From Sphingomonas bisphenolicum (lineage in GTDB: Bacteria > Pseudomonadota > Alphaproteobacteria > Sphingomonadales > Sphingomonadaceae), in assembly GCF_024349785.1 (NCBI RefSeq), contig NZ_AP018817.1:3667050-3731049 (forward strand): DNA of 64,000 bases. The letters are read 5' to 3'. Within the stretch, counting starts at the first letter, position 1. Each line of letters begins with the position of its first letter. Both the position numbers and the translations under genes were made by a program. The notes beneath the pieces were generated by a model. It made no database searches, was not told the DNA's origin, and worked only from the letters and a program-made list of their open reading frames with translations. Positions 1 to 64,000 of the stretch are shown piece by piece.

Positions 1-58
1 TTCTTGCGCTTCACTCGAGAGCGCAGCGGGGGCGTCGAATCGGCCCTTGCGCCGCCCG

Positions 59-2968
59 TTACAAGATATTCTGCAGCACCCGTTCCCAACTACATGCCTT
101 CGCCAGTCGCCGCGCTTCCTCCGCCATGGCGTTCAGCCCGCCATCATCCTTCGCCACCAGCATCGCCGCCAGCGCCTTTTCCAATTCGGCTGCGCTACCG
201 TCATAGACAATACCGGCATCTCCCCCGCCCATGACTTCCCGGATCATGCCGGCTTCGGTAATCACCGTCGGCACGCCAAAGGTGAGCGCCAGCATCAGCG
301 ATCCACTCGTCAAAACGTTGCGATAGGGATAGACGGCGAAATCCGCCGCTTTCAGAAAAACCTGAAGTTCCGCATCGTCTATATACCGATCGACGATATG
401 GATACGCGTTCTTTCGAACGCGCTCAGCGGCGTAGCTAAATTTTCGATCGGGCTTTCCGGCGCCGCGCCGGCGATCAGCAACAACGCGTTGGGGCGTTGC
501 GCCAGCACCTTGCGAAACGCCTCAACCAACGTGCCGATGCCTTTATATTTACGCACCTGGCCATTGAACAGAATGACGTCATCGGCAGGCGCAAGGCCGA
601 GGTAGGAACGGGCCGCATCTTGCGATACCAAATCGGCATATGCCCCGACATAATGACCATGCCTGGCAATCAGCACCTTGTGTCGCGGAATGGGGAACAG
701 GGCCTCGACCTCAGCGATCGAATATTCGCTGTGCAAATGCAATGCATCGGCCAGTTCCGTCAGCTTTTTGGACAGGTTTACTTCAACTTCGCGATGTTCT
801 GCATCGTGCGATATGACATTGTGAATAGTCCACACGACCTTGCCGCCCAGCGTCTTGAATTTTTCCAGCTTGGCGAGGAATTCATTCGCGCTGGCGGCAG
901 CTTCCTGCTCGCTCATTCCTGCCTTGAACAGGAAATTGAGCCAATGGAGATGGAATATATGCTCTGCCGGGCGTTCGGATATCGTGATCATCTGCAACGC
1001 AGCGTCGATCGTCCCGGCGCAGAATTCGGCATCATTGGCATGGGGGGCATAGAGGAGGCGCTGATAAGGATTGGCCCGGTAATAGGGCCAGAACATAACG
1101 AGCGGCCGTCCCTCTGCCCGCTGATACGTAACCCGCCGCGGTTCCTTGGGATCAGCGATATGGATATCCCAGAAATGAGCCAAGCCGGATCGCGTCAGTG
1201 CTTCGCGCTGCACGCGGTAGGTGTTGGTCGTTTGGAATCCTTCATTGACGTTGGACGTGTTTTCGCCATGCCAACGACGCTGGTACAAAATCTCGTCGAT
1301 GTGATGGAATTTACCGACTTCCGACAATTTCAAGAAAATATCATAGTCGACCGCGTTGACGATATCCTCGCGAAATTTTTCCGTCCGCTCCCACGCCAGT
1401 TTGCGAAACATGCGAAAATGGTGCGCGATGGACGTGATCATCATCTTCTCTCGCGAGAAGACGGGCCAACTATATTCGTTCTTGAGGAAATTTTCGTCCG
1501 CGTCGATGCGTTCGCAAGAGCCATAGCAACAGGCGACGTCCGTATTCTCGTCCAGGAAATCGGCCAGTCTGCGGACGGCGCCCGGCTTTAGACGATCGTC
1601 AGAATCGAGCTGGCCGATATAGATGCCCCGCGCCATGGCGATAGCGCGGTTGGACGCAAAGCCGATGCCGCCATTTGCTCCGGTTGTCCAGCGCACCCGT
1701 GGTTCGTCGCCATAATGGCGTTCCAAAACCCCCAGCGTGTCGTCAGGCGATCCGTCATCGGCGATGCAGACTTCCAAATCCTGCATGTCCTGTTCGAGCA
1801 CGCTGTCGATCGCCCGGCGGATATATTTACCGGCTTTGTAGGCCGGAATGTAGATGCTGACCTTGGGCACCTCATGCGCGCCATCCGTCTTGCGATCCCA
1901 ATGGTTGGGGCAAAGCTGAACATAGAGCTTTGCGTCGGCAGCCCCTTGGCCTTTCTTGGCCGAGAAATCCCGAATGTTTCGGGTGGCGATAGGCTGAAAA
2001 TAGCAGCCCCTATTATAGAGACGGAAACAAAATTCGCGCCCCGCATGGTAGGCGCCACCGAACCGAGGCTCGAACAACCCGCCAACATTGCGGAACAAGG
2101 TGCTGGTGACAGCAAAATTTAGCCCCAGAACATCGCGAAACGGATAGCGCCTGTTAACGATGTTCTTGTGGGCGCTGGTGCAAAATGGGGTAGCCCCGGA
2201 ATCAGCCAGCGGCGGGATCAAAGTCTGCACCACCTGATCCGATATCTGGCCCATGTGCGCGATCCGCAAAAATGTCATGGGATCAAGATCGATTACGCCA
2301 CTGGTGAATAGCAGCAGTCGCGTATCGCCGCTGATCCGCCACAACAGCGCGTTGGCTTCTTCGCTGGGAAACGCAATCGCGTGGAATGTCACATCAAGCC
2401 CACGGGGCTTTTTCCACCCTGACGGCTTCTCGCCTAAAATATGAAGCCTTATTCGACCGGCATAGCTCTGGGCGGCGATTGAGGCGAGCAGCGAGGGGAT
2501 GCCTTCTCCCTTCTCATCGACATGAATGATATCGATCGGCAAAGCCGCTCCAGCGCTGCTGCGCCAATTGGCATATTCTTCGATGTACCGGAAATCGTTA
2601 CAATTTCCAACCATGTCCGGAAGCGCCAACCCAGATGGATAAGGCTTTGGAAAGCTTGCGCCGTCCTTGATGGATCGGAAAGGAGGATGGAGTGGTCCGC
2701 CGATACCCCGATTATAGTCGGAGGGAATATTGATTTTCCGAACATCATCATTGGTCGCGACTCCGTTGATGAGTGTTTCGAAGAACAGGAACAGGTCGCT
2801 TTCGATATTATCGTTATATCGGATCGTATCGAGAATCCGATTGGCTTTATAGCCCTGTCCCAGCTCACGGAGATCAATCGCGGCCAGCGCGCGCGCCCAA
2901 TGATTTCTTGGGTTGGCGGATATCTGGGTCACCGACCCGGCGATATGAGACATTCTGATCTCCGTCAT
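59..2968 (-). CDS. Three-domain glycosyltransferase (GT2-like, GT2, GT4)
   Basis: Predicted cytoplasmic glycosyltransferase of 969 residues for surface polysaccharide assembly. The N-terminal third (about residues 120-360) resembles a degenerate GT2 fold. A clear GT2 domain starts near residue 370 (VSIYIPAYKAGKYIRRAIDS, then ADDGSPDD and the D-x-D-like QLDSDDR). The C-terminal third is GT4-like, with an LHWLNF motif and a nucleotide-sugar region around LFNGQVRKYKG. A single protein could therefore add two or three sugars in sequence. It is the leftmost gene of the minus-strand group and follows the small methyltransferase gene by about 35 bases. Domain calls are from motif reading; donor and acceptor sugars cannot be told from sequence. 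Confidence 0.85.
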   Translation of the reverse strand: MTEIRMSHIAGSVTQISANPRNHWARALAAIDLRELGQGYKANRILDTIRYNDNIESDLFLFFETLINGVATNDDVRKINIPSDYNRGIGGPLHPPFRSIKDGASFPKPYPSGLALPDMVGNCNDFRYIEEYANWRSSAGAALPIDIIHVDEKGEGIPSLLASIAAQSYAGRIRLHILGEKPSGWKKPRGLDVTFHAIAFPSEEANALLWRISGDTRLLLFTSGVIDLDPMTFLRIAHMGQISDQVVQTLIPPLADSGATPFCTSAHKNIVNRRYPFRDVLGLNFAVTSTLFRNVGGLFEPRFGGAYHAGREFCFRLYNRGCYFQPIATRNIRDFSAKKGQGAADAKLYVQLCPNHWDRKTDGAHEVPKVSIYIPAYKAGKYIRRAIDSVLEQDMQDLEVCIADDGSPDDTLGVLERHYGDEPRVRWTTGANGGIGFASNRAIAMARGIYIGQLDSDDRLKPGAVRRLADFLDENTDVACCYGSCERIDADENFLKNEYSWPVFSREKMMITSIAHHFRMFRKLAWERTEKFREDIVNAVDYDIFLKLSEVGKFHHIDEILYQRRWHGENTSNVNEGFQTTNTYRVQREALTRSGLAHFWDIHIADPKEPRRVTYQRAEGRPLVMFWPYYRANPYQRLLYAPHANDAEFCAGTIDAALQMITISERPAEHIFHLHWLNFLFKAGMSEQEAAASANEFLAKLEKFKTLGGKVVWTIHNVISHDAEHREVEVNLSKKLTELADALHLHSEYSIAEVEALFPIPRHKVLIARHGHYVGAYADLVSQDAARSYLGLAPADDVILFNGQVRKYKGIGTLVEAFRKVLAQRPNALLLIAGAAPESPIENLATPLSAFERTRIHIVDRYIDDAELQVFLKAADFAVYPYRNVLTSGSLMLALTFGVPTVITEAGMIREVMGGGDAGIVYDGSAAELEKALAAMLVAKDDGGLNAMAEEARRLAKACSWERVLQNIL

Positions 2969-3002
2969 TCAAGTCCGTGAAGGAACAGTATTTTGAAAGA
3001 TT

Positions 3003-3653
3003 TTATTTTAAAATGGGCAAATCAGGGACATGATCATAGTCCACCTTATCCGAACTAAATGTAGCGTGCGTACATAGTTCGAGCAAAAGGTCTGTCGTCC
3101 ATTCAGGCCATTCCTGCGGCTCAATATGAAAGACCGCCATACGCCCTATTATGTCCGAAGGCTTCAAAAGCGCTTCGACAGCATGATATGCTTTACGATC
3201 GGCATAATCGTCAAAGAGAACGGTCATCGGTTGCTTGGCACGAAGACAAGCGTTGACCAGACAGGCCGCCCGGAAACGGCCATCGATTAACACGACTTCG
3301 GGATGCCGGAAAAAATTTTCTGTCCAGATGGACGTCGGGTACCGATAGAATTTACGCCAGGAACTGTCGTCCTTGGCGCGTCCCCATGCGCCCGTTTCGC
3401 CGATATCGACATGATAGATGATGACCGGCGACGGCAGGTCGGCCTCGTCGAAGCGGCGCTGCAGTGACAGTGCCCATTGACGGTCCGTCTCGACGCTGAA
3501 AATGAGCTTCCCCGCCGCGCTGCCCCCCAGCACGGTGGAACCACCCGATCCATATTCGAGGATGACGCGCGCCTTATCATAGGTCTCCCGCAAGAATTCC
3601 GCTTCCATGGACGGAAGCGTCAATGCGGGCCAGCCTCCCTCTATCGCGGTCAT
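3003..3653 (-). CDS. Small class I SAM-dependent methyltransferase-like protein
   Basis: Predicted 216-residue methyltransferase-like protein. The glycine-rich SAM-binding motif is ILEYGSGGST near residue 35, followed by an acidic strand (FSVETD) and a VLIDGRFRAAC stretch typical of the Methyltransf_24-like group. The ATG at 3653 is chosen because it overlaps the stop of the upstream coiled-coil methyltransferase gene (TGATG), which implies translational coupling; the reading frame is open further upstream but inside that gene. Its position between two polysaccharide genes suggests sugar or lipid-linked glycan modification. The substrate is unknown. Confidence 0.75.
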   Translation of the reverse strand: MTAIEGGWPALTLPSMEAEFLRETYDKARVILEYGSGGSTVLGGSAAGKLIFSVETDRQWALSLQRRFDEADLPSPVIIYHVDIGETGAWGRAKDDSSWRKFYRYPTSIWTENFFRHPEVVLIDGRFRAACLVNACLRAKQPMTVLFDDYADRKAYHAVEALLKPSDIIGRMAVFHIEPQEWPEWTTDLLLELCTHATFSSDKVDYDHVPDLPILK

Positions 3654-6600
3654 CAGGAAGCACCCTGCGCAAGCGCAGCGTTCCAGAGAGTAAGCCGTGA
3701 AGCGCGCTGATATCTTGGGCTTTCCCAATTGGAATTGGCAGGCTCCTGAGTCAGATCGACGGTTGACCGCTGCTGAAAATAATCAATTTCCGCGTTCAAC
3801 GCTTGGGTAATGGTATCGAACTGGATCAGGGCTTCGCGCAACGCTTCCGTCTCCTGAATCTGCAGCGCCAACTCGCCCTGGATCGTGGCAACCATGCTGT
3901 CGCGTGTGCTCAATGCGTCGTGGAGGGCCAACTCAAGAGCTTCCAGTTCACGATAGTCGCTGCCGGTTGCGGCTGGCCGATGGGCATCTATTTCCGCCTG
4001 CGCCTCTTCAGCAGCGACGAGCTTGTCCTGAACGAAGCGCAACTCCATCGAAAGCGCCTGGATAACATTTTCGCTTTGCTCCATCGCCTGCAGGAGCGCC
4101 CTCGTCCCTTCGAGATGCCTCGCCAGTTCCTCGCGCGTCGCGGCCTCTTGGGCATCCCGCTCCGCGAGCATATCATCAAATTCGGCAATCCTGGCCTGAT
4201 AGGCTTGCACCTCCGCATTCATTTGCTGAGCCGCCGCCAATTGGTCTTTAAGCTCGCCAAACTCGACCTTCAAAGACAAGAGGAGGTTCTCGCTATGCGC
4301 AAGGTCTTCCAAAAGAATCTTTGTCCCCTTAAGCTGACGCGAAAATTCCTCGCGTGCGGCGAGCTCTTGCGACTGCATATCCTCGGCGGCCTTGGTCAAT
4401 TCCGCCTGCAGCCTGGCATTGTCGTCTCGGTGCTTTGCCAGATCGGCTTCGAAACCGCCGATCGAGTCCGCATATTGCATGGACGCCGCCTGGAAAGATG
4501 CCTGCCCTTCTTCCATCGCCTGGGCGTGCGCGGCTCTTTCAACGTCCCGCTGCTCGCTCAAAATCGTGCAGCGCTGCTGAGCCTCGGCCAGTTCCCCGGA
4601 CAGGCGCACCAACTCTCCTTCATGGGTCGCAATCAGCGTTCTCAACTGGGAAACCGTGGATATCGCCGACTGTTGCGCCTCTTCAAGCTGGGCATATGCC
4701 ATCTCGCGACCCGCACGGTCGGCCTGGAGCGTCGCCGACTCTTGCGACAGACGCTCTACATCCGCGCCCCGCTCGTCAAACGCCGCCTTGAGGTCAGCCA
4801 ATGCAGAGCGATCGGTCTCGCGTGCGGCCTCCAGCGCCTGGAGCGCCTCCGCATCGGCCTGCTTGCTCTCCAGCAGTTCGTCCCGCTCGGAGCGCAGGGT
4901 GTTCGACTCTTGCGACAGGCGCTCGACCTCCGCGATCCTATCATCAAACGCCGCCTTGAGATCGGACAATGCAGAGCGATCGGTCTCGCGCGCAGCCTCC
5001 AGCGCCTGGAGCGCCGTCGCGTCGGCCTGTTTGCTCTCCAGCAATTCGTCCCGCTCGGCACGCAGCGTCTTCGACTCTTGCGACAGGCGCTCGATATCCG
5101 CGCCCCGCCCATCAAACGCCCCCTTGAGCTCGGCCAAGGCAGAGCGATCGGTTTCGCGCGCAGCTTCCAGCGCCTGGAGCGCCGTCGCGTCGGCCTGCTG
5201 ACGTTCCAGCAGGTCGTCCCGCTCGGCACGAAGCGTTTTCGACTCTTGCGACAGGCGCTCGACATCCGCGCTCCGGTCATCAAACGCCGCCTTGAGGTCG
5301 ACCGACGCAGAACGATCGGCCTCGCGCGCGGCCTCCAGCGCCTGTAGCGCCTTCGCGTCGGCCTGTTGACGTTCCAGCAGGTCGTCCCGCTCGGCGTTCA
5401 ACAGCGTCAAATTCTGTTTGAGCTGCGCAATCTGTCCACCGCGCTCGGCAAACAGCTTCTCCAGCTCCAGCAATTTGGACTGGTCGGCCTGGCGTGATTG
5501 GTGCGCTTCCCGGGCCTTGGCTTCCTCCGCCTTTCGATGACTTTCCAGATCATCGCGCTCAGTCCGTAAAGCCGTCAACTCCTCCGACAGGCGGTCAATT
5601 TGCCCCTTGCGCCTTACCGCCACCGTCTTGAGTTCGGTAAATTCTGATTGCGCCTTTTCATACTCATTCTGCAACTGCAGGATCGAGGCGGCGCCCTCAT
5701 CCAGTTGCACTTGCAGCCGGCCGGTTTCGTCGCGCGCTTTTTTGAGACGATATTTCAGACGGTCCGCCTCGATTCTCCGCATTTCCTCGGCGATTTGAAG
5801 ATCGAAGGACTTGGCCTGTAAATTGGCGATCTGCCGGTGACGCCCCTCATATTGGGCGCGGCTGTCTTTCAGTTGCTCCGCAAGCTTTTCATATTCTGCC
5901 TTCAGCTCTTCGAAATGGCGACCGGCCGAGGAAGCCCGCTCTTCCTGCGACTGGCTGGACATTTCGTAATAATTCGCTGCGCCCAAACGGGTGAACATCT
6001 CTATGAATGCCTGGCGCGCCTGATGCTCCGGATGATCCTCGGTCAGCGATACCAGGTCGCCTAGCTGTTCAATCACATTCTTCCCGTAGAGCAGGACGGT
6101 CATCCCCTCCCCGCCCGGAAGTTGAATAGTGGGCATACGCGCCGACATTCCGTCGATGAAAGCGGCCACATCCCCCTCTGCCTGCGCCGTTCCGTGGACG
6201 AGAATGATGCTTTCATTGGACAGCTTGCCCAGCCATTTTTCCTGGATCGTTTCGATGACTGTAGCCGCGGTCAAGCCCGCCCGGGCAGTCGCGACCATGT
6301 CGATCAAAAGAAAATCGATGGAAGCGGCGGCGAAATGCCTGTCGCCTCGCCCGATGCCATCGGTCAGGATGCGGGAAAAATGACCGTATAAATCCGTATT
6401 ACGGGAAACCAGCTTTGCTGGCGCGTCGACGACATCGCCCTCCCCGGCCCAGGTTCCCACAGCGTCGCAGCGGGCGTCGGGCTGCACCCGGTGAAGGCAT
6501 TGACATGCGGCCATATAGGCAACGCCCTCGCCCACGCCGATTTCGACATATTGGCGCGGACGCGAAAGCTCCAACACCCAGAACAGAAAGGGGATATGCC

Positions 6601-6823
6601 ACAATATGACATCATTTCTGGCATATTGCGGCTGCCAAAAAAGCGCTTGGACGCGACTGGATCGCGGCATGACGGCGTTAAGGGGGGCCGACAGCAGGCC
6701 CTCTTCAGTTGTTACCTTCCTCATCATCACCCCAGCGCCCGAATCAGCTTGCCAAGAATAGCCACCATTCCTCCACCGCTTGTCAATATTATCGGCCCAA
6801 TCTGGCCGTCTCGCTTCCGTCAA
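3653..6823 (-). CDS. Methyltransferase domain fused to a very long coiled coil with tandem repeats
   Basis: 1056-residue protein. Residues about 60-265 look like a class I SAM-dependent methyltransferase (YVEIGVGEGVAYMA as motif I; a FLLIDMVATA strand and an ILVHGT strand follow). From about residue 290 to 1035 the sequence is almost continuous charged heptad coiled coil rich in E, K, R, Q, A and L. Residues about 471-695 are four near-identical 56-residue repeats (LSQES..LRAERD core). Further on, a second, more diverged repeat family (E-L-A-x-x-L-x-x-T-x-A-L-L) recurs three times at spacings of about 73 and 85 residues. No membrane segment is seen. The architecture recalls WbdD-type chain terminators, but no kinase domain is present. 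A role in polysaccharide length control is inference from architecture and context. Confidence 0.8.
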   Translation of the reverse strand: MTEARRPDWADNIDKRWRNGGYSWQADSGAGVMMRKVTTEEGLLSAPLNAVMPRSSRVQALFWQPQYARNDVILWHIPFLFWVLELSRPRQYVEIGVGEGVAYMAACQCLHRVQPDARCDAVGTWAGEGDVVDAPAKLVSRNTDLYGHFSRILTDGIGRGDRHFAAASIDFLLIDMVATARAGLTAATVIETIQEKWLGKLSNESIILVHGTAQAEGDVAAFIDGMSARMPTIQLPGGEGMTVLLYGKNVIEQLGDLVSLTEDHPEHQARQAFIEMFTRLGAANYYEMSSQSQEERASSAGRHFEELKAEYEKLAEQLKDSRAQYEGRHRQIANLQAKSFDLQIAEEMRRIEADRLKYRLKKARDETGRLQVQLDEGAASILQLQNEYEKAQSEFTELKTVAVRRKGQIDRLSEELTALRTERDDLESHRKAEEAKAREAHQSRQADQSKLLELEKLFAERGGQIAQLKQNLTLLNAERDDLLERQQADAKALQALEAAREADRSASVDLKAAFDDRSADVERLSQESKTLRAERDDLLERQQADATALQALEAARETDRSALAELKGAFDGRGADIERLSQESKTLRAERDELLESKQADATALQALEAARETDRSALSDLKAAFDDRIAEVERLSQESNTLRSERDELLESKQADAEALQALEAARETDRSALADLKAAFDERGADVERLSQESATLQADRAGREMAYAQLEEAQQSAISTVSQLRTLIATHEGELVRLSGELAEAQQRCTILSEQRDVERAAHAQAMEEGQASFQAASMQYADSIGGFEADLAKHRDDNARLQAELTKAAEDMQSQELAAREEFSRQLKGTKILLEDLAHSENLLLSLKVEFGELKDQLAAAQQMNAEVQAYQARIAEFDDMLAERDAQEAATREELARHLEGTRALLQAMEQSENVIQALSMELRFVQDKLVAAEEAQAEIDAHRPAATGSDYRELEALELALHDALSTRDSMVATIQGELALQIQETEALREALIQFDTITQALNAEIDYFQQRSTVDLTQEPANSNWESPRYQRASRLTLWNAALAQGAS
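4718..5389 (-). repeat. Four in-frame 168-bp tandem repeats
   Basis: Four consecutive copies of a 168-bp unit inside the coiled-coil methyltransferase gene. The same CTTGCGACAG phrase recurs at 4741, 4909, 5077 and 5245, exactly 168 bases apart. Because 168 is 56 codons (eight heptads), gain or loss of a unit by recombination would keep both the reading frame and the coiled-coil phase. Confidence 0.93.
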
Positions 6824-6838
6824 GAAGCGCCTTCCAGG

Positions 6839-7786
6839 CTATACCGGAACCGCTTCGATCAGACCAAGGTCGACCAAATCCGCCGTCCCCCTGTAACGCC
6901 GACTATCAGGATACATGAAGCTGAATCCTGAGAAACGTCTAATCGCCTCATCATAGACGCGATATTCGTAACTGCCTTGCCAATATTGCCCTCGCGCAAT
7001 CGCATCCGAAATATGCGCAAGCGCATCGCCATCGAACTTGAAATGCAACAGCGCGATCCAGCATGGGTCGTCCCCCAGAAGCGGCGGATCGACATAATGC
7101 GGGCTGACAAGAGTTTCATCTGCCGTCAAGCGAAACAGCGGATATTTCGTCATTTCCGGCATGAAATCAGGCTTGATGCGCGACAAGGTCCGCTGCCTGG
7201 GACCGCCCATTCGGCTGGTCAGCAGTTCCAGCCGGTTATCGCGATACCCTTCCGGATCGAAAAAGGGATAGGCCTGCAAAAAGGATTGGTCGGACCGACG
7301 ATGGTCGATCGCCAATGGCTTGTCGCTATACATGTCCAGCAAAAATCCCCGCACCCGCCGCAGGCCCGATCGTTCCGCAGCGGCAGCCAGTGATTGCAGA
7401 TTCTTTGTCCCGTGAAAGACGGCATGCTCGTCCGCATCCGCGAGCATGTACCAGCGGTCGCCATATTCTTCCACGAGGCGCATGATCCACCCGTGCTTCG
7501 CCTTAGCACTGAAAGGATCCAGCATCTCGAACAGATCGACATCGGCCTGGCTCGCCAGGAATTCACGCGAGCCATCGGTCGATCCGTTATCGACGAACAG
7601 GAAATGTGCCGCGCCCAGCCGCCGATAATGGGCCAGAAAATAGGGGAGTCGTCGAAGTTCGTTGCGGACAATGCAAATGACGATGGGTTGCCCGGGCCGA
7701 TCTGCGGCCAGCCTGGAAACGCCGACGCGAGTCAATCTGGCCGATCGAGCCAAGGCGCGAATTTCGTCCGCTTCCGTCGTCATCAT
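6839..7786 (-). CDS. Glycosyltransferase family 2-like protein (Glyco_tranf_2_4 type)
   Basis: 315-residue protein. It opens with an ICIVRNELRRLPYFLAHYR stretch, then FVDNGSTDGS and MLADADEH, which is the pattern of the GT2-like family in which a D-x-D variant (DADEH) coordinates the metal. This family is frequent in alphaproteobacterial polysaccharide clusters. It lies 15 bases upstream of the coiled-coil methyltransferase gene on the same strand, so the two are probably co-transcribed. Two ATG codons (7786 and 7783) are possible starts. The sugar transferred is unknown. Confidence 0.82.
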   Translation of the reverse strand: MMTTEADEIRALARSARLTRVGVSRLAADRPGQPIVICIVRNELRRLPYFLAHYRRLGAAHFLFVDNGSTDGSREFLASQADVDLFEMLDPFSAKAKHGWIMRLVEEYGDRWYMLADADEHAVFHGTKNLQSLAAAAERSGLRRVRGFLLDMYSDKPLAIDHRRSDQSFLQAYPFFDPEGYRDNRLELLTSRMGGPRQRTLSRIKPDFMPEMTKYPLFRLTADETLVSPHYVDPPLLGDDPCWIALLHFKFDGDALAHISDAIARGQYWQGSYEYRVYDEAIRRFSGFSFMYPDSRRYRGTADLVDLGLIEAVPV

Positions 7787-7849
7787 GATCCGGTCGAGGC
7801 GTAGCGCAGCCCAGCGATCAAACCAGCCTCCTTAGCGCGCCGATTGAAA

Positions 7850-7874
7850 GGCGTGCGCGTTCAACGCGCACGCC
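7850..7874 (-). terminator. Hairpin terminator after the pyruvyltransferase gene
   Basis: A perfect 11-bp stem (7850-7860 with 7864-7874) has a 3-base loop and, read leftward, is followed by TTTC. It lies just downstream of the gene ending at 7902 and would end that transcript before the glycosyltransferase gene starting at 7786. Confidence 0.65.
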
Positions 7875-7901
7875 CATCCCAATTAACAATATCGTGCGAC
7901 C

Positions 7902-8945
7902 TTAGTAACCGATCGCGCGATGCAAGCCCTGTCGCAAACTAACCATGACATCGGTTGCCCGGCTTCTCAGCATTTCCAGCGCAACGGGATCGTGCGGCGC
8001 CGGTTCGGGATCGAAACGGCTACACAGGGTAGGATCGTCAAACTTGGACAGCAGGTCGTCGCGACCGATCCTCTTCATAAAATTGCGGTTCTTGTTGGTG
8101 GGGATCAAGACGGTCGAAGGAACGCCGTACATCGTTGCCACAACGGTGCCGTGGAACTTCATGCTGACCAACGCCGTACAGCCGCCGATTGCTTCGGTCA
8201 GTTCGGTCAATGACTCGGTGTAGATCAGCTCCTTGTCGCCGCGGATATCGTCCGCATCCGCCCTGTCGCGGACGCCGACAATGCCTGTTCCCAGGATGAT
8301 ATGACGGACACGCCACCCTCTGGCGCGCTGCTGATCGGCAAGAGCGTTAATCTGCGAATAGTCATCTTCCAGATCAGGTCGCTGGCGGGTTACGATGCCC
8401 AGGATTTTCTGGTCCGCCGATTTCGCGACGGGAGGCAGATTCAAAGAGCATACCAAGTCCGGAGATTCAATGACTTCGACGGCCGGCTCGGCTTTGCTCA
8501 TGATCCATTTGCACGACTGCTCGTCACGGGCATGAATCATCTTGACCGAGGGATGTTGCAGAAAATTCTTGTACTTCTGAACGATCCAGTCCTTTTCGGC
8601 ATTCCCCTTATTCGTGTTTGCCCGAATGGGAACGCCTACGCCAACCACGAACACCGGCTTTTTCAAAAACTCCTTGCTGAAATAGCGCGCGTCGAGATTC
8701 CAGGGCTGAATAATGTCCCCGCCCCCGATGACGATAGCATCCACTTCCGCCACCATATCCTGCGGAGGCCTGGAATAATAGGGCTGCTCCAGCTTGTCGG
8801 CAAGAAAACGCAAGTCAAAGTCGTCTTGCAGAAATTGCTTGTAAACACTGACGAACAATTCGTCGCCGTAATTGCCATAACCAAAAAAGCCAGCCAGTCC
8901 CACAACTGGCTTCCTGCCGGTTTCAAGGCGAAGTTTTTCAACCAA
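7902..8945 (-). CDS. Polysaccharide pyruvyl transferase family protein
   Basis: Predicted to transfer pyruvate from phosphoenolpyruvate onto a sugar to give a ketal, adding negative charge to the polymer. The N-terminal GLAGFFGYGNYGDELF motif is the family signature, followed by VIGGGDIIQPW and, near the C-terminus, SMKFHGTVVATMYGVP (the usual H in the family's second half). The TTG at 8945 is chosen because GGGAGAG lies five bases upstream; the frame stays open to a TTG at 8969. It is transcribed away from the gene at 9592 and has its own hairpin terminator. Pyruvylation is common in sphingomonad and rhizobial exopolysaccharides. Confidence 0.85.
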   Translation of the reverse strand: MVEKLRLETGRKPVVGLAGFFGYGNYGDELFVSVYKQFLQDDFDLRFLADKLEQPYYSRPPQDMVAEVDAIVIGGGDIIQPWNLDARYFSKEFLKKPVFVVGVGVPIRANTNKGNAEKDWIVQKYKNFLQHPSVKMIHARDEQSCKWIMSKAEPAVEVIESPDLVCSLNLPPVAKSADQKILGIVTRQRPDLEDDYSQINALADQQRARGWRVRHIILGTGIVGVRDRADADDIRGDKELIYTESLTELTEAIGGCTALVSMKFHGTVVATMYGVPSTVLIPTNKNRNFMKRIGRDDLLSKFDDPTLCSRFDPEPAPHDPVALEMLRSRATDVMVSLRQGLHRAIGY

Positions 8946-9591
8946 AAAGTCTCTCCCTATGCGTGCCAATACGCCTGGAATGATGGAGCGTCATGAAGAC
9001 ATAAAAGAAGCTGTATCACGGAAACTTTTCGGACCGTCCCACCTCCGCTCACTCTTTCGACATGCCAGATTTCCTCGCAAAACCCAATGGCAGACGATCA
9101 TCACAGCGGCTAGCCACCCTACCGAATGTCATGTTTCTAGTATGACTTATCAAATCGACAAGCCGTAAAATAAGAAGTTTAGGCGATGGAGATTCCGCTC
9201 CATATGGGCTTTTTATACTGACGCCCGTCCAAATTTGCGGTCACCTCACACCCATATGACCCTTTCAAAACACCCGGTTGGACGATCCAATCATCGCAGG
9301 ATGGACCAATTAAACGGCGAATATCAAGCCCAATTCGCCGCTCCAAAGACATTGTGGCCAGCACGCGCCCCTGCCCGACGGTTCACACGAGGAGTGGCGC
9401 CGCACATCGCAATCGCCCTTCGGCGATTGCGCGCCATGGAGGCGCAGTCCAGCCCTGAAAAACCTGGCAAACGGAACGCGCAGACGGCGGAAACAACCGG
9501 GCCCGACAGCGGCGCCGGCGACCAATACGCACTTGCCGCTCGCCCCATTGGTCTGCTACCGACCACGTCTATTACTTAACGGGGATAGCCA
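8946..9591. other. Divergent intergenic region of about 650 bases
   Basis: No convincing gene is seen between the leftward pyruvyltransferase and the rightward gene at 9592. Part of it (about 9120-9240) is noticeably AT-richer than its surroundings and probably holds the two divergent promoters. The open frames here have out-of-frame-type composition and no ribosome binding sites. Confidence 0.5.
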
Positions 9592-10005
9592 GTGAACTCT
9601 TACCTCCGAACCAATGCACGCCAACTGCCGACGGTTGTGGGCGGGATTTCTGACGATGGCTTCCGCATTTCGACCGGAGAAGCAGGAATAGTTTGCTACG
9701 GGCCTTATATCTCGCTTGAGCCCGGCAGGTATGTCGCTGGATTCTACATTCGCCGGATGGGTCCAGCCCAGATGAATAACGTCATTATCGATGTCAATGA
9801 GGATGGACAGCCTCTGCTCGCGGAAAGGGCCATCGCACAACAGGATCTGTTCGACGATCTCGCTTCGTTCATCTACATGCCCTTCACCGTCACGGAGCAG
9901 ACCCGGCAGACCGAAGTGCGCGTTCATGTGGAGCAGGATGTTCTGGTCGAAATTCGCGACCTCGTCATCTTCAAGGCCGATCCGCGCGTTTGGAGCAATA
10001 TATGA
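9592..10005 (+). CDS. Stand-alone beta-rich module shared with the glycosyltransferase at 13.6 kb
   Basis: 137-residue protein of unknown function. It starts at GTG 9592, eight bases after GGGGAT. Its middle part (GIVCYGPYISLEPGRYVAG) closely parallels the C-terminal part of the glycosyltransferase at 13607-14701 (GTLCFGPYIALAPGTYLAR), and both continue with alternating beta-strand-like segments ending in a L-V/L-x-F strand. No signal peptide or catalytic motif is visible. It is probably a beta-sandwich glycan-binding or scaffolding module. Its stop overlaps the next gene's ATG (ATGA), so the two are coupled. Confidence 0.7.
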   Translation: MNSYLRTNARQLPTVVGGISDDGFRISTGEAGIVCYGPYISLEPGRYVAGFYIRRMGPAQMNNVIIDVNEDGQPLLAERAIAQQDLFDDLASFIYMPFTVTEQTRQTEVRVHVEQDVLVEIRDLVIFKADPRVWSNI

Positions 10006-10721
10006 GCGAGGGCGGCGGTCTCTTTTCATGGCTGAAGAACGCGTTCGCCGACCGCGTCGATGCACGCATTGATCAAGCTCTGCAGGGATTTGCGGAACAG
10101 GCCGATGCCCGCAACCACCGCGCGCTCGAGGAAGCTGTGCGCAGGCTGGAAGGCAAGCTGGCCGAACTGACGCATCTTTCACAGCGGATCGAGGCAAATA
10201 GTCAGGCGGCAGCCCGGGAAACCGAGACTGCCGGCCGGGAAACCGTCGCGCAGGCGCAGCGGGATATGACGCAAGCCATGGCTTACGGTTTTGAAGTCCA
10301 TTCGCAACTGGCCGCGATGAACGCCCGGAGTCACGCCGCGCATGACGCGGAGGCGAAGGCCCAAATGGCTGGCCTGGAAGCCAAAGCTTATGCCGACGCC
10401 GGCATCGCGGATATATCCAGCTCCATCGCCGCAACCGGAAAGTCGATAGGCCAAGCCTCGAAGCGGATCGGCGCGCTGGAACAGACGATGATCGAGATCC
10501 GATTGCGCCTGGATCGCATAGAGGTGAAGTCGCGAACCAGGACGCAGGCTCAGCCAACCCAGAAGGCCGCACCCAGCCTGCCGCGCACATCAACCGACGT
10601 CAAAACCGAAGTGGCGGATGCCGTGGCGAAAACCTTGCGTCAGATCGATGATGTTATCGGACAGCAGAAGCGGCGGCGCGCAGATCAGGATGCCTCCGTA
10701 AAGAAGCCAATGACTAAATAA
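10002..10721 (+). CDS. Coiled-coil protein of unknown function
   Basis: 239-residue protein with start ATG 10002 overlapping the previous stop. The N-terminus carries GGGLFSWLKNAF, a short amphipathic segment. Residues about 25-190 are alanine/glutamate/arginine-rich heptads predicted to form coiled coil. The last 50 residues are basic and proline-containing, then helical again. No membrane segment or enzyme motif is present. It is coupled to the stand-alone beta-module gene and sits in a polysaccharide locus with two other coiled-coil proteins, which suggests a scaffold; this is inference. Confidence 0.7.
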   Translation: MSEGGGLFSWLKNAFADRVDARIDQALQGFAEQADARNHRALEEAVRRLEGKLAELTHLSQRIEANSQAAARETETAGRETVAQAQRDMTQAMAYGFEVHSQLAAMNARSHAAHDAEAKAQMAGLEAKAYADAGIADISSSIAATGKSIGQASKRIGALEQTMIEIRLRLDRIEVKSRTRTQAQPTQKAAPSLPRTSTDVKTEVADAVAKTLRQIDDVIGQQKRRRADQDASVKKPMTK

Positions 10722-10864
10722 CCTCCCGTCGAAAGACGCGCCTTTCTCCCAATGGCCTCATCATCAGCCAAAGATGCCTGGCCATGTCCACCATCGCGCC
10801 CATCCCGCGCGCCATAAACTATCCCACCGGGTCGCGCCATGTCCGCCCCACTCGCGGGCCAACC

Positions 10865-12019
10865 TCACATGTCCATCGCCTTGTCGATAGCCACGCCCTG
10901 TCCGTGCGCCCATAAGCTGCGCTGGCTCCACGGCATGGCAGCATCGCTCCAAAAAGGCGCTTCGCTGGGCAAACCAAGAGGCAGGAAGGCTGTTGAGCAT
11001 AGATACAGGCTTCCGGTCGAGATATAGCCTTCCGCCATGTTGGGTTGCGATCCATTAAGGCCCAACCGCAGCCAGCCTTCTTGATCAAAGTTTTCCGGCG
11101 CATCGAGGGTCCGTCGAATAACCGCTTCAAGCGCACAACGAACCTGCGCCGGCGGCAATGCAGCCGGCAACTCGCCGTGCAGCGCCAGTTGCGCCAGCGG
11201 CTGGAAGGCAGCGCAACGATAGGCAAGCGATCGCCCAATGGGCGGGAAGGACCCATCAGGCCCTATCAGTCGTTCCAAAACCACGGCATATCGCGCCATG
11301 CGGCTGGAATGCGCGACGCGCATCGACTGCCAATGCGGATTGACAGCACCGACGGCTGAAAGAATATCGCTCAGCATGGGCTGAATGACATATCCATTAT
11401 AATAATCCCACCGCAGATGGGGGCCATCCTTGTAGATTCCATCTCCGGCATACCAAAGCTCATGTTGACGCAGCGCATAGTCGATGCGAACCGGATCCCA
11501 GGGTTCGCCGATTTTCGCCAGCATGGCCTCGATTGTCGCGGAAAACAAAAGCCAGTTATTGTAATAGGGTTCAATCTTTCTCGCCTGATGCAATGCGTCC
11601 ACCAGATTGCGCTGGATATCCGGCGACAGGCTTGTCCACAGCGCATGGGGCGCCCGCAACACGGCCTGAGCGAGAAATGCAGCGTCCACCAATGGCTGCA
11701 ATCCGTCTGAAAAGTTCAGTTTATGCGGGCCATCGGGGTCGACGCTGGCTCCAATCAGGTTGTGGACATCCGAGATATCTATCGCCCCGACGGCCCCGTC
11801 CAGCATCTCTCGTTCGAGCAGGGCGGACAGTCCGCACAGAAGCCGCCCCACCGCCTCCAGGGCACTAAATTGCCTTCTATCTTTTTTGCCTGGCGCAACC
11901 TCAACTGGCATTTGAGCAGCCAGTCCGCCCCTTTTGGCGGCGACCAAAACCGGCGCCGAGATTTTTACAATCAAAGCTTTCATTCGATGGTGGCTTTCGC
12001 CCCGAGCTTCTTCGATCAC
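10865..12019 (-). CDS. DUF2264 domain-containing protein
   Basis: 384-residue protein that I recognise as DUF2264-like, a family related in fold to alpha/alpha-toroid glycoside-acting enzymes. The pattern seen is KISAPVLVAA near the start, WLLFSATIEAML, the acidic aromatic run YAGDGIYKDGPHLRWDYYN, and RSLAYRCAAFQPLAQLAL. The GTG at 12019 is preferred because GGAGG lies seven bases upstream and the codon overlaps the stop of the upstream frame (GTGA). An enzymatic role on polysaccharide is plausible but not shown by the sequence. Confidence 0.75.
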   Translation of the reverse strand: MIEEARGESHHRMKALIVKISAPVLVAAKRGGLAAQMPVEVAPGKKDRRQFSALEAVGRLLCGLSALLEREMLDGAVGAIDISDVHNLIGASVDPDGPHKLNFSDGLQPLVDAAFLAQAVLRAPHALWTSLSPDIQRNLVDALHQARKIEPYYNNWLLFSATIEAMLAKIGEPWDPVRIDYALRQHELWYAGDGIYKDGPHLRWDYYNGYVIQPMLSDILSAVGAVNPHWQSMRVAHSSRMARYAVVLERLIGPDGSFPPIGRSLAYRCAAFQPLAQLALHGELPAALPPAQVRCALEAVIRRTLDAPENFDQEGWLRLGLNGSQPNMAEGYISTGSLYLCSTAFLPLGLPSEAPFWSDAAMPWSQRSLWAHGQGVAIDKAMDM

Positions 12020-12471
12020 GTCATGCCCTCCATTCGATGAGGAAAGTCGGACGAGTTTGGCCGGCACCCGTTCAAGCAGACACCGAAAGGAGGGCGCGCG
12101 CCCTTCGACGCAAGCCGCTCCTGTCGATCTTGAATTGAACCAAGCGAATAGCCAGCGCCCGAACCCGACATTCTGTCAGGTCGCTTCAGCTTGGCGGCTT
12201 CCTCACGCCAGTCTTCCGTAAGACCGTATCTATTACAGCACAACGCCACAAAAACGCGATCTTCCGGAGAAGAGAATATTATCCCCAACCTACTCGCGAG
12301 AAACCCTTCCCGCCTTCGGCAGTCTCTCGTGATCCGCAAGCGCCGAGCCTGCGCCATACTGGCGATGGCCGGACGTCGATGCGGGTCATGCGCGTCGGCG
12401 ACCTGATGATGACAGCCTGCGATCGCGCCATCGGAGGCCGACGCCGCGGCCGGGCCCGTCTCTGCAGCCAT
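12016..12471 (-). CDS. Hypothetical 151-residue ORF coupled at both ends
   Basis: No family is recognised. Its ATG (12471) overlaps the stop of the hydrolase gene as TGATG, and its TGA overlaps the GTG of the DUF2264 gene as GTGA. It stays open for 151 codons through a stretch of only moderate GC. Against it, the first 60 residues have the arginine/histidine/alanine-rich look of an out-of-frame translation. It may be a real small gene, or simply a leader between two coupled genes. Confidence 0.4.
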   Translation of the reverse strand: MAAETGPAAASASDGAIAGCHHQVADAHDPHRRPAIASMAQARRLRITRDCRRREGFLASRLGIIFSSPEDRVFVALCCNRYGLTEDWREEAAKLKRPDRMSGSGAGYSLGSIQDRQERLASKGARPPFGVCLNGCRPNSSDFPHRMEGMT

Positions 12472-13175
12472 CAGGCGTAGATATTGATGAGGTTCCGGAC
12501 GAGCAGATATAATCGGCTATCCTGGTGCAGACGCACGGTCACTGCATGGGCATGGTAGGGATGGTCAATGATCGTCACATAGGGACTAGCCGCCAGTCGC
12601 TTTATGTGGCGCCAGTCGTCCCAAAAGAACTCGTCCTCATGCTCCGCCTCAGATCGTGACACATTTATGACAATATGGGGACGTGGCGTATCCAAATGAA
12701 GTTTTGCCACATCGACTATTGGGACATGGGGAATCATCGTACACTGTCCGCTGAACATATTGCTCGTTTGCGGCGCGAACGGAATACATAAATCAGCATC
12801 ACAATGCCATGAGTACAGCAAAGCCGCATATCCCCCACTACTCTGTCCGCAAAATATCTTCTTTTTATAATCGGCGAGAATAGTATCGAGAAATTCCACG
12901 CCCTCCTCGATCGACGAATGCTCTGGCAGGACGCCTGTAGAATACCAGTCATTCCCGCAGTCTCTCAACAAAACAATATCTTTATCCTGAGAATTGGCGA
13001 AATTCTCGCTCATAAATGGTTCATTTATCCCACCAAACCACACAATAACGGTATCATTACCTGATAAGTATGTGACATAATCCACTATATCGTTTGAGAT
13101 ATATTCTTTTTTTTCTTTTTGTGGCATATACTCTCCGAAATCCCAAGACGCGCATGGCCTCTTTGAATGCAGCAT
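12471..13175 (-). CDS. Alpha/beta-hydrolase-like protein
   Basis: 234-residue predicted serine hydrolase or esterase. The nucleophile elbow is CGQSSGGYAALLY near residue 110 (G-x-S-x-G). A late H-P-Y-H-A-H run supplies a candidate catalytic His, and an acidic DDEFFWDDW-like region lies before it. The start ATG 13175 has a good AGGAAG ribosome site. Base composition is visibly more AT-rich than most neighbours, including AAA/ATA codons that are rare around it, which suggests acquisition from elsewhere. It could be an acyl esterase acting on the polysaccharide; this is inference from context. Confidence 0.7.
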   Translation of the reverse strand: MLHSKRPCASWDFGEYMPQKEKKEYISNDIVDYVTYLSGNDTVIVWFGGINEPFMSENFANSQDKDIVLLRDCGNDWYSTGVLPEHSSIEEGVEFLDTILADYKKKIFCGQSSGGYAALLYSWHCDADLCIPFAPQTSNMFSGQCTMIPHVPIVDVAKLHLDTPRPHIVINVSRSEAEHEDEFFWDDWRHIKRLAASPYVTIIDHPYHAHAVTVRLHQDSRLYLLVRNLINIYA

Positions 13176-13606
13176 TCTTCCTTTATGTACATTGCCGATC
13201 GGATGGGCAAGCGCCGATCAAACCTTTACGCCACAGGTGACTGCACGGCCGCAGCCGCCCTCTTCGCCTCAAGTGCCTGTCAACATGAGGATGATCGACC
13301 TTATACGGTGATGGCTTCGGACGGGAATGTCGGCCGCAACACACCCCCGCGTGCGCCCAGGCATCCCGCCCGGGCCTAGACGCCAGTCGATCGCCTGACT
13401 TCAGGCCCGGCACTCTTTGCGTCAAGTTCGATCCGTCAGGATGGCAGGCCTTGGCGCAAGAAATGCCAGCGCCATCGCGCGATGCTCTGGCAATCTTACC
13501 ACTCGCCTAGACCTTCCGCGTCACGCGATCATGGTCGCATCCTGCAATGGATCAGATTCTCGCTCGCCCGAGAATCTCTGATGCACGCCTGCTTCGCGAA
13601 AAATGC
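13176..13606. other. Intergenic region without a supported gene
   Basis: About 430 bases between two minus-strand genes. No reading frame here has a ribosome site and protein-like composition. It probably holds the promoter of the hydrolase gene, since the GC content drops toward 13180. Confidence 0.5.
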
Positions 13607-14701
13607 CTACTCCCGCACGGGCAGGAACTGCAGCGCATGAAGATCCAAACCGGCGGGGTCGAGCATGTTCAATCGGAATTCCAGCGCGTCCGCCCGCTCA
13701 CTGAGTTGAAAAGGCAAAGACATCAATATGCCGTAACCTTCCTGCTCCAGTCTATTTTCTCCTTCGGCGAGGACATTCCGCCCGTGGTCGCAAACGACAT
13801 CGCCCTGAATATGCAAACGCCCGCCTCGCGGCAGCGACCTGACCCGACCGAATGCACGCGCCAAATATGTCCCCGGCGCCAAAGCAATATAGGGACCAAA
13901 ACACAAAGTGCCGACCTGCCCATCGACAGAGAGGCCGCAGTCTGTTTTCCTGGCTATTTGCGATCGAATGACTTCATGCTTTGCGGGAATATAGATTCCG
14001 GGCGCTGACAGTGCCGGATACCCGACACCCGACAGCACCTTTTCCACTTCATCCTCGATATATGCGCATCGGGATTCAAAATCTCCGATATGCGATCGCA
14101 GGATTTGCTTTATGAATGGGCCATTGTTGACATGACTTTGATCCGGAAGCTGGAACATGAAATGAGGTTCCAGGTGACGCTCCTCGACATAATCCTTGAG
14201 AATCAGATGAAGCATCAACTGATCTTCCGGGATATCCTCACCCCATATCAAAGATCGGCTGAACTCCCCTTTTCCGATACGTTCAAGAGATAGAAAATAG
14301 TCCGTAACCAGTTGACGGGCTATTGGATGAGCGAAATTCAACGCAAACCCGCCGGAATTTATCGTATAGCTCACATCTGGAGAGTGATACCCCGCAAAAA
14401 TCCCGGCAAAATGCGCTTTGTCCGCAAGGAAATTACGCAGATCAAAGCCAAGATCGGCTATATAGGCATCGGCATCAAGGTAGAAAACCCATCCATCATA
14501 GCCTCTGGAAAGAATTTCCTTGAGTTGCGCGATCCTGTTATAGGCCGCATGCCACGGCATACCACCAAATTTAATGCCCGTGTAACTTTCATATTCGAAA
14601 TTGTTACTGCGGCAATACGCTATTACAGTCTTCGAGGTCGCATCCATCATTCTCTTGTAAAAGAGATGATCTGAAGTCTGCACGAATTTTACTTTTGTCA
14701 T
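13607..14701 (-). CDS. Glycosyltransferase-like protein with C-terminal beta-module
   Basis: 364 residues from ATG 14701. The N-terminal domain has FYLDADAYI (a D-x-D metal site), an NSGGFALNF stretch and a GEDIPEDQLMLHLIL stretch, the layout of GT34 / galactosyl-transferase (GMA12/MNN10)-like or related GT-A enzymes. Residues about 255-364 form a second domain closely similar to the separate 137-residue protein at 9592-10005. The N-terminal domain is AT-richer than surrounding genes. Sugar specificity is unknown. Confidence 0.75.
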   Translation of the reverse strand: MTKVKFVQTSDHLFYKRMMDATSKTVIAYCRSNNFEYESYTGIKFGGMPWHAAYNRIAQLKEILSRGYDGWVFYLDADAYIADLGFDLRNFLADKAHFAGIFAGYHSPDVSYTINSGGFALNFAHPIARQLVTDYFLSLERIGKGEFSRSLIWGEDIPEDQLMLHLILKDYVEERHLEPHFMFQLPDQSHVNNGPFIKQILRSHIGDFESRCAYIEDEVEKVLSGVGYPALSAPGIYIPAKHEVIRSQIARKTDCGLSVDGQVGTLCFGPYIALAPGTYLARAFGRVRSLPRGGRLHIQGDVVCDHGRNVLAEGENRLEQEGYGILMSLPFQLSERADALEFRLNMLDPAGLDLHALQFLPVRE

Positions 14702-14782
14702 ATCGGCCCCACTAACATGCCTGCACGCGCATGGCAAAATGGCTCCCGCCGCGACTTTGGCGATGCCTGGAGCTGCAATCGA

Positions 14783-15583
14783 TCAACAATGAGCGATGAG
14801 AATATCCGAAGCGATGTCGGCGGAGATGGATGCCCCGCCCTCTACCAGCCAACAATCCCCCTCCTCCCATGGGAACTCGCCGAAATGGCCTTTCCCGCGC
14901 AACGCCATCACCCAATATTGCGGGCCTGCAAGGTCGAGCGTGTCGCGCGCTGCCATATGGCGCAAAAGAACCTTGAACGGCCCTTCATCGAGCAAGGCAG
15001 CCGTCTCGCCGATCGGATGGCGCACGGGTTCGCGCAAATAAGGGGCCGCCTTGCTGACGGCCACCCCATCGTCCAGATGCAATTCCCGTGGACGTCCATA
15101 ATCGTAGAGGCGATAGGTGATATCGACGTTTTGCTGCACCTCGACCAGCGAAATTCCGGCCCCGATGGCGTGTACGGTCCCGGCAGGAATGAAGTAGAAG
15201 TCGCCCGGCGCCACCGGCTTCCAATCCATCATCTGCTCCAGCTCGCCGTTCAGCGCGCTGTGGCGCAGCGCCTCGGCATCCATCGGGACGATCGTGCCGA
15301 TACCCAAGGTCGCGCCTGGCTCGACGTCCAATATGTACCAGCATTCTTCCTTGCCGCCCGCGACGCCATGGCTACGCCCATATGCGTCGTCCGGATGAAC
15401 CTGGATAGACAATTTCTCGCGCGTATATATGGTTTTGATGAGCAACGGCAAAGGCGCTGCGGCTGCCCCCTCGTACCAAATCTCACCGATGTGCCTGCCG
15501 TCGAGCGAAGCTGGCAAATTCGCGATATCCGACCTTCCCCAGATCTTTTCGACATAATGCGCCTTCAACTTCGTAGCGGTCAT
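14783..15583 (-). CDS. manA: Mannose-6-phosphate isomerase, class I
   Basis: Interconverts mannose-6-phosphate and fructose-6-phosphate, feeding GDP-mannose and related sugars. The 266-residue length fits the short type I isomerases. Zinc-site motifs are visible: SIQVHPDD (Q-x-H), EECWYIL (Glu) and PAGTVHAIG (His). The ATG at 15583 is chosen because homologues begin close to the KAHYVEKIWG segment; the open frame runs further upstream with unlike sequence. Its place in the locus suggests mannose or a mannose-derived sugar in the polymer. Confidence 0.88.
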   Translation of the reverse strand: MTATKLKAHYVEKIWGRSDIANLPASLDGRHIGEIWYEGAAAAPLPLLIKTIYTREKLSIQVHPDDAYGRSHGVAGGKEECWYILDVEPGATLGIGTIVPMDAEALRHSALNGELEQMMDWKPVAPGDFYFIPAGTVHAIGAGISLVEVQQNVDITYRLYDYGRPRELHLDDGVAVSKAAPYLREPVRHPIGETAALLDEGPFKVLLRHMAARDTLDLAGPQYWVMALRGKGHFGEFPWEEGDCWLVEGGASISADIASDILIAHC

Positions 15584-15801
15584 GCGAATAGGGATCCAAC
15601 AAATATCTATGGCCCGCGAGCTATAGGCAGGCTTTGACGCCCGGACAATATGCATTCGATCTACTGCTGCGCGATCACGTCGATATGAAGGCGATAGGAA
15701 AGATTTTCTGCCGCGTACAAGTGTCGGCCTTTCCTCTCCGGTTGCGCCGCGCCGATCTCCATGACATCAGGTTAGCGCGTGAATGAGGCAGGGAGGCAGA
15801 G

Positions 15802-16494
15802 TTGAAGCAGAACGATCGCGGTGACGCGATTCCCAAAGCGATGAAGCGAGACATCCCCGGTACGCCGGAAAGGGTGGGCCGCAAACGCCCCGAAGCGGAT
15901 GCAGCGACCTCACGGTCGAAAGCACCGCCAACGACATCATCGGAACAATCGCCACGGCCACAGGCCGACGCGGCGCAGGACGAGCAGGTGGCGCCATCCG
16001 CCGGTGCGCGATGGTGGATGGAGCGCGCGAAAGCCATGGAAGGCAAGATAGCGGAGCTTGAAACCAAATTATCCGCAGCCGACGAACAGGTCATGCGATT
16101 GTCCGCCAGCGCGGCCGCTGCGGAAAGCAACTTGTTGTCGCGCGCCGAATCCGATCGCATGGCCGCGCGTACCGCCGAAGCGCGCGCCCAGTCCGAGATC
16201 ATCAAAGTGATGACGCGGTTGCAAGACGCCAATCAGGAAGCGAAGCGCTATGCGCACGAAGCCGAATGGCTGCGTACCGTCTATGTCCTCATGCACGACC
16301 GGCCGCGCTGGTGGTTTTTGATGTCGGACGCCTGGCGCTCGATAAAAATTCGACGGCGCCTCCGCCGTCGTGGCCTGTTCGATGCCGAAGCTTATCTCAC
16401 TTTATATCCCGATGTCGCCGGCGCCGGCATCGACCCGCTGATCCACTATATATCGCACGGCTTGGCGGAAGGACGCAGTAACGGGATAGATTGA
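15802..16494 (+). CDS. Coiled-coil protein with C-terminal glycosyltransferase-associated motif
   Basis: 230 residues. The start is TTG 15802, five bases after GGGAGG; an ATG at 15841 is a weaker alternative. After a low-complexity charged N-terminus comes a coiled coil (about residues 75-160), then WWFLMSDAWRS and the motif FDAEAYLTLYPDVAGAG followed by DPLIHYISHGLAEGR. That motif normally occurs attached to glycosyltransferases in sphingomonads and rhizobia; here it has no transferase domain. It may tether or organise glycosyltransferases. Function is inferred only. Confidence 0.7.
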   Translation: MKQNDRGDAIPKAMKRDIPGTPERVGRKRPEADAATSRSKAPPTTSSEQSPRPQADAAQDEQVAPSAGARWWMERAKAMEGKIAELETKLSAADEQVMRLSASAAAAESNLLSRAESDRMAARTAEARAQSEIIKVMTRLQDANQEAKRYAHEAEWLRTVYVLMHDRPRWWFLMSDAWRSIKIRRRLRRRGLFDAEAYLTLYPDVAGAGIDPLIHYISHGLAEGRSNGID

Positions 16495-16500
16495 AACCTG

Positions 16501-16532
16501 ACTGCCGCCACTGTTGGCCTGGCGGCGGCAGT
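16501..16532 (+). terminator. Hairpin after the coiled-coil gene
   Basis: A 9-bp perfect stem (16501-16509 with 16524-16532) begins six bases after the stop codon at 16494. There is no clear T-run, so termination strength is uncertain. Confidence 0.5.
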
Positions 16533-16764
16533 CATGTCACGGGATAACGGGAATGGGTGCGAGCCCCGACAAGCCTGTCCTGTGGCCCTGAATAGCTGCG
16601 CCCCCTTTTTGGCGCCCGCCTGATCGTGGGGCGCTGCATGAAAGGCGGAACGGCAAGAAACAGCAAGTGAGTCACACGCCAATCGACGGGAATGAGGTGC
16701 GGCAATGCAGGCGATGCATCCGCCTCGTTCGAATGCTGAGTTAACATTGCGGAAGCAGCAGAAA

Positions 16765-19700
16765 ATGCATATTTGGATAGACGGTCAGTGCCTTCAAACG
16801 GCCAGCAATGTTCGCGGCATCGGACGCTATGTCAGTGAACTGCTGCGTGCGCTGCACCTGCGGACCGACGTTCAGCTTACTGTGTCGTTCAATGCGAATT
16901 TGAAGCATCAGGCTGTCGCGGCCCGAACCTATCTGGCCGACACGCTGCCGAACGTTCGCATAGAAACATGGTATGGGACGGCCTCGGCGGGCGAGATTGC
17001 GCATGGCTACACGCCACAGCGCATCGCCGATGACCGCATCTTGGCGGCGCATATCAATGCCATTGCGCCGGATGTGGCGCTATGCCCCAGTTCCTTCGAG
17101 GGTTTTGAGGACAACAGTTCCCCCCTCGTCACCCTTGACGATGTCGAATGTCCCACCGCCTGTATATTTCATGATGCGATCCCGCACCGCTTCCCGGAAC
17201 GCTATTTCCATCACCCCAATATCGCACCGGCCTATTATCGCCGATTTTATTCTCTGCCGAAATATGACTTCGTCTTGTGCAATTCCGATTTTACGCAGGA
17301 CGAATATCGGGAACTGTTCGACAAGGATAATTGCGTTACGATCGGCGCCGGTCTGCCCGCAGATTTCGAGGAACTGCTCGCGGCCGACCTGACGAACGTC
17401 AAGCTGCCAAAGGCGCTGACGGCCTATATTCTCTATGTCGGCGGTTTGGACTGGCGCAAGAATGTCGGCATGCTCGTCAAAGCGCTGGCCCGTATCCCGG
17501 ATGTTCAAAGCGGCATGATGCAATTCGTGCTCGCGGGCGATCACAGCGAACCGGAACTTGCGCCACTCCGCAACCTGTGGGCGGCCAATGGCCTGCCTGA
17601 TGACGGCCTGGTCGTCACCGGATGGGTATCCGATGCCCAACTCGTCAAACTGTATCGAAACGCCAGCATAGCCGTTCAGCCCTCGCTGATGGAAGGCTTC
17701 GGCTTGGCCGCGCTGGAAGCCATGGCCTCCGGCTGCCCCTTCATTGCTGCGCGCGGCGGTGCGGTCGGCGAAGTGGTTGCCAGGGAAGATCTGCTGTTCG
17801 ATGGCCAGACGCCGGACGAACTCGCCAAGCTGCTGAGCCACATCCTGAAGGATACGTCCTTTCGGCAGGATGCCGTCGCCTTCGGCAAGCAACGCACGAA
17901 GGAGTTCAGCTGGGAAAAATCCGCGGAGATCACGGTATCGGCGTTGCGCGCCATGCTGGAAGAAAAGCTGGTATCAGCGCCTTCCCGCGCGCCGGCGATA
18001 GAGGCTCGCCCCGCGAACGCGGCGCCACCTCGACTGATCATGGACGTGACCTCGACGGCGCAAAGCACTTTGCTTTCCGGTATTCAGCGGGTCATCCATC
18101 GTCTCACGACGGCGTTGGTCAACAGCGATACGCCTTCAGTATCGGAGACTGTTCTCAGCTATGCCGATGATTCATCGGGATGGTATCGCATGAAGAACCT
18201 CAGCAATGCAGCGATCACAAGAAACCCGCTCGATAGCCTGCCATACTCGGCCGACGACAGCTATTTCCTGATCGACAGTTCCTGGGGATATCCGGAAATT
18301 CAGGGGCCGCGCCTGCTGAATGCCATGGCGATGGGCCAAACCGTGGTCCACGGCATTCACGATATCGGGCCGCTGACCAAACCGGGCATGACGATCGAAA
18401 GTATGCCGGCTGTCTTCAGACGATGGTTCGAATTCATATTGGGCCACTCCACCGGAATTATCTGCGTTTCGCGGGCCGTCGCGGACGAGGTTTACGCCTT
18501 GCTGGAAGCGATCGAGCTGCCGCGACCGATGAACGTGGGATATATCCGTCTGGGCGCCGATTTCAGTGCCGCGCCCGCGGATCCGGAATGGCTGGACTTT
18601 CTGGGCGACCGACCGACTTTCATGATGGTCGGGACGATCGAACCGCGCAAGGGGCACAGTATCGTCCTCGACGCATTTGAACGACTGTGGTCCCGCGGCG
18701 TCGATGTCAACCTGATGCTGATCGGCAAGCCGGGCTGGAACACCCGGATTCTGTACGAGCGCATCAAGGTCCATCCGGAGGCGGAACGCCGCCTTTTCCT
18801 GCGAGAAGAGGTCCGCGACGGGCAGTTGCGCGCTGCCTATAGCGCTGTCAACGCCTTGATCATGGCATCCTATCTGGAAGGATTTGGCTTGCCCGTGGTC
18901 GAAGCAGGGCATTTCGGTTGCCCGGTGATCCTCAGCGACATCCCGGTCTTTCGAGAGGTGGGGCAAGGGGCGCCGGTCGCCCAATATTTCGAGATGGGCA
19001 ATGCAGGCGCCCTGGCGCAGGTCGTCGAGGAGATGGCAGGACAGGACCGCCTGGCCTATCCCCAGGACGGAACAGCTTGGCCCACTTGGGAAGGAACCGC
19101 GCAGGAGGTGCGGGACATCATATTGGGCGACAACTGGTATCGCCGTTATCGCCCACGCAATCTCTCGCCCAATGCGGTGCCGGCGCTGATCGGCAACATC
19201 CGCATGCGTCAGCCGCTGGATCTGCCTGACCGCAAGCACAGCTTCCGGTATGTAGAAGGACCGATGGTGTCCGACGATGGCCGCCGGCTGCAGTTCATCA
19301 TTGCCTTGCGTAACGAGAGTTCGAAATTGTGGTCGAGCAATGGCCTGCCGGGCAAGGGCATGGAGATCAATATCGGCTCCCACATCGTTGCCGAAGATGG
19401 AGCGATGCTGGACTATGAAAATCCGCGCACGCCCATACCATTCGTGCTGCCGCCGGGCGATGAACTCTATCTCCCCATTTACGTCAATGCGGACTGGCTC
19501 GCGCGGGGGGCACGCTACGTCGATGTGGAGGTCGTGCAGGAAGCGGTGGATTGGTTCGGCACCACATTCCGCCTCGATCTGACGCAGCCGCCCGTCAGCC
19601 CCGGCAAAGACCGGGACGGTTCGATTGCGGACTTAAGGCCGATGCTGTTGCGCGAACCTTTTTCGGTTCCCGGCCAATCGGGCAAATTTCTCCTGCTAGG

Positions 19701-20013
19701 CTTGATGAACGCAACCCATCACGGCATCGACATGTCGGATCATGCATCCGGCGACGTCCTTCGTATCGCCATGCTGGACGACTCATCACGCTCGATCGGC
19801 GATTGCAAAATCGTCTCGAGCTTTTCCCGACTGGACCCTGCCGGCTATGGGCTCCTTACCGTGCAATGTCCGGCACGCGCTTTCGTCCAGGCGGATAGTT
19901 TGGCGATCCTGCTGGGCAACCAGGATCAGGTCGAATGGAGACTTAAGCTGGTGTCCGGGAAGATCAGCCGCGTATCGCAGGTAGAGCCCATTCCCGCCGA
20001 TCAGCCAGCCTGA
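16765..20013 (+). CDS. Tandem GT4 glycosyltransferase with C-terminal Ig-like module
   Basis: 1082 residues from ATG 16765 (MHIWIDGQCLQ). The first GT4 domain spans about residues 1-410 (VGGLDWRKNVG and SLMEGFGLAALEAMASGCP are the donor-binding and E-x7-E motifs). The second GT4 domain spans about 430-830 (MVGTIEPRKGH, SYLEGFGLPVVEAGHFGCP). The last 250 residues include a beta-rich module (LRNESSKLW, LPPGDELYLPI, VQEAVDWFG) of the type found beside polysaccharide enzymes. Two retaining GT4 sites in one chain resemble WbdA-type processive polymerases, so this is a candidate repeat-unit polymerase. The gene is convergent with the dioxygenase gene. Confidence 0.85.
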   Translation: MHIWIDGQCLQTASNVRGIGRYVSELLRALHLRTDVQLTVSFNANLKHQAVAARTYLADTLPNVRIETWYGTASAGEIAHGYTPQRIADDRILAAHINAIAPDVALCPSSFEGFEDNSSPLVTLDDVECPTACIFHDAIPHRFPERYFHHPNIAPAYYRRFYSLPKYDFVLCNSDFTQDEYRELFDKDNCVTIGAGLPADFEELLAADLTNVKLPKALTAYILYVGGLDWRKNVGMLVKALARIPDVQSGMMQFVLAGDHSEPELAPLRNLWAANGLPDDGLVVTGWVSDAQLVKLYRNASIAVQPSLMEGFGLAALEAMASGCPFIAARGGAVGEVVAREDLLFDGQTPDELAKLLSHILKDTSFRQDAVAFGKQRTKEFSWEKSAEITVSALRAMLEEKLVSAPSRAPAIEARPANAAPPRLIMDVTSTAQSTLLSGIQRVIHRLTTALVNSDTPSVSETVLSYADDSSGWYRMKNLSNAAITRNPLDSLPYSADDSYFLIDSSWGYPEIQGPRLLNAMAMGQTVVHGIHDIGPLTKPGMTIESMPAVFRRWFEFILGHSTGIICVSRAVADEVYALLEAIELPRPMNVGYIRLGADFSAAPADPEWLDFLGDRPTFMMVGTIEPRKGHSIVLDAFERLWSRGVDVNLMLIGKPGWNTRILYERIKVHPEAERRLFLREEVRDGQLRAAYSAVNALIMASYLEGFGLPVVEAGHFGCPVILSDIPVFREVGQGAPVAQYFEMGNAGALAQVVEEMAGQDRLAYPQDGTAWPTWEGTAQEVRDIILGDNWYRRYRPRNLSPNAVPALIGNIRMRQPLDLPDRKHSFRYVEGPMVSDDGRRLQFIIALRNESSKLWSSNGLPGKGMEINIGSHIVAEDGAMLDYENPRTPIPFVLPPGDELYLPIYVNADWLARGARYVDVEVVQEAVDWFGTTFRLDLTQPPVSPGKDRDGSIADLRPMLLREPFSVPGQSGKFLLLGLMNATHHGIDMSDHASGDVLRIAMLDDSSRSIGDCKIVSSFSRLDPAGYGLLTVQCPARAFVQADSLAILLGNQDQVEWRLKLVSGKISRVSQVEPIPADQPA

Positions 20014-20021
20014 TCGGCGGG
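19993..20021. terminator. Perfect hairpin between convergent genes
   Basis: An 11-bp perfect inverted repeat (19993-20003 with 20011-20021, 7-base loop) spans the stop codon of the tandem GT4 gene and sits between two convergent genes. It may act as a bidirectional terminator; there is no clear T-run. Confidence 0.55.
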
Positions 20022-20048
20022 CCGGACGGCGCAGGCCTTGCAACGCGC

Positions 20049-21038
20049 CTAGCCGGTCTTCCGGGGGCGTCCCTTGCCAATAAGGCGTCGGCGGAGTCGG
20101 CGCCAAAGCGGCTTTTTCTGCAATATCGGCTCCGGCGGCATCAATTCCGGCACGACCTTGCCCAGCACCATGTTGGGCATCATGTCGCCGGTGGCGATGT
20201 TCAGGATATGCCGCGTATCGATCCGACCCGGCGCGGGTTCGGAATAGGCAGGCGTATAATAGGTGCAGCCTTCAAAATAATAATGCGTGACTTGGGACCA
20301 GCGTGTTCTCCGCAAATCCGTGCGGGTGCTGCCCCCGTGTAGCAGGTTGGCAAGCCAGATCAGCGCCTGCCCCTTGCGCGCATGAAAAGTTTCCCCCTCG
20401 ATGCCCGCTTGCTCGATCAAGGATCGCCAGATCGGTTCATACGGCGCCTGCGGCGCATTGCGCGGCTCGTTCTCCCTCGAAATTTGCAGCATTTCATTGG
20501 AGACGATCGGCCATTTATGGCTACCGGGATAATAGATCAGAGGACCGGATTCCGGCCCGATATCTTCCATCGCAAGCCAAACGCCACACATGAACCGTTC
20601 CGGCAGGCTGGAAAAATGAATGGAATCGCTATGCATATGTTGCTGCGTTCCGACCGGGAAATTCAGCGTTTGGAAGGGGAAGGCCGGCCGGCCATAAAGC
20701 TTGCTGAGCAGATCGATCATCTGCGTGTTGCAGGCGATCGCCCGGACATCTTCATCCTGTTGCCATGCGTCTTGGATACGCAAATCTCCCTCCGGCATGA
20801 CGGCATCAGGATCGTCCATGTTGATGGCGAACATGGGAGCCAGCCGATTCTTTATCCGGTCGATGCGTTCTGCAATCGTCGGATCAGGGAAATCGATCAC
20901 CGCGTAGCCGCGCCGATAAAGATCTTCCGCGACGGTCCGTTCCGACTCGCTCAGATCCATGTCGGCAACGAAGCTTGGAAACAGCGGCGATTCGATCAAC
21001 GGCAGGCCCGGCAACATTTGCTTTTTTGACAACATCAT
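20049..21038 (-). CDS. Phytanoyl-CoA dioxygenase (PhyH) family protein
   Basis: 329-residue predicted Fe(II)/2-oxoglutarate oxygenase. The iron site can be read as QHMHSDSIHF (H-x-D) and the later LLHGGSTRT (distal His, with Arg nearby for 2-oxoglutarate). PhyH proteins hydroxylate diverse small molecules, and some sit in glycan clusters. Either of two consecutive ATG codons (21038, 21035) can be the start. It follows the TPR-GT2 gene on the same strand by about 100 bases. A role in sugar or lipid-carrier hydroxylation is inferred from context only. Confidence 0.82.
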   Translation of the reverse strand: MMLSKKQMLPGLPLIESPLFPSFVADMDLSESERTVAEDLYRRGYAVIDFPDPTIAERIDRIKNRLAPMFAINMDDPDAVMPEGDLRIQDAWQQDEDVRAIACNTQMIDLLSKLYGRPAFPFQTLNFPVGTQQHMHSDSIHFSSLPERFMCGVWLAMEDIGPESGPLIYYPGSHKWPIVSNEMLQISRENEPRNAPQAPYEPIWRSLIEQAGIEGETFHARKGQALIWLANLLHGGSTRTDLRRTRWSQVTHYYFEGCTYYTPAYSEPAPGRIDTRHILNIATGDMMPNMVLGKVVPELMPPEPILQKKPLWRRLRRRLIGKGRPRKTG

Positions 21039-21140
21039 CCGGCTTTCCGAAAATGGCGGTTATTCTGCGACGTCCAAAGATACCGATCGCCGGCGCAGGC
21101 CTGTCGGCGGCGTGACAGGACAAGCGACATGCCCACCCTA

Positions 21141-23204
21141 TCAGGAACGGCGCGCGACACGCCAGGGTTCCGGGGATGCGCTATGCCGGACATGACGCAA
21201 TATCTCTTCCAGCGGCGGGTCGCGATAGCCGTCAAAGGGATATCCGCCGGTTGCAAAATGCGGGTTGTAACCGGGATCGCGCAGGCAGGCGTCGCCCCAA
21301 CCCATGTACAGCGTATGGAGTTCGCTCTGATCCCACTCGAGCATTTGCGAGGTCAGGTTCGCGCCGCGCGAAACCGACTCATAATGAGTCAAGATCAGTC
21401 TGGGATCATAGAGGATGACCCGTCCCAATTCGCGAAGCCGCAGGCACATGTCGATATCATTATAGGCTATGGCGAAATCCAGCTCATTGAAGCCGCCCAC
21501 CTGCACGAACAGCTGACGAGGCATGGCGAGAAAGGCGCCGGTCACCGCAGAAGTTGTGCGCAACCGAAGCCAACGCCCATGTGGCCCGCACTCATCGGCA
21601 TTCTGCCACCGCGCTTCATGCTGCGGCCCGTCTCCATCCAGGCCCAGGATAATACCGGCATGCTGAACGCCACCGGAAGGGTAAAGCAAGCGCGCACCCA
21701 CGGCGCCCACCTTATCGTCATTTTCCCAGGTTGCGATCAGCAGCGAGTCCCAATGGGATGATAGCATTTCGGTATCATCATTGAGGAACAACAATATCTC
21801 CGCATTTGTCTCCTGCGCCGCGACATTATTGGCCCGCGACCAATTGAACGGCTCATCGAAATTCAGGATGCGCGTCAACGGCCGCTTCGCCAACTGCCCA
21901 AGCAGCGCATGGGTTTCGGCATGTGCCGACCGATTGGAGACGATCAAAATCTCGATTTGCTGGGGATTATCCGCCTTGGCCAGCAAACTGGCTACGCAAC
22001 GTTCCAACAAGGCCGGATTGTCGCGCGTGGGAATAACGACGGCGATCGATCGGGCGGCGGCGCCCAATCCTTCCGGCATGGCGGAAGCGACGAAAGACAC
22101 CGAGCCGCCCATATTGGAGGCGAGGATACGCGGAATATGGGCCACTGTACCGCGCGCCGCGGCAGATCGCAGCACCGTCCTGCGATCGCCGCCGCCCGGC
22201 ACGTCGCCAAACGTCAGGAAGGCGGCGGGGCACACCAACGCGTCGTCGAACCAATAAGGATCATAGACCGGCTGCAGCACCGGGGCGCTATAGGATGCGC
22301 CATATTTCCAGTCCTGCGCCATATGGTCATGGTCGCAATAGGCGAGGGAACAGCCCGTCTCTCCGGCAGTCCAGCCGAACCAGGCCAATGCGTGCGGGTT
22401 TAGCACCGTTCCCGCTTCAAGATGGAGGATATATCCGCTTTCGTCGGCCCATGCTGCATCGATGAAATGGATGCGCGGCTCGACATGCGCCATGCTGCCG
22501 ATCGGGGATTCCCGCAGATCGGACGAAGACAGGACTTCCGCTCGCCAGTTCCACCGACTTTGCACGATCAGGCTGCGCAATGTCGCACGAAGCCGCGCAG
22601 GGGCCGCTCCGCGCGCATCGATCCTTATGCTCAGGCAATCAAGGCCGGCTCCCTCACCGGGAGGCGGGCCGATAATCGACTGCTTGCGAAAGGCATCATA
22701 GTCGAGCGCGGGAAAGATTCCGGCCTGTTCGACCTCGTCCCGCCAGATATTGGCTTGGTCCAAGCTCAGGCGCAGACCAGCCAGCGCATCGGCGATGGCG
22801 GCACGACCATGGGCGGCTTCCGGCACGGCTCCGCGCGCGCCATAGCGAAGAAGCTCCTCGCGAGCCGATCTCGATAGAGGGTCGATCCGCAACGCCTGGA
22901 CGAAAGCATCGATGGCCGCCGATCGCTGTCCTTGCGCCTTGAATGCAATACCAAGGCCCGTCCAGGCGGCCGCGGTGCCCGGCTTCAACGCCAGAACGCG
23001 ACGATAGGCATCCCCCGCCTCGACAGACTGGCCAGAGCGTCGCAGCGCATGGGCATATTGGAGCCATATGCGGCTGCTACGCCGCACGGTGCGGACCACC
23101 CGCCCCCAAGCGTCGGCGGCCAGCAGCCAATCGCGCACATCCTGTGTTTTCTTTGCCCTGCGGGACGCAAGGCGCGCGCTCGCGATGCCTAGAAGATTCT
23201 TCAT
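21141..23204 (-). CDS. TPR repeat-glycosyltransferase family 2 fusion
   Basis: 687 residues. Residues about 25-130 contain tetratricopeptide-like helices (EAGDAYRRVLALKPGTAAAW and the following AIDAFVQALRIDPLS). A GT2 domain occupies about residues 390-640: IAVVIPTRDNPALLERCVAS, LFLNDDTEML (D-x-D-like) and an YNDIDMCLRLRELG stretch that usually marks the acceptor side. The middle region resembles a second, weaker transferase-like fold. It lies 22 bases after kpsT on the same strand, so it is probably in the export operon. It belongs to the rhamnosyl/galactosyl-type GT2 group, but the sugar is not determinable. Confidence 0.83.
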   Translation of the reverse strand: MKNLLGIASARLASRRAKKTQDVRDWLLAADAWGRVVRTVRRSSRIWLQYAHALRRSGQSVEAGDAYRRVLALKPGTAAAWTGLGIAFKAQGQRSAAIDAFVQALRIDPLSRSAREELLRYGARGAVPEAAHGRAAIADALAGLRLSLDQANIWRDEVEQAGIFPALDYDAFRKQSIIGPPPGEGAGLDCLSIRIDARGAAPARLRATLRSLIVQSRWNWRAEVLSSSDLRESPIGSMAHVEPRIHFIDAAWADESGYILHLEAGTVLNPHALAWFGWTAGETGCSLAYCDHDHMAQDWKYGASYSAPVLQPVYDPYWFDDALVCPAAFLTFGDVPGGGDRRTVLRSAAARGTVAHIPRILASNMGGSVSFVASAMPEGLGAAARSIAVVIPTRDNPALLERCVASLLAKADNPQQIEILIVSNRSAHAETHALLGQLAKRPLTRILNFDEPFNWSRANNVAAQETNAEILLFLNDDTEMLSSHWDSLLIATWENDDKVGAVGARLLYPSGGVQHAGIILGLDGDGPQHEARWQNADECGPHGRWLRLRTTSAVTGAFLAMPRQLFVQVGGFNELDFAIAYNDIDMCLRLRELGRVILYDPRLILTHYESVSRGANLTSQMLEWDQSELHTLYMGWGDACLRDPGYNPHFATGGYPFDGYRDPPLEEILRHVRHSASPEPWRVARRS

Positions 23205-23226
23205 CGGACAGCCGGCTCCGATACGA

Positions 23227-23895
23227 TCAATGCGTATGGGTCACTTTGTGATAATATTCATAACCCGCTTCTACCTCGTCGAACAATTCCAAGCGACCGC
23301 CGGAAATGACGCCCATCTTGTTGCAATGGTCGCGTATGAAGGAATTATCGTGAGATACGACCAGGAACGCGCGGTCAGCGCGTTTCTCGAACAGCTCGAC
23401 ATGGCATTTCTCATGAAAGCGCTGATCGCCGACGGCCGTGATCTCATCGATCAGGAAACAGTCGAACTCAATCACCATGGAGACGGCAAAGGCCAGGCGC
23501 GCCCGCATACCCGAAGAATATGTCTTGACCGGCTCCCGCAGATACCGCCCTAGCTCGGAGAAATCATCCACATAGTCGATTTTGTCACGATAATCGACGC
23601 CGTACACGCGACAGATAAACCGCAGATTATCCAGCCCCGTCAGCGAACTCTGAAACGCGCCGCCGAACGCCAATGGCCAGGATATGCTCATATCCCATTG
23701 GATTTTGCCCGATGTCGGCTGCTCGACGCCGCCCAACAAACGCACCAGTGTGGACTTGCCGGCACCGTTGCGGCCCAGAATGCCGACTTTCTCGCCTTTC
23801 TCGACACGCAGATTTATTTTGTCGAGCACCGTCACTAGCCCGGTGGAGGTGCGATAGCTTTTCGTTACGTCCCGCAACTCAATCACTGAGCACAC
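23227..23895 (-). CDS. kpsT: Capsule polysaccharide ABC transporter, ATP-binding protein
   Basis: ATPase of the exporter that moves lipid-linked polysaccharide across the inner membrane. Walker A is GILGRNGAGKSTL, the signature motif is YSSGMRARLAFAVS, Walker B is CFLIDEITAVGD and the H-loop is VVSHD. The 222-residue length matches KpsT/CtrD and lacks the C-terminal glycan-binding domain of Wzt. The start is GTG, either 23895 or 23886, both overlapping the end of kpsM. Confidence 0.92.
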   Translation of the reverse strand: MCSVIELRDVTKSYRTSTGLVTVLDKINLRVEKGEKVGILGRNGAGKSTLVRLLGGVEQPTSGKIQWDMSISWPLAFGGAFQSSLTGLDNLRFICRVYGVDYRDKIDYVDDFSELGRYLREPVKTYSSGMRARLAFAVSMVIEFDCFLIDEITAVGDQRFHEKCHVELFEKRADRAFLVVSHDNSFIRDHCNKMGVISGGRLELFDEVEAGYEYYHKVTHTH

Positions 23896-24694
23896 CCCTC
23901 CGTGCGATTACTCTGATCTGCAAAAGGCCGAAGGCCGTCAAAATCAAATTGACCAGCAGGACGTAGCCAAGATTGTGAATGGCCACGATCTTGGACCCGA
24001 AATAGCCTTCTCTGATATATTCGGTGCAATGGACCATGGGGATCCAGCCCACGACTTTTTGGAAAGCCGGCGGCGCCGCACTCATCAAAAAGCCAGCCCC
24101 GGATAATGGGAACATCAGGTAAGAGGCCGGATGCCAGAGCTTGTCGACCAGTTCGGAATGCTCCGCAAGCGTCCCCAACGTAATCGCGAGCGCCGCACCG
24201 AACCAGGCGAGCAATGTCCATCCGATGATGATTTTGAAGACATCTTCAGGTAAATCGATCAAGCCGACATAATTGAACGCAAGAGTCAGCACCAGGAAGG
24301 ACCCGGTTGCGCCCATCGCCTCCAGGATGAGCCGCGACATGAAGATATCGATGATCCGCACGTTGCGATGATACATCAGCGATGCATTGGGCTGAATGGC
24401 GCCGATGCATCGACCAGGCATGTTACGCCAGAGAAGAACACTGGAATAGCCGGTCAGCGCGAAAGCCGCGATCGGTAGCTGACTGGCATGTCCTCTACCT
24501 GTCGCAGACCATAGGGCGGTAACGCCCAGGGTGAACATCATGGGTTCCGCGAAGAGCCAGAAGAGGCCGATATTATGCCGGCCGTACCGGGTCAGAGCTT
24601 CGCGCATGAGAAGCGCGAAAATCACGCGCTTCTGCACCATCAGGGATTTAAAAAAACGCGTCAGCCCTCCAGCAAAATCCCAACCCATTATCAT
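23879..24694 (-). CDS. kpsM: Capsule polysaccharide ABC transporter, permease
   Basis: Integral membrane half of the polysaccharide exporter, 271 residues, ABC-2 type with about six membrane segments (for example IGLFWLFAEPMMFTLGV and the C-terminal LGYVLLVNLILTAFGLL). The YGRHNIGLFWLFAEP phrase is characteristic of KpsM/BexB/CtrC. The ATG overlaps the stop of kpsE (ATGA) and the end overlaps kpsT, giving a coupled kpsE-kpsM-kpsT operon. Confidence 0.92.
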   Translation of the reverse strand: MIMGWDFAGGLTRFFKSLMVQKRVIFALLMREALTRYGRHNIGLFWLFAEPMMFTLGVTALWSATGRGHASQLPIAAFALTGYSSVLLWRNMPGRCIGAIQPNASLMYHRNVRIIDIFMSRLILEAMGATGSFLVLTLAFNYVGLIDLPEDVFKIIIGWTLLAWFGAALAITLGTLAEHSELVDKLWHPASYLMFPLSGAGFLMSAAPPAFQKVVGWIPMVHCTEYIREGYFGSKIVAIHNLGYVLLVNLILTAFGLLQIRVIARRGVLSD

Positions 24695-25842
24695 TGGCGA
24701 TGCTCGAAAATGGCGGCCACGAGAAGCTGGAAGATGCCGTATATCACGAGGCCCAGCAGCAAGACCGAAACCACACCCTTAAGCCTCTTGGGGTAAAGGG
24801 CGGCATCCGGCTTGTTGGGCGCCACGATACGCTCGACATAGATTTGCTGGCGACGCGCCTCATTCTTGGCATCTTCCAGCGAGGCCATCGCGCTCGCCAA
24901 TTGCTTGGCCGCAAATTCGCTATCCATCTGGACACGCTCATAGCCCGCGACGCTGCCTGCGAGCGACTGGGCGCCTCCCGCAACCTTTTGCATCTCCGTG
25001 CTCATTTGCCGACGAATGCTCGCGACGCGCTCCTGCAAGACGGAAACCTGGGGATTTTCCGGGGTAAACTGCCTCAATTGATCAAGTTGCGTCTGATTGG
25101 CGATCAGTTCGTCCTGCAACTTCGTCACGAGCTGAATTTGAACGGCCGCCTGCTTTTCAGGGTCCACCACGCCGCGCTTGTTGCGATAGGTAGACAGCGC
25201 CACGGCTGCCGTCGCAGCCCGCGCCCTCGCCTCATCGACCTCCTTTTCCGCGTAGCGAACAAGGTCGGTCCGGCTACGCTGGTTCAGTCGATTGACGAGA
25301 CTTTCGCCCAGATTGAGCAGACGCCGGTTGATCTCGAAGGCATCGTCCGGCGTATAGGCCTGCACCTTCAGATGCGCGACGAATGTCCCGCCGTCATAAG
25401 TGGAATCCACCCGCTTGCTGAAATATTTGTACAGCGCTTCCTCACTGTCACTTCCCAGCTTACCAAAACGGTCGAATATCGAGATGGAAGAACGCGTAAA
25501 GGCGTTCGTCACCAGCCCATCCTTATTGACGTCCCGCAGGGCGTCGCGCGATTTCAGATATTCCTCGACCGCATGAACCTCGTCAGTCGAGCCTCCCGCC
25601 CCTTCACCGGCAAAAAAGGAAGCAAATCCGGTGACCGACTTCTCGCGCTGAGAACTTTTTACAACAAAATAGGAATCGGATGTATAAACATCGGATGCAA
25701 GCAATCCATAATATATAATAGCTATGGATGTTGGAATAACAACAATTGCCCAGAAGCTTGGCTTCAACTTGGAGAGATAATCGCGAAATCGGCTCAAGCG
25801 AACCCCGTCATTTGGATAGACAACGTCGTGCATCACAGGCAT
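24691..25842 (-). CDS. kpsE: Capsule export inner-membrane protein (KpsE/CtrB/BexC family)
   Basis: 383-residue periplasmic adaptor of the capsule exporter, anchored at both ends: an N-terminal membrane segment around WAIVVIPTSIAIIYYGL and a C-terminal one around VVSVLLLGLVIYGIFQLL. The periplasmic part is coiled coil (about residues 190-330), as in the polysaccharide co-polymerase family. It would link the KpsMT transporter with an outer-membrane channel, which is not found in this window. It is first gene of the export operon; the 200 bases upstream probably hold the promoter. Confidence 0.9.
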   Translation of the reverse strand: MPVMHDVVYPNDGVRLSRFRDYLSKLKPSFWAIVVIPTSIAIIYYGLLASDVYTSDSYFVVKSSQREKSVTGFASFFAGEGAGGSTDEVHAVEEYLKSRDALRDVNKDGLVTNAFTRSSISIFDRFGKLGSDSEEALYKYFSKRVDSTYDGGTFVAHLKVQAYTPDDAFEINRRLLNLGESLVNRLNQRSRTDLVRYAEKEVDEARARAATAAVALSTYRNKRGVVDPEKQAAVQIQLVTKLQDELIANQTQLDQLRQFTPENPQVSVLQERVASIRRQMSTEMQKVAGGAQSLAGSVAGYERVQMDSEFAAKQLASAMASLEDAKNEARRQQIYVERIVAPNKPDAALYPKRLKGVVSVLLLGLVIYGIFQLLVAAIFEHRQ

Positions 25843-26036
25843 CTCGATCCCGATTTAAAGTTCATTGCGCGGTTACTCCAAATACGATATGCCCGCTAGG
25901 GCCACGCAATGGCAGAAAAGCTTCTTAAAGTCCAAGAAAATTCTGTTGCCCGGACCCTGCCGGGCCGCCTCGCCTGGCCGCATTACCTGTTCCATCGCAC
26001 GTCGATGCCGACCGTCTCAAGCCATATATTGATCGT

Positions 26037-27107
26037 TCAGACGGCAAGGCTGGCGCGCGCCACAAGGGGGCGCCACCAAGGCTCATGGGCCAGATACCAG
26101 TCCAGCGTCTCGGCAAAGCCTTGCGGAAAATCGCGGGCAGGCACGTAACCGAGTTCGCTGCGTATCTTGCGCTCGTCGATCGCATAGCGCCGATCATGCC
26201 CCTTGCGATCCTCGACATAGGTCTTGAGTTCCATCGTGGACCGCCCCTGAGCCGCCGGTGCATCGGGGTATCGGCTGCCAAGGGTCGGGTCGGCCGCAAA
26301 CGCCGCATCGACCCCATGGCAAATGGCTTCGACCACCTGTTCATTGCGCAGTTCCTGACCGCCGCCGATATTATAGGTTTCGCCCACCCTGCCATGCTGC
26401 AGGACAAGGCCGATGCCGACGCAATGATCCTCCACATGCAACCAGTCGCGCACATTCATGCCATCGCCATAGACGGGCATTTTTCGTCCAGCCAAAGCAT
26501 TGAGCGTAAACAGCGGGATCAGCTTTTCCGGAAACTGATACGGCCCGTAATTATTCGAGCAATTGCTGGTCGTTACTTCCAGCCCGTAGGTGTGGTGATA
26601 GGCACGCACCAAATGATCGGAGCCGGCCTTCGACGCGGAATAGGGAGAATTGGGCGCATAAGGCGTCTGCTCGTGGAATGCCGCGTCGTCAGGGCCCAGG
26701 GAACCATAGACCTCGTCGGTCGAAACATGATGGAAGCGGTGCGGACGGCCCGTGCCCTGGTCCAGCCAGGCATTTTTTGCCGCCTTGAGCAGGCTGTGCG
26801 TGCCAACGACATTGGTCGTGACGAACGCATCGGGGCCGGTGATCGACCGGTCGACATGGCTTTCGGCCGCAAAATGCACGATCGTGTCGATGCCGTAATC
26901 GGCGATCAACTTGTCCACCAGCGCGGTATCGCAAATGTCGCCATGTATCAGATCGACACCGTCCAATCCCGCCAGATTGGCCGCGTTTCCCGCATAAGTC
27001 AGGGCGTCGAGAACGACGATTTCATCGCTCTGCTGCGTGCGACGCCAAAAATGGACGAAATTCGCGCCAATGAAACCGGCGCCGCCAGTCACCATCACCT
27101 TAGCCAT
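26037..27107 (-). CDS. rfbB: dTDP-glucose 4,6-dehydratase
   Basis: Second step of dTDP-L-rhamnose synthesis: dehydrates dTDP-glucose to dTDP-4-keto-6-deoxyglucose using NAD. The 356-residue length is normal. The NAD-binding GGAGFIGANF starts at residue 7, TDEVYGSL carries the active-site Thr-Asp-Glu, and YSASKAGSDH is the Y-x3-K catalytic motif. The start overlaps the end of rfbD by eight bases. It is last in the rfbA-C-D-B operon; a weak GC hairpin at 25948-25965 lies downstream. Confidence 0.95.
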   Translation of the reverse strand: MAKVMVTGGAGFIGANFVHFWRRTQQSDEIVVLDALTYAGNAANLAGLDGVDLIHGDICDTALVDKLIADYGIDTIVHFAAESHVDRSITGPDAFVTTNVVGTHSLLKAAKNAWLDQGTGRPHRFHHVSTDEVYGSLGPDDAAFHEQTPYAPNSPYSASKAGSDHLVRAYHHTYGLEVTTSNCSNNYGPYQFPEKLIPLFTLNALAGRKMPVYGDGMNVRDWLHVEDHCVGIGLVLQHGRVGETYNIGGGQELRNEQVVEAICHGVDAAFAADPTLGSRYPDAPAAQGRSTMELKTYVEDRKGHDRRYAIDERKIRSELGYVPARDFPQGFAETLDWYLAHEPWWRPLVARASLAV

Positions 27108-27966
27108 GCGTGCCTATCTCCGTCATCATCCGGCGCAGGTTGGCGCGCCAGTGGGAGGATGACTCCCCCAGCGCCGCCCATGTCGAACCCTTGTCCAGCA
27201 CCGAATAAGCCGGTCGGCGGGCGGGCGTCGGGAAACTGGCGGTATCGATCGGGATGACGGGCACCCCGCGCGCCAATATCCCCACGGCCAGCGCCTCGTC
27301 CCGGATCGCCACCGCGAAGTCATACCAACTCGCTGTACCGGCGTCGGTATAATGATGCACACCCGTCACGCCCAGCGCCGACAGGCGCCATAACGCCGCG
27401 GCCAGATCTGGCGCATAGGTTGGCGACCCCACCTGATCCGCCACGACCCGCACTTCGGGCCGTTCGGCCATCAGCCGCACCATCGTGCGCACGAAATTTG
27501 CACCGTCAGGGCCATAAAGCCATGCGGTGCGCACGACCAGAGCGGCGTCGCCCGCCAGCAATTCCCCCGCCCGCTTGGTGCGCCCATAGGCGCACAGCGG
27601 ATTGGTCGGATCGTCCGGCGCATAGGGCGTGGCCGACGCGCCGTCGAATACGAAATCGGTCGAAACATGGATCAAGGTTGCACCCGCATCAGCGGCCGCC
27701 TCGGCGATATGGCCGACGGCGGTGGCGTTGACCGCATGGGCGATCGTTTCCTCCTGTTCGGCACGATCGACGGCGGTGTAGGCCGCTGCGTTGAACACCA
27801 AGTCCGGCGCCAGATCGCGAATGAAGCGCCCAACGGCTGCCCTATCCCTTATGTCGAGGTCATGCGATCCGAGAGCGGTCACCATCACATCATCAGGTGC
27901 GGCGGCGGCGAGGCAACGGCCAAGCTGGCCATGGGCGCCCAGGATGAGCGCTTTCTTGTCCCCCAT
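27100..27966 (-). CDS. rfbD: dTDP-4-dehydrorhamnose reductase
   Basis: Last step of dTDP-L-rhamnose synthesis, NAD(P)H reduction of the 4-keto sugar. The 288-residue short-chain dehydrogenase fold has GAHGQLGRCL for cofactor binding, VSTDFVFDG and YGRTKRAGE as the catalytic Y-x3-K. One base separates its ATG from the stop of rfbC, and its end overlaps the start of rfbB. Confidence 0.95.
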   Translation of the reverse strand: MGDKKALILGAHGQLGRCLAAAAPDDVMVTALGSHDLDIRDRAAVGRFIRDLAPDLVFNAAAYTAVDRAEQEETIAHAVNATAVGHIAEAAADAGATLIHVSTDFVFDGASATPYAPDDPTNPLCAYGRTKRAGELLAGDAALVVRTAWLYGPDGANFVRTMVRLMAERPEVRVVADQVGSPTYAPDLAAALWRLSALGVTGVHHYTDAGTASWYDFAVAIRDEALAVGILARGVPVIPIDTASFPTPARRPAYSVLDKGSTWAALGESSSHWRANLRRMMTEIGTHG

Positions 27967-27967
27967 C

Positions 27968-28513
27968 TCAGTCGCACGCCTGGATGTGCGCCAGGGGCAG
28001 ACCGTCGCGATCCTTGGCCGATAGCTGGATATCCATCCCAGCCACAGGCCATGGGATATTCAGCGCCGGATCGTTCCACAGCAACGAATGCTCCTGCGCG
28101 GGCTGATAGAAAGCCGTGCATTTATACAGGAAGTCCGTCCCGTCTTCGAGGCACAGGAAGCCGTGGGCGAAGCCCGGTGGAATCCAGAACATCCGCTTGT
28201 TCGCCGCCGACAGTTCAACCCCGAACCAGCGCCCGAATGTCGCCGAAGATCGCCGCAGGTCTACCGCGACATCCCAGACGCTGCCGCTGGTGACCCGCAC
28301 CAGCTTGCCCTGCGGATTGGGATGCTGGAAATGCAGTCCGCGCAGCACGCCCCGATCCGAACGGCTGTGATTGTCCTGGACGAATGTCAGGTCCAGGCCG
28401 GCGTCCCGGAAAGTCTGGCTGTTCCAGCTTTCCATGAAGAAACCGCGATCGTCCTGGAACAGGCGCGGCTCCAGGATCGCCAGACCCGCAATGCCGGTGG
28501 GAATGACCTTCAT
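27968..28513 (-). CDS. rfbC: dTDP-4-dehydrorhamnose 3,5-epimerase
   Basis: Third step of dTDP-L-rhamnose synthesis. 181 residues, cupin-type fold. Catalytic and substrate-binding motifs seen are [30 protein letters not shown] (catalytic His) and [12 protein letters not shown]. The ATG at 28513 overlaps the stop of rfbA (ATGA), which fixes the start; the frame is open upstream only inside rfbA. Confidence 0.95.
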
Positions 28514-29394
28514 GAATGCGCCGCCCTGCCTTCGAGAAGGCCGGAAAGATAATCGCCATAGCCGCTCTTGCGCAACGGCGCCGCCAACTCCTCCAACTGC
28601 GCATCGTTGATGAAGCCCTGACGCCAGGCGATTTCCTCCGGGCAACAGATTTTCAGTCCCTGGCGCTGCTCGGTGATCCGAACATACATCGCCGCGTCAA
28701 GCAACGACCCATGCGTGCCCGTATCGAGCCACGCATAGCCGCGACCCATGATCTCGACCGATAGGTTGCCCTGTTCGAGATAGAGGCGATTGAGATCGGT
28801 TATTTCCAGTTCGCCACGCGGCGAGGGCACCAGACTGCGCGCCAGTTCGACCGCGTGCCCATCATAGAAATACAGTCCGGTGACGGCATAGTTGGACTTG
28901 GGCTGCGCAGGCTTTTCCTCGATCGTTTCCGCCCGTCCGTCGGCATTGAAGGACACGACGCCATAAGCCGCGGGGTCCTTCACATAATAGCCGAACACCG
29001 TCGCCCCGGTTTCGCGCGCCGCGGCGGTGCGGACCATGTCGGCCAAGCCATGGCCATAGAAGATATTGTCGCCCAGAATCAGCGCGGAAGGACAGCTTCC
29101 TACAAAATCCGCGCCGATATGATAGGCTTGGGCAAGTCCTGCCGGCTCGGGCTGGACCGCATATTGCAGGTGGATGCCAAGCCCTGACCCGTCGCCCAGC
29201 GCGGCCTCGAATGCCGCCCGGTCATGGGGCGTCGTGATGATAAGGATATCCCGCATACCCGCGAGCATGAGCGTCGATAGCGGATAATAGATCATGGGCT
29301 TGTCATAGACGGGCATCAATTGCTTCGACACGCCCTTGGTCAATGGGTAGAGCCGCGTCCCGGAACCGCCAGCGAGAATGATACCCTTGCGCAT
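28510..29394 (-). CDS. rfbA: Glucose-1-phosphate thymidylyltransferase
   Basis: First step of dTDP-L-rhamnose synthesis, making dTDP-glucose from glucose-1-phosphate and dTTP. 294 residues; the nucleotide-binding [13 protein letters not shown] is at the N-terminus, with [12 protein letters not shown] and [17 protein letters not shown] downstream. It heads the operon rfbA-rfbC-rfbD-rfbB, all genes being coupled or spaced by one base. This implies rhamnose (or another dTDP-6-deoxyhexose) in the surface polysaccharide. Confidence 0.95.
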
Positions 29395-29691
29395 CTATGG
29401 TCCTTGCTGTTCAAAGCCGCATTCGATCGAACATCAGAAAACGGAATATAATATTGCCGCATGATCGGTCCCGTTGCGGTCGGATCGCGACTTGCGAAAT
29501 CATCGTGAGCCTGGAATGCGATATTTAGTCGAATCCAGATCGCGCACGCCAGTTTTTCAGCATCGATTTTGGCGGAAAAACCGGCTCTCCCATTTCCCCC
29601 GAGACGCCTTTCGTCTTTCAGCCGCTGCAAAACTGCGCCTTGCCAGCCTTACCTGTCACATCGTTCGCTCTCAAATCGTCCGGTAAATGGT
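29395..29691. other. Intergenic region with a degenerate repeat copy
   Basis: About 300 bases between kpsS and rfbA, AT-rich near 29400-29460 where the rfbA promoter is likely. Positions about 29550-29605 (GGCGGAAAAACCGG core) look like a worn copy of the interspersed repeat that is better preserved at 60545-60610. No gene is supported. Confidence 0.5.
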
Positions 29692-30978
29692 TCAAGTTGA
29701 CGGACGGGAATTGGCAAGGGATTTACGGCCGATGGCGGGATGAGCGACGATCGTAGCGCCTGTAGCAGGTGTCCGTTTCCCAGCCAGACGGCGCACCGCA
29801 TTATCGACCAGCAACGTCAGCCCTTCTTCGCTCAGAAGACCACCATGGATAAGGCAACGATCCATCAGCACACGGCGGAATGCGGAATAGAGATCGTGAT
29901 CCATCTTTCCGGGCGTGGCCCAGAAGGCGTCGAGCGGACCGGTGTTGACGATTCCAGGCACCTTGTAGACCGCATGGCCGAGCACCGTGACAGGCTTGCC
30001 TTCGTTCAACGCCAATGTACCGACCGTGCTGTTGACGGTTACGACACCCTCCGCGTTGCGAACGAGTTCTGCGATGTCGCCTTCCTCCAGGTAGAAGACC
30101 CGGTCGCCTATGCCATATTTCGCCGCGAGCCTGCGCGTCAGCCGAGACCAGGACACCAGGCCCGGATCGAGCGGATGCCGCTTCACCACCAGCGCGACGT
30201 CATCAGGCGCATGGCGCGCAAAGCTCTTGAGGACGAAACGCAGCGCGGCGCGCATGTCGCCAAATGGCGAATGAATCCGAATCTGATAGTCCGAATTGAG
30301 CTGCAACGGCAGCGCGAAATAGGGACGGCCTCTGACCTTCTCCCATTCCTTCAGCGACTTGGCCGCGTCATGCTTGCCCACCAGCAGCTTATAGGTCCAT
30401 GCCACTGATTCCATGATGAAACTATGTGGCCGATGCGTGCGGTAATAGGGGAAAAGCGGCCGCATCAATGCGGACGCCATGCCGTTGCGCATGGTGTTGC
30501 GCGCACGCGCGTGAAAGGTCGATGGCACGGGCGGAAAAGTCACCTCCGCCCGATCCAGCTTCCGGGCTTCGTCCAAATACCATTGCGGATCGAGCGGCAG
30601 GGTCGAATTGCCGTTCACGCCATCATCCTGCAACGTCAGGAAGTCGGGACGGATATACCCTTCTTCGACGACATGTACCCGCACGGACCGCAATCTGGCC
30701 ATGCCGTGCGCGGAGGCATGATAGGGTCGGCAGTCGCCGTAGAGGATAAGGTCGGTCACGCCATGGTTGACGATGAAATCGTCGAAAAACAGAGGCCAGT
30801 TGCGAAACGTGCCGCGATAATCGCTGGCGTCACCCGGCCAGTCGACTTTGTCGCCGCCATTTATATTGATCCGCAGCGCGCTATGTCCCCGCGCGCGCAA
30901 GGCATCGGCCAGCATTGCAAAATAGGGGCCATGCGGGCCCTGCAGGAAGAGAAATGTCCGGATCGAGGCGTCAGTCAT
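29692..30978 (-). CDS. kpsS: Capsule polysaccharide Kdo transferase KpsS
   Basis: 428-residue KpsS-family protein, expected to start the Kdo linker on the phosphatidylglycerol acceptor of an ABC-exported capsule. The N-terminal FLFLQGPHGPYFAMLADAL, ILYGDCRPYH, VVEEGYIRPDF and LVVKRHPLDPG segments are typical of the Capsule_synth family; the VTVNSTVGTLALNEGKPVTVLG stretch is its conserved C-terminal part. The start overlaps the stop of kpsC by eight bases, giving a coupled kpsC-kpsS pair. Confidence 0.9.
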   Translation of the reverse strand: MTDASIRTFLFLQGPHGPYFAMLADALRARGHSALRININGGDKVDWPGDASDYRGTFRNWPLFFDDFIVNHGVTDLILYGDCRPYHASAHGMARLRSVRVHVVEEGYIRPDFLTLQDDGVNGNSTLPLDPQWYLDEARKLDRAEVTFPPVPSTFHARARNTMRNGMASALMRPLFPYYRTHRPHSFIMESVAWTYKLLVGKHDAAKSLKEWEKVRGRPYFALPLQLNSDYQIRIHSPFGDMRAALRFVLKSFARHAPDDVALVVKRHPLDPGLVSWSRLTRRLAAKYGIGDRVFYLEEGDIAELVRNAEGVVTVNSTVGTLALNEGKPVTVLGHAVYKVPGIVNTGPLDAFWATPGKMDHDLYSAFRRVLMDRCLIHGGLLSEEGLTLLVDNAVRRLAGKRTPATGATIVAHPAIGRKSLANSRPST

Positions 30979-32599
30979 GAAGAAACTCTGCGCACAAAGT
31001 CATAAATCTTCGTAGCTTTCCCTGTGCCGTTCGTGCCCTAATAAGCCAGGTGACGTTCGGTGTCGATGCACTTGCCATGCGATCCACCATCAATTCCGGC
31101 CCGCACGGCAAACGCGTCACCGGATCAATATATCGAGGATAGAGAATGAGTGTTCCGGCGACAAGCTGATCCACGGTAAGGCGGCGCCCCCGGCGGCCGG
31201 TGGGTTCGGCCAGATCGCGGGTCAGGCCCCAGCCGGCGTAGAAGGGCATGCCGTGGACGGTCACGGACTGCCCGCGCACCAGCGCCTCGAACCCGGTCAG
31301 CGACGACAGGACATGCACGTCATCGACCGCCTGCACCATTTCCATCAAGGGCGCCCCGCTATCGATCGCATCGGCATGGCTGAGGATCGCGGCATCGCTC
31401 AAATGGCCGCGGCGATGCCCGGCCTGGACGTCGGGATGGGGGCGGTAGATGATCCATGCGTCCGGCTCGCTGCGACGCACGCGGGACAGGAAGTCCAGAT
31501 TGCCTTCCACCCCTGCCCCACCCAGCCGGACGGACATGTCGTCGTCGACCTGACCGATCGCCAGCACGGTGCGGCGACCGGCCGGCAAATCCAACATACG
31601 GCCACCCTCGATCCCATATTTGGTGACGCCCGCATCGCTGATGGCGGTCCGCAAACGCTTCGCCCGCTCGATCAACGTCGGCGGGAAGGGATGGGTGGCC
31701 AGCAATTGCTCCAGCTCGCTGGGAACGAGCGCATTATAATAGATGCCGGCATGATCGACCACCACCGAACTGGGCGGATGCAGCCCGGCCCCCAGCCCAT
31801 TGGACCGCAGAAACCCGTCCTCCACCCGGCAGATCGGAACCTGCATCCGCTCGGCATCCCTCACCGTCGAGGCAGGCACCCTTGAAGGCCAGATGGCCAG
31901 CGCACGCCCCGATTGCTGCGCGCTGCGCAGGCCTTTCTCTGGTGCAAGGAAAGGCGGCGCGCGCAACCCGTCCCACAGAAACTGGCGCATCATGTCCCGC
32001 TTCCAGAAGGCCATGCCGCTGGCGGCGGCGATATCGCGATTGCTGTCGAGATGGCGGCGCCATTCGCCCAGCCGCTCGATGACCTGCTCGACCGGCACGT
32101 CCCGGTCCGTGAAACAGTCGCGATAGCGCGCCATGCCGATGCGCGCACGCGCGACATCCCGCAACCGGTCGGCCGGCACCTCTTCCCCCTGCGCATCGAA
32201 CACCGCAACGCCCAGCATGCCGGCAACGACCGCCAGTTCGTCCTCGGCATCGGCATGGACCGCATCGGCGGCGGCGATCAGATGCCAGGGATCGACAGGG
32301 TCGCGCAATATGCGCCCATGCACCGATGACGGCATATCGCCGACGATGCCGATGTGGTCCGGATCGATCCCGCTGACCCGGTCGGCCTGCACGGCGACAC
32401 CGGCGCGCACGACGATGGCGACACCCTGCGGCCGGTCGCCCCAGAAGGCGCCGCCCACCCGTGCATCCGCGATGGCATGAAGCACGCTGTCCTGAACCGG
32501 CGCGCCTTGCGCAGCGACGCTCACGGCCGCCACCGATGTCGCCACGCCGGGAAAGGGCGGCGATCGCAGGAACAAGGGATGGGTCACCGGTCTATGCAT
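30971..32599 (-). CDS. kpsC: KpsC-like Kdo transferase with a reduced N-terminal module
   Basis: 542-residue KpsC relative. The C-terminal module (about residues 225-520) is complete: VEDGFLRSNGLGAGL, IIYRPHPDVQAGHRR, LSSLTGFEALVRGQ and MPFYAGWGLTRD, ending with YPRYIDPVT. Full KpsC proteins are near 670 residues with two such modules. Here the first 200 residues have no second EDGF-type motif and only a worn DPWHLIAAADAV-type segment, followed by the usual inter-module helix (WKRDMMRQFLWDGL). The ATG at 32599 is preferred over an upstream GTG (32614). This suggests one of the two Kdo transferase activities has been lost or replaced. Confidence 0.85.
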   Translation of the reverse strand: MHRPVTHPLFLRSPPFPGVATSVAAVSVAAQGAPVQDSVLHAIADARVGGAFWGDRPQGVAIVVRAGVAVQADRVSGIDPDHIGIVGDMPSSVHGRILRDPVDPWHLIAAADAVHADAEDELAVVAGMLGVAVFDAQGEEVPADRLRDVARARIGMARYRDCFTDRDVPVEQVIERLGEWRRHLDSNRDIAAASGMAFWKRDMMRQFLWDGLRAPPFLAPEKGLRSAQQSGRALAIWPSRVPASTVRDAERMQVPICRVEDGFLRSNGLGAGLHPPSSVVVDHAGIYYNALVPSELEQLLATHPFPPTLIERAKRLRTAISDAGVTKYGIEGGRMLDLPAGRRTVLAIGQVDDDMSVRLGGAGVEGNLDFLSRVRRSEPDAWIIYRPHPDVQAGHRRGHLSDAAILSHADAIDSGAPLMEMVQAVDDVHVLSSLTGFEALVRGQSVTVHGMPFYAGWGLTRDLAEPTGRRGRRLTVDQLVAGTLILYPRYIDPVTRLPCGPELMVDRMASASTPNVTWLIRARTAQGKLRRFMTLCAEFLHD

Positions 32600-32722
32600 G
32601 GGCAGGCCTGCCACGCCAGCGCCAGAGATCCTGTCCTGGCTCGATCAACTTGCCCCCATCCAGCGCAAACGGCCGGTCTTTCAATCGGTTCTACACTTCC
32701 ATGCGGGCTGCGTCGGCGACCG

Positions 32723-33940
32723 TCAAGAAACTTGCGCAGTGACTTCTTCCAGCAAATCCGTTACGATGTCGAAATAGCCCTGCCAAGTCGGTCCACGCCA
32801 GGCGGCGATCCGGGCGATTTGCGCATCGCGTTCCGGCGAGTTCGGCTGGCTGTAAGCCTCGATCAACCTCAGCCACCCCAGGCCATCGATCGGGTCGAGA
32901 TAGTCGGGCGCGTCGCCGCCGACCTCCCGATGCGCGGAAATGTCGCTACAGATCACGGGGACGCCGGCCGACAACGCCTCGACGACCGGCATTCCGAAGC
33001 CTTCGATGAAGGACGGCATGATCATGGCCCTTGCTCCGGCGATCAGTTCCTCCATTTCCCGGTCGGACAATTCTCCCGCCTCGACCACATGATCGCGCAC
33101 CGCCTCGCCGCGTTCGAGCATATCGATGACATTCTCGATCTCCCAGCCGCGGCGCCCGACCATGACCAGAACCGGGGCATCCTTGCCAAGCCGCTCCACC
33201 AGCCGCCGCCAGACATTGAGCAGCAGCATATGGTTTTTCCGCGGCTCGATCGTCGCGATATAGACGAAAAAGGGCCGCTCCGGCCCCGCATAGCCTTTCA
33301 GCGCGAATACATCCTGCGGATCGGCGCCGAAATGCGCCACCCGGACGGCGCGGCCGTCCAGCCCATATTGCATGTGCGGCGCCAGCGCATCGATCGTCGC
33401 CTGGCTGTTGCCGATGATCCCCGCAGCATGGGCGTCGATCGTGCGGACGCGGCGGCGATGTTCTTCCGCGCCCTGCGGCCTCGCATATTCCGGATGGGAC
33501 AGCGGGATGACGTCATGCACCAGCGTGACGAACTTCGCCCCTTCGGCGCGCAGGATCGCGCCGACCTGCTCCTCATCGTCCAGATGATGCGGCGACACCT
33601 GCAGATAGACGCGCGGCCGGCTGGCGCGGGGCACCGGCCGGGGACGCAGCGCGAACAGATGCGCGATGATGGTCGCGCGGTTCTTCCGCTGATCGGGCGA
33701 TTCCACATTGCGCCATTTGGCGATCGTGAAGGCCAGGAACTGGCGCACGGCCGATGTATCGAGCCGACCATAATAGCCGCCCGCCGGATGCACCGCGGCA
33801 AAGGCCAGCCGATCGGGCATCCGCGCCAGCAACTCGCGCGCATAGACATATTCGACACGGTCTATGCCCGTCGGCGTGGGATGGAAACAGCGCGACAGCA
33901 AACGCGACAGGTCCAGGATGATTTCGGCGTCGCCCTCCAT
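32723..33940 (-). CDS. GT4 family glycosyltransferase
   Basis: 405 residues from ATG 33940; the frame stays open to a TTG at 34018, and neither start has a strong ribosome site. The sequence IILDLSRLLSRCFHPTPTGI is a typical N-terminus for this GT4 group, with YIATIEPRKNHMLLL (donor site) and SFIEGFGMPVVEALSAGVP (E-x7-E) later. Similar enzymes accompany kpsC/kpsS in sphingomonad capsule loci. It lies about 120 bases upstream of kpsC on the same strand. The sugar is unknown. Confidence 0.85.
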   Translation of the reverse strand: MEGDAEIILDLSRLLSRCFHPTPTGIDRVEYVYARELLARMPDRLAFAAVHPAGGYYGRLDTSAVRQFLAFTIAKWRNVESPDQRKNRATIIAHLFALRPRPVPRASRPRVYLQVSPHHLDDEEQVGAILRAEGAKFVTLVHDVIPLSHPEYARPQGAEEHRRRVRTIDAHAAGIIGNSQATIDALAPHMQYGLDGRAVRVAHFGADPQDVFALKGYAGPERPFFVYIATIEPRKNHMLLLNVWRRLVERLGKDAPVLVMVGRRGWEIENVIDMLERGEAVRDHVVEAGELSDREMEELIAGARAMIMPSFIEGFGMPVVEALSAGVPVICSDISAHREVGGDAPDYLDPIDGLGWLRLIEAYSQPNSPERDAQIARIAAWRGPTWQGYFDIVTDLLEEVTAQVS

Positions 33941-34033
33941 GCTGGTGGAAGGCTTGGCGGGCCGCTTGGTCCGCAATGCGAGACGGGCGCCGGGCGCCTT
34001 GAACGGTTTGAGAACCAAGGAGTCGGTCCGCTG

Positions 34034-34474
34034 TCAGAACTGCGCGCGGATCTGTTCGGCGAGCGCGGCCAGTTGCGCCGCGTCGGCGAAATCGCCCTGC
34101 GCATGGGCGCTGAATCCCAGCGGTCCGCCTTCCCAGCGCGGCACGACATGGACATGGAGGTGAAACACCGTCTGCCCCGCCGGCGCGCCGTTGAACTGGG
34201 CGATGTGGATGCCGTCGGGGGCAAGCGCCCGGCGCGTGGCGTTGGCGACCTTCTTCACGCTCGCCATCACCTTCGCCAGCGCCTCATCCTCTATCTCCAG
34301 GATGTTGCGCGCCCTGGACCATTTGGAAATGACCAGGCTGTGCCCCTTCGACTGCGGCTGGATGTCGAGGAAGGCGAGCGTGTGCGCATCCTCGTATAAT
34401 TTGGTCGACGGAATCTTGCCCGCAAGGATCAGGGCGAAGGGATTATTGTCGTCATACACGCCGTCAAGGCTCAT
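34034..34474 (-). CDS. HIT family protein
   Basis: 146-residue nucleotide-binding hydrolase of the histidine-triad family. The triad HLHVHVVPR is near residue 100, preceded by IAQFNGAPAGQTVFH. It likely hydrolyses nucleoside phosphoramidates or dinucleotide polyphosphates in the cytoplasm. It lies 15 bases upstream of the GT4 gene's longest frame and 11 bases after scoB; it marks the boundary between the capsule locus and housekeeping genes. Confidence 0.93.
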   Translation of the reverse strand: MSLDGVYDDNNPFALILAGKIPSTKLYEDAHTLAFLDIQPQSKGHSLVISKWSRARNILEIEDEALAKVMASVKKVANATRRALAPDGIHIAQFNGAPAGQTVFHLHVHVVPRWEGGPLGFSAHAQGDFADAAQLAALAEQIRAQF

Positions 34475-34485
34475 CCTGGCCGTCC

Positions 34486-35121
34486 TCAGCTCACATAATG
34501 AGCGCTGGTCTTAGCCGCGATATCCTCCGCCGTCACGCCCGGCGCCAATTCGACCAGCTTGAACGGGCTGTCATGGTCGGGGCGCTGGAAAACGCACAGG
34601 TCCGTCACGATCATGTCGACCACATTCTTGCCGGTCAGCGGCAGGGTGCAGGCCGGAATGAACTTGGGATCGCCATTCTTGCTCGTATGCTCCATGACGA
34701 CGATGATCTTCTTGACGCCCGCGACCAGATCCATCGCGCCGCCCATGCCCTTGATCATCTTGCGGGGGATCATCCAGTTGGCGATGTCGCCATTTTCGGC
34801 AATCTCCATCGCCCCCAGCACGGTCAGGTCGATATGCCCGCCACGAATCATGGCGAAGCTGTCGGCCGAACTGAAATAGGCGGTCTGCGGCAATTCGCTG
34901 ATCGTCTGCTTGCCCGCATTGATAAGGTCGGCGTCCTCTTCGCCCTCATAGGGAAAGGGGCCGATGCCCAACATGCCGTTTTCCGACTGGAGCGTCACCT
35001 CCACGCCATCGGGAATATGATTCGCCACCAGCGTCGGAATGCCGATGCCCAGATTCACGTAGAAACCGTCCTGCAATTCCTTCGCCGCGCGCGCGGCCAT
35101 TTCGTCACGAGTCCAGGGCAT
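34486..35121 (-). CDS. scoB: 3-oxoacid CoA-transferase, subunit B
   Basis: Transfers CoA between succinyl-CoA and acetoacetate (or related 3-oxoacids). 211 residues starting at ATG 35121 ([15 protein letters not shown]). The catalytic glutamate is in [28 protein letters not shown] and [14 protein letters not shown] are subunit B hallmarks. It is separated from subunit A by a phosphatase gene, with only two bases between that gene's stop and this start. Confidence 0.93.
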
Positions 35122-35123
35122 GA

Positions 35124-35996
35124 TTATTTCTCCCCTATGGCGGGCGGCGCCCACCTTTTGTCCATCGGAAATATGTCGTCGAACCCGCCCTTTAGGCCGC
35201 TGCCATAGACGGGGTTGGGCATTACGAACCAGCCATTGCCCCACAGACCCGCGACCAGCGGTTGCAGCGTCGCGTCGCGGCGCGCGGATACGGGTTGCGC
35301 GGCGTTGAACAGATCGGAAAAGTCGCCCAACTGGTCGCCGCCCATGGCGATGACGCAATAGCGCGCCGCGATCGTCGCCCGGCGGCCATCCTTGCGCGAT
35401 CCCATCGCATCGTCGCCGCTTAGATACAGCGTCTGGCCATGCACCGCATCGCCCAGCCCTGCGGCCTTGATCGCGCGCGCGGTCGAATCAGCATTGGCGG
35501 CCGACCGGTTGGTATTGAAGATGACGGTAACGCCCAAGCCACGCAGCGCGGCCAGCCCATGGTCGGCGCCCGGCACCGGCCCGACCGCACCCTCGCCCGT
35601 CTTCTCCCATGCGTCCCAGGCGGCAGCGTCGAAGCCCCGGCCGGTCTTCGCGTCATGATATTCATAACCGGTGTTGAGCATCACCGTTTCGTCCACGTCG
35701 AACACCGCGGCGAACGGCTTGTCGCCACAGGGTACGAAGCGCGGCGCGGCGAGGCGCGCGCCCTCCGCCAGCACGACGCTGTCGGCCGGGCGCGCCTTCA
35801 CCCTGGCCGATACATAGGCCAGCAGCGCGTTCCAGGCCTGCACCGAAAGCGCCGCGCCCTCGCCCGACCCGTAGAGATATTGCATCCCCGCCGGCGGATT
35901 GGCGACAGGCGCGGCGACAGGCGCAGGCGCCACGGTCGCGCAGGCGGCCAGCGGCGCCAGCAGCAGCGCCGGCGCCATGCGCATCGTCGCCGACAT
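35124..35996 (-). CDS. HAD-superfamily acid phosphatase lipoprotein (e(P4)-like)
   Basis: 290-residue predicted secreted phosphatase. It has a lipoprotein signal peptide with a lipobox [10 protein letters not shown] (Cys at about 19). The HAD motif I is FDVDETVML, motif II is IFNTNRSA and a late [11 protein letters not shown] gives the acidic motif IV, as in class B/C acid phosphatases and 5'-nucleotidase e(P4). Its ATG overlaps the scoA stop (TGATG), so it is translated with the CoA-transferase subunits although it acts outside the cytoplasm. Confidence 0.85.
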
Positions 35997-36706
35997 CAGG
36001 CCGCTTCCCGCGTCCGCACCGTCCGGAATTCGATCTTCTTGTCATAGGGCGCACCCACGATCATGCGCTTCACATAGATGCCGGGCAGATGGATCGCGTC
36101 GGGATCGAGGCTGCCGGTCGGCACCACTTCCTCGACTTCGGCGATGCAGATCTTCGCCGCGGTCGCCATCGGCTGGTTGAAGTTGCGCGCGGTCTTGCGG
36201 AAGATCAGGTTGCCGCTCTCGTCCGCCTTCCAGCCCTTGATGACCGCGACGTCGGCGAAGATGCCGCGCTCCAGGATGTAATCCTGGCCGTCGAAGCTCT
36301 TCACTTCCTTGCCCTCGGCCACCTGCGTGCCGACGCCGGTCTTGGTGTAGAAGCCCGGAATGCCCGCCCCGCCCGCACGGCAGCGTTCGGCCAGCGTGCC
36401 CTGTGGGCAGAATTCGACTTCCAGTTCGCCAGCCAGATATTGCCGTTCGAACTCCTTGTTCTCGCCGACATAGGAGGAGATCATCTTCTTGACCTGGCGC
36501 GTGCGCAGCAGCTTGCCCAACCCCTCGCCGTCGATCCCGGCATTGTTGGAGGCGATGGTCAGATCCTTGACCCCCGAATCGCGGATCGCATCGATCAGCC
36601 GTTCGGGAATGCCGCACAGGCCGAAGCCGCCCGCGCACAGATGCATTCCGTCGAACAGCAATCCTTCCAGCGCCGCAGCGGCATCGGGGTAAAGCTTCCT
36701 GGCCAT
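35996..36706 (-). CDS. scoA: 3-oxoacid CoA-transferase, subunit A
   Basis: 236 residues from ATG 36706, which has AAGGAAGG six bases upstream; a second ATG at 36712 sits too close to that site. [13 protein letters not shown] and the [15 protein letters not shown] stretch are typical of subunit A. Together with scoB it forms the heteromeric CoA-transferase used in ketone-body and polyhydroxybutyrate turnover. It is divergent from the LysR-type regulator gene, which probably controls it. Confidence 0.93.
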
Positions 36707-36755
36707 CGGCATCCTTCCTTTTTGAAAGTTCACACCGTTCTTAGGCAGCGCGACC

Positions 36756-36772
36756 AATCAATACCAATGATT
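36756..36772. promoter_or_regulatory. Candidate LysR-type operator between scoA and the regulator gene
   Basis: AATCA-N7-TGATT is an imperfect-spaced inverted repeat containing the T-N11-A core of LysR-family boxes. It lies 25 bases before the regulator's ATG and about 50 bases before scoA. Confidence 0.45.
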
Positions 36773-36796
36773 TGTTTTTTCAGTTAAGCATAAGCA

Positions 36797-37687
36797 ATGT
36801 CTATCAATCGCATCGCCTTCTACCATCTTGAAACCTTGCTCTGGATCGCCCGGCTGGGCACCTTCGCAGCGGCGGCGGCGCGGCTCAACACGACCCAGCC
36901 CGCCATTTCGGCGCGCGTGCGCGAACTGGAAAGTCATCTGGGCACCGCCCTGTTCCGGCGGGAGGGGCGAGCCATGGCGCTGACCCCGGCCGGGCGCGAG
37001 CTGGTGCGCGAAAGCGAACCGCTCTGGGCGCGCTTCCAGGGGGTGCTGATGGGGTGTAGCGACATATCGGGCGCGACCGGGATCATCCGAATCGGCGCGG
37101 GCGAGATTGCGGCGGCCAGTTGCCTGCCCGGCTTCGTCGCGCAACTGGGCCATGACCTGCCCCACGTGTCGCTGGAGGTGGACATTGCGCTGACGGTCGA
37201 TCTGATCCAGCAACTCGCCTCCGGCCGCACCGACATCGCCTTTGCCGCCGGCCGGATCGCCCATCCGATGCTGCGCTCCGCGCCGATCGGCAGCGTCGAC
37301 CTGCTCTGGCTGGCCAGTCCGTCGACGGTGCGCACCATGGATGCGGCCGGGACGCCGATCTGGTCGCTGACCAACCTGTCGCCGCTCTATCGCATCATGA
37401 AGGAGGCGATCGCCGCGTCGGACCTGGCCGATTGCCCGCTCAACCTGTGCAACAATGTCCGCACGATGATCGACATCGTGCTGGAAGGCAGCGGGATCGG
37501 CATCTTTCCCCATCCGATGGTGCGCCAACCCATCGCAAGCGGGCGGCTGGTGCCGGTGCCCGATGCGCCCGCCATGCCCCCGGTCGAATTTCAGGTCGCG
37601 ATGCGCGCAGCGGAGTCCGATCCGCTGGTGCTGGCGATTTTCGACCGGGCGAGCCGGCTGGACCTGCGTGCGAATTCCGGGCCTTAG
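36797..37687 (+). CDS. LysR family transcriptional regulator
   Basis: 296 residues. The N-terminal winged helix is clear (FYHLETLLWIARLGTFAAAA, then TQPAISARVRELE as recognition helix). The effector-binding domain covers about residues 95-290. It is divergent from the scoA-phosphatase-scoB operon with about 90 bases between start codons, the standard arrangement for a LysR regulator and its target. Confidence 0.92.
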   Translation: MSINRIAFYHLETLLWIARLGTFAAAAARLNTTQPAISARVRELESHLGTALFRREGRAMALTPAGRELVRESEPLWARFQGVLMGCSDISGATGIIRIGAGEIAAASCLPGFVAQLGHDLPHVSLEVDIALTVDLIQQLASGRTDIAFAAGRIAHPMLRSAPIGSVDLLWLASPSTVRTMDAAGTPIWSLTNLSPLYRIMKEAIAASDLADCPLNLCNNVRTMIDIVLEGSGIGIFPHPMVRQPIASGRLVPVPDAPAMPPVEFQVAMRAAESDPLVLAIFDRASRLDLRANSGP

Positions 37688-37711
37688 AGCGGTCCTGCAA
37701 AAGCGCCGCGT

Positions 37712-37772
37712 GTTCCCGCTAAGGCGGGAACCCAGGCCAGACGGCAGAACTGGATTCCCGCCTTCGCGGGAA
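37712..37772. repeat. Paired GC-rich hairpins between convergent genes
   Basis: Two related stem-loops: GTTCCCGC/GCGGGAAC (37712-37731) and TTCCCGC/GCGGGAA (37755-37772), each with a 4-base loop. This is the form of the REP-like palindromes common between genes in sphingomonads. The pair lies between the convergent lysR-type and thiSG genes and may also stop transcription. Confidence 0.75.
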
Positions 37773-37787
37773 CACACGGAATAAACG

Positions 37788-38813
37788 CTAGATCAACCCC
37801 GCCAGCGGGCTGGACGGATCGGCATACATCCGCCTGCCCATGCGCCCGGCGCGATACGCCATGCGCCCGGCCTCGACCCCCGCCTTCATCGCGGCGGCCA
37901 TCAGCACCGGGTCTTTGGCCTCGGCAATGGCGGTGTTCATCAATACGCCGGTACAGCCCAGTTCCATCGCCTGCGCCGCTTCCGACGCGGTGCCCACGCC
38001 CGCATCGACCAGCACCGGCAGCTTGGTCCCTTCCACGATCAGGCGGATCGTCACCCGGTTCTGGATGCCCAGGCCCGATCCGATCGGCGCGCCCAGCGGC
38101 ATGATCGCGACCGCGCCGACATCCTCCAGCCGCTTGGCCGCGATCGGATCATCGACGCAATAGACCATCGGCTTGAAGCCTTCCTTGGCCAATATCTCGG
38201 TTGCCCGCAGCGTTTCGACCATGTCGGGATAGAGCGTGCGCGCTTCCCCCAGCACTTCCAGCTTCACCAGGTCCCAGCCGCCCGCCTCGCGTGCCAGCCG
38301 CAGGGTGCGGATCGCATCCTCCCCGGTGAAGCAGCCCGCGGTATTGGGCAGGTAGGTGATCTTCTTGGGATCGATATAGTCGGTCAGCATCGGCGCCTTG
38401 GGATCGCTGACATTGACGCGGCGCACCGCCACGGTGACGATCTCCGCGCCCGAAGCGGCCAGCGCGGCCGCATTCTGTTCGAAGCTCTTATATTTGCCGG
38501 TCCCCACGATCAGGCGCGACCGGAAGGTCTTGCCCGCCACGGTCCAGCTATCGTCGGCGGCGGATACCGCCCCGCCGTTACCGGCGACAGGATGATCGCC
38601 GCCGCCCACGAAATGGACGATCTCCAGTTCGTCGCCATCCTCGACCATGACCTGCGCCAGGGTCGATCGCGGCACGACCTCCAGATTGCGCTCCACCGCG
38701 ACCTTTTCGGGCACGAAGCCCAGTTCGCTCGCCAGTTGCGCGAGCGTCAGGCCGTCGCGGATGCGGCGATGTTCGCCATTGATGTGGATGGAGATGGTGC
38801 CGTCTGTGCTCAC
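37788..38813 (-). CDS. thiG: ThiS-ThiG fusion: sulfur carrier and thiazole synthase
   Basis: Makes the thiazole phosphate moiety of thiamine. Residues about 1-70 are a complete ThiS ubiquitin-like fold ending in VHFVGGG; from about residue 85 follows ThiG ([13 protein letters not shown], then [11 protein letters not shown] with the Schiff-base-lysine region [15 protein letters not shown], and [18 protein letters not shown]). GTG 38813 is chosen because GGGAAA lies six bases upstream; ATG 38831 lacks a ribosome site. Normally ThiS needs a free C-terminal Gly-Gly for thiocarboxylation. No THI-box riboswitch is visible in the roughly 100 bases upstream. Confidence 0.92.
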
Positions 38814-38837
38814 TATAGCTTTCCCGAACATGCGAAG

Positions 38838-38859
38838 ATGTCTCGACTAAGCGAGACAT
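38838..38859. promoter_or_regulatory. Perfect 8-bp inverted repeat in the thiSG-aroQ divergent promoter region
   Basis: ATGTCTCG and CGAGACAT flank six bases. Its position just upstream of thiSG and 70 bases from aroQ suggests an operator or a 5'-leader hairpin. The binding protein is unknown. Confidence 0.4.
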
Positions 38860-38927
38860 GAAGGGCTAAGGATCGTGCCGCATATAGGGGCGGCCTTGCC
38901 CCGGTCGCAACATGCAAGGGGATCGCC

Positions 38928-39368
38928 ATGGCCGACATGCGTAAAATCTATGTGCTGAACGGACCCAATCTGAACATGCTGGGCACCCGCGAGCCGGAAA
39001 TCTACGGCTATGACACGCTGGACGACATTGCCGAGCGGATGGACGACGCCGCTACGCGCGCCCATGTCGAAATCGATTTTCGCCAGTCCAACCATGAAGG
39101 CCATCTGATCGACTGGGTGCAGGAAGCCCATGCGGAAGGCGCCCACGCGATCATCATGAATCCCGGCGGCCTCACGCACACGTCGGTCGCGCTGCATGAC
39201 GCGATCAAGGCCGTGACCGTGCCGGTGATCGAAATCCACCTGTCCAACCCGCATCAACGCGAAGCCTTCCGCCACAAAAGCTATGTCGGCATGGCGGCCA
39301 AGGGGACGATCGCCGGCTTTGGCCCCATGTCCTACATGCTGGCGCTGGAAGCCGCGCTGGAACTGTGA
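38928..39368 (+). CDS. aroQ: 3-dehydroquinate dehydratase, type II
   Basis: Third step of the shikimate pathway. 146 residues, the normal dodecameric type II length. LNGPNLNMLGTREPEIYG carries the active-site Asn and Tyr, NPGGLTHTSVAL binds substrate and EIHLSNPHQREAFR has the catalytic His/Arg. AAGGGG lies six bases before the ATG. It is first in an aroQ-accB-accC cluster, a frequent bacterial order. Confidence 0.95.
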   Translation: MADMRKIYVLNGPNLNMLGTREPEIYGYDTLDDIAERMDDAATRAHVEIDFRQSNHEGHLIDWVQEAHAEGAHAIIMNPGGLTHTSVALHDAIKAVTVPVIEIHLSNPHQREAFRHKSYVGMAAKGTIAGFGPMSYMLALEAALEL

Positions 39369-39462
39369 AGGGGCGCGTTTGGGCGCACAAAAGTTGCGCT
39401 TTGCCGTAAATGCGCATAGGCGCGGGCACCAGAAACGATATTCACCGGCCAGGGACTTCAAC

Positions 39463-39951
39463 ATGACCGAAAAACAAGAAAAGGGCGCAATGCAGGTAGA
39501 CGTACAGCTGGTGCGCGATCTGGCCGCGCTGCTCGATGACACCAATCTGACCGAGATCGAGGTCGAGGACGGCGACCGCAAGATCCGCGTCGCGCGCAAG
39601 GCCGCCGCCAGCACCGCGCCGGTCTATGCCGCCGCGCCTGCGCCCGCCGCCGCGGCCCCTGTGGCAGCCGCTGCTCCGGCGCCCGCCGCCGCGCCGGCCG
39701 AGGCTTCACTGCCCGCCGGCACGCTGGTCAAATCCCCGATCGTGGGCACCGCCTATCTCTCCGCCGAACCCGGCTCCGCCCCCTTCGCCCGCATCGGCGC
39801 GCAGGTCGCCGCCGGTGAGACGATCCTGATCGTCGAAGCGATGAAGGTCATGAACGCGATCGCCGCACCCGTGTCCGGTACGGTCAAGGCCGTGCTGGTC
39901 GACAATGGCCAGCCGGTCGAATTCGACCAGCCGCTGATCGTCATTGAATAA
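39463..39951 (+). CDS. accB: Biotin carboxyl carrier protein of acetyl-CoA carboxylase
   Basis: 162 residues from ATG 39463. The biotinylation site is [10 protein letters not shown] near the C-terminus, after an alanine/proline-rich linker (residues about 50-80). It carries the carboxyl group between biotin carboxylase and the transferase for fatty-acid synthesis. It is followed after 13 bases by accC. Confidence 0.96.
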
Positions 39952-39964
39952 GGCCGTCGGACCC

Positions 39965-41313
<1,349 letters not shown>

Positions 41314-41317
<4 letters not shown>

Positions 41318-41658
41318 AGGCGACCATCTGGCACAACCCCAAATGCGGCACGTCGCGCAAGACGCTGGCGATCCTCGAGGAGGCGCCGGGCGTCGAGGTC
41401 GAGGTGATCGAGTATCTGAAAACCCCGTTCACCCGCGACAAGCTGGCGCAGATCATCGCCGACGCCGGATTGACCCCGGCGGAGGCGATCCGCAAGATGG
41501 GCACCGACGCAGAGGAACGCGGCCTGCCTACCTTGGACGCCAGTGCGATCCTGGACGCAATGGCGTCAGATCCGGCTTATGTGAATCGCCCCTTCGTCGA
41601 GACCGAGAAGGGCGTTCGCTTCTGCCGGCCGCAGGATAAGGTACTGGAAATTCTATAA
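41314..41658 (+). CDS. ArsC/Spx-family thioredoxin-fold protein
   Basis: 114 residues, GTG start overlapping the accC stop. The active-site Cys is in [11 protein letters not shown], the arsenate reductase pattern, and an R-P motif ([10 protein letters not shown]) follows near residue 88. It may be an arsenate reductase of the glutaredoxin-linked type or a YffB-like paralogue. No ars genes are nearby, so resistance is not implied by context. Confidence 0.85.
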
Positions 41659-41819
41659 AAATCTAAACACTCTATCATTGCATATCCGAAACGATCTTTG
41701 TTTTGAAAATGCGATATAATTGTCCAACTCCCTGTCTCATCTCGTCACGTCACAGGCGCGTAACAAAGCCATGATCTGAGCGCTTGCTTTGATGGCGGGA
41801 AGCCGTAGCTTCTCTCCTC

Positions 41820-42569
41820 ATGGCAAAGGAACCGACATTGGCGACCATCGCCGTCTACAGTCTGAAGGGCGGCGTGGGTAAGACCACCTTCGCGATCAAC
41901 CTGGCCTGGGCATCGGCCTGCATCTCCAAGCGGCGCACCCTCCTCTGGGATCTCGACCCGCAGGCCGCGTCGAGCTGGCTGCTCTCCACCGACACGGAAA
42001 GCCGCGACGCGGCGCAGGCGATCTTCAGCAAGGATGTGGACGTCCGCAAGCTGATCCAGCCGTCGACCGTGCCGGGACTGGACCTGATCGCCGCCGACAC
42101 CTCCTTGCGCAGCCTCGACCATCTGTTCCGCGAAATGGACAAGAAGAAGCGGCTGGCCAAGCTGATCGAGAGCCTGGGGCGCGACTATGACCGGATCATC
42201 CTCGATTGCCCGCCCGGCCTGACCGAGACCAGCGAGCAGGTGCTGCGCGCCGCCGACCTGATCGTCATCCCCGTCATCCCGTCCCCCCTGTCGCAGCGGG
42301 CGATGGGCGAGGTCGCCCGCTATCTGGTCCAACGCGGCGGCAACCATGCGCCGATCCTGCCGGTCTATTCGATGGTCGATCGCCGCCGCAGCCTGCATCG
42401 TGCGGCGCTGGACAGCCAGTCGGGCTGGCCCGCCATTCCGATGGCCAGCACGATCGAGCAGATGACGGTGCGCCGCAAGCCGCTAGGCGCTTTCGCCCCG
42501 ACTTCGCCGCCGGCACAGGCCTTCGCCTCGCTGTGGACGATGGTCGAGCGGCAATTGCAGGCCGGCTAG
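41820..42569 (+). CDS. ParA-family ATPase
   Basis: 249 residues. The deviant Walker A is SLKGGVGKTTFAINLA, the A' motif is LLWDLDPQAASS and Walker B is RIILDCPPGL. No ParB partner is adjacent, and the protein lacks an N-terminal DNA-binding domain, so this is an orphan ParA/MinD relative rather than the chromosome partition ATPase. It may position a protein complex. A TATAAT box lies about 100 bases upstream at 41715. It ends seven bases before the convergent GGDEF-EAL gene. Confidence 0.88.
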   Translation: MAKEPTLATIAVYSLKGGVGKTTFAINLAWASACISKRRTLLWDLDPQAASSWLLSTDTESRDAAQAIFSKDVDVRKLIQPSTVPGLDLIAADTSLRSLDHLFREMDKKKRLAKLIESLGRDYDRIILDCPPGLTETSEQVLRAADLIVIPVIPSPLSQRAMGEVARYLVQRGGNHAPILPVYSMVDRRRSLHRAALDSQSGWPAIPMASTIEQMTVRRKPLGAFAPTSPPAQAFASLWTMVERQLQAG

Positions 42570-42576
42570 AGCGGCG

Positions 42577-44937
42577 TCAGCCGATGGCAGCCCGCTGGGG
42601 TTTCGGAAACAGGCGCGCCGCGTCCTGGGGCAGCATCGGCCGACCGAAATAATAGCCCTGCACCTTCTTGCAGCCCAGCCGCCGGACCATCTGCAATTCG
42701 GCCTCGGTCTCCACGCCCTCGGCCGTGGTGCTCATGCCCAGGCTTTCGGCCAGCGTCACCACGGCCCGGATGATGGCCAGGCTTTCGGCGGTATTCTTGG
42801 ACGCGCCAACGACGAAGCTGCGATCGATCTTGATCGTGTTGAACCGGGTACGGCTGAGATAGCCCAGCGAGGAATAGCCGGTGCCGAAATCGTCGAGCGA
42901 GAGCTGGATACCCAGGCTGAGCAACTGGTCCAGCACCTTGAGCGCGCCCGCATCCTCGTTCATGAATACGCTTTCGGTGACCTCCAGCTCCAGCCGGCGC
43001 GCGTCGAGCCCGCTCTGCGCCAGCGCGGACACGACCGCGGCGACGAAGCTGGGATGGGTCAGCTGCTCGGCCGAGACATTGACGGCGATCCGGATATCGT
43101 CCGGCCAGGTCACCGCCTCCATACAGGCGGTGCGCAACACCCATTCGCCGATCGGCGCGATCAGCCGCGCTTCCTCAGCCACCGGTACGAACTTGACCGG
43201 CGATATGACGCCCAGTTGTGGATGGGTCCAGCGCACCAGCGCCTCGAACCCCAGCACCACGCCCTGGTCGGCATCGACTACGGGCTGATAGAGAACGTGC
43301 AACTGATCCTTTTCCAGCGCCTCGCGCAGCGCCAGCTCCAGCTGCCGCCGCTCCTCCGCCTGCGCGTGGAGCCGCGGCTCATAGGCGCAATGCACACCGC
43401 CGCCCTCATCCTTGGCGCGATAGAGGGCGAGGTCGGCGCTGCGGATCAGGGCTTCGGACGCGCGGCCATCCATCGGCGACAAAGCCGATCCGACCGATGC
43501 GCCGACATAGAGCATATGCTGGTCGATCTGATAGGGGGCGGAAAGCGCCCCGATGATCGCCGACGACAGGCGAGGGATGGCCGCGCTATCGGCGACATCC
43601 GGCATGATGACGGCGAATTCGTCGCCGCCGATCCGGCCGCAGAATATGTCGGTCGCGCAGACCTGGCGCAGCCGCCGCGCCACCTGGCTCAACAGCTTGT
43701 CGCCGATCTGATGGCCCAGCGTGTCGTTGATAGACTTGAAGCGGTCGAGATCGATCATAAGGAAACCGCAGCCGGGCGAGCGGCCTTTCGCCGCGTCCAT
43801 CGACTGGTCCAGCACCTCGCGCAGATGGCTGCGGTTGGGCAGGCCGGTGAGCGGATCGAAACGGGCGAGCTGCGCGATCTTGTCGGCCGATTCGCGCTGC
43901 GCCGTCACGTCCGACCCGACCCCGCGGAACCCTTGGAAAATGCCGTTTTCATCGTGGCGGGGCGAAGCCGACAGCTCCCACCAGCGCCATTGGCCCTTGA
44001 CCTCGACCGGAAGGAGCAGATTGCTGAAACTCTCGCGCCGCTTCAAATAGTCGGCCAGGCTGTGCAGGCCGGCTGCGAACCGGCCGTCGTCCCAACCGCT
44101 GCCCGCCAGCATTTGCACCAGCGGCGCTCCCTCCAGCTCCGCCGGCTGCATCCCCATCGTTTCGGCGAAACGGCCGGAAACGCCACTGATCCGCCGCAGC
44201 GCGTCGGTCTGCCACAGCCAGTCCGATCCCCCTCCCTCGAACTCCCGCAACAGCAGGCTGACGACTTCGCTCTTTTCGGCCAGTTGCGCGGTCGTGCTGT
44301 GCTGCCGCGCAAAGGTGCGCGCATAGATGAAACAGCCGGCCAGCAGCGACAGGGCGTAGCTGGTCGCCAGCGCCCGCAACGGCATCTGGCCGCCTTGGTC
44401 GAACATGGCGAAAAGACCCAGGATACAGGGTAGCAAATAGGCAGTGGCGGACAGCGGGGTCGCCGCATAGCTGATCGCGCCGCAGACCATGATGCAGCTG
44501 ATGAGGGTCCAGAGCGCCACCAGTTCCGCAGTCTGGCCGGATCGCGACACCAGCACCATGCAGGCCGCCCAGACCAGCCCCTGCAACAATCCCCCCAGCC
44601 CATGCCGCCGCAGATCGGATGGCGACAGGCCGATATTCTTCGCGCGCCCCCGTTGCCGGTCGAGCAGCAGGGCGATGGTCGTCGCGGCGATCAGCGCCGC
44701 GCTCCACCCGCCCAGCAGAACCGGCGAGCAGCAATGAGAAAAGACCTCCCACAGAAACAGCAAGCCGCAGATATTCATGCCATGGCGCAGGATGGCCACG
44801 CTGTCGGCGGATCGCAGCTGGGCCTCCAGCACGCGCAGGCCCGCTTCGTCCTTCACGGGCGAAAGGCCCGCCATGGCGCGCAGCGACGCGCGCGCCTGGC
44901 GGTCCGGTTCTACGGCTTGGTCCTGCTTGCTACCCAC
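42577..44937 (-). CDS. Membrane-anchored PAS-GGDEF-EAL protein
   Basis: 786-residue cyclic-di-GMP enzyme, GTG start. About six membrane segments occupy residues 50-215, then a PAS-like sensor (about 225-350), a GGDEF domain with an intact GRIGGDEFAV motif and an EAL domain with GFEALVRW, LEVTESVFM, DDFGTGYSSL and AEGVETEAEL. Both catalytic sites look intact, so either synthesis or breakdown is possible. c-di-GMP often controls polysaccharide output, but there is no direct link to the capsule locus in the sequence. Confidence 0.92.
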   Translation of the reverse strand: MGSKQDQAVEPDRQARASLRAMAGLSPVKDEAGLRVLEAQLRSADSVAILRHGMNICGLLFLWEVFSHCCSPVLLGGWSAALIAATTIALLLDRQRGRAKNIGLSPSDLRRHGLGGLLQGLVWAACMVLVSRSGQTAELVALWTLISCIMVCGAISYAATPLSATAYLLPCILGLFAMFDQGGQMPLRALATSYALSLLAGCFIYARTFARQHSTTAQLAEKSEVVSLLLREFEGGGSDWLWQTDALRRISGVSGRFAETMGMQPAELEGAPLVQMLAGSGWDDGRFAAGLHSLADYLKRRESFSNLLLPVEVKGQWRWWELSASPRHDENGIFQGFRGVGSDVTAQRESADKIAQLARFDPLTGLPNRSHLREVLDQSMDAAKGRSPGCGFLMIDLDRFKSINDTLGHQIGDKLLSQVARRLRQVCATDIFCGRIGGDEFAVIMPDVADSAAIPRLSSAIIGALSAPYQIDQHMLYVGASVGSALSPMDGRASEALIRSADLALYRAKDEGGGVHCAYEPRLHAQAEERRQLELALREALEKDQLHVLYQPVVDADQGVVLGFEALVRWTHPQLGVISPVKFVPVAEEARLIAPIGEWVLRTACMEAVTWPDDIRIAVNVSAEQLTHPSFVAAVVSALAQSGLDARRLELEVTESVFMNEDAGALKVLDQLLSLGIQLSLDDFGTGYSSLGYLSRTRFNTIKIDRSFVVGASKNTAESLAIIRAVVTLAESLGMSTTAEGVETEAELQMVRRLGCKKVQGYYFGRPMLPQDAARLFPKPQRAAIG

Positions 44938-45009
44938 ATGACCGGGTTAGCAGTCATGGGTTATCAATCGGTAACCTTGGCCGAGAGGATATCGCGATCG
45001 GGCCGAGTG

Positions 45010-46749
45010 TCAGGCGGCGATATCATAGGGCCGGATTTCGCCGGTCAGATAGAGGTTGCGCGCCTTCGACCGGCTGAGTTTGCCCGAACTGGTGCGCGGC
45101 AGGGTGCGTGGCGGCACCAGTTCCACGACGCAGTTCATGCCGGTGATGGCGCGGACCCGCTCGCGGATCTGGTCGCGCAGGCGCGACCGTTCTTCATTGT
45201 CCGACGTGCGGCAATGGACCAGCACCGCGGGCGCTTCCTCGCCGCCCGGCGTGGTGATGGCGAAGGCGGCGATGTCGCCCTGCTTGAAGCCGGGCAGTTG
45301 CTCGACAGCCCATTCGATATCCTGCGGCCAGTGATTCTTGCCGTTGATGATGATCATGTCCTTGGCGCGGCCGACGATGTAGAGATAGCCGTCGCTCAGA
45401 TAGCCCATGTCGCCGGTGTCGAGCCAGCCATCCGCCATGCACGCCTTGGTCGCGGCTTCGTCGCGGAAATAGCCGACCATCAGGCTGGGACCGGTGGTCC
45501 AGACCTTGCCGATCTGGCGCTCGCGCAGCAGGCCGCCATCCTCGTCGCGGATTTCCACGATCATGTCTTTGGCCGGCTTGCCGCAATTGACGATCGAGCG
45601 GAAGCGCTGGGGACGCCCCTCTGTCGCGTCGCCGCCCGACAGGTCGGTTTCCTCGACCAGTTCGACGATGATCCCCTCGCCCGGCGGCATGATGGTCACG
45701 GCCAGCGTCGCTTCGGCGAGGCCATAGCTGGGCAGGAAGGCCTTGGGGCTGAACCCCGCATCGGCGAAGGCATCGACGAAGCTCTGCATCACGTCGGGGC
45801 GAATCATGTCCGCGCCATTCCCGGCAAGCCGCCAGCGGGACAGGTCGAACCGGTCCTCCGCCTTGGTCTGGCTGGAGATGCGGCGGGCGCAAATGTCATA
45901 GCCGAAGGTCGGCGAATAGCTGATCGAGGTGCCTTCATTGCGGCTGATGAGGTCGAGCCAGGCCAGCGGACGGCGGGCGAAATCCTCGGTCTTCATATAG
46001 TCGGTCGACACCTGGTTGGCGACGACCGACAGGAAGCAGCCGACCAGGCCCATGTCATGATACCAGGGCAGCCAGCTGATGCAGCGATCGCTGTCCTGCA
46101 CCTGCATCCCGTGGCTGTGCGCCGACAGGTTGGACAGGAGCGCATGATGCGTCACCGCGACGCCATGGGGGAAGCGGGTCGAGCCGCTGCTATATTGAAG
46201 ATAGGCGATCTCGTCGGTGCGCGCCTGCGGCAGGTCGACGGGCGACGCGTCGCGGGCGATGAAATCCTCGAAGGCGATGCTTTCGACCGATTTCTGCCGG
46301 CCGGATTCGCCGGCCATTTCTTCCAGTTCCTTGGGGAAGAGGAACAGCATCGGGTCGCAGCTGGAAAGCTGGACGTTGAGCTGGTCGATATAGCTTTCCT
46401 TGCCGCCGAAGCTGGTCGGCAGCGGCAGCGGCACCGGCCAGGCGCCGGCATAGACGATGCCGAAGAAGAGCATGGCGAAATCGGCGCCGGTTTCGGCGAC
46501 CAGGGCGACGCGGTCCTGCGGCTTCACGCCATGGGCGATCAGGCGGTGGGCGCAGGCAAGCGCGTCGGCGCGCAATTCGCTGAACGGATAGGGCCGCGCC
46601 AGATTGCCACGCGCATCGTGGAAATTGAGGCCGCGTTTGCCCTGCGCCGCATAGTCCAGCGCTTCGCCCAGCGTCCCGAAATCGGAGAAGCGGCGCGGCA
46701 GATCATCGGTGGTCGGCGTCGGTGCCATCATCTCTTGCGAACCCGTCAT
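45010..46749 (-). CDS. Fatty acyl-AMP ligase
   Basis: 579 residues from ATG 46749 (GGTGA seven bases upstream); ATG 46770 in the same frame is the alternative. It is an adenylate-forming enzyme of the FAAL type. Features are YLQYSSGSTRFPHGV (P-loop), SWLPWYHDMGL, PSYGLAEATLAV, GWLDTGDMGYLSDGYLY and IIINGKNHWPQDIE. FAALs activate fatty acids as acyl-adenylates for transfer to acyl carrier proteins in lipid or lipopeptide synthesis. No polyketide or peptide synthase genes are next to it here. Confidence 0.9.
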   Translation of the reverse strand: MTGSQEMMAPTPTTDDLPRRFSDFGTLGEALDYAAQGKRGLNFHDARGNLARPYPFSELRADALACAHRLIAHGVKPQDRVALVAETGADFAMLFFGIVYAGAWPVPLPLPTSFGGKESYIDQLNVQLSSCDPMLFLFPKELEEMAGESGRQKSVESIAFEDFIARDASPVDLPQARTDEIAYLQYSSGSTRFPHGVAVTHHALLSNLSAHSHGMQVQDSDRCISWLPWYHDMGLVGCFLSVVANQVSTDYMKTEDFARRPLAWLDLISRNEGTSISYSPTFGYDICARRISSQTKAEDRFDLSRWRLAGNGADMIRPDVMQSFVDAFADAGFSPKAFLPSYGLAEATLAVTIMPPGEGIIVELVEETDLSGGDATEGRPQRFRSIVNCGKPAKDMIVEIRDEDGGLLRERQIGKVWTTGPSLMVGYFRDEAATKACMADGWLDTGDMGYLSDGYLYIVGRAKDMIIINGKNHWPQDIEWAVEQLPGFKQGDIAAFAITTPGGEEAPAVLVHCRTSDNEERSRLRDQIRERVRAITGMNCVVELVPPRTLPRTSSGKLSRSKARNLYLTGEIRPYDIAA

Positions 46750-46915
46750 ATTGGTTTCACCCAATGTCATAAAAATCGTGAAGGCGCGGCCGCTATCATC
46801 TTTGACTGCGACATGCACCGGATATTGCATTCCAGCATGCACTCATAGCCGACAAGGCGCGGTGAAATTCCGGCCCGACTGTGGCATAAAGATGGCGCAT
46901 GTCGCATGTTGCATC

Positions 46916-47446
46916 ATGATGACCGGCAAACGCCTCCCTCCACCGCTCGATGAAAGCGCGTTGCGCGACATGGCGCTGCGCCATGTCGCCCGCTTCGCCA
47001 CCAGCCGGGGCAAGCTGCTCGCCTATCTCAAGCGCAAGATCAAGGAGCGCGGCTGGGGCGGCGAACAGCCCGCTGACCCGGAAGGGCTGGCCGACCGCTT
47101 CGGGGAACTGGGCTATATCGACGATGCCGGCTATGCCGTGATGAAGAGCGGGGCGCTGGCTCGGCGCGGCTATGGCGCGCGGCGCATCGGCGAGGAACTG
47201 CGCGCGGCGGGGATCGCGGAGGAGGATCGCGAACAGGCCGATGCGCAGATCGCGTCCGAAGCCTGGGCGGCGGCGGACCGCTTCGCCCGGCGCAAGCGGG
47301 TCGGCCCTTATGCGACCGGGCCGCTTGACCCCAAGCAGCGGGAGAAGGCGATCGCGGCGTTTCTGCGCGCGGGTCATGATTATGCCGTCGCACGGCGCTG
47401 GGTCGATGCCCCGCCGGGGGAGCCGATGGCGGCGGAAGAGGAATAG
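46916..47446 (+). CDS. recX: RecX family regulatory protein
   Basis: 176 residues; ATG 46916 or 46919. It has three-helix repeats typical of RecX (ALRHVARFATSRGKLLAYLKR, RRGYGARRIGEELRAAGI, REKAIAAFLRAGHDYAVARR). RecX modulates RecA filaments. recA is not in the window. It is divergent from the fatty acyl-AMP ligase gene. Confidence 0.85.
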   Translation: MMTGKRLPPPLDESALRDMALRHVARFATSRGKLLAYLKRKIKERGWGGEQPADPEGLADRFGELGYIDDAGYAVMKSGALARRGYGARRIGEELRAAGIAEEDREQADAQIASEAWAAADRFARRKRVGPYATGPLDPKQREKAIAAFLRAGHDYAVARRWVDAPPGEPMAAEEE

Positions 47447-47615
47447 ATCGGGGTCACAACCGGGTCATGGGCGCGAAGTTCACACCGTTGATGGCATGAT
47501 TTCGCGCGCGAAAGACAGGACGAAGCGTCGGTCAAGCGCCGGTGAGGCCATAGCGACGCGCCCCTTGGGTCATAGTCGCGTCCCTGTCGGGTCAGGATCG
47601 CGCGCCGCCCGCGCA

Positions 47616-47918
47616 TCAGCCACGCGGCTGTCGGGTCACGGGTCGGGTGGGATCAGCGCCGAAGGGATCCGCCAGGCTTTGCGCATGGAGCGCCAGGGCA
47701 TTGGCCCAGGTCCGGTCGAACGGCGTACCGGCCAGGCGGCGGCGCAGGCGATGCGCGCTGGCGGGCGACATGCCGACGGCGCGGGCCGCCTGCGTCACAT
47801 TGCCGGTGGCGAGCAGGCTGGTGAGGAAGCGGCGCTGCCTGTCGGGCGTCCAGCGGATGGGGTCGGTCGCGATGGACGCGCAGGGCGCGGGCGGATTGGC
47901 GGTGGGGTGCGGTTCCAT
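47616..47918 (-). CDS. Small helix-turn-helix protein
   Basis: 100 residues from ATG 47918. The segment RWTPDRQRRFLTSLLATGNV, then TQAARAVGMSPASAHRLRRR, reads as a helix-turn-helix of the kind frequent in sphingomonads, with a conserved W-N/A-x-A-L-A-L tail. It is probably a DNA-binding protein. The target is unknown. Confidence 0.7.
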   Translation of the reverse strand: MEPHPTANPPAPCASIATDPIRWTPDRQRRFLTSLLATGNVTQAARAVGMSPASAHRLRRRLAGTPFDRTWANALALHAQSLADPFGADPTRPVTRQPRG

Positions 47919-48329
47919 CGACAAGGATAAATCAGATGAAATCCTACATTGGAAGAGGGATTTTGGGTTGGAAGGTCGCCGTAGTTTTCATGCCCTCTCA
48001 ACAGCGCGAAAACGACCGGAGGCCTCTTTCCGCTTTATCTCCGCGTTCTCCGCACGATTAGATTTTTTTCGCGCGGAGGCGCGGAGACGTGACGATATCG
48101 GCTTATCTTTGAATGGCAAAAAGGGTGGAGAGCGGAACGTCGCCTCTTGGGAGCACTGCGATATGAAACAGACCTTACCCGCCTGACCCGGCGTCACGAT
48201 ATGCAGGAATGTTGCCTCGAAAACCTGCGCGAACCCTGGGAGATCATCTGCGATGTCCTCGGGCGATCGTTTTGGATCGAGTTCTCCGATGATGGCGAGG
48301 GATCGCTGTTCAGGTTGCGGTGGCTGTGA
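47919..48329. other. Intergenic region with a long hairpin
   Basis: About 410 bases. Positions 48038-48053 and 48073-48087 pair to form a TCTCCGCG..CTCCGC hairpin around an AT-rich loop, the look of an interspersed palindrome. A 60-codon plus-strand frame (48147-48329) has no ribosome site and is not called. The remainder shows nothing recognisable. Confidence 0.5.
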
Positions 48330-49202
48330 TTACTTGGTTTCCGCTTTAGCCGCTGGAGATGGCGTCGGTAACAGCAATGGGATCGCGATTCCTAAAACCA
48401 CAGGGATCAAAACAACACCAAGCACCCAGAGCAGCACGGTTCTCGCTTCGGAGGCATCCTTGCTGCTGCGTCCATAATCAAATTTTAATGAGGGGAATAG
48501 TTTTGCGTATTTGTCTGTTATGAAAAAGATCGCAAGCGGCATGATGCATAAGTAAATTGGAAACAGATTTGCGTAAATCTTCCGCGAGCTAGTTCCACTT
48601 TTTGTAAAGTAAACGCAGAGCATAAAAGATGCTACAAATACGCAGAAAAGCACAACTCCGAATATCCTTGAGTGCCACTTGCTAAAAAAGAATGGATAAT
48701 CAGTTTTTGAACCAGATATTAAATTGTCGAGCATGGTACGCATATGATTGACATGCACATCAGTTCCCTCAATGTCATAGGTTATCACTTTGAGCAGGAA
48801 TTTTCCGATGTTAATTCGCAACCTCAGCACTCCATGCTTTCCATGAGAGAATGCGAATTCTGTCGGTATGGAATGTTCGGTCGCAAGCAACAGTTCGACT
48901 TGATCTAAGTCGTTGGTTTCAATCGTAGAGCCATTCGCGAACGCGAGAGAATATGACCCACCCTCGAAATCGGCGATGAGCATTCGGGCTTCACGTATCT
49001 TGGCTCCACGATCTTCGCTGAAACCAACTTGATCGGTTCCGGCAGCACGATTGAACTCTTCTTCAGTGACCCCCGAATAAGTCCGTATGGCAGAGACAGA
49101 TAGCGCTTGCATCTCTGCCATAACGCGGCGCAGCCCTCGAAAAAACTCAGGCGAGATGGTGATTGGCGTAGTCACAGTGCGCGAAAATTTACGTAACATC
49201 AT
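48330..49202 (-). CDS. AT-rich hypothetical membrane protein
   Basis: 290 residues from ATG 49202 (a second ATG follows at once; GGGGGGG precedes). No family recognised. Residues 1-170 look soluble and helical/beta mixed; membrane segments lie around IFGVVLFCVFVASFMLCVYF, IYLCIMPLAIFFIT and VLLWVLGVVLIPVVLGIAI. Codon use is clearly more AT-rich than neighbours (many AAA, TTT, ATA), which points to horizontal acquisition. An isolated gene with no operon partners. Confidence 0.75.
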   Translation of the reverse strand: MMLRKFSRTVTTPITISPEFFRGLRRVMAEMQALSVSAIRTYSGVTEEEFNRAAGTDQVGFSEDRGAKIREARMLIADFEGGSYSLAFANGSTIETNDLDQVELLLATEHSIPTEFAFSHGKHGVLRLRINIGKFLLKVITYDIEGTDVHVNHMRTMLDNLISGSKTDYPFFFSKWHSRIFGVVLFCVFVASFMLCVYFTKSGTSSRKIYANLFPIYLCIMPLAIFFITDKYAKLFPSLKFDYGRSSKDASEARTVLLWVLGVVLIPVVLGIAIPLLLPTPSPAAKAETK

Positions 49203-49675
49203 ACCCCCCCTATTCTGCATAACTTTTCATAGGGTTCGGCATAATTCGCGTCCATATGGGCTGACGAAAAAAGCAGGGCCGAAGCCCTGCTCTTATCCCG
49301 TGGTGCCTTTCAGCAGATGATACATCGCCGCTAGGATCACCAGGCCGCTGCCGCATAGCCTGCTAAGCCGATCGGACCTTGTTCGCGGACACCATGAGGG
49401 CCAGCGGTCTCACCGACTGCATCAACAGGCCGGACAGACGACTGCACCCGACCAATGGCCAGATCATCACTTTATGCTTGCAACGCGGGAGCCATCCACA
49501 GATGCCAGTCCGCAAGGGGCCCAGCCTCGCATGCTTGGGGAAGCCGCCGGTCGGCAGCTAAGAAGCGAAATTGCTACGCCGAATGACCGCGATTGGTCGC
49601 TTGCAGCTACTCCCCTCCCCCAGCACATTGACCGTCAATACCCTCCCCATCGGCCGCGAATCGCATTAGGCAGTC
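49203..49675. other. Intergenic region with an orphan leftward terminator
   Basis: About 470 bases. It contains a strong minus-strand terminator (listed separately) and just before it a short minus-strand frame ending at 49293 that codes for a hydrophobic LVILAAMYHLLKGTTG tail without a good start. This could be a remnant of a tiny membrane protein or an unrecognised small RNA. Confidence 0.45.
49267..49291 (-). terminator. Rho-independent terminator, leftward
   Basis: Stem AGCAGGGC/GCCCTGCT (49272-49279 with 49284-49291), a 4-base loop, and on the minus strand a run of six T's at 49272-49267. No minus-strand gene is called immediately upstream of it. Confidence 0.8.
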
Positions 49676-50206
49676 ATGATGATCCGCCTCCCCGCCCTTC
49701 TCGTCCTCGGCCTGCTGGCCGCCTGTTCCAGCCCCAAGCCCGCTGCCGACAATAGCGCGCAGGCGCAGGCCGACACCGCCGCGCTGCCGGTCGTCATCTC
49801 GACCGCCAAGGGCGGGCATCGGTTCGACGTCGAGGTCGCCGCCACGCCGCAGGAACAGGAAAAGGGGCTGATGTTCCGCAAGGAACTGGCCGCCGACGGG
49901 GGGATGCTGTTCCCGATGGACCCGCCGCGCACCGCGAGCTTCTGGATGAAGGATACGCTGATCCCGCTCGACATGCTGTTCATCCATACCGACGGGACGA
50001 TCGCGTTTCTGAAGGCCAACGCCGAACCTTATTCGCGCATCCCCGTGTCCGCCGGCATTCCCGTCGCCGCCGTGCTGGAACTGCGCGGCGGGCGCGCGGC
50101 GGAGCTGGGCATCGCGGAAGGCGATGTCGTCCACTGGGGCGGCTGCGCGGTGCCGGGCGGCAAGGTCACGACCGACCGCAATTTCTGTCCGGCCGCGCCC
50201 CGATAG
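49676..50206 (+). CDS. DUF192 domain lipoprotein
   Basis: 176 residues. Signal peptide with lipobox LGLLAACSS (Cys about 17), then the DUF192 fold: FDVEVAATPQEQEKGLMFRK, FWMKDTLIPLDMLFI and the GIPVAAVLELRGG region. Function of the family is unknown; it is widespread in alphaproteobacteria. The gene precedes the NDUFA12-like gene by about 50 bases. Confidence 0.9.
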   Translation: MMIRLPALLVLGLLAACSSPKPAADNSAQAQADTAALPVVISTAKGGHRFDVEVAATPQEQEKGLMFRKELAADGGMLFPMDPPRTASFWMKDTLIPLDMLFIHTDGTIAFLKANAEPYSRIPVSAGIPVAAVLELRGGRAAELGIAEGDVVHWGGCAVPGGKVTTDRNFCPAAPR

Positions 50207-50256
50207 CGCCATATCCTCCTTGCCCGCGCCCGTCGCAGCGGCTAAGCGCTTGGCCC

Positions 50257-50655
50257 ATGGGAATCCTCGGCAAGATCTTCACCTGGTGGGATGGCGCGAC
50301 CATCGGCACCGCTCTCTTCACCTCCCGCAAGGGCAGCAAGGTCGGTGAAGACCATCAGGGCAATATCTATTATCAGGGCGGCATCGACCCCAATGGCCTG
50401 ACGCGCCGCTGGGTCATCTATAATGGCGTCAACGACGCCAGCCGCGTGCCCGCCGAATGGCATGGCTGGCTGCATCATTCGATCGAGGGTGCGCCCGAAA
50501 GCTTCCTGCCGCCGCCGCGCATCTGGGAACTGGAATCGACCCCCAACGCCACTGGCACCGCCCACGCCTATCGCCCGTCGGGCGCGCTCGAAAAGGGCGG
50601 CCAGCGCCAGAAGGCGACCGGCGATTATGAGGCGTGGAGCCCCGACGCGGCATGA
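50257..50655 (+). CDS. NDUFA12-family complex I protein
   Basis: 132 residues, homologue of the 17.2-kDa accessory subunit of NADH:ubiquinone oxidoreductase, kept in alphaproteobacteria. The sequence FTWWDGATIGTALFTSRKG, RRWVIYNGVNDASRVPAEW and HGWLHHS is diagnostic. Its stop overlaps the start of the DUF2155 gene (ATGA). Confidence 0.93.
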   Translation: MGILGKIFTWWDGATIGTALFTSRKGSKVGEDHQGNIYYQGGIDPNGLTRRWVIYNGVNDASRVPAEWHGWLHHSIEGAPESFLPPPRIWELESTPNATGTAHAYRPSGALEKGGQRQKATGDYEAWSPDAA

Positions 50656-51314
50656 GCCGGCGTCCGGCGGGGGGCGTCCCGCCGATCCTGTTGTACGCGC
50701 CTCTGCTGTCCTGCGCGCTGGCTCTGGCCGCGTGCGGCAAGAATGATGTGCCTGACGGCAACCAGACCGGCCCGGTCAAGGTCGAAGGATCGCCGATCCG
50801 GTCGGTCGCCGGCACCGCCCTGCCCGGCACCACGCCGATGGCGGAACGCACCGCCGTCGTCGGCCTGCTCAACAAGCGCAACGGCCTGACCCGCGACCTG
50901 ACGATGAAGCCGGGCGAAGCGCTGCGCGTGGGCGACGCGATCGTGCGGCTACAGGCGTGCGAAACCAGCGCGCCCTGGGAAAATGTGCAGGAAACCGGCG
51001 CCTTCATCCAACTGGACGTGCGCAGCAGCGCCGACGGCAAATGGCGGCGCAATTTTTCCGGCTGGCTGTTCCGCGAACGGCCTGACCGCAATGTCGTGCA
51101 GCACCCGATCTATGACGTCTGGGTCAGAAGCTGTGCAATGGCCTGGCCCGAAACCGGGCCGGAGACGGTGAAGCTGGGCGCCAAGGGCGAGCCCGTGACG
51201 GCATCGCCCGCGAGCGGCGCAAACGCCCGTTCGGCCGCCACGCCCGAACCGCGCGACAATGCGCCCGCCCCGGCCCCCAGCGCCACGCCGCCGGCCGCCG
51301 CGCCCAGCAACTGA
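50652..51314 (+). CDS. DUF2155 domain lipoprotein
   Basis: 220 residues from ATG 50652. Signal peptide with lipobox LALAACGK. The DUF2155 core (LQACETSAPWENVQETGAFI, FSGWLFRERPDRNVVQHPIYDVW) ends near residue 170; the remaining 50 residues are an Ala/Pro low-complexity tail. That tail is encoded opposite the C-terminus of aat: the two genes overlap tail to tail by about 205 bases. NDUFA12-DUF2155-aat is a common alphaproteobacterial order. Confidence 0.9.
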   Translation: MSRRPAGGVPPILLYAPLLSCALALAACGKNDVPDGNQTGPVKVEGSPIRSVAGTALPGTTPMAERTAVVGLLNKRNGLTRDLTMKPGEALRVGDAIVRLQACETSAPWENVQETGAFIQLDVRSSADGKWRRNFSGWLFRERPDRNVVQHPIYDVWVRSCAMAWPETGPETVKLGAKGEPVTASPASGANARSAATPEPRDNAPAPAPSATPPAAAPSN

Positions 51315-51859
51315 AGATAGTCGCGCTGGCTGATTTCGACGGCGCCCATCGTGCGCAGATGATCGGTCATGAACTGGCAGTCGAGCAGGGTGAAGCCGCC
51401 GACGCGGAGCCGCGCGACCAGCCAGGCCAGCGCCACTTTCGACGCATCGGTCCGGCGCGACACCATGGATTCGCCGAAAAAGGCACGACCGATGGCGACG
51501 CCATAGAGGCCGCCCACCAGTTCGTCGCCCTCCCATATCTCGATCGAATGGGCGAAGCCGGCTTCATGCAGGTGGCGATAGGCGGCTTCGATCTGATGGT
51601 TGATCCAGGTCGAGGGGCGATCGGGCGCGGCCTGCGCGCAGAGCGCCAATATCTGCGCAAAGGCGCGGTTCGCACTGACCCGGAAATGGTCCCGGCGGAT
51701 CGTCTTGGAGAGCGAATGCGACAGGTGGAAACCGTCGAGCGGCAGAATCGCGCGCCGCTTGGGTTCGACCCAATAGACCTCGTCCGCATCGCGGTCGTCG
51801 GCCATGGGAAAGACGCCGATGGAATAGGCCTGCAGCAGGACGAGCGGATCGATCATCAT
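51110..51859 (-). CDS. aat: Leucyl/phenylalanyl-tRNA-protein transferase
   Basis: Adds Leu or Phe to N-terminal Arg/Lys of proteins, marking them for ClpAP. 249 residues from ATG 51859. YSIGVFPMADDRDADEVYWVEP, HLSHSLSKTIRR, GELVGGLYGV-like (ELVGGLYGVAIGRAFFGESM) and LLDCQFMTDHLRTMGAVEI are family signatures. The C-terminal 65 residues are Gly/Ala-rich and end QAIAQLLTQTS; that part overlaps the DUF2155 gene on the other strand. Confidence 0.93.
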   Translation of the reverse strand: MMIDPLVLLQAYSIGVFPMADDRDADEVYWVEPKRRAILPLDGFHLSHSLSKTIRRDHFRVSANRAFAQILALCAQAAPDRPSTWINHQIEAAYRHLHEAGFAHSIEIWEGDELVGGLYGVAIGRAFFGESMVSRRTDASKVALAWLVARLRVGGFTLLDCQFMTDHLRTMGAVEISQRDYLQLLGAAAGGVALGAGAGALSRGSGVAAERAFAPLAGDAVTGSPLAPSFTVSGPVSGQAIAQLLTQTS

Positions 51860-51966
51860 TCTGGCCAAGGAGTAGCAGACGGGGCGGAAGGGGAAAGCCC
51901 TCTGCATCGATTATGGCATCCGGCGGGAGATTGACTTGCGATGGCGCGGCCCTAGCTTGCCGCCCC

Positions 51967-53235
51967 ATGAAAAGCCTGTCCCTGGCCCTGCTGCCGCTCC
52001 TCCTCGCCGCCCCCGCCGTCCACGCCGCCGATCCCTATGTGGATCGGGTCGCCAAGGTGCTGAAGGCCACCCCCCTGATCGACGGCCATAACGACTGGCC
52101 CGAAGCGCTGGCCGACAAGGCCAAGGAAGGACGCTGGACGATGGCGCTCGACCGGCTGGACCCGGCGACCTTCCATACCGATATCGAACGGCTGCGCGCG
52201 GGCGGCGTGGGCGGGCAATTCTGGTCGGTCTGGGTGTCGGCCGACCTGCCCGAACTGCAGCAGGTCAAGGACACGCTGGAGCAGATCGACCTGGCCCATA
52301 GTTTTGCGCGCCGTTACCCCAGCGACTTCGCCTTCGTCACCACGGCGGCGGAGCTACGCGCCGCGCACAAGGCGGGACGGGTCGCATCGCTGCTGGGCGT
52401 GGAGGGCGGCGGCCAGATCGACGGCAGCCTGGCGGTGCTGCGCAGCTATCGCCAGCTTGGCGCTTCCTATCTGACGCTGACCCACGCCCGCACGATCGCC
52501 TGGGCCGACAGCGCGACCGACAATCCGCAGCATGACGGGCTCACCCCGTTCGGCGAGGCGGTGGTGCATGAGCTGAACCGGCTGGGGATGCTGGTGGATC
52601 TGAGCCATGTCAGCGAGGGCACGATGCTGGACGCGCTGCGGGTCAGCAAGGCGCCGGTGATCTTCTCCCACTCCAGCGCGCGGGCGATCTGCAACACGCC
52701 GCGCAACGTGTCGGATGCGGTGCTGACGCAGGTGGCCGCCAATGGCGGCGTGGTGATGGTCAATTATGCGCCGCAATATGTGTCGGAAGCGCGCCGTATC
52801 TGGAGCGCGGCCCGCAGTGCGGAAGTCGCACGCTATAATGCACCGCCCTTTGGCGGCCTCTATATCGGCGATCCCGAAGGCGCGAAGACGGCGCTGGCGG
52901 CGTGGGAAAAGGCCAATCCCGAGCCGGTGGTGACATTGGCGCAGGTCGCCGACCATATCGACCATATCGCCAAAGTGGCCGGCGTCGACCATGTCGGCAT
53001 CGGTAGCGATTTCGACGGCGTGGGATCGCTGCCGCAGGGACTGAGCGGGGTGCAGACCTATCCGGCGTTGCTGGCCGAGCTGATGCGCCGGGGCTGGAGC
53101 GACAAGGATATCGCCAAGCTGGTCGGCGAGAATGTGCTGCGGGTGATGGCGGCGGCGGAGAAGGTCGCGGCCGGGATGCAGGGCGAACCGGCGGGGAGCG
53201 GGACCGTGGCGGCGCTGGATGGCGTGAAACCATAG
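51967..53235 (+). CDS. Membrane dipeptidase (peptidase M19)
   Basis: 422 residues from ATG 51967 with a cleavable signal peptide (ALLPLLLAAPAVHAA). Zinc-binding and active-site motifs: LIDGHNDWPEAL (H-x-D), LGVEGGGQIDG (Glu), IFSHSSARAICNTPRNV (His) and VGIGSDFDGV (Asp). It hydrolyses dipeptides in the periplasm. Confidence 0.94.
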   Translation: MKSLSLALLPLLLAAPAVHAADPYVDRVAKVLKATPLIDGHNDWPEALADKAKEGRWTMALDRLDPATFHTDIERLRAGGVGGQFWSVWVSADLPELQQVKDTLEQIDLAHSFARRYPSDFAFVTTAAELRAAHKAGRVASLLGVEGGGQIDGSLAVLRSYRQLGASYLTLTHARTIAWADSATDNPQHDGLTPFGEAVVHELNRLGMLVDLSHVSEGTMLDALRVSKAPVIFSHSSARAICNTPRNVSDAVLTQVAANGGVVMVNYAPQYVSEARRIWSAARSAEVARYNAPPFGGLYIGDPEGAKTALAAWEKANPEPVVTLAQVADHIDHIAKVAGVDHVGIGSDFDGVGSLPQGLSGVQTYPALLAELMRRGWSDKDIAKLVGENVLRVMAAAEKVAAGMQGEPAGSGTVAALDGVKP

Positions 53236-53286
53236 GCAGCCCTGGTCCTCCCTGCGCCAAAGGCCTGGGGAGGATTTTCAGACCGC

Positions 53287-54321
53287 CTAACTGACCGCCG
53301 CCTCCAGCAGCCTGATCGTCCCCGCTTCCGCGTCCATTTCCGCGGCCACACCCAGCGGCAGGCTATATTGGTTGGCGACGTGACCGAACTGGCCGCCCTG
53401 AAAGGCGGGGATGCCGAGCGGCTCCAGATGCTGTTGCAGCACCTCCGACAGGGTGAAGCCGCCATAGCTGGCGCCGCCCGGCCCGCAGTCGGTGCATTGG
53501 CCGAAGGCCACGCCCGCCAGCTTGCCCAATATCCCCGCCAGCGATAGCTGGGTCAGCATCCGGTCGATGCGATAGGGCTGTTCGCTCACATCCTCGATGA
53601 ACAGGATCGCGCCGGTGAAATCGGGCAGATAAGCCGTGCCCATCAGCGCCGCCAGCACGGTGAGGTTACCGCCCAGCAGCCGCCCGCGCGCCACGCCGGG
53701 GCGGAAGGTGCGGATGCGCCCCGTGCGCTGCGCCAGCCGATCGTCATGCCCGACCGGGGTGGAAAAGGTCGGCGTCGCCGCGTCGAAGGCGACCGCGCGG
53801 AAGGCGTCCCAGCTAAACGCTCCCCAACTGCTCGCGGCATTGGGGCCGTGGATGGTGGTGAAGCCCGCCTTGGCGGCGAAAGCCAGATGGAGCGCAGTGA
53901 TGTCCGAAAAGCCGACCAGCAGTTTGGGATTTTTACGGATCGCCGCGAAATCGAGCCGAGGCAGGATGCGCGCGCAGCCCCAGCCGCCGCGCACCGCGAA
54001 GACCGCCCGGACCTGCGGGTCGGCGAACATCGCGTTGACGTCCGCCGCCCGATCCGCATCGGTCCCGGCCAGATAGCCGTAGCGCCCGGCGAGATGCGGC
54101 GCGGCCCTGGGCTTGAGCCCCATGGCGAGGATCGTTTCCTTGACCAGATCGAGGTCGAACGCGTCGTCGCTGAACCCCGCCGGCTCGATCAGGCCCACCA
54201 TGTCGCCCGCGCGCAGCCGCGGCGGCTTCACCAGGGCAGCAGGCGCGGCGCGCGCCGATATACTCATCGCCGCGAGCATCGCGCCCATTCCGGTCAGCGC
54301 ACCGCGCCGGTCCATCCGCAT
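53287..54321 (-). CDS. LD-carboxypeptidase (peptidase S66) with Tat signal
   Basis: 344 residues from ATG 54321. The N-terminus MDRRGALTGMGAMLA has the twin-arginine pattern. S66 motifs are RGGWGCARILPRLDF, LLVGFSDITALH (nucleophile Ser) and LFIEDVSEQPYRIDRML (Glu). It cleaves L,D-peptide bonds of murein tetrapeptides. It follows the cupin gene after two bases on the same strand. Confidence 0.92.
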   Translation of the reverse strand: MRMDRRGALTGMGAMLAAMSISARAAPAALVKPPRLRAGDMVGLIEPAGFSDDAFDLDLVKETILAMGLKPRAAPHLAGRYGYLAGTDADRAADVNAMFADPQVRAVFAVRGGWGCARILPRLDFAAIRKNPKLLVGFSDITALHLAFAAKAGFTTIHGPNAASSWGAFSWDAFRAVAFDAATPTFSTPVGHDDRLAQRTGRIRTFRPGVARGRLLGGNLTVLAALMGTAYLPDFTGAILFIEDVSEQPYRIDRMLTQLSLAGILGKLAGVAFGQCTDCGPGGASYGGFTLSEVLQQHLEPLGIPAFQGGQFGHVANQYSLPLGVAAEMDAEAGTIRLLEAAVS

Positions 54322-54323
54322 CG

Positions 54324-54767
54324 TCAATAGCTGCTCCCATCCTTGTGGCGGTAGGCCCCGCCCGACCAGAGAAGGTCGATATCGGGATAATGGCAATCCC
54401 CCGTCGGCACACGGCCGAACGCGACGAACACGCAATCGGCTGCGCTTTCATTGACCAGATGATGGCCGTTCGGATCGCCTTTCGGAAAAGCCGCCATGTC
54501 GCCGGCCGTCATCGGCGTGCGCTTGCCCTCCTCCACCAGCACGGCCTCTCCCGCCAGCATCAGCACGAACTCGTCCTCATCCTCATGCCAGTGGCGCTGG
54601 GACGACGCCGCGCCGGGTTTCAGCACGACATGGCTGACGCCGAAATCGCTGAGACCGTGGGCGGGGCCGAGCCGTCGCACCCATCGCCCGTCGACGATAG
54701 CCGCATGGCCGGCGGGATAGCCGGTGCTGTTCGTCTGCGCGATGCTGTCCAGGTCGATCCGTGGCAT
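54324..54767 (-). CDS. Cupin domain protein
   Basis: 147 residues from ATG 54767 (GGAGGA nine bases upstream). Cupin motifs: SQRHWHEDEDEFVLMLAGE and the later PKGDPNGHHLVNES. It has an unknown small-molecule or sugar-binding role. It probably forms an operon with the S66 peptidase, being separated by two bases. Confidence 0.88.
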   Translation of the reverse strand: MPRIDLDSIAQTNSTGYPAGHAAIVDGRWVRRLGPAHGLSDFGVSHVVLKPGAASSQRHWHEDEDEFVLMLAGEAVLVEEGKRTPMTAGDMAAFPKGDPNGHHLVNESAADCVFVAFGRVPTGDCHYPDIDLLWSGGAYRHKDGSSY

Positions 54768-54850
54768 GGGCCGGTCCTCCTGTGGCCTGTCCTCTTGGGG
54801 CTGGCCCCCAAAAGCTGGCCAACCCGCATGGCTTTCGCTAACGCGGCAGG

Positions 54851-55990
54851 ATGAGCATGACCAGCACCAATGACGATGTGGTGGCACTGGCCCGGCGCCT
54901 GCTGGCCTGCCCGTCCGTAACCCCCGCCACCGGCGAAGTCTTCGCTGCGCTGGAGGCGATGCTGGTCCCGCGCGGCTTTACCGTGGATCGTTTCACCGTG
55001 GGCGAAGCGCCCGACGGGCCGGTGGAAAATCTGCTGGCCTGGCGCACCACCGGGGCGGGACCGCATTTCGCCTTTGCCGGACATCTGGACGTGGTGCCGC
55101 CGGGCGCGGGCTGGACCAGCGATCCGTTCGCGCCGGAAATTCGCGGCGACCTGCTCTACGGGCGGGGCGCGGTGGACATGAAGGGGTCGATCGCCGCCTT
55201 CGTCGCAGCGCTGGACGCGCTGCCAGACGACCTGCCGGGCACGATCAGCCTGATCATCACCGGGGACGAGGAAGGGCCGGCCGTCTATGGCACGCTGGCG
55301 CTGATGGACCGGATGCAGGCGCGCGACCTGCGCCCGGACCTGTGCCTGGTGGGCGAACCGACATCGTCGGCGCGGCTGGGCGATGTGGTGAAGATCGGCC
55401 GGCGCGGGTCGGTCAATATGTGGATCAGGGTCGCCGGGTCGCAAGGGCATGTAGCCTATCCGCATCTGGCCGACAATCCGATCCCGAAACTGGTGCGCAT
55501 CCTGACGGCGATCGAAGCCGAGGTGCTGGACGAGGGGACCGACTGGTTCCAGCCCAGCAATATCGAGATCACCGACCTGGAGGTCGGCAATGTCGCGCAT
55601 AATGTGATCCCCGGCGCGGCGACCGCGCGCATCTCCATCCGCTTCAACGACCAGCATAGCGGCGCGGCGCTGATCGAGCGGATCAAGGGGCTGGCGGCGA
55701 CCGAGGGCGGCATAGTCGAAGCCAAGATCAGCGGCGAATCCTTCCTGACCGCGCCGGGCGCGTTCAGCGATCTGGTGCGCGACGCGATCCGCGACGTGAC
55801 CGGCGTGGAGACGGAGTTGTCGACCACCGGCGGCACGTCCGACGCGCGTTTCCTGTCGCGGATTTGCCCGGTGGTGGAATTCGGCCTGAACAACGCGACC
55901 ATGCACAAGCTGGACGAGGCGGTGGCGGTGCAGGATCTGCATGACCTGACGCGCATCTATGCGCTGGTGGTAGCGCGGGCGCTGGGATGA
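54851..55990 (+). CDS. dapE: Succinyl-diaminopimelate desuccinylase
   Basis: Lysine and murein precursor pathway: removes succinate from N-succinyl-LL-diaminopimelate. 379 residues, M20 metallopeptidase fold. Metal ligands lie in FAGHLDVVPPG, LYGRGAVDMKGS, TGDEEGPA, VGEPTSS and the final NNATMHKLDE. Divergent from the cupin gene. Confidence 0.94.
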   Translation: MSMTSTNDDVVALARRLLACPSVTPATGEVFAALEAMLVPRGFTVDRFTVGEAPDGPVENLLAWRTTGAGPHFAFAGHLDVVPPGAGWTSDPFAPEIRGDLLYGRGAVDMKGSIAAFVAALDALPDDLPGTISLIITGDEEGPAVYGTLALMDRMQARDLRPDLCLVGEPTSSARLGDVVKIGRRGSVNMWIRVAGSQGHVAYPHLADNPIPKLVRILTAIEAEVLDEGTDWFQPSNIEITDLEVGNVAHNVIPGAATARISIRFNDQHSGAALIERIKGLAATEGGIVEAKISGESFLTAPGAFSDLVRDAIRDVTGVETELSTTGGTSDARFLSRICPVVEFGLNNATMHKLDEAVAVQDLHDLTRIYALVVARALG

Positions 55991-56038
55991 ACCCAGGCGC
56001 GGCGGGGGGAGATACCTGCCTGTTTCGGTCCGCGGGCG

Positions 56039-57448
56039 TCAGAAATCCAGTTCCGCGCGCCAGCCGATGACATCGACGCCATAATCGCTCTTGCCACCGG
56101 CCAGGATCGCCGCGTCGGTATAATCCAGATGGGCGTAATTGACGTTGAAACGCAGATATTCGACCGGCGTCCACACCAGCGCGGCGATGATCCCGTTCTG
56201 CTTGCCGCCGACGATATCCTTGTCGTTGAGGCTCAGATAATCGTAGCGCACCGTCGCCTGCAACGCACCCCAGCCGCCGCTGCCGACCGGGCTGTCGGGC
56301 TTCACGATGCCGAAGATGCCGTTCTTGTAGCCGCGCGTTTCGCCGGTCAGGACATAGCCGACCTCGCCATAGCCGCCGAAGAAGGTGGGATCGGCCAGCC
56401 CCGGCCGCGAAACCCGCAGCCAGTGGGCCTCGCCCGCCCACCATAGCGGCCCGCGCTCGCCGGCCAGTTCCAGTCCATAATGGCTTTCTCCGTCGGCCGG
56501 AATATTGGCCGTCGCCAGGAACCGGCTGTTGGCGCTGTGGAGATAGGCGCGCTGGCGATAGCGCTGCGGATTTTCCGCCAGCCGCTGGAAATCGCGCCAA
56601 TGGCCGGACAGGCCGAAATGCAACTGCGTCTTGCCGAACCTGGGCGCCAGCACGACCCGGCCATCGACGCCATAGCTGTTGTTTTCGTCTCCGCCATCGG
56701 CCCCGTCGGCATCGTTGGTCAGCGAATCCGCGCTGTCGGAAAAGATACCCGCCTGCGCCAGCACGATGCCCGACCGATATTGCGCCGACAGACCCAGCCG
56801 CCGCTCGAAGCCGAACGCGTCGGTGAAGGCGGCCCGCTCCATCACCGATCCGCCGGTATCGCCGATCAGTTCGTCCAGCGACTGGAAGCTGTTGTGATTG
56901 CCCAGCGTGACCAGCCATTTGCCCTTTTCATAGGTGATGAAGGTGTCGACCAGATCGACGCTGTTGTCGGACAGCTCCAGCTCCAGCTTGTAGCCGAATC
57001 CACCGCCCAACTGCCCCTCGCCGCCCAGACGCAGGCGGCGCAGTTCGTTGGAATAGCCCTTGGCGCGATCGGTGATGCTGTCCGGGGTCATCAGCAGCCC
57101 GGCGTCATATTGGATGCGGCCCTTCACATGGAAGCTGGCGGCGCCCTTGCTGAACACCGGCCCGCCCTTCCAGCCGATGACGCTGTCGCTCGCCGGCCTG
57201 GCCTGCGCCACCTGCGCAGGCGGGGCGGCCGATGCTGCAACGGGCGCGGGCGCGGGCGCGGCCGGCGCGCTGTCCAGCCGCGCCTCCAGCCGATCGACCT
57301 GCGCCTTCAGCGCGGCGATCTGGGCGCGCAACGCGTCGGCTTCCGCGGCGCTGATCGCCTGCGCACACAGCGGCGCGGGCGCCATCGCCAGCGCGATGGC
57401 GGTGCCGGCGGCCAGTCGGCCCATCACCGGTCGCAATATGGGACGCAT
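56039..57448 (-). CDS. OprP/OprO-type porin
   Basis: 469 residues from ATG 57448 (AAGGGGA upstream). Signal peptide ending APLCAQA, then a short periplasmic coiled coil (ALRAQIAALKAQVDRLEARL), an Ala/Pro linker and an outer-membrane barrel ending in the classical aromatic (ELDF). GYKLELELSDNSVDLVDTFI and GYVLTGETRGY are typical of phosphate/polyphosphate-selective porins. Confidence 0.9.
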   Translation of the reverse strand: MRPILRPVMGRLAAGTAIALAMAPAPLCAQAISAAEADALRAQIAALKAQVDRLEARLDSAPAAPAPAPVAASAAPPAQVAQARPASDSVIGWKGGPVFSKGAASFHVKGRIQYDAGLLMTPDSITDRAKGYSNELRRLRLGGEGQLGGGFGYKLELELSDNSVDLVDTFITYEKGKWLVTLGNHNSFQSLDELIGDTGGSVMERAAFTDAFGFERRLGLSAQYRSGIVLAQAGIFSDSADSLTNDADGADGGDENNSYGVDGRVVLAPRFGKTQLHFGLSGHWRDFQRLAENPQRYRQRAYLHSANSRFLATANIPADGESHYGLELAGERGPLWWAGEAHWLRVSRPGLADPTFFGGYGEVGYVLTGETRGYKNGIFGIVKPDSPVGSGGWGALQATVRYDYLSLNDKDIVGGKQNGIIAALVWTPVEYLRFNVNYAHLDYTDAAILAGGKSDYGVDVIGWRAELDF

Positions 57449-57508
57449 CGATTTCCCCTTCCTGTCTCGCCAAGCCCGTATGAATTTTTCGTGACAACTG
57501 CGCGTCTT

Positions 57509-57529
57509 TGACATGTCACTTTTATGACA
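57509..57529. promoter_or_regulatory. TGTCA/TGACA repeat in the porin promoter region
   Basis: TGACA and TGTCA at 57509-57518 and TGACA at 57525-57529 make an inverted repeat TGTCA-N6-TGACA, about 60 bases upstream of the porin start. It resembles PhoB half-sites but lacks their direct 11-bp spacing. Confidence 0.35.
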
Positions 57530-57587
57530 TGGCTGTGGCGGTGATCCCCGGTTGGCGGGGCGGCCATCGCAGGCTACTCCTTGTCCC

Positions 57588-59078
57588 ATGTTCACGCGCG
57601 CCCGCCCTCCCGTCAGAAAGCCGTCATTGGTCGTCGGTGCGATATTGTGCCTGCTGGCGGGTGGCTGTTCCGATGAGGGCCACGATCCCGTCGTGGTGAG
57701 CGTAGTGGGCAATCGCGACGATTTTGCGAAACCGCTGGCCGCCCTGCCCGACCCCGGCGCCAAGCTGATCCTGGAGGCGACCGCGCAGGGACTGGTCGCC
57801 TTCGACGCGGGCGGCGAAGTCCTGCCGGCGCTGGCCCAGCGCTGGATCGTCGAGGATGACGGGCGCAGCTATATTTTTCGCCTGCGCCGCGCCTTCTGGG
57901 CCAATGGCGCGCGCGTCACCGCGCCCGATGTCGCCCGGATGCTGATGGCGCGGATCGAATCGCTGCGGCGACTCGATCCCGACGGCCCGCTCGACGCGGT
58001 GCAGGCGGTGGTGCCGATGACCGGCGAGGTGATCGAGATTCGCCTGGCCGCACCGCGCCCCTATGTGCTGCAAATGCTGGCCCAGCCGCAGATGGCGGTG
58101 CTGTCGCGCGACGGCGGCACCGGCCCCTATCGTCGCGCCGCGCGCGGCAATGCGCTGGTCCTCACTCCGATCGACCGCGCCAGCGGCGACGACGCGGCGG
58201 CGGACGAGCCGGTTCCACCCTGGCAGACCCGCGTCCTGCGCGCGGAACGCGCCGCGCTGGCGATCATCCGCTTTCGCGAACGCGATGCCGCATTGGTGCT
58301 GGGCGGCCGCTTCACCGACCTGCCCCTGCTGGTGCCGGCCGGGATCGATCGCGACAATGTGCGGGTCGATCCGGTGCGCGGCCTGCTCGGCCTGGCCGTC
58401 ACTGGCCGGGGCAAGCTGCTGGACGACGCCGCGATTCGCGCCGCCATCAACATGACGATCGACCGCAGCCAGTTGCCCGCCCTGTTCCCGCTGGGCGGCT
58501 GGGCGACCAGCGAGCGCATCCTGCCCGATCCGATGGATCTGGGCCGCACCCCCACCGATCCGGCCTGGGCGGCGCTGTCGCTGGACGAACGACGGGCGCA
58601 GGCCGGGGCGAGCGTCACCCGCTGGCGCGCCGACAATGGCGCACCACCACCGCTGCGCATCGCCCTGCCGGCCGGTCCCGGCGCCACGCTGCTGTTCGGC
58701 CTGCTGCAGCGCGACCTTGCCGCCATCGGTCTGCCCGCACAGCGCGTCGCGATCAATGCGGATGCCGACCTGCGCCTGATCGATGAAGTCGCCGCCTATG
58801 ACAGCGCCCTCTGGTATCTCGGCCGTATCGGCTGCGCCCGCAAAATCCATTGCAGCGACGTCGCCGATGCCCAGCTTCAGGCCGCCAGCCTCTCCAGCTC
58901 ATCCGAGGAACGCACGGCCCGCATCGCCGAAGCCGAAGCGCAGATGGTCGCGCATGACGGCTATATTGCCCTCGGCGCGCCGGTACGCTGGTCGCTGGTG
59001 GCCAAGCGGCTCACCGGCTTCCAACCCTCCGCGCGCGCGCGTCACCCATTGAACCATCTCTTCCGCACCACCAATTAG
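57588..59078 (+). CDS. Family 5 solute-binding lipoprotein
   Basis: 496 residues from ATG 57588. Lipobox LLAGGCSD at about residue 27. The fold is that of peptide/oligopeptide-binding proteins (EATAQGLVAFDAGGEVLPAL, RRAFWANGARVTAPDVARML, then an INMTIDRSQLPALF stretch). It is not followed by permease or ATPase genes, so it is an orphan binding protein. The ligand is unknown; divergent from the porin gene. Confidence 0.85.
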   Translation: MFTRARPPVRKPSLVVGAILCLLAGGCSDEGHDPVVVSVVGNRDDFAKPLAALPDPGAKLILEATAQGLVAFDAGGEVLPALAQRWIVEDDGRSYIFRLRRAFWANGARVTAPDVARMLMARIESLRRLDPDGPLDAVQAVVPMTGEVIEIRLAAPRPYVLQMLAQPQMAVLSRDGGTGPYRRAARGNALVLTPIDRASGDDAAADEPVPPWQTRVLRAERAALAIIRFRERDAALVLGGRFTDLPLLVPAGIDRDNVRVDPVRGLLGLAVTGRGKLLDDAAIRAAINMTIDRSQLPALFPLGGWATSERILPDPMDLGRTPTDPAWAALSLDERRAQAGASVTRWRADNGAPPPLRIALPAGPGATLLFGLLQRDLAAIGLPAQRVAINADADLRLIDEVAAYDSALWYLGRIGCARKIHCSDVADAQLQAASLSSSSEERTARIAEAEAQMVAHDGYIALGAPVRWSLVAKRLTGFQPSARARHPLNHLFRTTN

Positions 59079-59168
59079 GGATTGGATCATGCGTGCGATG
59101 AACGCTTGGGCGTTGCGTGCGTATAGGGATCAGGCCCCCGTCGCAAACGGGGCGAGGAGACAGAGACG

Positions 59169-59591
59169 ATGGCGATTTCGCAGGACCAGTTCGACCGGCT
59201 AGCGCGGGAACTACCGGGTTTCGGCCGTGACCCGGCCTCGATCCGCCGCCGGATCGAAGCGATGGAGGCGGTGCTGGAGGGCCTGTTCGTCATCCCCGGC
59301 ACCAAATATCGGGTGGGCCTCGACAGCCTGGTAGGGCTGGTCCCCGTCGTCGGCGACCTCGCCACCGCGGCTATGGGCGCGTGGATCGTGTGGGAAGCCC
59401 GCAACCTGGGCATGTCGAAATGGCAGATTACCCGCATGGCCGCCAATGTCGGCGTCGATACGCTGGTCGGCGCCATCCCCTTCGCGGGCGACCTGTTCGA
59501 CTTTCTCTACAAGTCCAACACCAAGAATCTGCGCATCATTCGCAAGCATCTCGACCGCCACCATCCCGCGACGGTGACGATCGACGGCTAG
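59169..59591 (+). CDS. DUF4112 domain protein
   Basis: 140 residues. The DUF4112 pattern is clear: FVIPGTKYRVGLDSLVGLVP, VVGDLATAAMGAWIVWEAR, and VDTLVGAIPFAGDLFDFLYKS, giving two hydrophobic segments. Probably a small inner-membrane protein of unknown function. Confidence 0.9.
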   Translation: MAISQDQFDRLARELPGFGRDPASIRRRIEAMEAVLEGLFVIPGTKYRVGLDSLVGLVPVVGDLATAAMGAWIVWEARNLGMSKWQITRMAANVGVDTLVGAIPFAGDLFDFLYKSNTKNLRIIRKHLDRHHPATVTIDG

Positions 59592-59694
59592 AGCGGCCTG
59601 TGACCCGACTGCGTTGGATTAGCCGCTCTAATTTATTGGTTTGACGCGATTTCTTAACCGTCACACGATTCCGTTTGAGTGGAAATCGCTCTAA
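59589..59694. repeat. Interspersed palindromic repeat left of the IS
   Basis: About 105 bases begin CTAGAGCGGC and end CGCTCTAA, with AGCGGC/GCCGCT pairing inside. This is the form of the non-coding repeat found between sphingomonad genes. The IS element starts immediately after it. Confidence 0.6.
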
Positions 59695-60514
59695 GGCTTG
59701 TGGGGATTCACCGGGAATTGATGACGGCTGCAGCGAGGTGGATCATGGCCTCGAAGCTGCGATCGGTTTTGCAGGCGCGCATGGCGATACGCTTGAATTC
59801 CTTGAGTTTGCAGAAGAAGTTTTCGATGAGGTGGCGCCACTTGTACATTTCGGCGTCGAGCGGGATGGGTCTGGCGCGTCGCGGGTGCTGCGAGATGACG
59901 ATTTTTGCACCCCGCTCGTTGAGATCGGCGACGATATCGTTGCTGTCGAAAGCCTTGTCAGCGAGCAGTGCGCCGAACTTGATGCCGTCGATGAGTGGAG
60001 CAACGCCAACCGTGTCGAAGCGGTGGCCGGGCATCAAGCGGAAGCGGACAAGGTTGCCCAGCGCATCGGTCAAAGCCAGGATCTTGGTCGTCATGCCTCC
60101 TTTGGAACGACCAATGGCCTGGCTCTGAGTCCCCCTTTTGCGCCCTGGCCGTGCCGGTGAACCTTGACGATGGTGGCATCGATCATGGCGTATTCCATGT
60201 CGGGTTCATCCGACAGAGCATCGAAAATCCGCTTGAAAACATCGGCTTCCCGCCAATCGCGAAATCGGCGGAATGCCGTGCTCCAATTGCCGAACATCGC
60301 CGGTAGGTCGCGCCATGGACTTCCAGTGCGGACAATCCACAGCACTGCCTCCACGAACAGCCGGTTGTTTCTGCCGCTGCGTCCGGGGTCGGTGATCTTG
60401 CCCAGACAGTGCGGTTCCATCTGCGCCCATTGGGCGTCCGTCAGTACAAAGCGATCCATCCAGAGTGTGAATCACAACTCCAGCAAAAGGGGAATCCTAA
60501 ATCCCCACAGCCCT
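59695..60514 (-). mobile_element. IS5-family (IS427-like group) insertion sequence
   Basis: About 820 bases with related ends: GGCTTGTGGGGATT at 59695 and, inverted, GGGCTGTGGGGATT ending near 60513. TAA is present just outside both ends (59692-59694 and 60515-60517) and may be the target duplication. It encodes a frameshifted DDE transposase on the minus strand. It sits between DUF4112 and RNase T2 genes without disrupting either. Confidence 0.85.
59708..60459 (-). CDS. IS5-family transposase (two overlapping frames, -1 frameshift)
   Basis: Frame A runs 60459-60091 (122 residues, MDRFVLTDAQWAQMEPHCLG); frame B ends at 59708. They would be joined by a -1 shift at the AAAAGGGGG run near 60135, after which the sequence reads GTQSQAIGRSKGGMTTKIL. 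DDE residues: Asp in YAMIDATIVKVH, Asp in LLADKAFDSNDI and Glu in HLIENFFCKLKEF. Both frames are intact, so the transposase may be functional through programmed frameshifting. Confidence 0.88.
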
Positions 60515-60544
60515 TAAAGCGCGCTGCGTTTGATCGGACGCAAG

Positions 60545-60620
60545 TCGCACGCTCTAGTTTTTTGTTTTCGCATCGCTTTTAGCGGAAAACCGGTTCCCAC
60601 TTTCCCGCACGATACTCCAG
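60545..60620. repeat. Interspersed repeat right of the IS
   Basis: Contains the CGGAAAACCGGTTCCCACTT core with a TTTTGTTTTCGCATCG arm, a repeat seen between genes in many alphaproteobacteria. A worn copy lies at about 29550-29605. Confidence 0.6.
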
Positions 60621-60623
60621 GGA

Positions 60624-61331
60624 TCAGCGCGGCGGTTCGATCCGCAGTTGCGCCCGGTCCCTGACGCCGCCCTGCTGCGGCGGGCAACTGATGTAGCGAT
60701 ATTTGCGGTCCATGCAGATCCACACCTCGCTCAGCGATCCGTCGCGGGTGACGTTCAGGCGAATGCCGTCGGCGACCATGCCCCTGTTCCGTGCCGCGAA
60801 GGCTTCTGCGAAAGCCCGCGCCGACAGGGTCGGGCGCTGCGCCAGTTCCGCCATGTCGGGATAGCGCAGCGCATGATACAGCTTGCGCGACAGGGCGAAG
60901 AAGGCAGTCGGGTTGGTCGGCATACAGGTGCCATGCTTGACCCATTCATGCTGGATCAGCTGGACCGACGGTGTCGCGCAGAGATGATCGCGGATCACCT
61001 TGCGCGGCAGAATGCCGGCGGCCTTGCAATATTGCGGCCATTGCTCGCCATAGCCGTCAGGCCACAGTCCATGCAGGGTGAAGGCGAAGCTGTTGTCCGA
61101 CTGGCACTGAAACGCATCGCGCGCGCCCCCGCGCGACGTCTTGCAATATTGCGGGGTCCAGCTGACCGCCAGCGTGTAATAGCCGATCGGCAGGACGCGT
61201 TTGGGGTCTTCGGCCGTCGGCCCCTCGATTCGCGGCCGGGCGATGACGTCCGGCAGGCGGCACTGATTGGCCTGCGCCAGGGCGATGCCGGGCGTCGCCA
61301 GCGCGATCAACGGCAGCAGCATCTTAAGCAT
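60624..61331 (-). CDS. Ribonuclease T2 family protein
   Basis: 235 residues with signal peptide (LLPLIALATPGIALAQA). Both catalytic segments are visible: FTLHGLWPDGYG (CAS I) and QHEWVKHGTC (CAS II), with paired cysteines. A periplasmic or secreted RNase for RNA scavenging. Its start overlaps the end of nadC. Confidence 0.93.
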   Translation of the reverse strand: MLKMLLPLIALATPGIALAQANQCRLPDVIARPRIEGPTAEDPKRVLPIGYYTLAVSWTPQYCKTSRGGARDAFQCQSDNSFAFTLHGLWPDGYGEQWPQYCKAAGILPRKVIRDHLCATPSVQLIQHEWVKHGTCMPTNPTAFFALSRKLYHALRYPDMAELAQRPTLSARAFAEAFAARNRGMVADGIRLNVTRDGSLSEVWICMDRKYRYISCPPQQGGVRDRAQLRIEPPR

Positions 61332-62187
61332 AAGCGAAATCCAGTCCGATGTCGGCGGCCGGCGCCGACTGGGTCAGCCGCCCGACGCTGATATAAGTGA
61401 CGCCGGTCTGCGCCTTCGCGCGGATCGTTTCCAGCGTGACGCCGCCCGACGCTTCGGTCGGCACGCGCCCGTCCACCAGGGCGACCGCCCCGCGCAGCGT
61501 CGCCGCATCCATATTGTCGAGCAGCAAATGGGTTGCGCCCGCGCGCAGCGCCGGTTCGATCTGGTCGACCCGGTCGACCTCCACGATGATGCTGGCGACC
61601 CCGGCCGCCACGGCGCGGCGCACCGCTTCCTCGACCGATCCGGCGACCGCGACATGATTGTCCTTGATCATCGCCGCGTCCCACAGCCCCATGCGATGAT
61701 TGGTCGCCCCGCCCATGCGCGTGGCATATTTCTCCAGCACGCGCAGGCCCGGTATGGTCTTGCGCGTGTCGAGCAGGGTCGCCCCCGTCCCGTCGATCGC
61801 ATCGACATAGGCCCGCGTCATCGTCGCGATGCCGGTCAGATGCTGGACGCTGTTGAGCGCGGACCGCTCCGCCGTCAGCATCGCCCGCGCCTTGCCCCTG
61901 ATCCGCATGATGTCGGTCCCGGCCGCCACCCGGTCGCCGTCCTGCGCCAGCAATTCGATCGCGACGTCGGGGTCGAGCGCGCGGAAGAACGCGACCGCGA
62001 CCGGCAGCCCCGCCAGCGTCACGTCGTCCCGGCTGTCCATCACCCCGTCGAACACCGCATCGGCCGGAATCACCGCCTCGCTGGTGACGTCGCATCCGCC
62101 CGGGCCAAGATCTTCGGCCAAGGTGGAAGCGACGAAGGCGGCGAGGTCGAAGCCGGGGAGGGATAAGACAGGAAGCGTGAAGGTCAT
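61324..62187 (-). CDS. nadC: Nicotinate-nucleotide pyrophosphorylase (carboxylating)
   Basis: Converts quinolinate and PRPP to nicotinate mononucleotide in NAD synthesis. 287 residues. DTRKTIPGLRVLEKYA, GGATNHRMGLWDAAMIKDNH and the SGGVTLETI phosphate loop are diagnostic. nadA is on the same strand at 62957, with a vapBC module between; nadB is not visible in the window. Confidence 0.96.
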   Translation of the reverse strand: MTFTLPVLSLPGFDLAAFVASTLAEDLGPGGCDVTSEAVIPADAVFDGVMDSRDDVTLAGLPVAVAFFRALDPDVAIELLAQDGDRVAAGTDIMRIRGKARAMLTAERSALNSVQHLTGIATMTRAYVDAIDGTGATLLDTRKTIPGLRVLEKYATRMGGATNHRMGLWDAAMIKDNHVAVAGSVEEAVRRAVAAGVASIIVEVDRVDQIEPALRAGATHLLLDNMDAATLRGAVALVDGRVPTEASGGVTLETIRAKAQTGVTYISVGRLTQSAPAADIGLDFAYA

Positions 62188-62238
62188 GGCCCATCCTCTA
62201 GCCCCGCCGCCCGACGCGCCGCAACCTGATTCCTCACT

Positions 62239-62267
62239 TGACTTAGTCCATGGACTAAGTCCATATC
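62239..62267 (+). promoter_or_regulatory. vapBC promoter with a 20-bp perfect palindrome
   Basis: TTGACT at 62239 and CATATC at 62262 (17-base spacing) form a plausible -35/-10 pair. ACTTAGTCCATGGACTAAGT (62241-62260) is a perfect palindrome filling the spacer, the expected position for VapB/VapBC autorepression. The predicted transcript start falls at or next to the vapB ATG (62274). Confidence 0.7.
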
Positions 62268-62273
62268 TTCGGA

Positions 62274-62525
62274 ATGACGGCGATCATCAATGTTCATGAA
62301 GCCAAGACGCATTTTTCCAAACTCCTGGAACGCGCCCATGCCGGCGAGGAAATCATCCTTGCCAAGGCAGGCAAACCCTATGCGAAATTGGTGCCGATCG
62401 ACGCCGTGCAGGCCCGACCCAAACGGCGGGGCGGTCAGTTTGCTGGACTGTTCGCGGTCGGCGACGAGATTTTCGATCCATTGCCGGACGAAGAATTGCG
62501 CCTGTGGGAGGGGCATGGCGATTGA
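62274..62525 (+). CDS. vapB: VapB-type antitoxin (Phd/YefM fold)
   Basis: 83 residues. The N-terminal DNA-binding part INVHEAKTHFSKLLERAHAG, then EEIILAKAGKPYAKLVPI, is the Phd/YefM pattern. The C-terminal acidic tail (FDPLPDEELRLWEG) should wrap the toxin. The stop overlaps the toxin start codon (TTGA). Confidence 0.92.
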   Translation: MTAIINVHEAKTHFSKLLERAHAGEEIILAKAGKPYAKLVPIDAVQARPKRRGGQFAGLFAVGDEIFDPLPDEELRLWEGHGD

Positions 62526-62950
62526 GACTGCTGCTCGATACCCATGTGCTGATCTGGTGGTGGACGGACCGGCGCCTGCTGCCCGACACCGTCGATTCGA
62601 TGATCGAAAGCGGCGCCGACCAGATTTTTGTCAGCAGCGTCAGCGCCTGGGAAATCGCGACCAAGGCGCGCTTGGGCAAGTTGCCGCAACTCCTCCCCTA
62701 TCTCGACCGCTATGAAGCGGCGGTCGCGGATGCGGATTTCAGGCAATTGAACCTGACGATGCGCCATGGCCTGCACGCCGGTGCTTATGAGGCGCTACAC
62801 CGTGATCCGTTCGATCGCATGCTCGCGGCGCAAGCCGAATTGGAAGGACTCGTCCTGGTGACCCGCGATCCCGCTTTCATCACTTTCCCTTGCGAGACAT
62901 TGTGGCACAAGCCCCTGCTCAGCGAACAGGGACTCGCATATCGGGGCTGA
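62522..62950 (+). CDS. vapC: VapC-type PIN-domain toxin ribonuclease
   Basis: 142 residues starting at TTG 62522, preceded by GGGAGGGG. PIN acidic residues: LLLDTHVLIW (Asp), VSSVSAWEIATK (Glu), HRDPFDRMLAAQA (Asp) and LVTRDPAF (Asp). It ends six bases before the convergent nadA stop. Confidence 0.92.
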   Translation: MRLLLDTHVLIWWWTDRRLLPDTVDSMIESGADQIFVSSVSAWEIATKARLGKLPQLLPYLDRYEAAVADADFRQLNLTMRHGLHAGAYEALHRDPFDRMLAAQAELEGLVLVTRDPAFITFPCETLWHKPLLSEQGLAYRG

Positions 62951-62956
62951 CGCGCC

Positions 62957-63958
62957 TCACCGCGCGCCCACATCCCTCGCCCCTACATCCCCCTGCCCCA
63001 CAGTCCCGCTCGCCATCTCCAGCATCCGGTCCAGGCTCTTCTTCGCAGCCACGCGCAGCGTCTCGTCCATCTCGATGCGCGGCTGCAAATCGCGCAGCGA
63101 CAGATACAGCTTCTCCATCGTGTTGAGCGCCATATAGGGGCAGATGTTGCAGTTGCAGTTGCCGTCCGCACCCGGCGCGCCGATGAAATTCTTGTGCGGC
63201 ACCGCCTTTTCCATCTGGTGGATGATATGCGGTTCGGTCGCGACGATCAGCGTGTTGCCCGGCATCGTCTTGGCGAAGTCCAAAATGCCGCTGGTCGATC
63301 CGACATAATCGGCATGGTCGACGATATAGGGCGGGCATTCGGGATGCGCGGCAATAGGCGCGTCGGGGTGCTGGGCCTTGAGCTTGAGCAATTCCGTCTC
63401 GCTGAACGCCTCATGCACGATGCACACGCCCGGCCACAGCAGCATGTCGCGGCCCAGCTTGCGCTTGAGGTATCCGCCCAGATGCTTGTCGGGACCGAAG
63501 ATGATCTTCTGGTCCTTGGGGATCTGCGCCAATATCTTTTCGGCCGATGACGATGTCACGATGATGTCGGACAGCGCCTTCACCTCGGCCGAACAATTGA
63601 TGTAGCTCAGCGCAATATGATCGGGATGCGCCTCGCGAAACGCCTTGAACTGGGCGGGCGGGCAACTGTCCTCCAGCGAACAGCCCGCATCCATGTCCGG
63701 CAGCACGACGATCTTTTCCGGCGACAGGATTTTGGCCGTCTCCGCCATGAAGCGCACGCCGCAAAAAGCGATCACGTCCGCGTCCGTCTCCGCCGCCTTG
63801 CGCGACAATTCCAGCGAATCGCCAACGAAGTCCGACAAATCCTGGATCTCGGGCGACTGGTAATAATGGCCGAGGATAACGGCGTTGCGCTCCTTGCGCA
63901 GCCGGTCGATTTCGGCGCGCAGGTCGGTGCCCTGCGGAATATCCGTGATCGCGTTCAT
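62957..63958 (-). CDS. nadA: Quinolinate synthase A
   Basis: Condenses iminoaspartate with dihydroxyacetone phosphate to quinolinate, using a 4Fe-4S cluster. 333 residues. Candidate cluster cysteines lie in YINCSAEVKALS, AHPECPPYIV and NCNCNICPYM. Other signatures: ILGHYYQSPEIQDLSDFVGDS at the N-terminus. The C-terminal ten residues (QGDVGARDVGAR) contain a short duplication. Confidence 0.96.
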   Translation of the reverse strand: MNAITDIPQGTDLRAEIDRLRKERNAVILGHYYQSPEIQDLSDFVGDSLELSRKAAETDADVIAFCGVRFMAETAKILSPEKIVVLPDMDAGCSLEDSCPPAQFKAFREAHPDHIALSYINCSAEVKALSDIIVTSSSAEKILAQIPKDQKIIFGPDKHLGGYLKRKLGRDMLLWPGVCIVHEAFSETELLKLKAQHPDAPIAAHPECPPYIVDHADYVGSTSGILDFAKTMPGNTLIVATEPHIIHQMEKAVPHKNFIGAPGADGNCNCNICPYMALNTMEKLYLSLRDLQPRIEMDETLRVAAKKSLDRMLEMASGTVGQGDVGARDVGAR

Positions 63959-64000
63959 ACCCTGTAACTCCTCGGTCCCATGGCTGGCCCTTTGTCCGCG

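What the first reader, a model, noticed from the sequence alone, without database searches (positions are those of the whole stretch)
3653..6823. Methyltransferase-coiled-coil fusion that may act as a polysaccharide length ruler
The gene joins a methyltransferase domain to about 750 residues of coiled coil in a locus with an ABC exporter and a tandem GT4 polymerase-like enzyme. In E. coli O8/O9a, WbdD (methyltransferase/kinase plus coiled coil) caps the chain and its coiled coil sets polymer length with the polymerase WbdA. Here there is no kinase domain, the coil is several times longer, and the export is capsule-type (KpsMT, KpsC/S). If it works the same way, this would be a ruler system for a capsule rather than an O-antigen.
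Basis: partly seen in the sequence, partly recalled or inferred. Interest (0 to 1): 0.78.

Follow-up and report, generated by a model that had tools for sequence, protein, structure and literature searches.

The report
Repeat-built coiled-coil ruler for capsule
A bacterial capsule gene cluster encodes a protein with a very long predicted coiled-coil arm, partly built of repeated 56-residue blocks whose number differs between two otherwise matching relatives, and this arm likely works as a ruler that sets how long the capsule sugar chains grow, with the neighbouring methyltransferase-like protein predicted to cap them.

Summary
The gene is on the minus strand (ATG at 6727, 1024 aa): a predicted methyltransferase-fold head, then 684 proline-free residues with a 3.50-residue hydrophobic period, in a KpsMTE/KpsCS capsule locus. 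New findings: (1) the coil holds four tandem 56-residue (8-heptad) units, and two database relatives are identical at 897 of 897 aligned residues apart from a shorter annotated start and exactly one extra unit. (2) Relatives, several beside capsule exporters, have lengthened their coils with other units; 14 of 18 unit lengths are 7n or 7n+4. (3) In 8 E. coli capsule-type loci (of 17 records found) the coil gene has 7 lengths while KpsT and KpsE never vary. (4) The window's head lost three of four catalytic positions. Its neighbour (3003-3653), a relative of PDB 3cvo with methyltransferase motifs kept, recurs in 17 of 26 genomes or records with degenerate heads, against 0 of 10 with intact heads. 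Best reading: a WbdD-like ruler for a capsule, with the cap likely added by a separate methyltransferase. Coil rulers are known for O-antigens; a 2026 paper noted the E. coli coil-length variation but did not expect it to be critical. Function is untested.

The parts
3653..6727 (-).
   Evidence: P0002 starts at this ATG, P0003 and P0005 one codon later
6077..6727 (-). Head domain, predicted class I O-methyltransferase fold, residues 1-217; keeps motif I (EIGVGEG), lacks the motif II acid, the DGxH histidine and the HD aspartate
   Evidence: fold; motifs
3977..6028 (-). Predicted coiled coil, residues 234-917, proline-free, about 102 nm if fully helical and straight
   Evidence: (helix to residue 387 only)
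4728..5395 (-). Four tandem 168-bp units (56 aa, 8 heptads) in the coil
3003..3653 (-). Separate predicted methyltransferase ('orf3003', 216 aa), start overlapping the coil gene's stop (TGATG), relative of PDB 3cvo
59..2968 (-). Multidomain glycosyltransferase (GT2 plus GT4), next gene downstream in the same run
6839..7786 (-). GT2-like glycosyltransferase, next gene upstream
16705..20013 (+). Tandem GT4 glycosyltransferase, 1102 aa, candidate polymerase
21141..23204 (-). TPR plus GT2 protein
23227..23895 (-). KpsT-like ATPase, 222 aa, ATPase domain only
23879..24694 (-). KpsM-like permease
24691..25842 (-). KpsE family export protein
   Evidence: TIGR01010 E 9.8e-105 (below the curated cut-off)
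29692..30978 (-). KpsS-like (Capsule_synth)
30971..32614 (-). KpsC-like (two Capsule_synth stretches)

Best explanation
This gene encodes a predicted methyltransferase-fold head on a very long predicted coiled coil, in a locus with capsule-export genes, and it likely acts as a ruler that sets capsule chain length. Proposed mechanism (inferred): the C-terminal end sits at the membrane with the glycosyltransferases, and the coil holds the head about 100 nm away. The growing chain end can be capped only once it reaches the head. The adjacent methyltransferase-like protein (3003-3653) is likely recruited by the degenerate head and adds the terminal methyl group. Gain or loss of whole coil units would then shift the modal chain length. 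Shown here: architecture, coil period, repeat units, natural copy-number and length variants, capsule setting, the degenerate head and the linked methyltransferase-like gene. Inferred: capping, recruitment, membrane end and length control.
For: Head fold and continuous helix; coil period 3.50, 0 of 300 shuffles. Four 56-aa units. P0003 and P0004 are identical at 897 of 897 aligned residues and differ by one 56-aa unit, besides P0004's shorter start. E. coli alleles: 811 of 816 identical with one 96-aa difference; 32-aa and 77-aa events. In the 8 annotated E. coli loci that I fetched (of 17 records, picked to span the variation) KpsT is 651 bp and KpsE 1203 bp in 8 of 8, while the coil gene has 7 lengths. 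Of 18 distinct repeat units, 8 are 7n and 6 are 7n+4, none 7n+2, +5 or +6. KpsE family in 25 of 26 genomes or records with a head-plus-coil gene, within 20 kb in 11 of 26; KpsC/S family within 30 kb in 9 of 19 searched. orf3003 in 17 of 26 genomes or records with a degenerate head, 0 of 10 with an intact head; TGATG overlap in the window. Precedent: the WbdD coil length sets O-antigen length (PMC5082667 and PMC11231755, passages).
Against: No polymer was measured. Whether this capsule has a terminal cap is unknown, and one ABC-exported capsule (Hib) is said to have no chain-terminating residue (PMC11231755, passage). KpsT is only an ATPase domain, so the cap-reading export seen in O9a is absent. 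orf3003 is missing from 9 of 26 genomes or records with degenerate heads and from all 4 unclassed ones. KpsE is not shown within 20 kb in 15 of 26; six of those loci lie on contigs under 16 kb. The tail shows no clear membrane helix and lacks the SW[RK]xTxPxR motif found in 32 of 73 relatives. Long coils tolerate indels for structural reasons alone, and 10 of 18 repeat units are not exact heptad multiples. P0003/P0004 could reflect assembly collapse. The family is sparse: 1 of 93 other genomes of the genus.
Confidence: 0.48

Rival explanations
1. Ruler with a self-contained cap: the fused head itself still methylates the chain end, as in O8 WbdD, and orf3003 only decorates repeat units.
For: Motif I (EIGVGEG) is kept in the window's clade, and intact heads exist in genomes or records where orf3003 was not found.
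Against: The window head lacks the motif II acid, the DGxH histidine and the HD aspartate; of 72 aligned heads none has 3 of 4, so they look like two classes.
Confidence: 0.17
2. Scaffold: the coil gathers glycosyltransferases and the exporter into one complex, and its exact length does not matter.
For: Authors of a 2026 E. [quoted passage not shown] Coiled-coil terminators also act as membrane-associated scaffolds (PMC11231755, passage).
Against: Lengthening by different whole units in several lineages, and a range from 492 aa (P0007) to about 1344 aa (L041), suggest that length is tuned; drift under a loose constraint is not excluded.
Confidence: 0.25
3. Repeat drift: tandem units come and go by slippage or recombination with no function in length.
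For: In P0003/P0004 copy number changed while the shared sequence stayed identical.
Against: Unit lengths are biased toward coil-compatible values (chi-square p 5e-4 on 18 units chosen by judgement), so the coil stays under constraint; that does not show constraint on length.
Confidence: 0.1

Closest known systems
WbdD of E. coli O8/O9a (O-antigen terminator and ruler)
   Same: N-terminal methyltransferase fold, then an extended coil, in an ABC-exporter polysaccharide locus; the O8 form has no kinase (PMC3482155, passages)
   Different: Capsule locus with KpsC/S and KpsE, ATPase-only KpsT, coil about 102 nm against about 20 nm (PMC5082667, passages), tandem repeats, degenerate head plus a separate methyltransferase-like protein
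K. pneumoniae O7 ORF6, O4 ORF7 and O12 WbbB coiled-coil terminators (PMC11231755, passages)
   Same: Terminator at the far end of a coil; O7 has an N-terminal methyltransferase
   Different: O7 ORF6 also has a kinase, a binding module and fused glycosyltransferases; these are O-antigens
Putative methyltransferase with variable coiled coil in E. coli group 3 capsule loci (PMC13171606, PMC10433991, passages)
   Same: Same architecture and setting by the description; my E. coli relatives sit directly after the KpsE-like gene, with intact heads
   Different: There treated as variation not expected to be critical; the coil-length passage offers no ruler reading. I did not match my loci to their K-types
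NeuO, K1 capsule O-acetyltransferase with RLKTQDS repeats (PMC3046976, passages)
   Same: A capsule enzyme tuned by the number of heptad repeats
   Different: Repeats are seven residues, assumed unfolded, and raise activity; no ruler
PDB 3cvo, SPO2022 of Silicibacter pomeroyi
   Different: Function unknown

Membership tests
WbdD-type coiled-coil terminator | Class I methyltransferase fold at the N-terminus | tested here: met
   Predicted model and PDB matches
WbdD-type coiled-coil terminator | Catalytically competent terminating domain in the same protein | tested here: inconclusive
   Motif I kept, three of four other positions lost; no assay
WbdD-type coiled-coil terminator | Extended coiled coil after the catalytic domain | tested here: met
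   Helix 235-387 in the model, period 3.50; oligomer not modelled
WbdD-type coiled-coil terminator | C-terminal membrane helix and polymerase recruitment site | tested here: inconclusive
   Hydrophobic moment unremarkable, common tail motif absent in the window clade
WbdD-type coiled-coil terminator | Coil length sets glycan length | not testable with these tools
   Needs polymer analysis
WbdD-type coiled-coil terminator | Exporter ATPase with carbohydrate-binding module (O8/O9a) | tested here: not met
   KpsT-like ORF is 222 aa, ABC domain only. Whether other coil-ruler systems need this module was not checked
ABC-dependent Kps capsule locus | KpsM, KpsT, KpsE, KpsC and KpsS genes | tested here: met
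   KpsD not searched for in the window
Methyltransf_24 (PF13578) | Score above the curated cut-off | tested here: not met
   20.4 bits against 26.3 for the window protein; E. coli relative 92 bits
3cvo/SPO2022 methyltransferase-like family (orf3003) | Sequence and fold match to 3cvo with SAM motifs kept | tested here: met

The most novel reading that the evidence does not exclude
Capsule length in many Proteobacteria is set by a repeat-number dial: whole coil units are gained or lost to lengthen or shorten a molecular ruler of up to about 150 nm, and in the window's branch the ruler tip is a dead methyltransferase that docks a separate live one as the chain terminator.
Probability: 0.33. Interest if true: 0.86.

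Novelty: new variant of a known kind. Interest (0 to 1): 0.72.

Why it matters
How capsule chains exported by the Kps pathway get their length is largely open (recalled). If a coil ruler sets it, natural alleles that differ by whole coil units would be ready-made test pairs, in an environmental Sphingomonas relative and in E. coli. The split head/methyltransferase arrangement would add a new way to build a terminator.

Tried and rejected
A genome-contig scan with P0001 alone found nothing. PDB sequence searches with P0001 and with the head profile A2 (one chance match at E 0.51) found no relative. Counting alanine as hydrophobic hid the heptad signal in the window (2 of 27 windows); the signal is clear with bulky residues only, where P0007's short coil was weaker (9 of 300 shuffles as strong, strongest period elsewhere). 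'All repeats are heptad multiples' was rejected: 8 of 18. My list of 18 units counts each shared event once, by judgement, includes related pairs (L034 81, L035 78), and gives small expected counts for the chi-square. 'orf3003 is always present' was rejected (9 of 26 lack it). Tail amphipathicity gave nothing clear. Paper searches for E. coli plasmid capsules with phage-plasmid terms gave none; for SPO2022/3cvo nothing relevant among 8 of 49 listed. WbdD was not among the 50 fold rows shown, which says nothing about relatedness.

Dropped or unsearched rows: P0004 and the Paracoccus protein had no anchor and were not in the head table; I classed the Paracoccus record as degenerate by eye. L007, L027, L030 and L032 were not classed. 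L020, L027, L030 and L032 were left out of the tail count. L038 is cut by its contig end; L034 and L035 lengths include sequence before the start. Of 44 plasmid records with a match I opened 5. E. coli records behind L013, L015 and L017 were not held and so not searched for orf3003; a phmmer run on the 20-27 kb pieces of L008, L013, L015 and L017 listed none. The first Fisher test counted one genome twice (0 of 11, p 2e-4); by genome it is 0 of 10, p 4.4e-4. These tests ignore shared ancestry.

Full report

The coil. From residue 234 to 917 there is no proline. With bulky hydrophobics only, the strongest period between 2.2 and 8 is 3.50, and none of 300 shuffles reaches it. With alanine counted, only 2 of 27 windows passed. 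At 0.1485 nm per residue this is about 102 nm, against about 20 nm reported for WbdD (PMC5082667, passages).

Repeats. TRF finds one array in the first 12 kb, 168 bp by four copies, at 4728-5395: 56 residues, eight heptads. P0003 and P0004 are identical over 897 of 897 aligned residues and differ by exactly one such unit, apart from 70 residues missing at P0004's annotated start. Relatives with similar heads (P0007-P0009, 48-52% identical over the aligned part) are only 492-546 aa long, so coil length varies widely around a conserved head.

Relatives. A protein search of plasmids matched 44 records; I opened five. It reached the same architecture in Jannaschia and Leisingera, a shorter annotated one in Paracoccus, and E. 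coli plasmids where the gene lies directly downstream of KpsD-M-T-E-like genes. In E. coli 17 of 5,426 genomes match at DNA level, a lower bound, 13 of them over at least 80% of the query. In the 8 annotated E. coli loci that I fetched, of 17 records and picked to span the variation, KpsT is always 651 bp and KpsE 1203 bp, but the coil gene has seven lengths from 2451 to 2754 bp. PSJ-12 and S1-ZIM-01-A proteins are 811 of 816 identical with one clean 96-residue difference; ET350 carries a perfect 77-residue duplication. A scan of GTDB genomes gave 19 more loci, with Microbulbifer (open frames of 1221 and 1344 aa, 45-residue unit) and Shinella (915 aa, 46-residue unit) the most repetitive.

Unit lengths. 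Of the 62 proteins, 23 show a repeat and 39 do not; none of 186 shuffled sequences does. Counting shared events once, by judgement, gives 18 units: 56, 35, 56, 77, 28, 14, 105, 21 (7n); 32, 81, 32, 81, 46, 60 (7n+4, the usual stutter; recalled); 78, 64 (7n+1); 45, 24 (7n+3). None falls on the other three remainders (chi-square p 5e-4, small expected counts). So the coil is kept continuous while its length changes. This shows constraint on the coil; it does not by itself show that length is functional.

Capsule setting. The window has KpsT, M, E, S and C homologues. The KpsE family is present in 25 of 26 genomes or records with a head-plus-coil gene and within 20 kb of that gene in 11 of 26. 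Of the other 15, six loci lie on contigs under 16 kb, two have it about 60 kb away on the same contig (G865, G867), and one record has none (W03). The KpsC/S family lies within 30 kb in 9 of 19 searched.

Mechanism. WbdD places a terminating enzyme at the tip of a coil, so that only chains of a minimum length are capped (PMC11231755, passages). The same arrangement with a longer arm fits the longer chains of capsules (recalled). My addition is that the arm's unit number is a natural variable, and that the window's branch has probably handed catalysis to orf3003 while keeping the old domain as a dock. Docking, capping and length control are all inferred.

Prior work. Coiled-coil terminators are a recognised mark of ABC-dependent O-antigen synthesis, and the same authors call the termination strategy widespread and used for different classes of polysaccharides, so the general idea beyond O-antigens is in print; they also note that the Hib capsule has no chain-terminating residue (PMC11231755, passages). 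The E. coli typing paper states that coil-length variation in putative methyltransferase genes of many group 3 clusters is not expected to be critical (PMC13171606, passage); Hong et al. mention the methyltransferase gene after region 1 (PMC10433991, passages). Searches for a capsule ruler returned no paper that proposes a coil ruler for a Kps capsule, judged by titles, abstract starts and passages of the seven papers opened; one search listed 20 of 30, and most subscription papers are not held.

Verdict.

Noticed in passing
L070 (genome G010), 1495-3177 minus strand: A protein that looks like a glycosyltransferase by eye is fused to an orf3003-type methyltransferase domain, which would fit a role on glycans.
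   Followed up: no
G035 C8:236193-239015; G866 C6:4738-7116: Two head-plus-coil genes lie side by side, perhaps forming mixed coils.
   Followed up: no
window 30971-32614: KpsC-like frames are short (557-583 aa) in the window, G035, G449, G864 and G873, against 689-730 aa in W01 and G868-G872.
   Followed up: no
window 7902-8969, 10865-12067, 20049-21038: Pyruvyl transferase, DUF2264 and PhyH-like genes in the locus suggest an unusually decorated polymer.
   Followed up: no
window 48001-50000: A 2-kb block of 54% G+C between blocks of 66% and 68%.
   Followed up: no
L008, L041, L045 C-termini: Some coil proteins end in FDxxWY-type repeats instead of, or besides, the SW[RK]xTxPxR tail: 15 and 32 of 73; no Pfam family covers them in the three of these proteins scanned.
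   Followed up: partly
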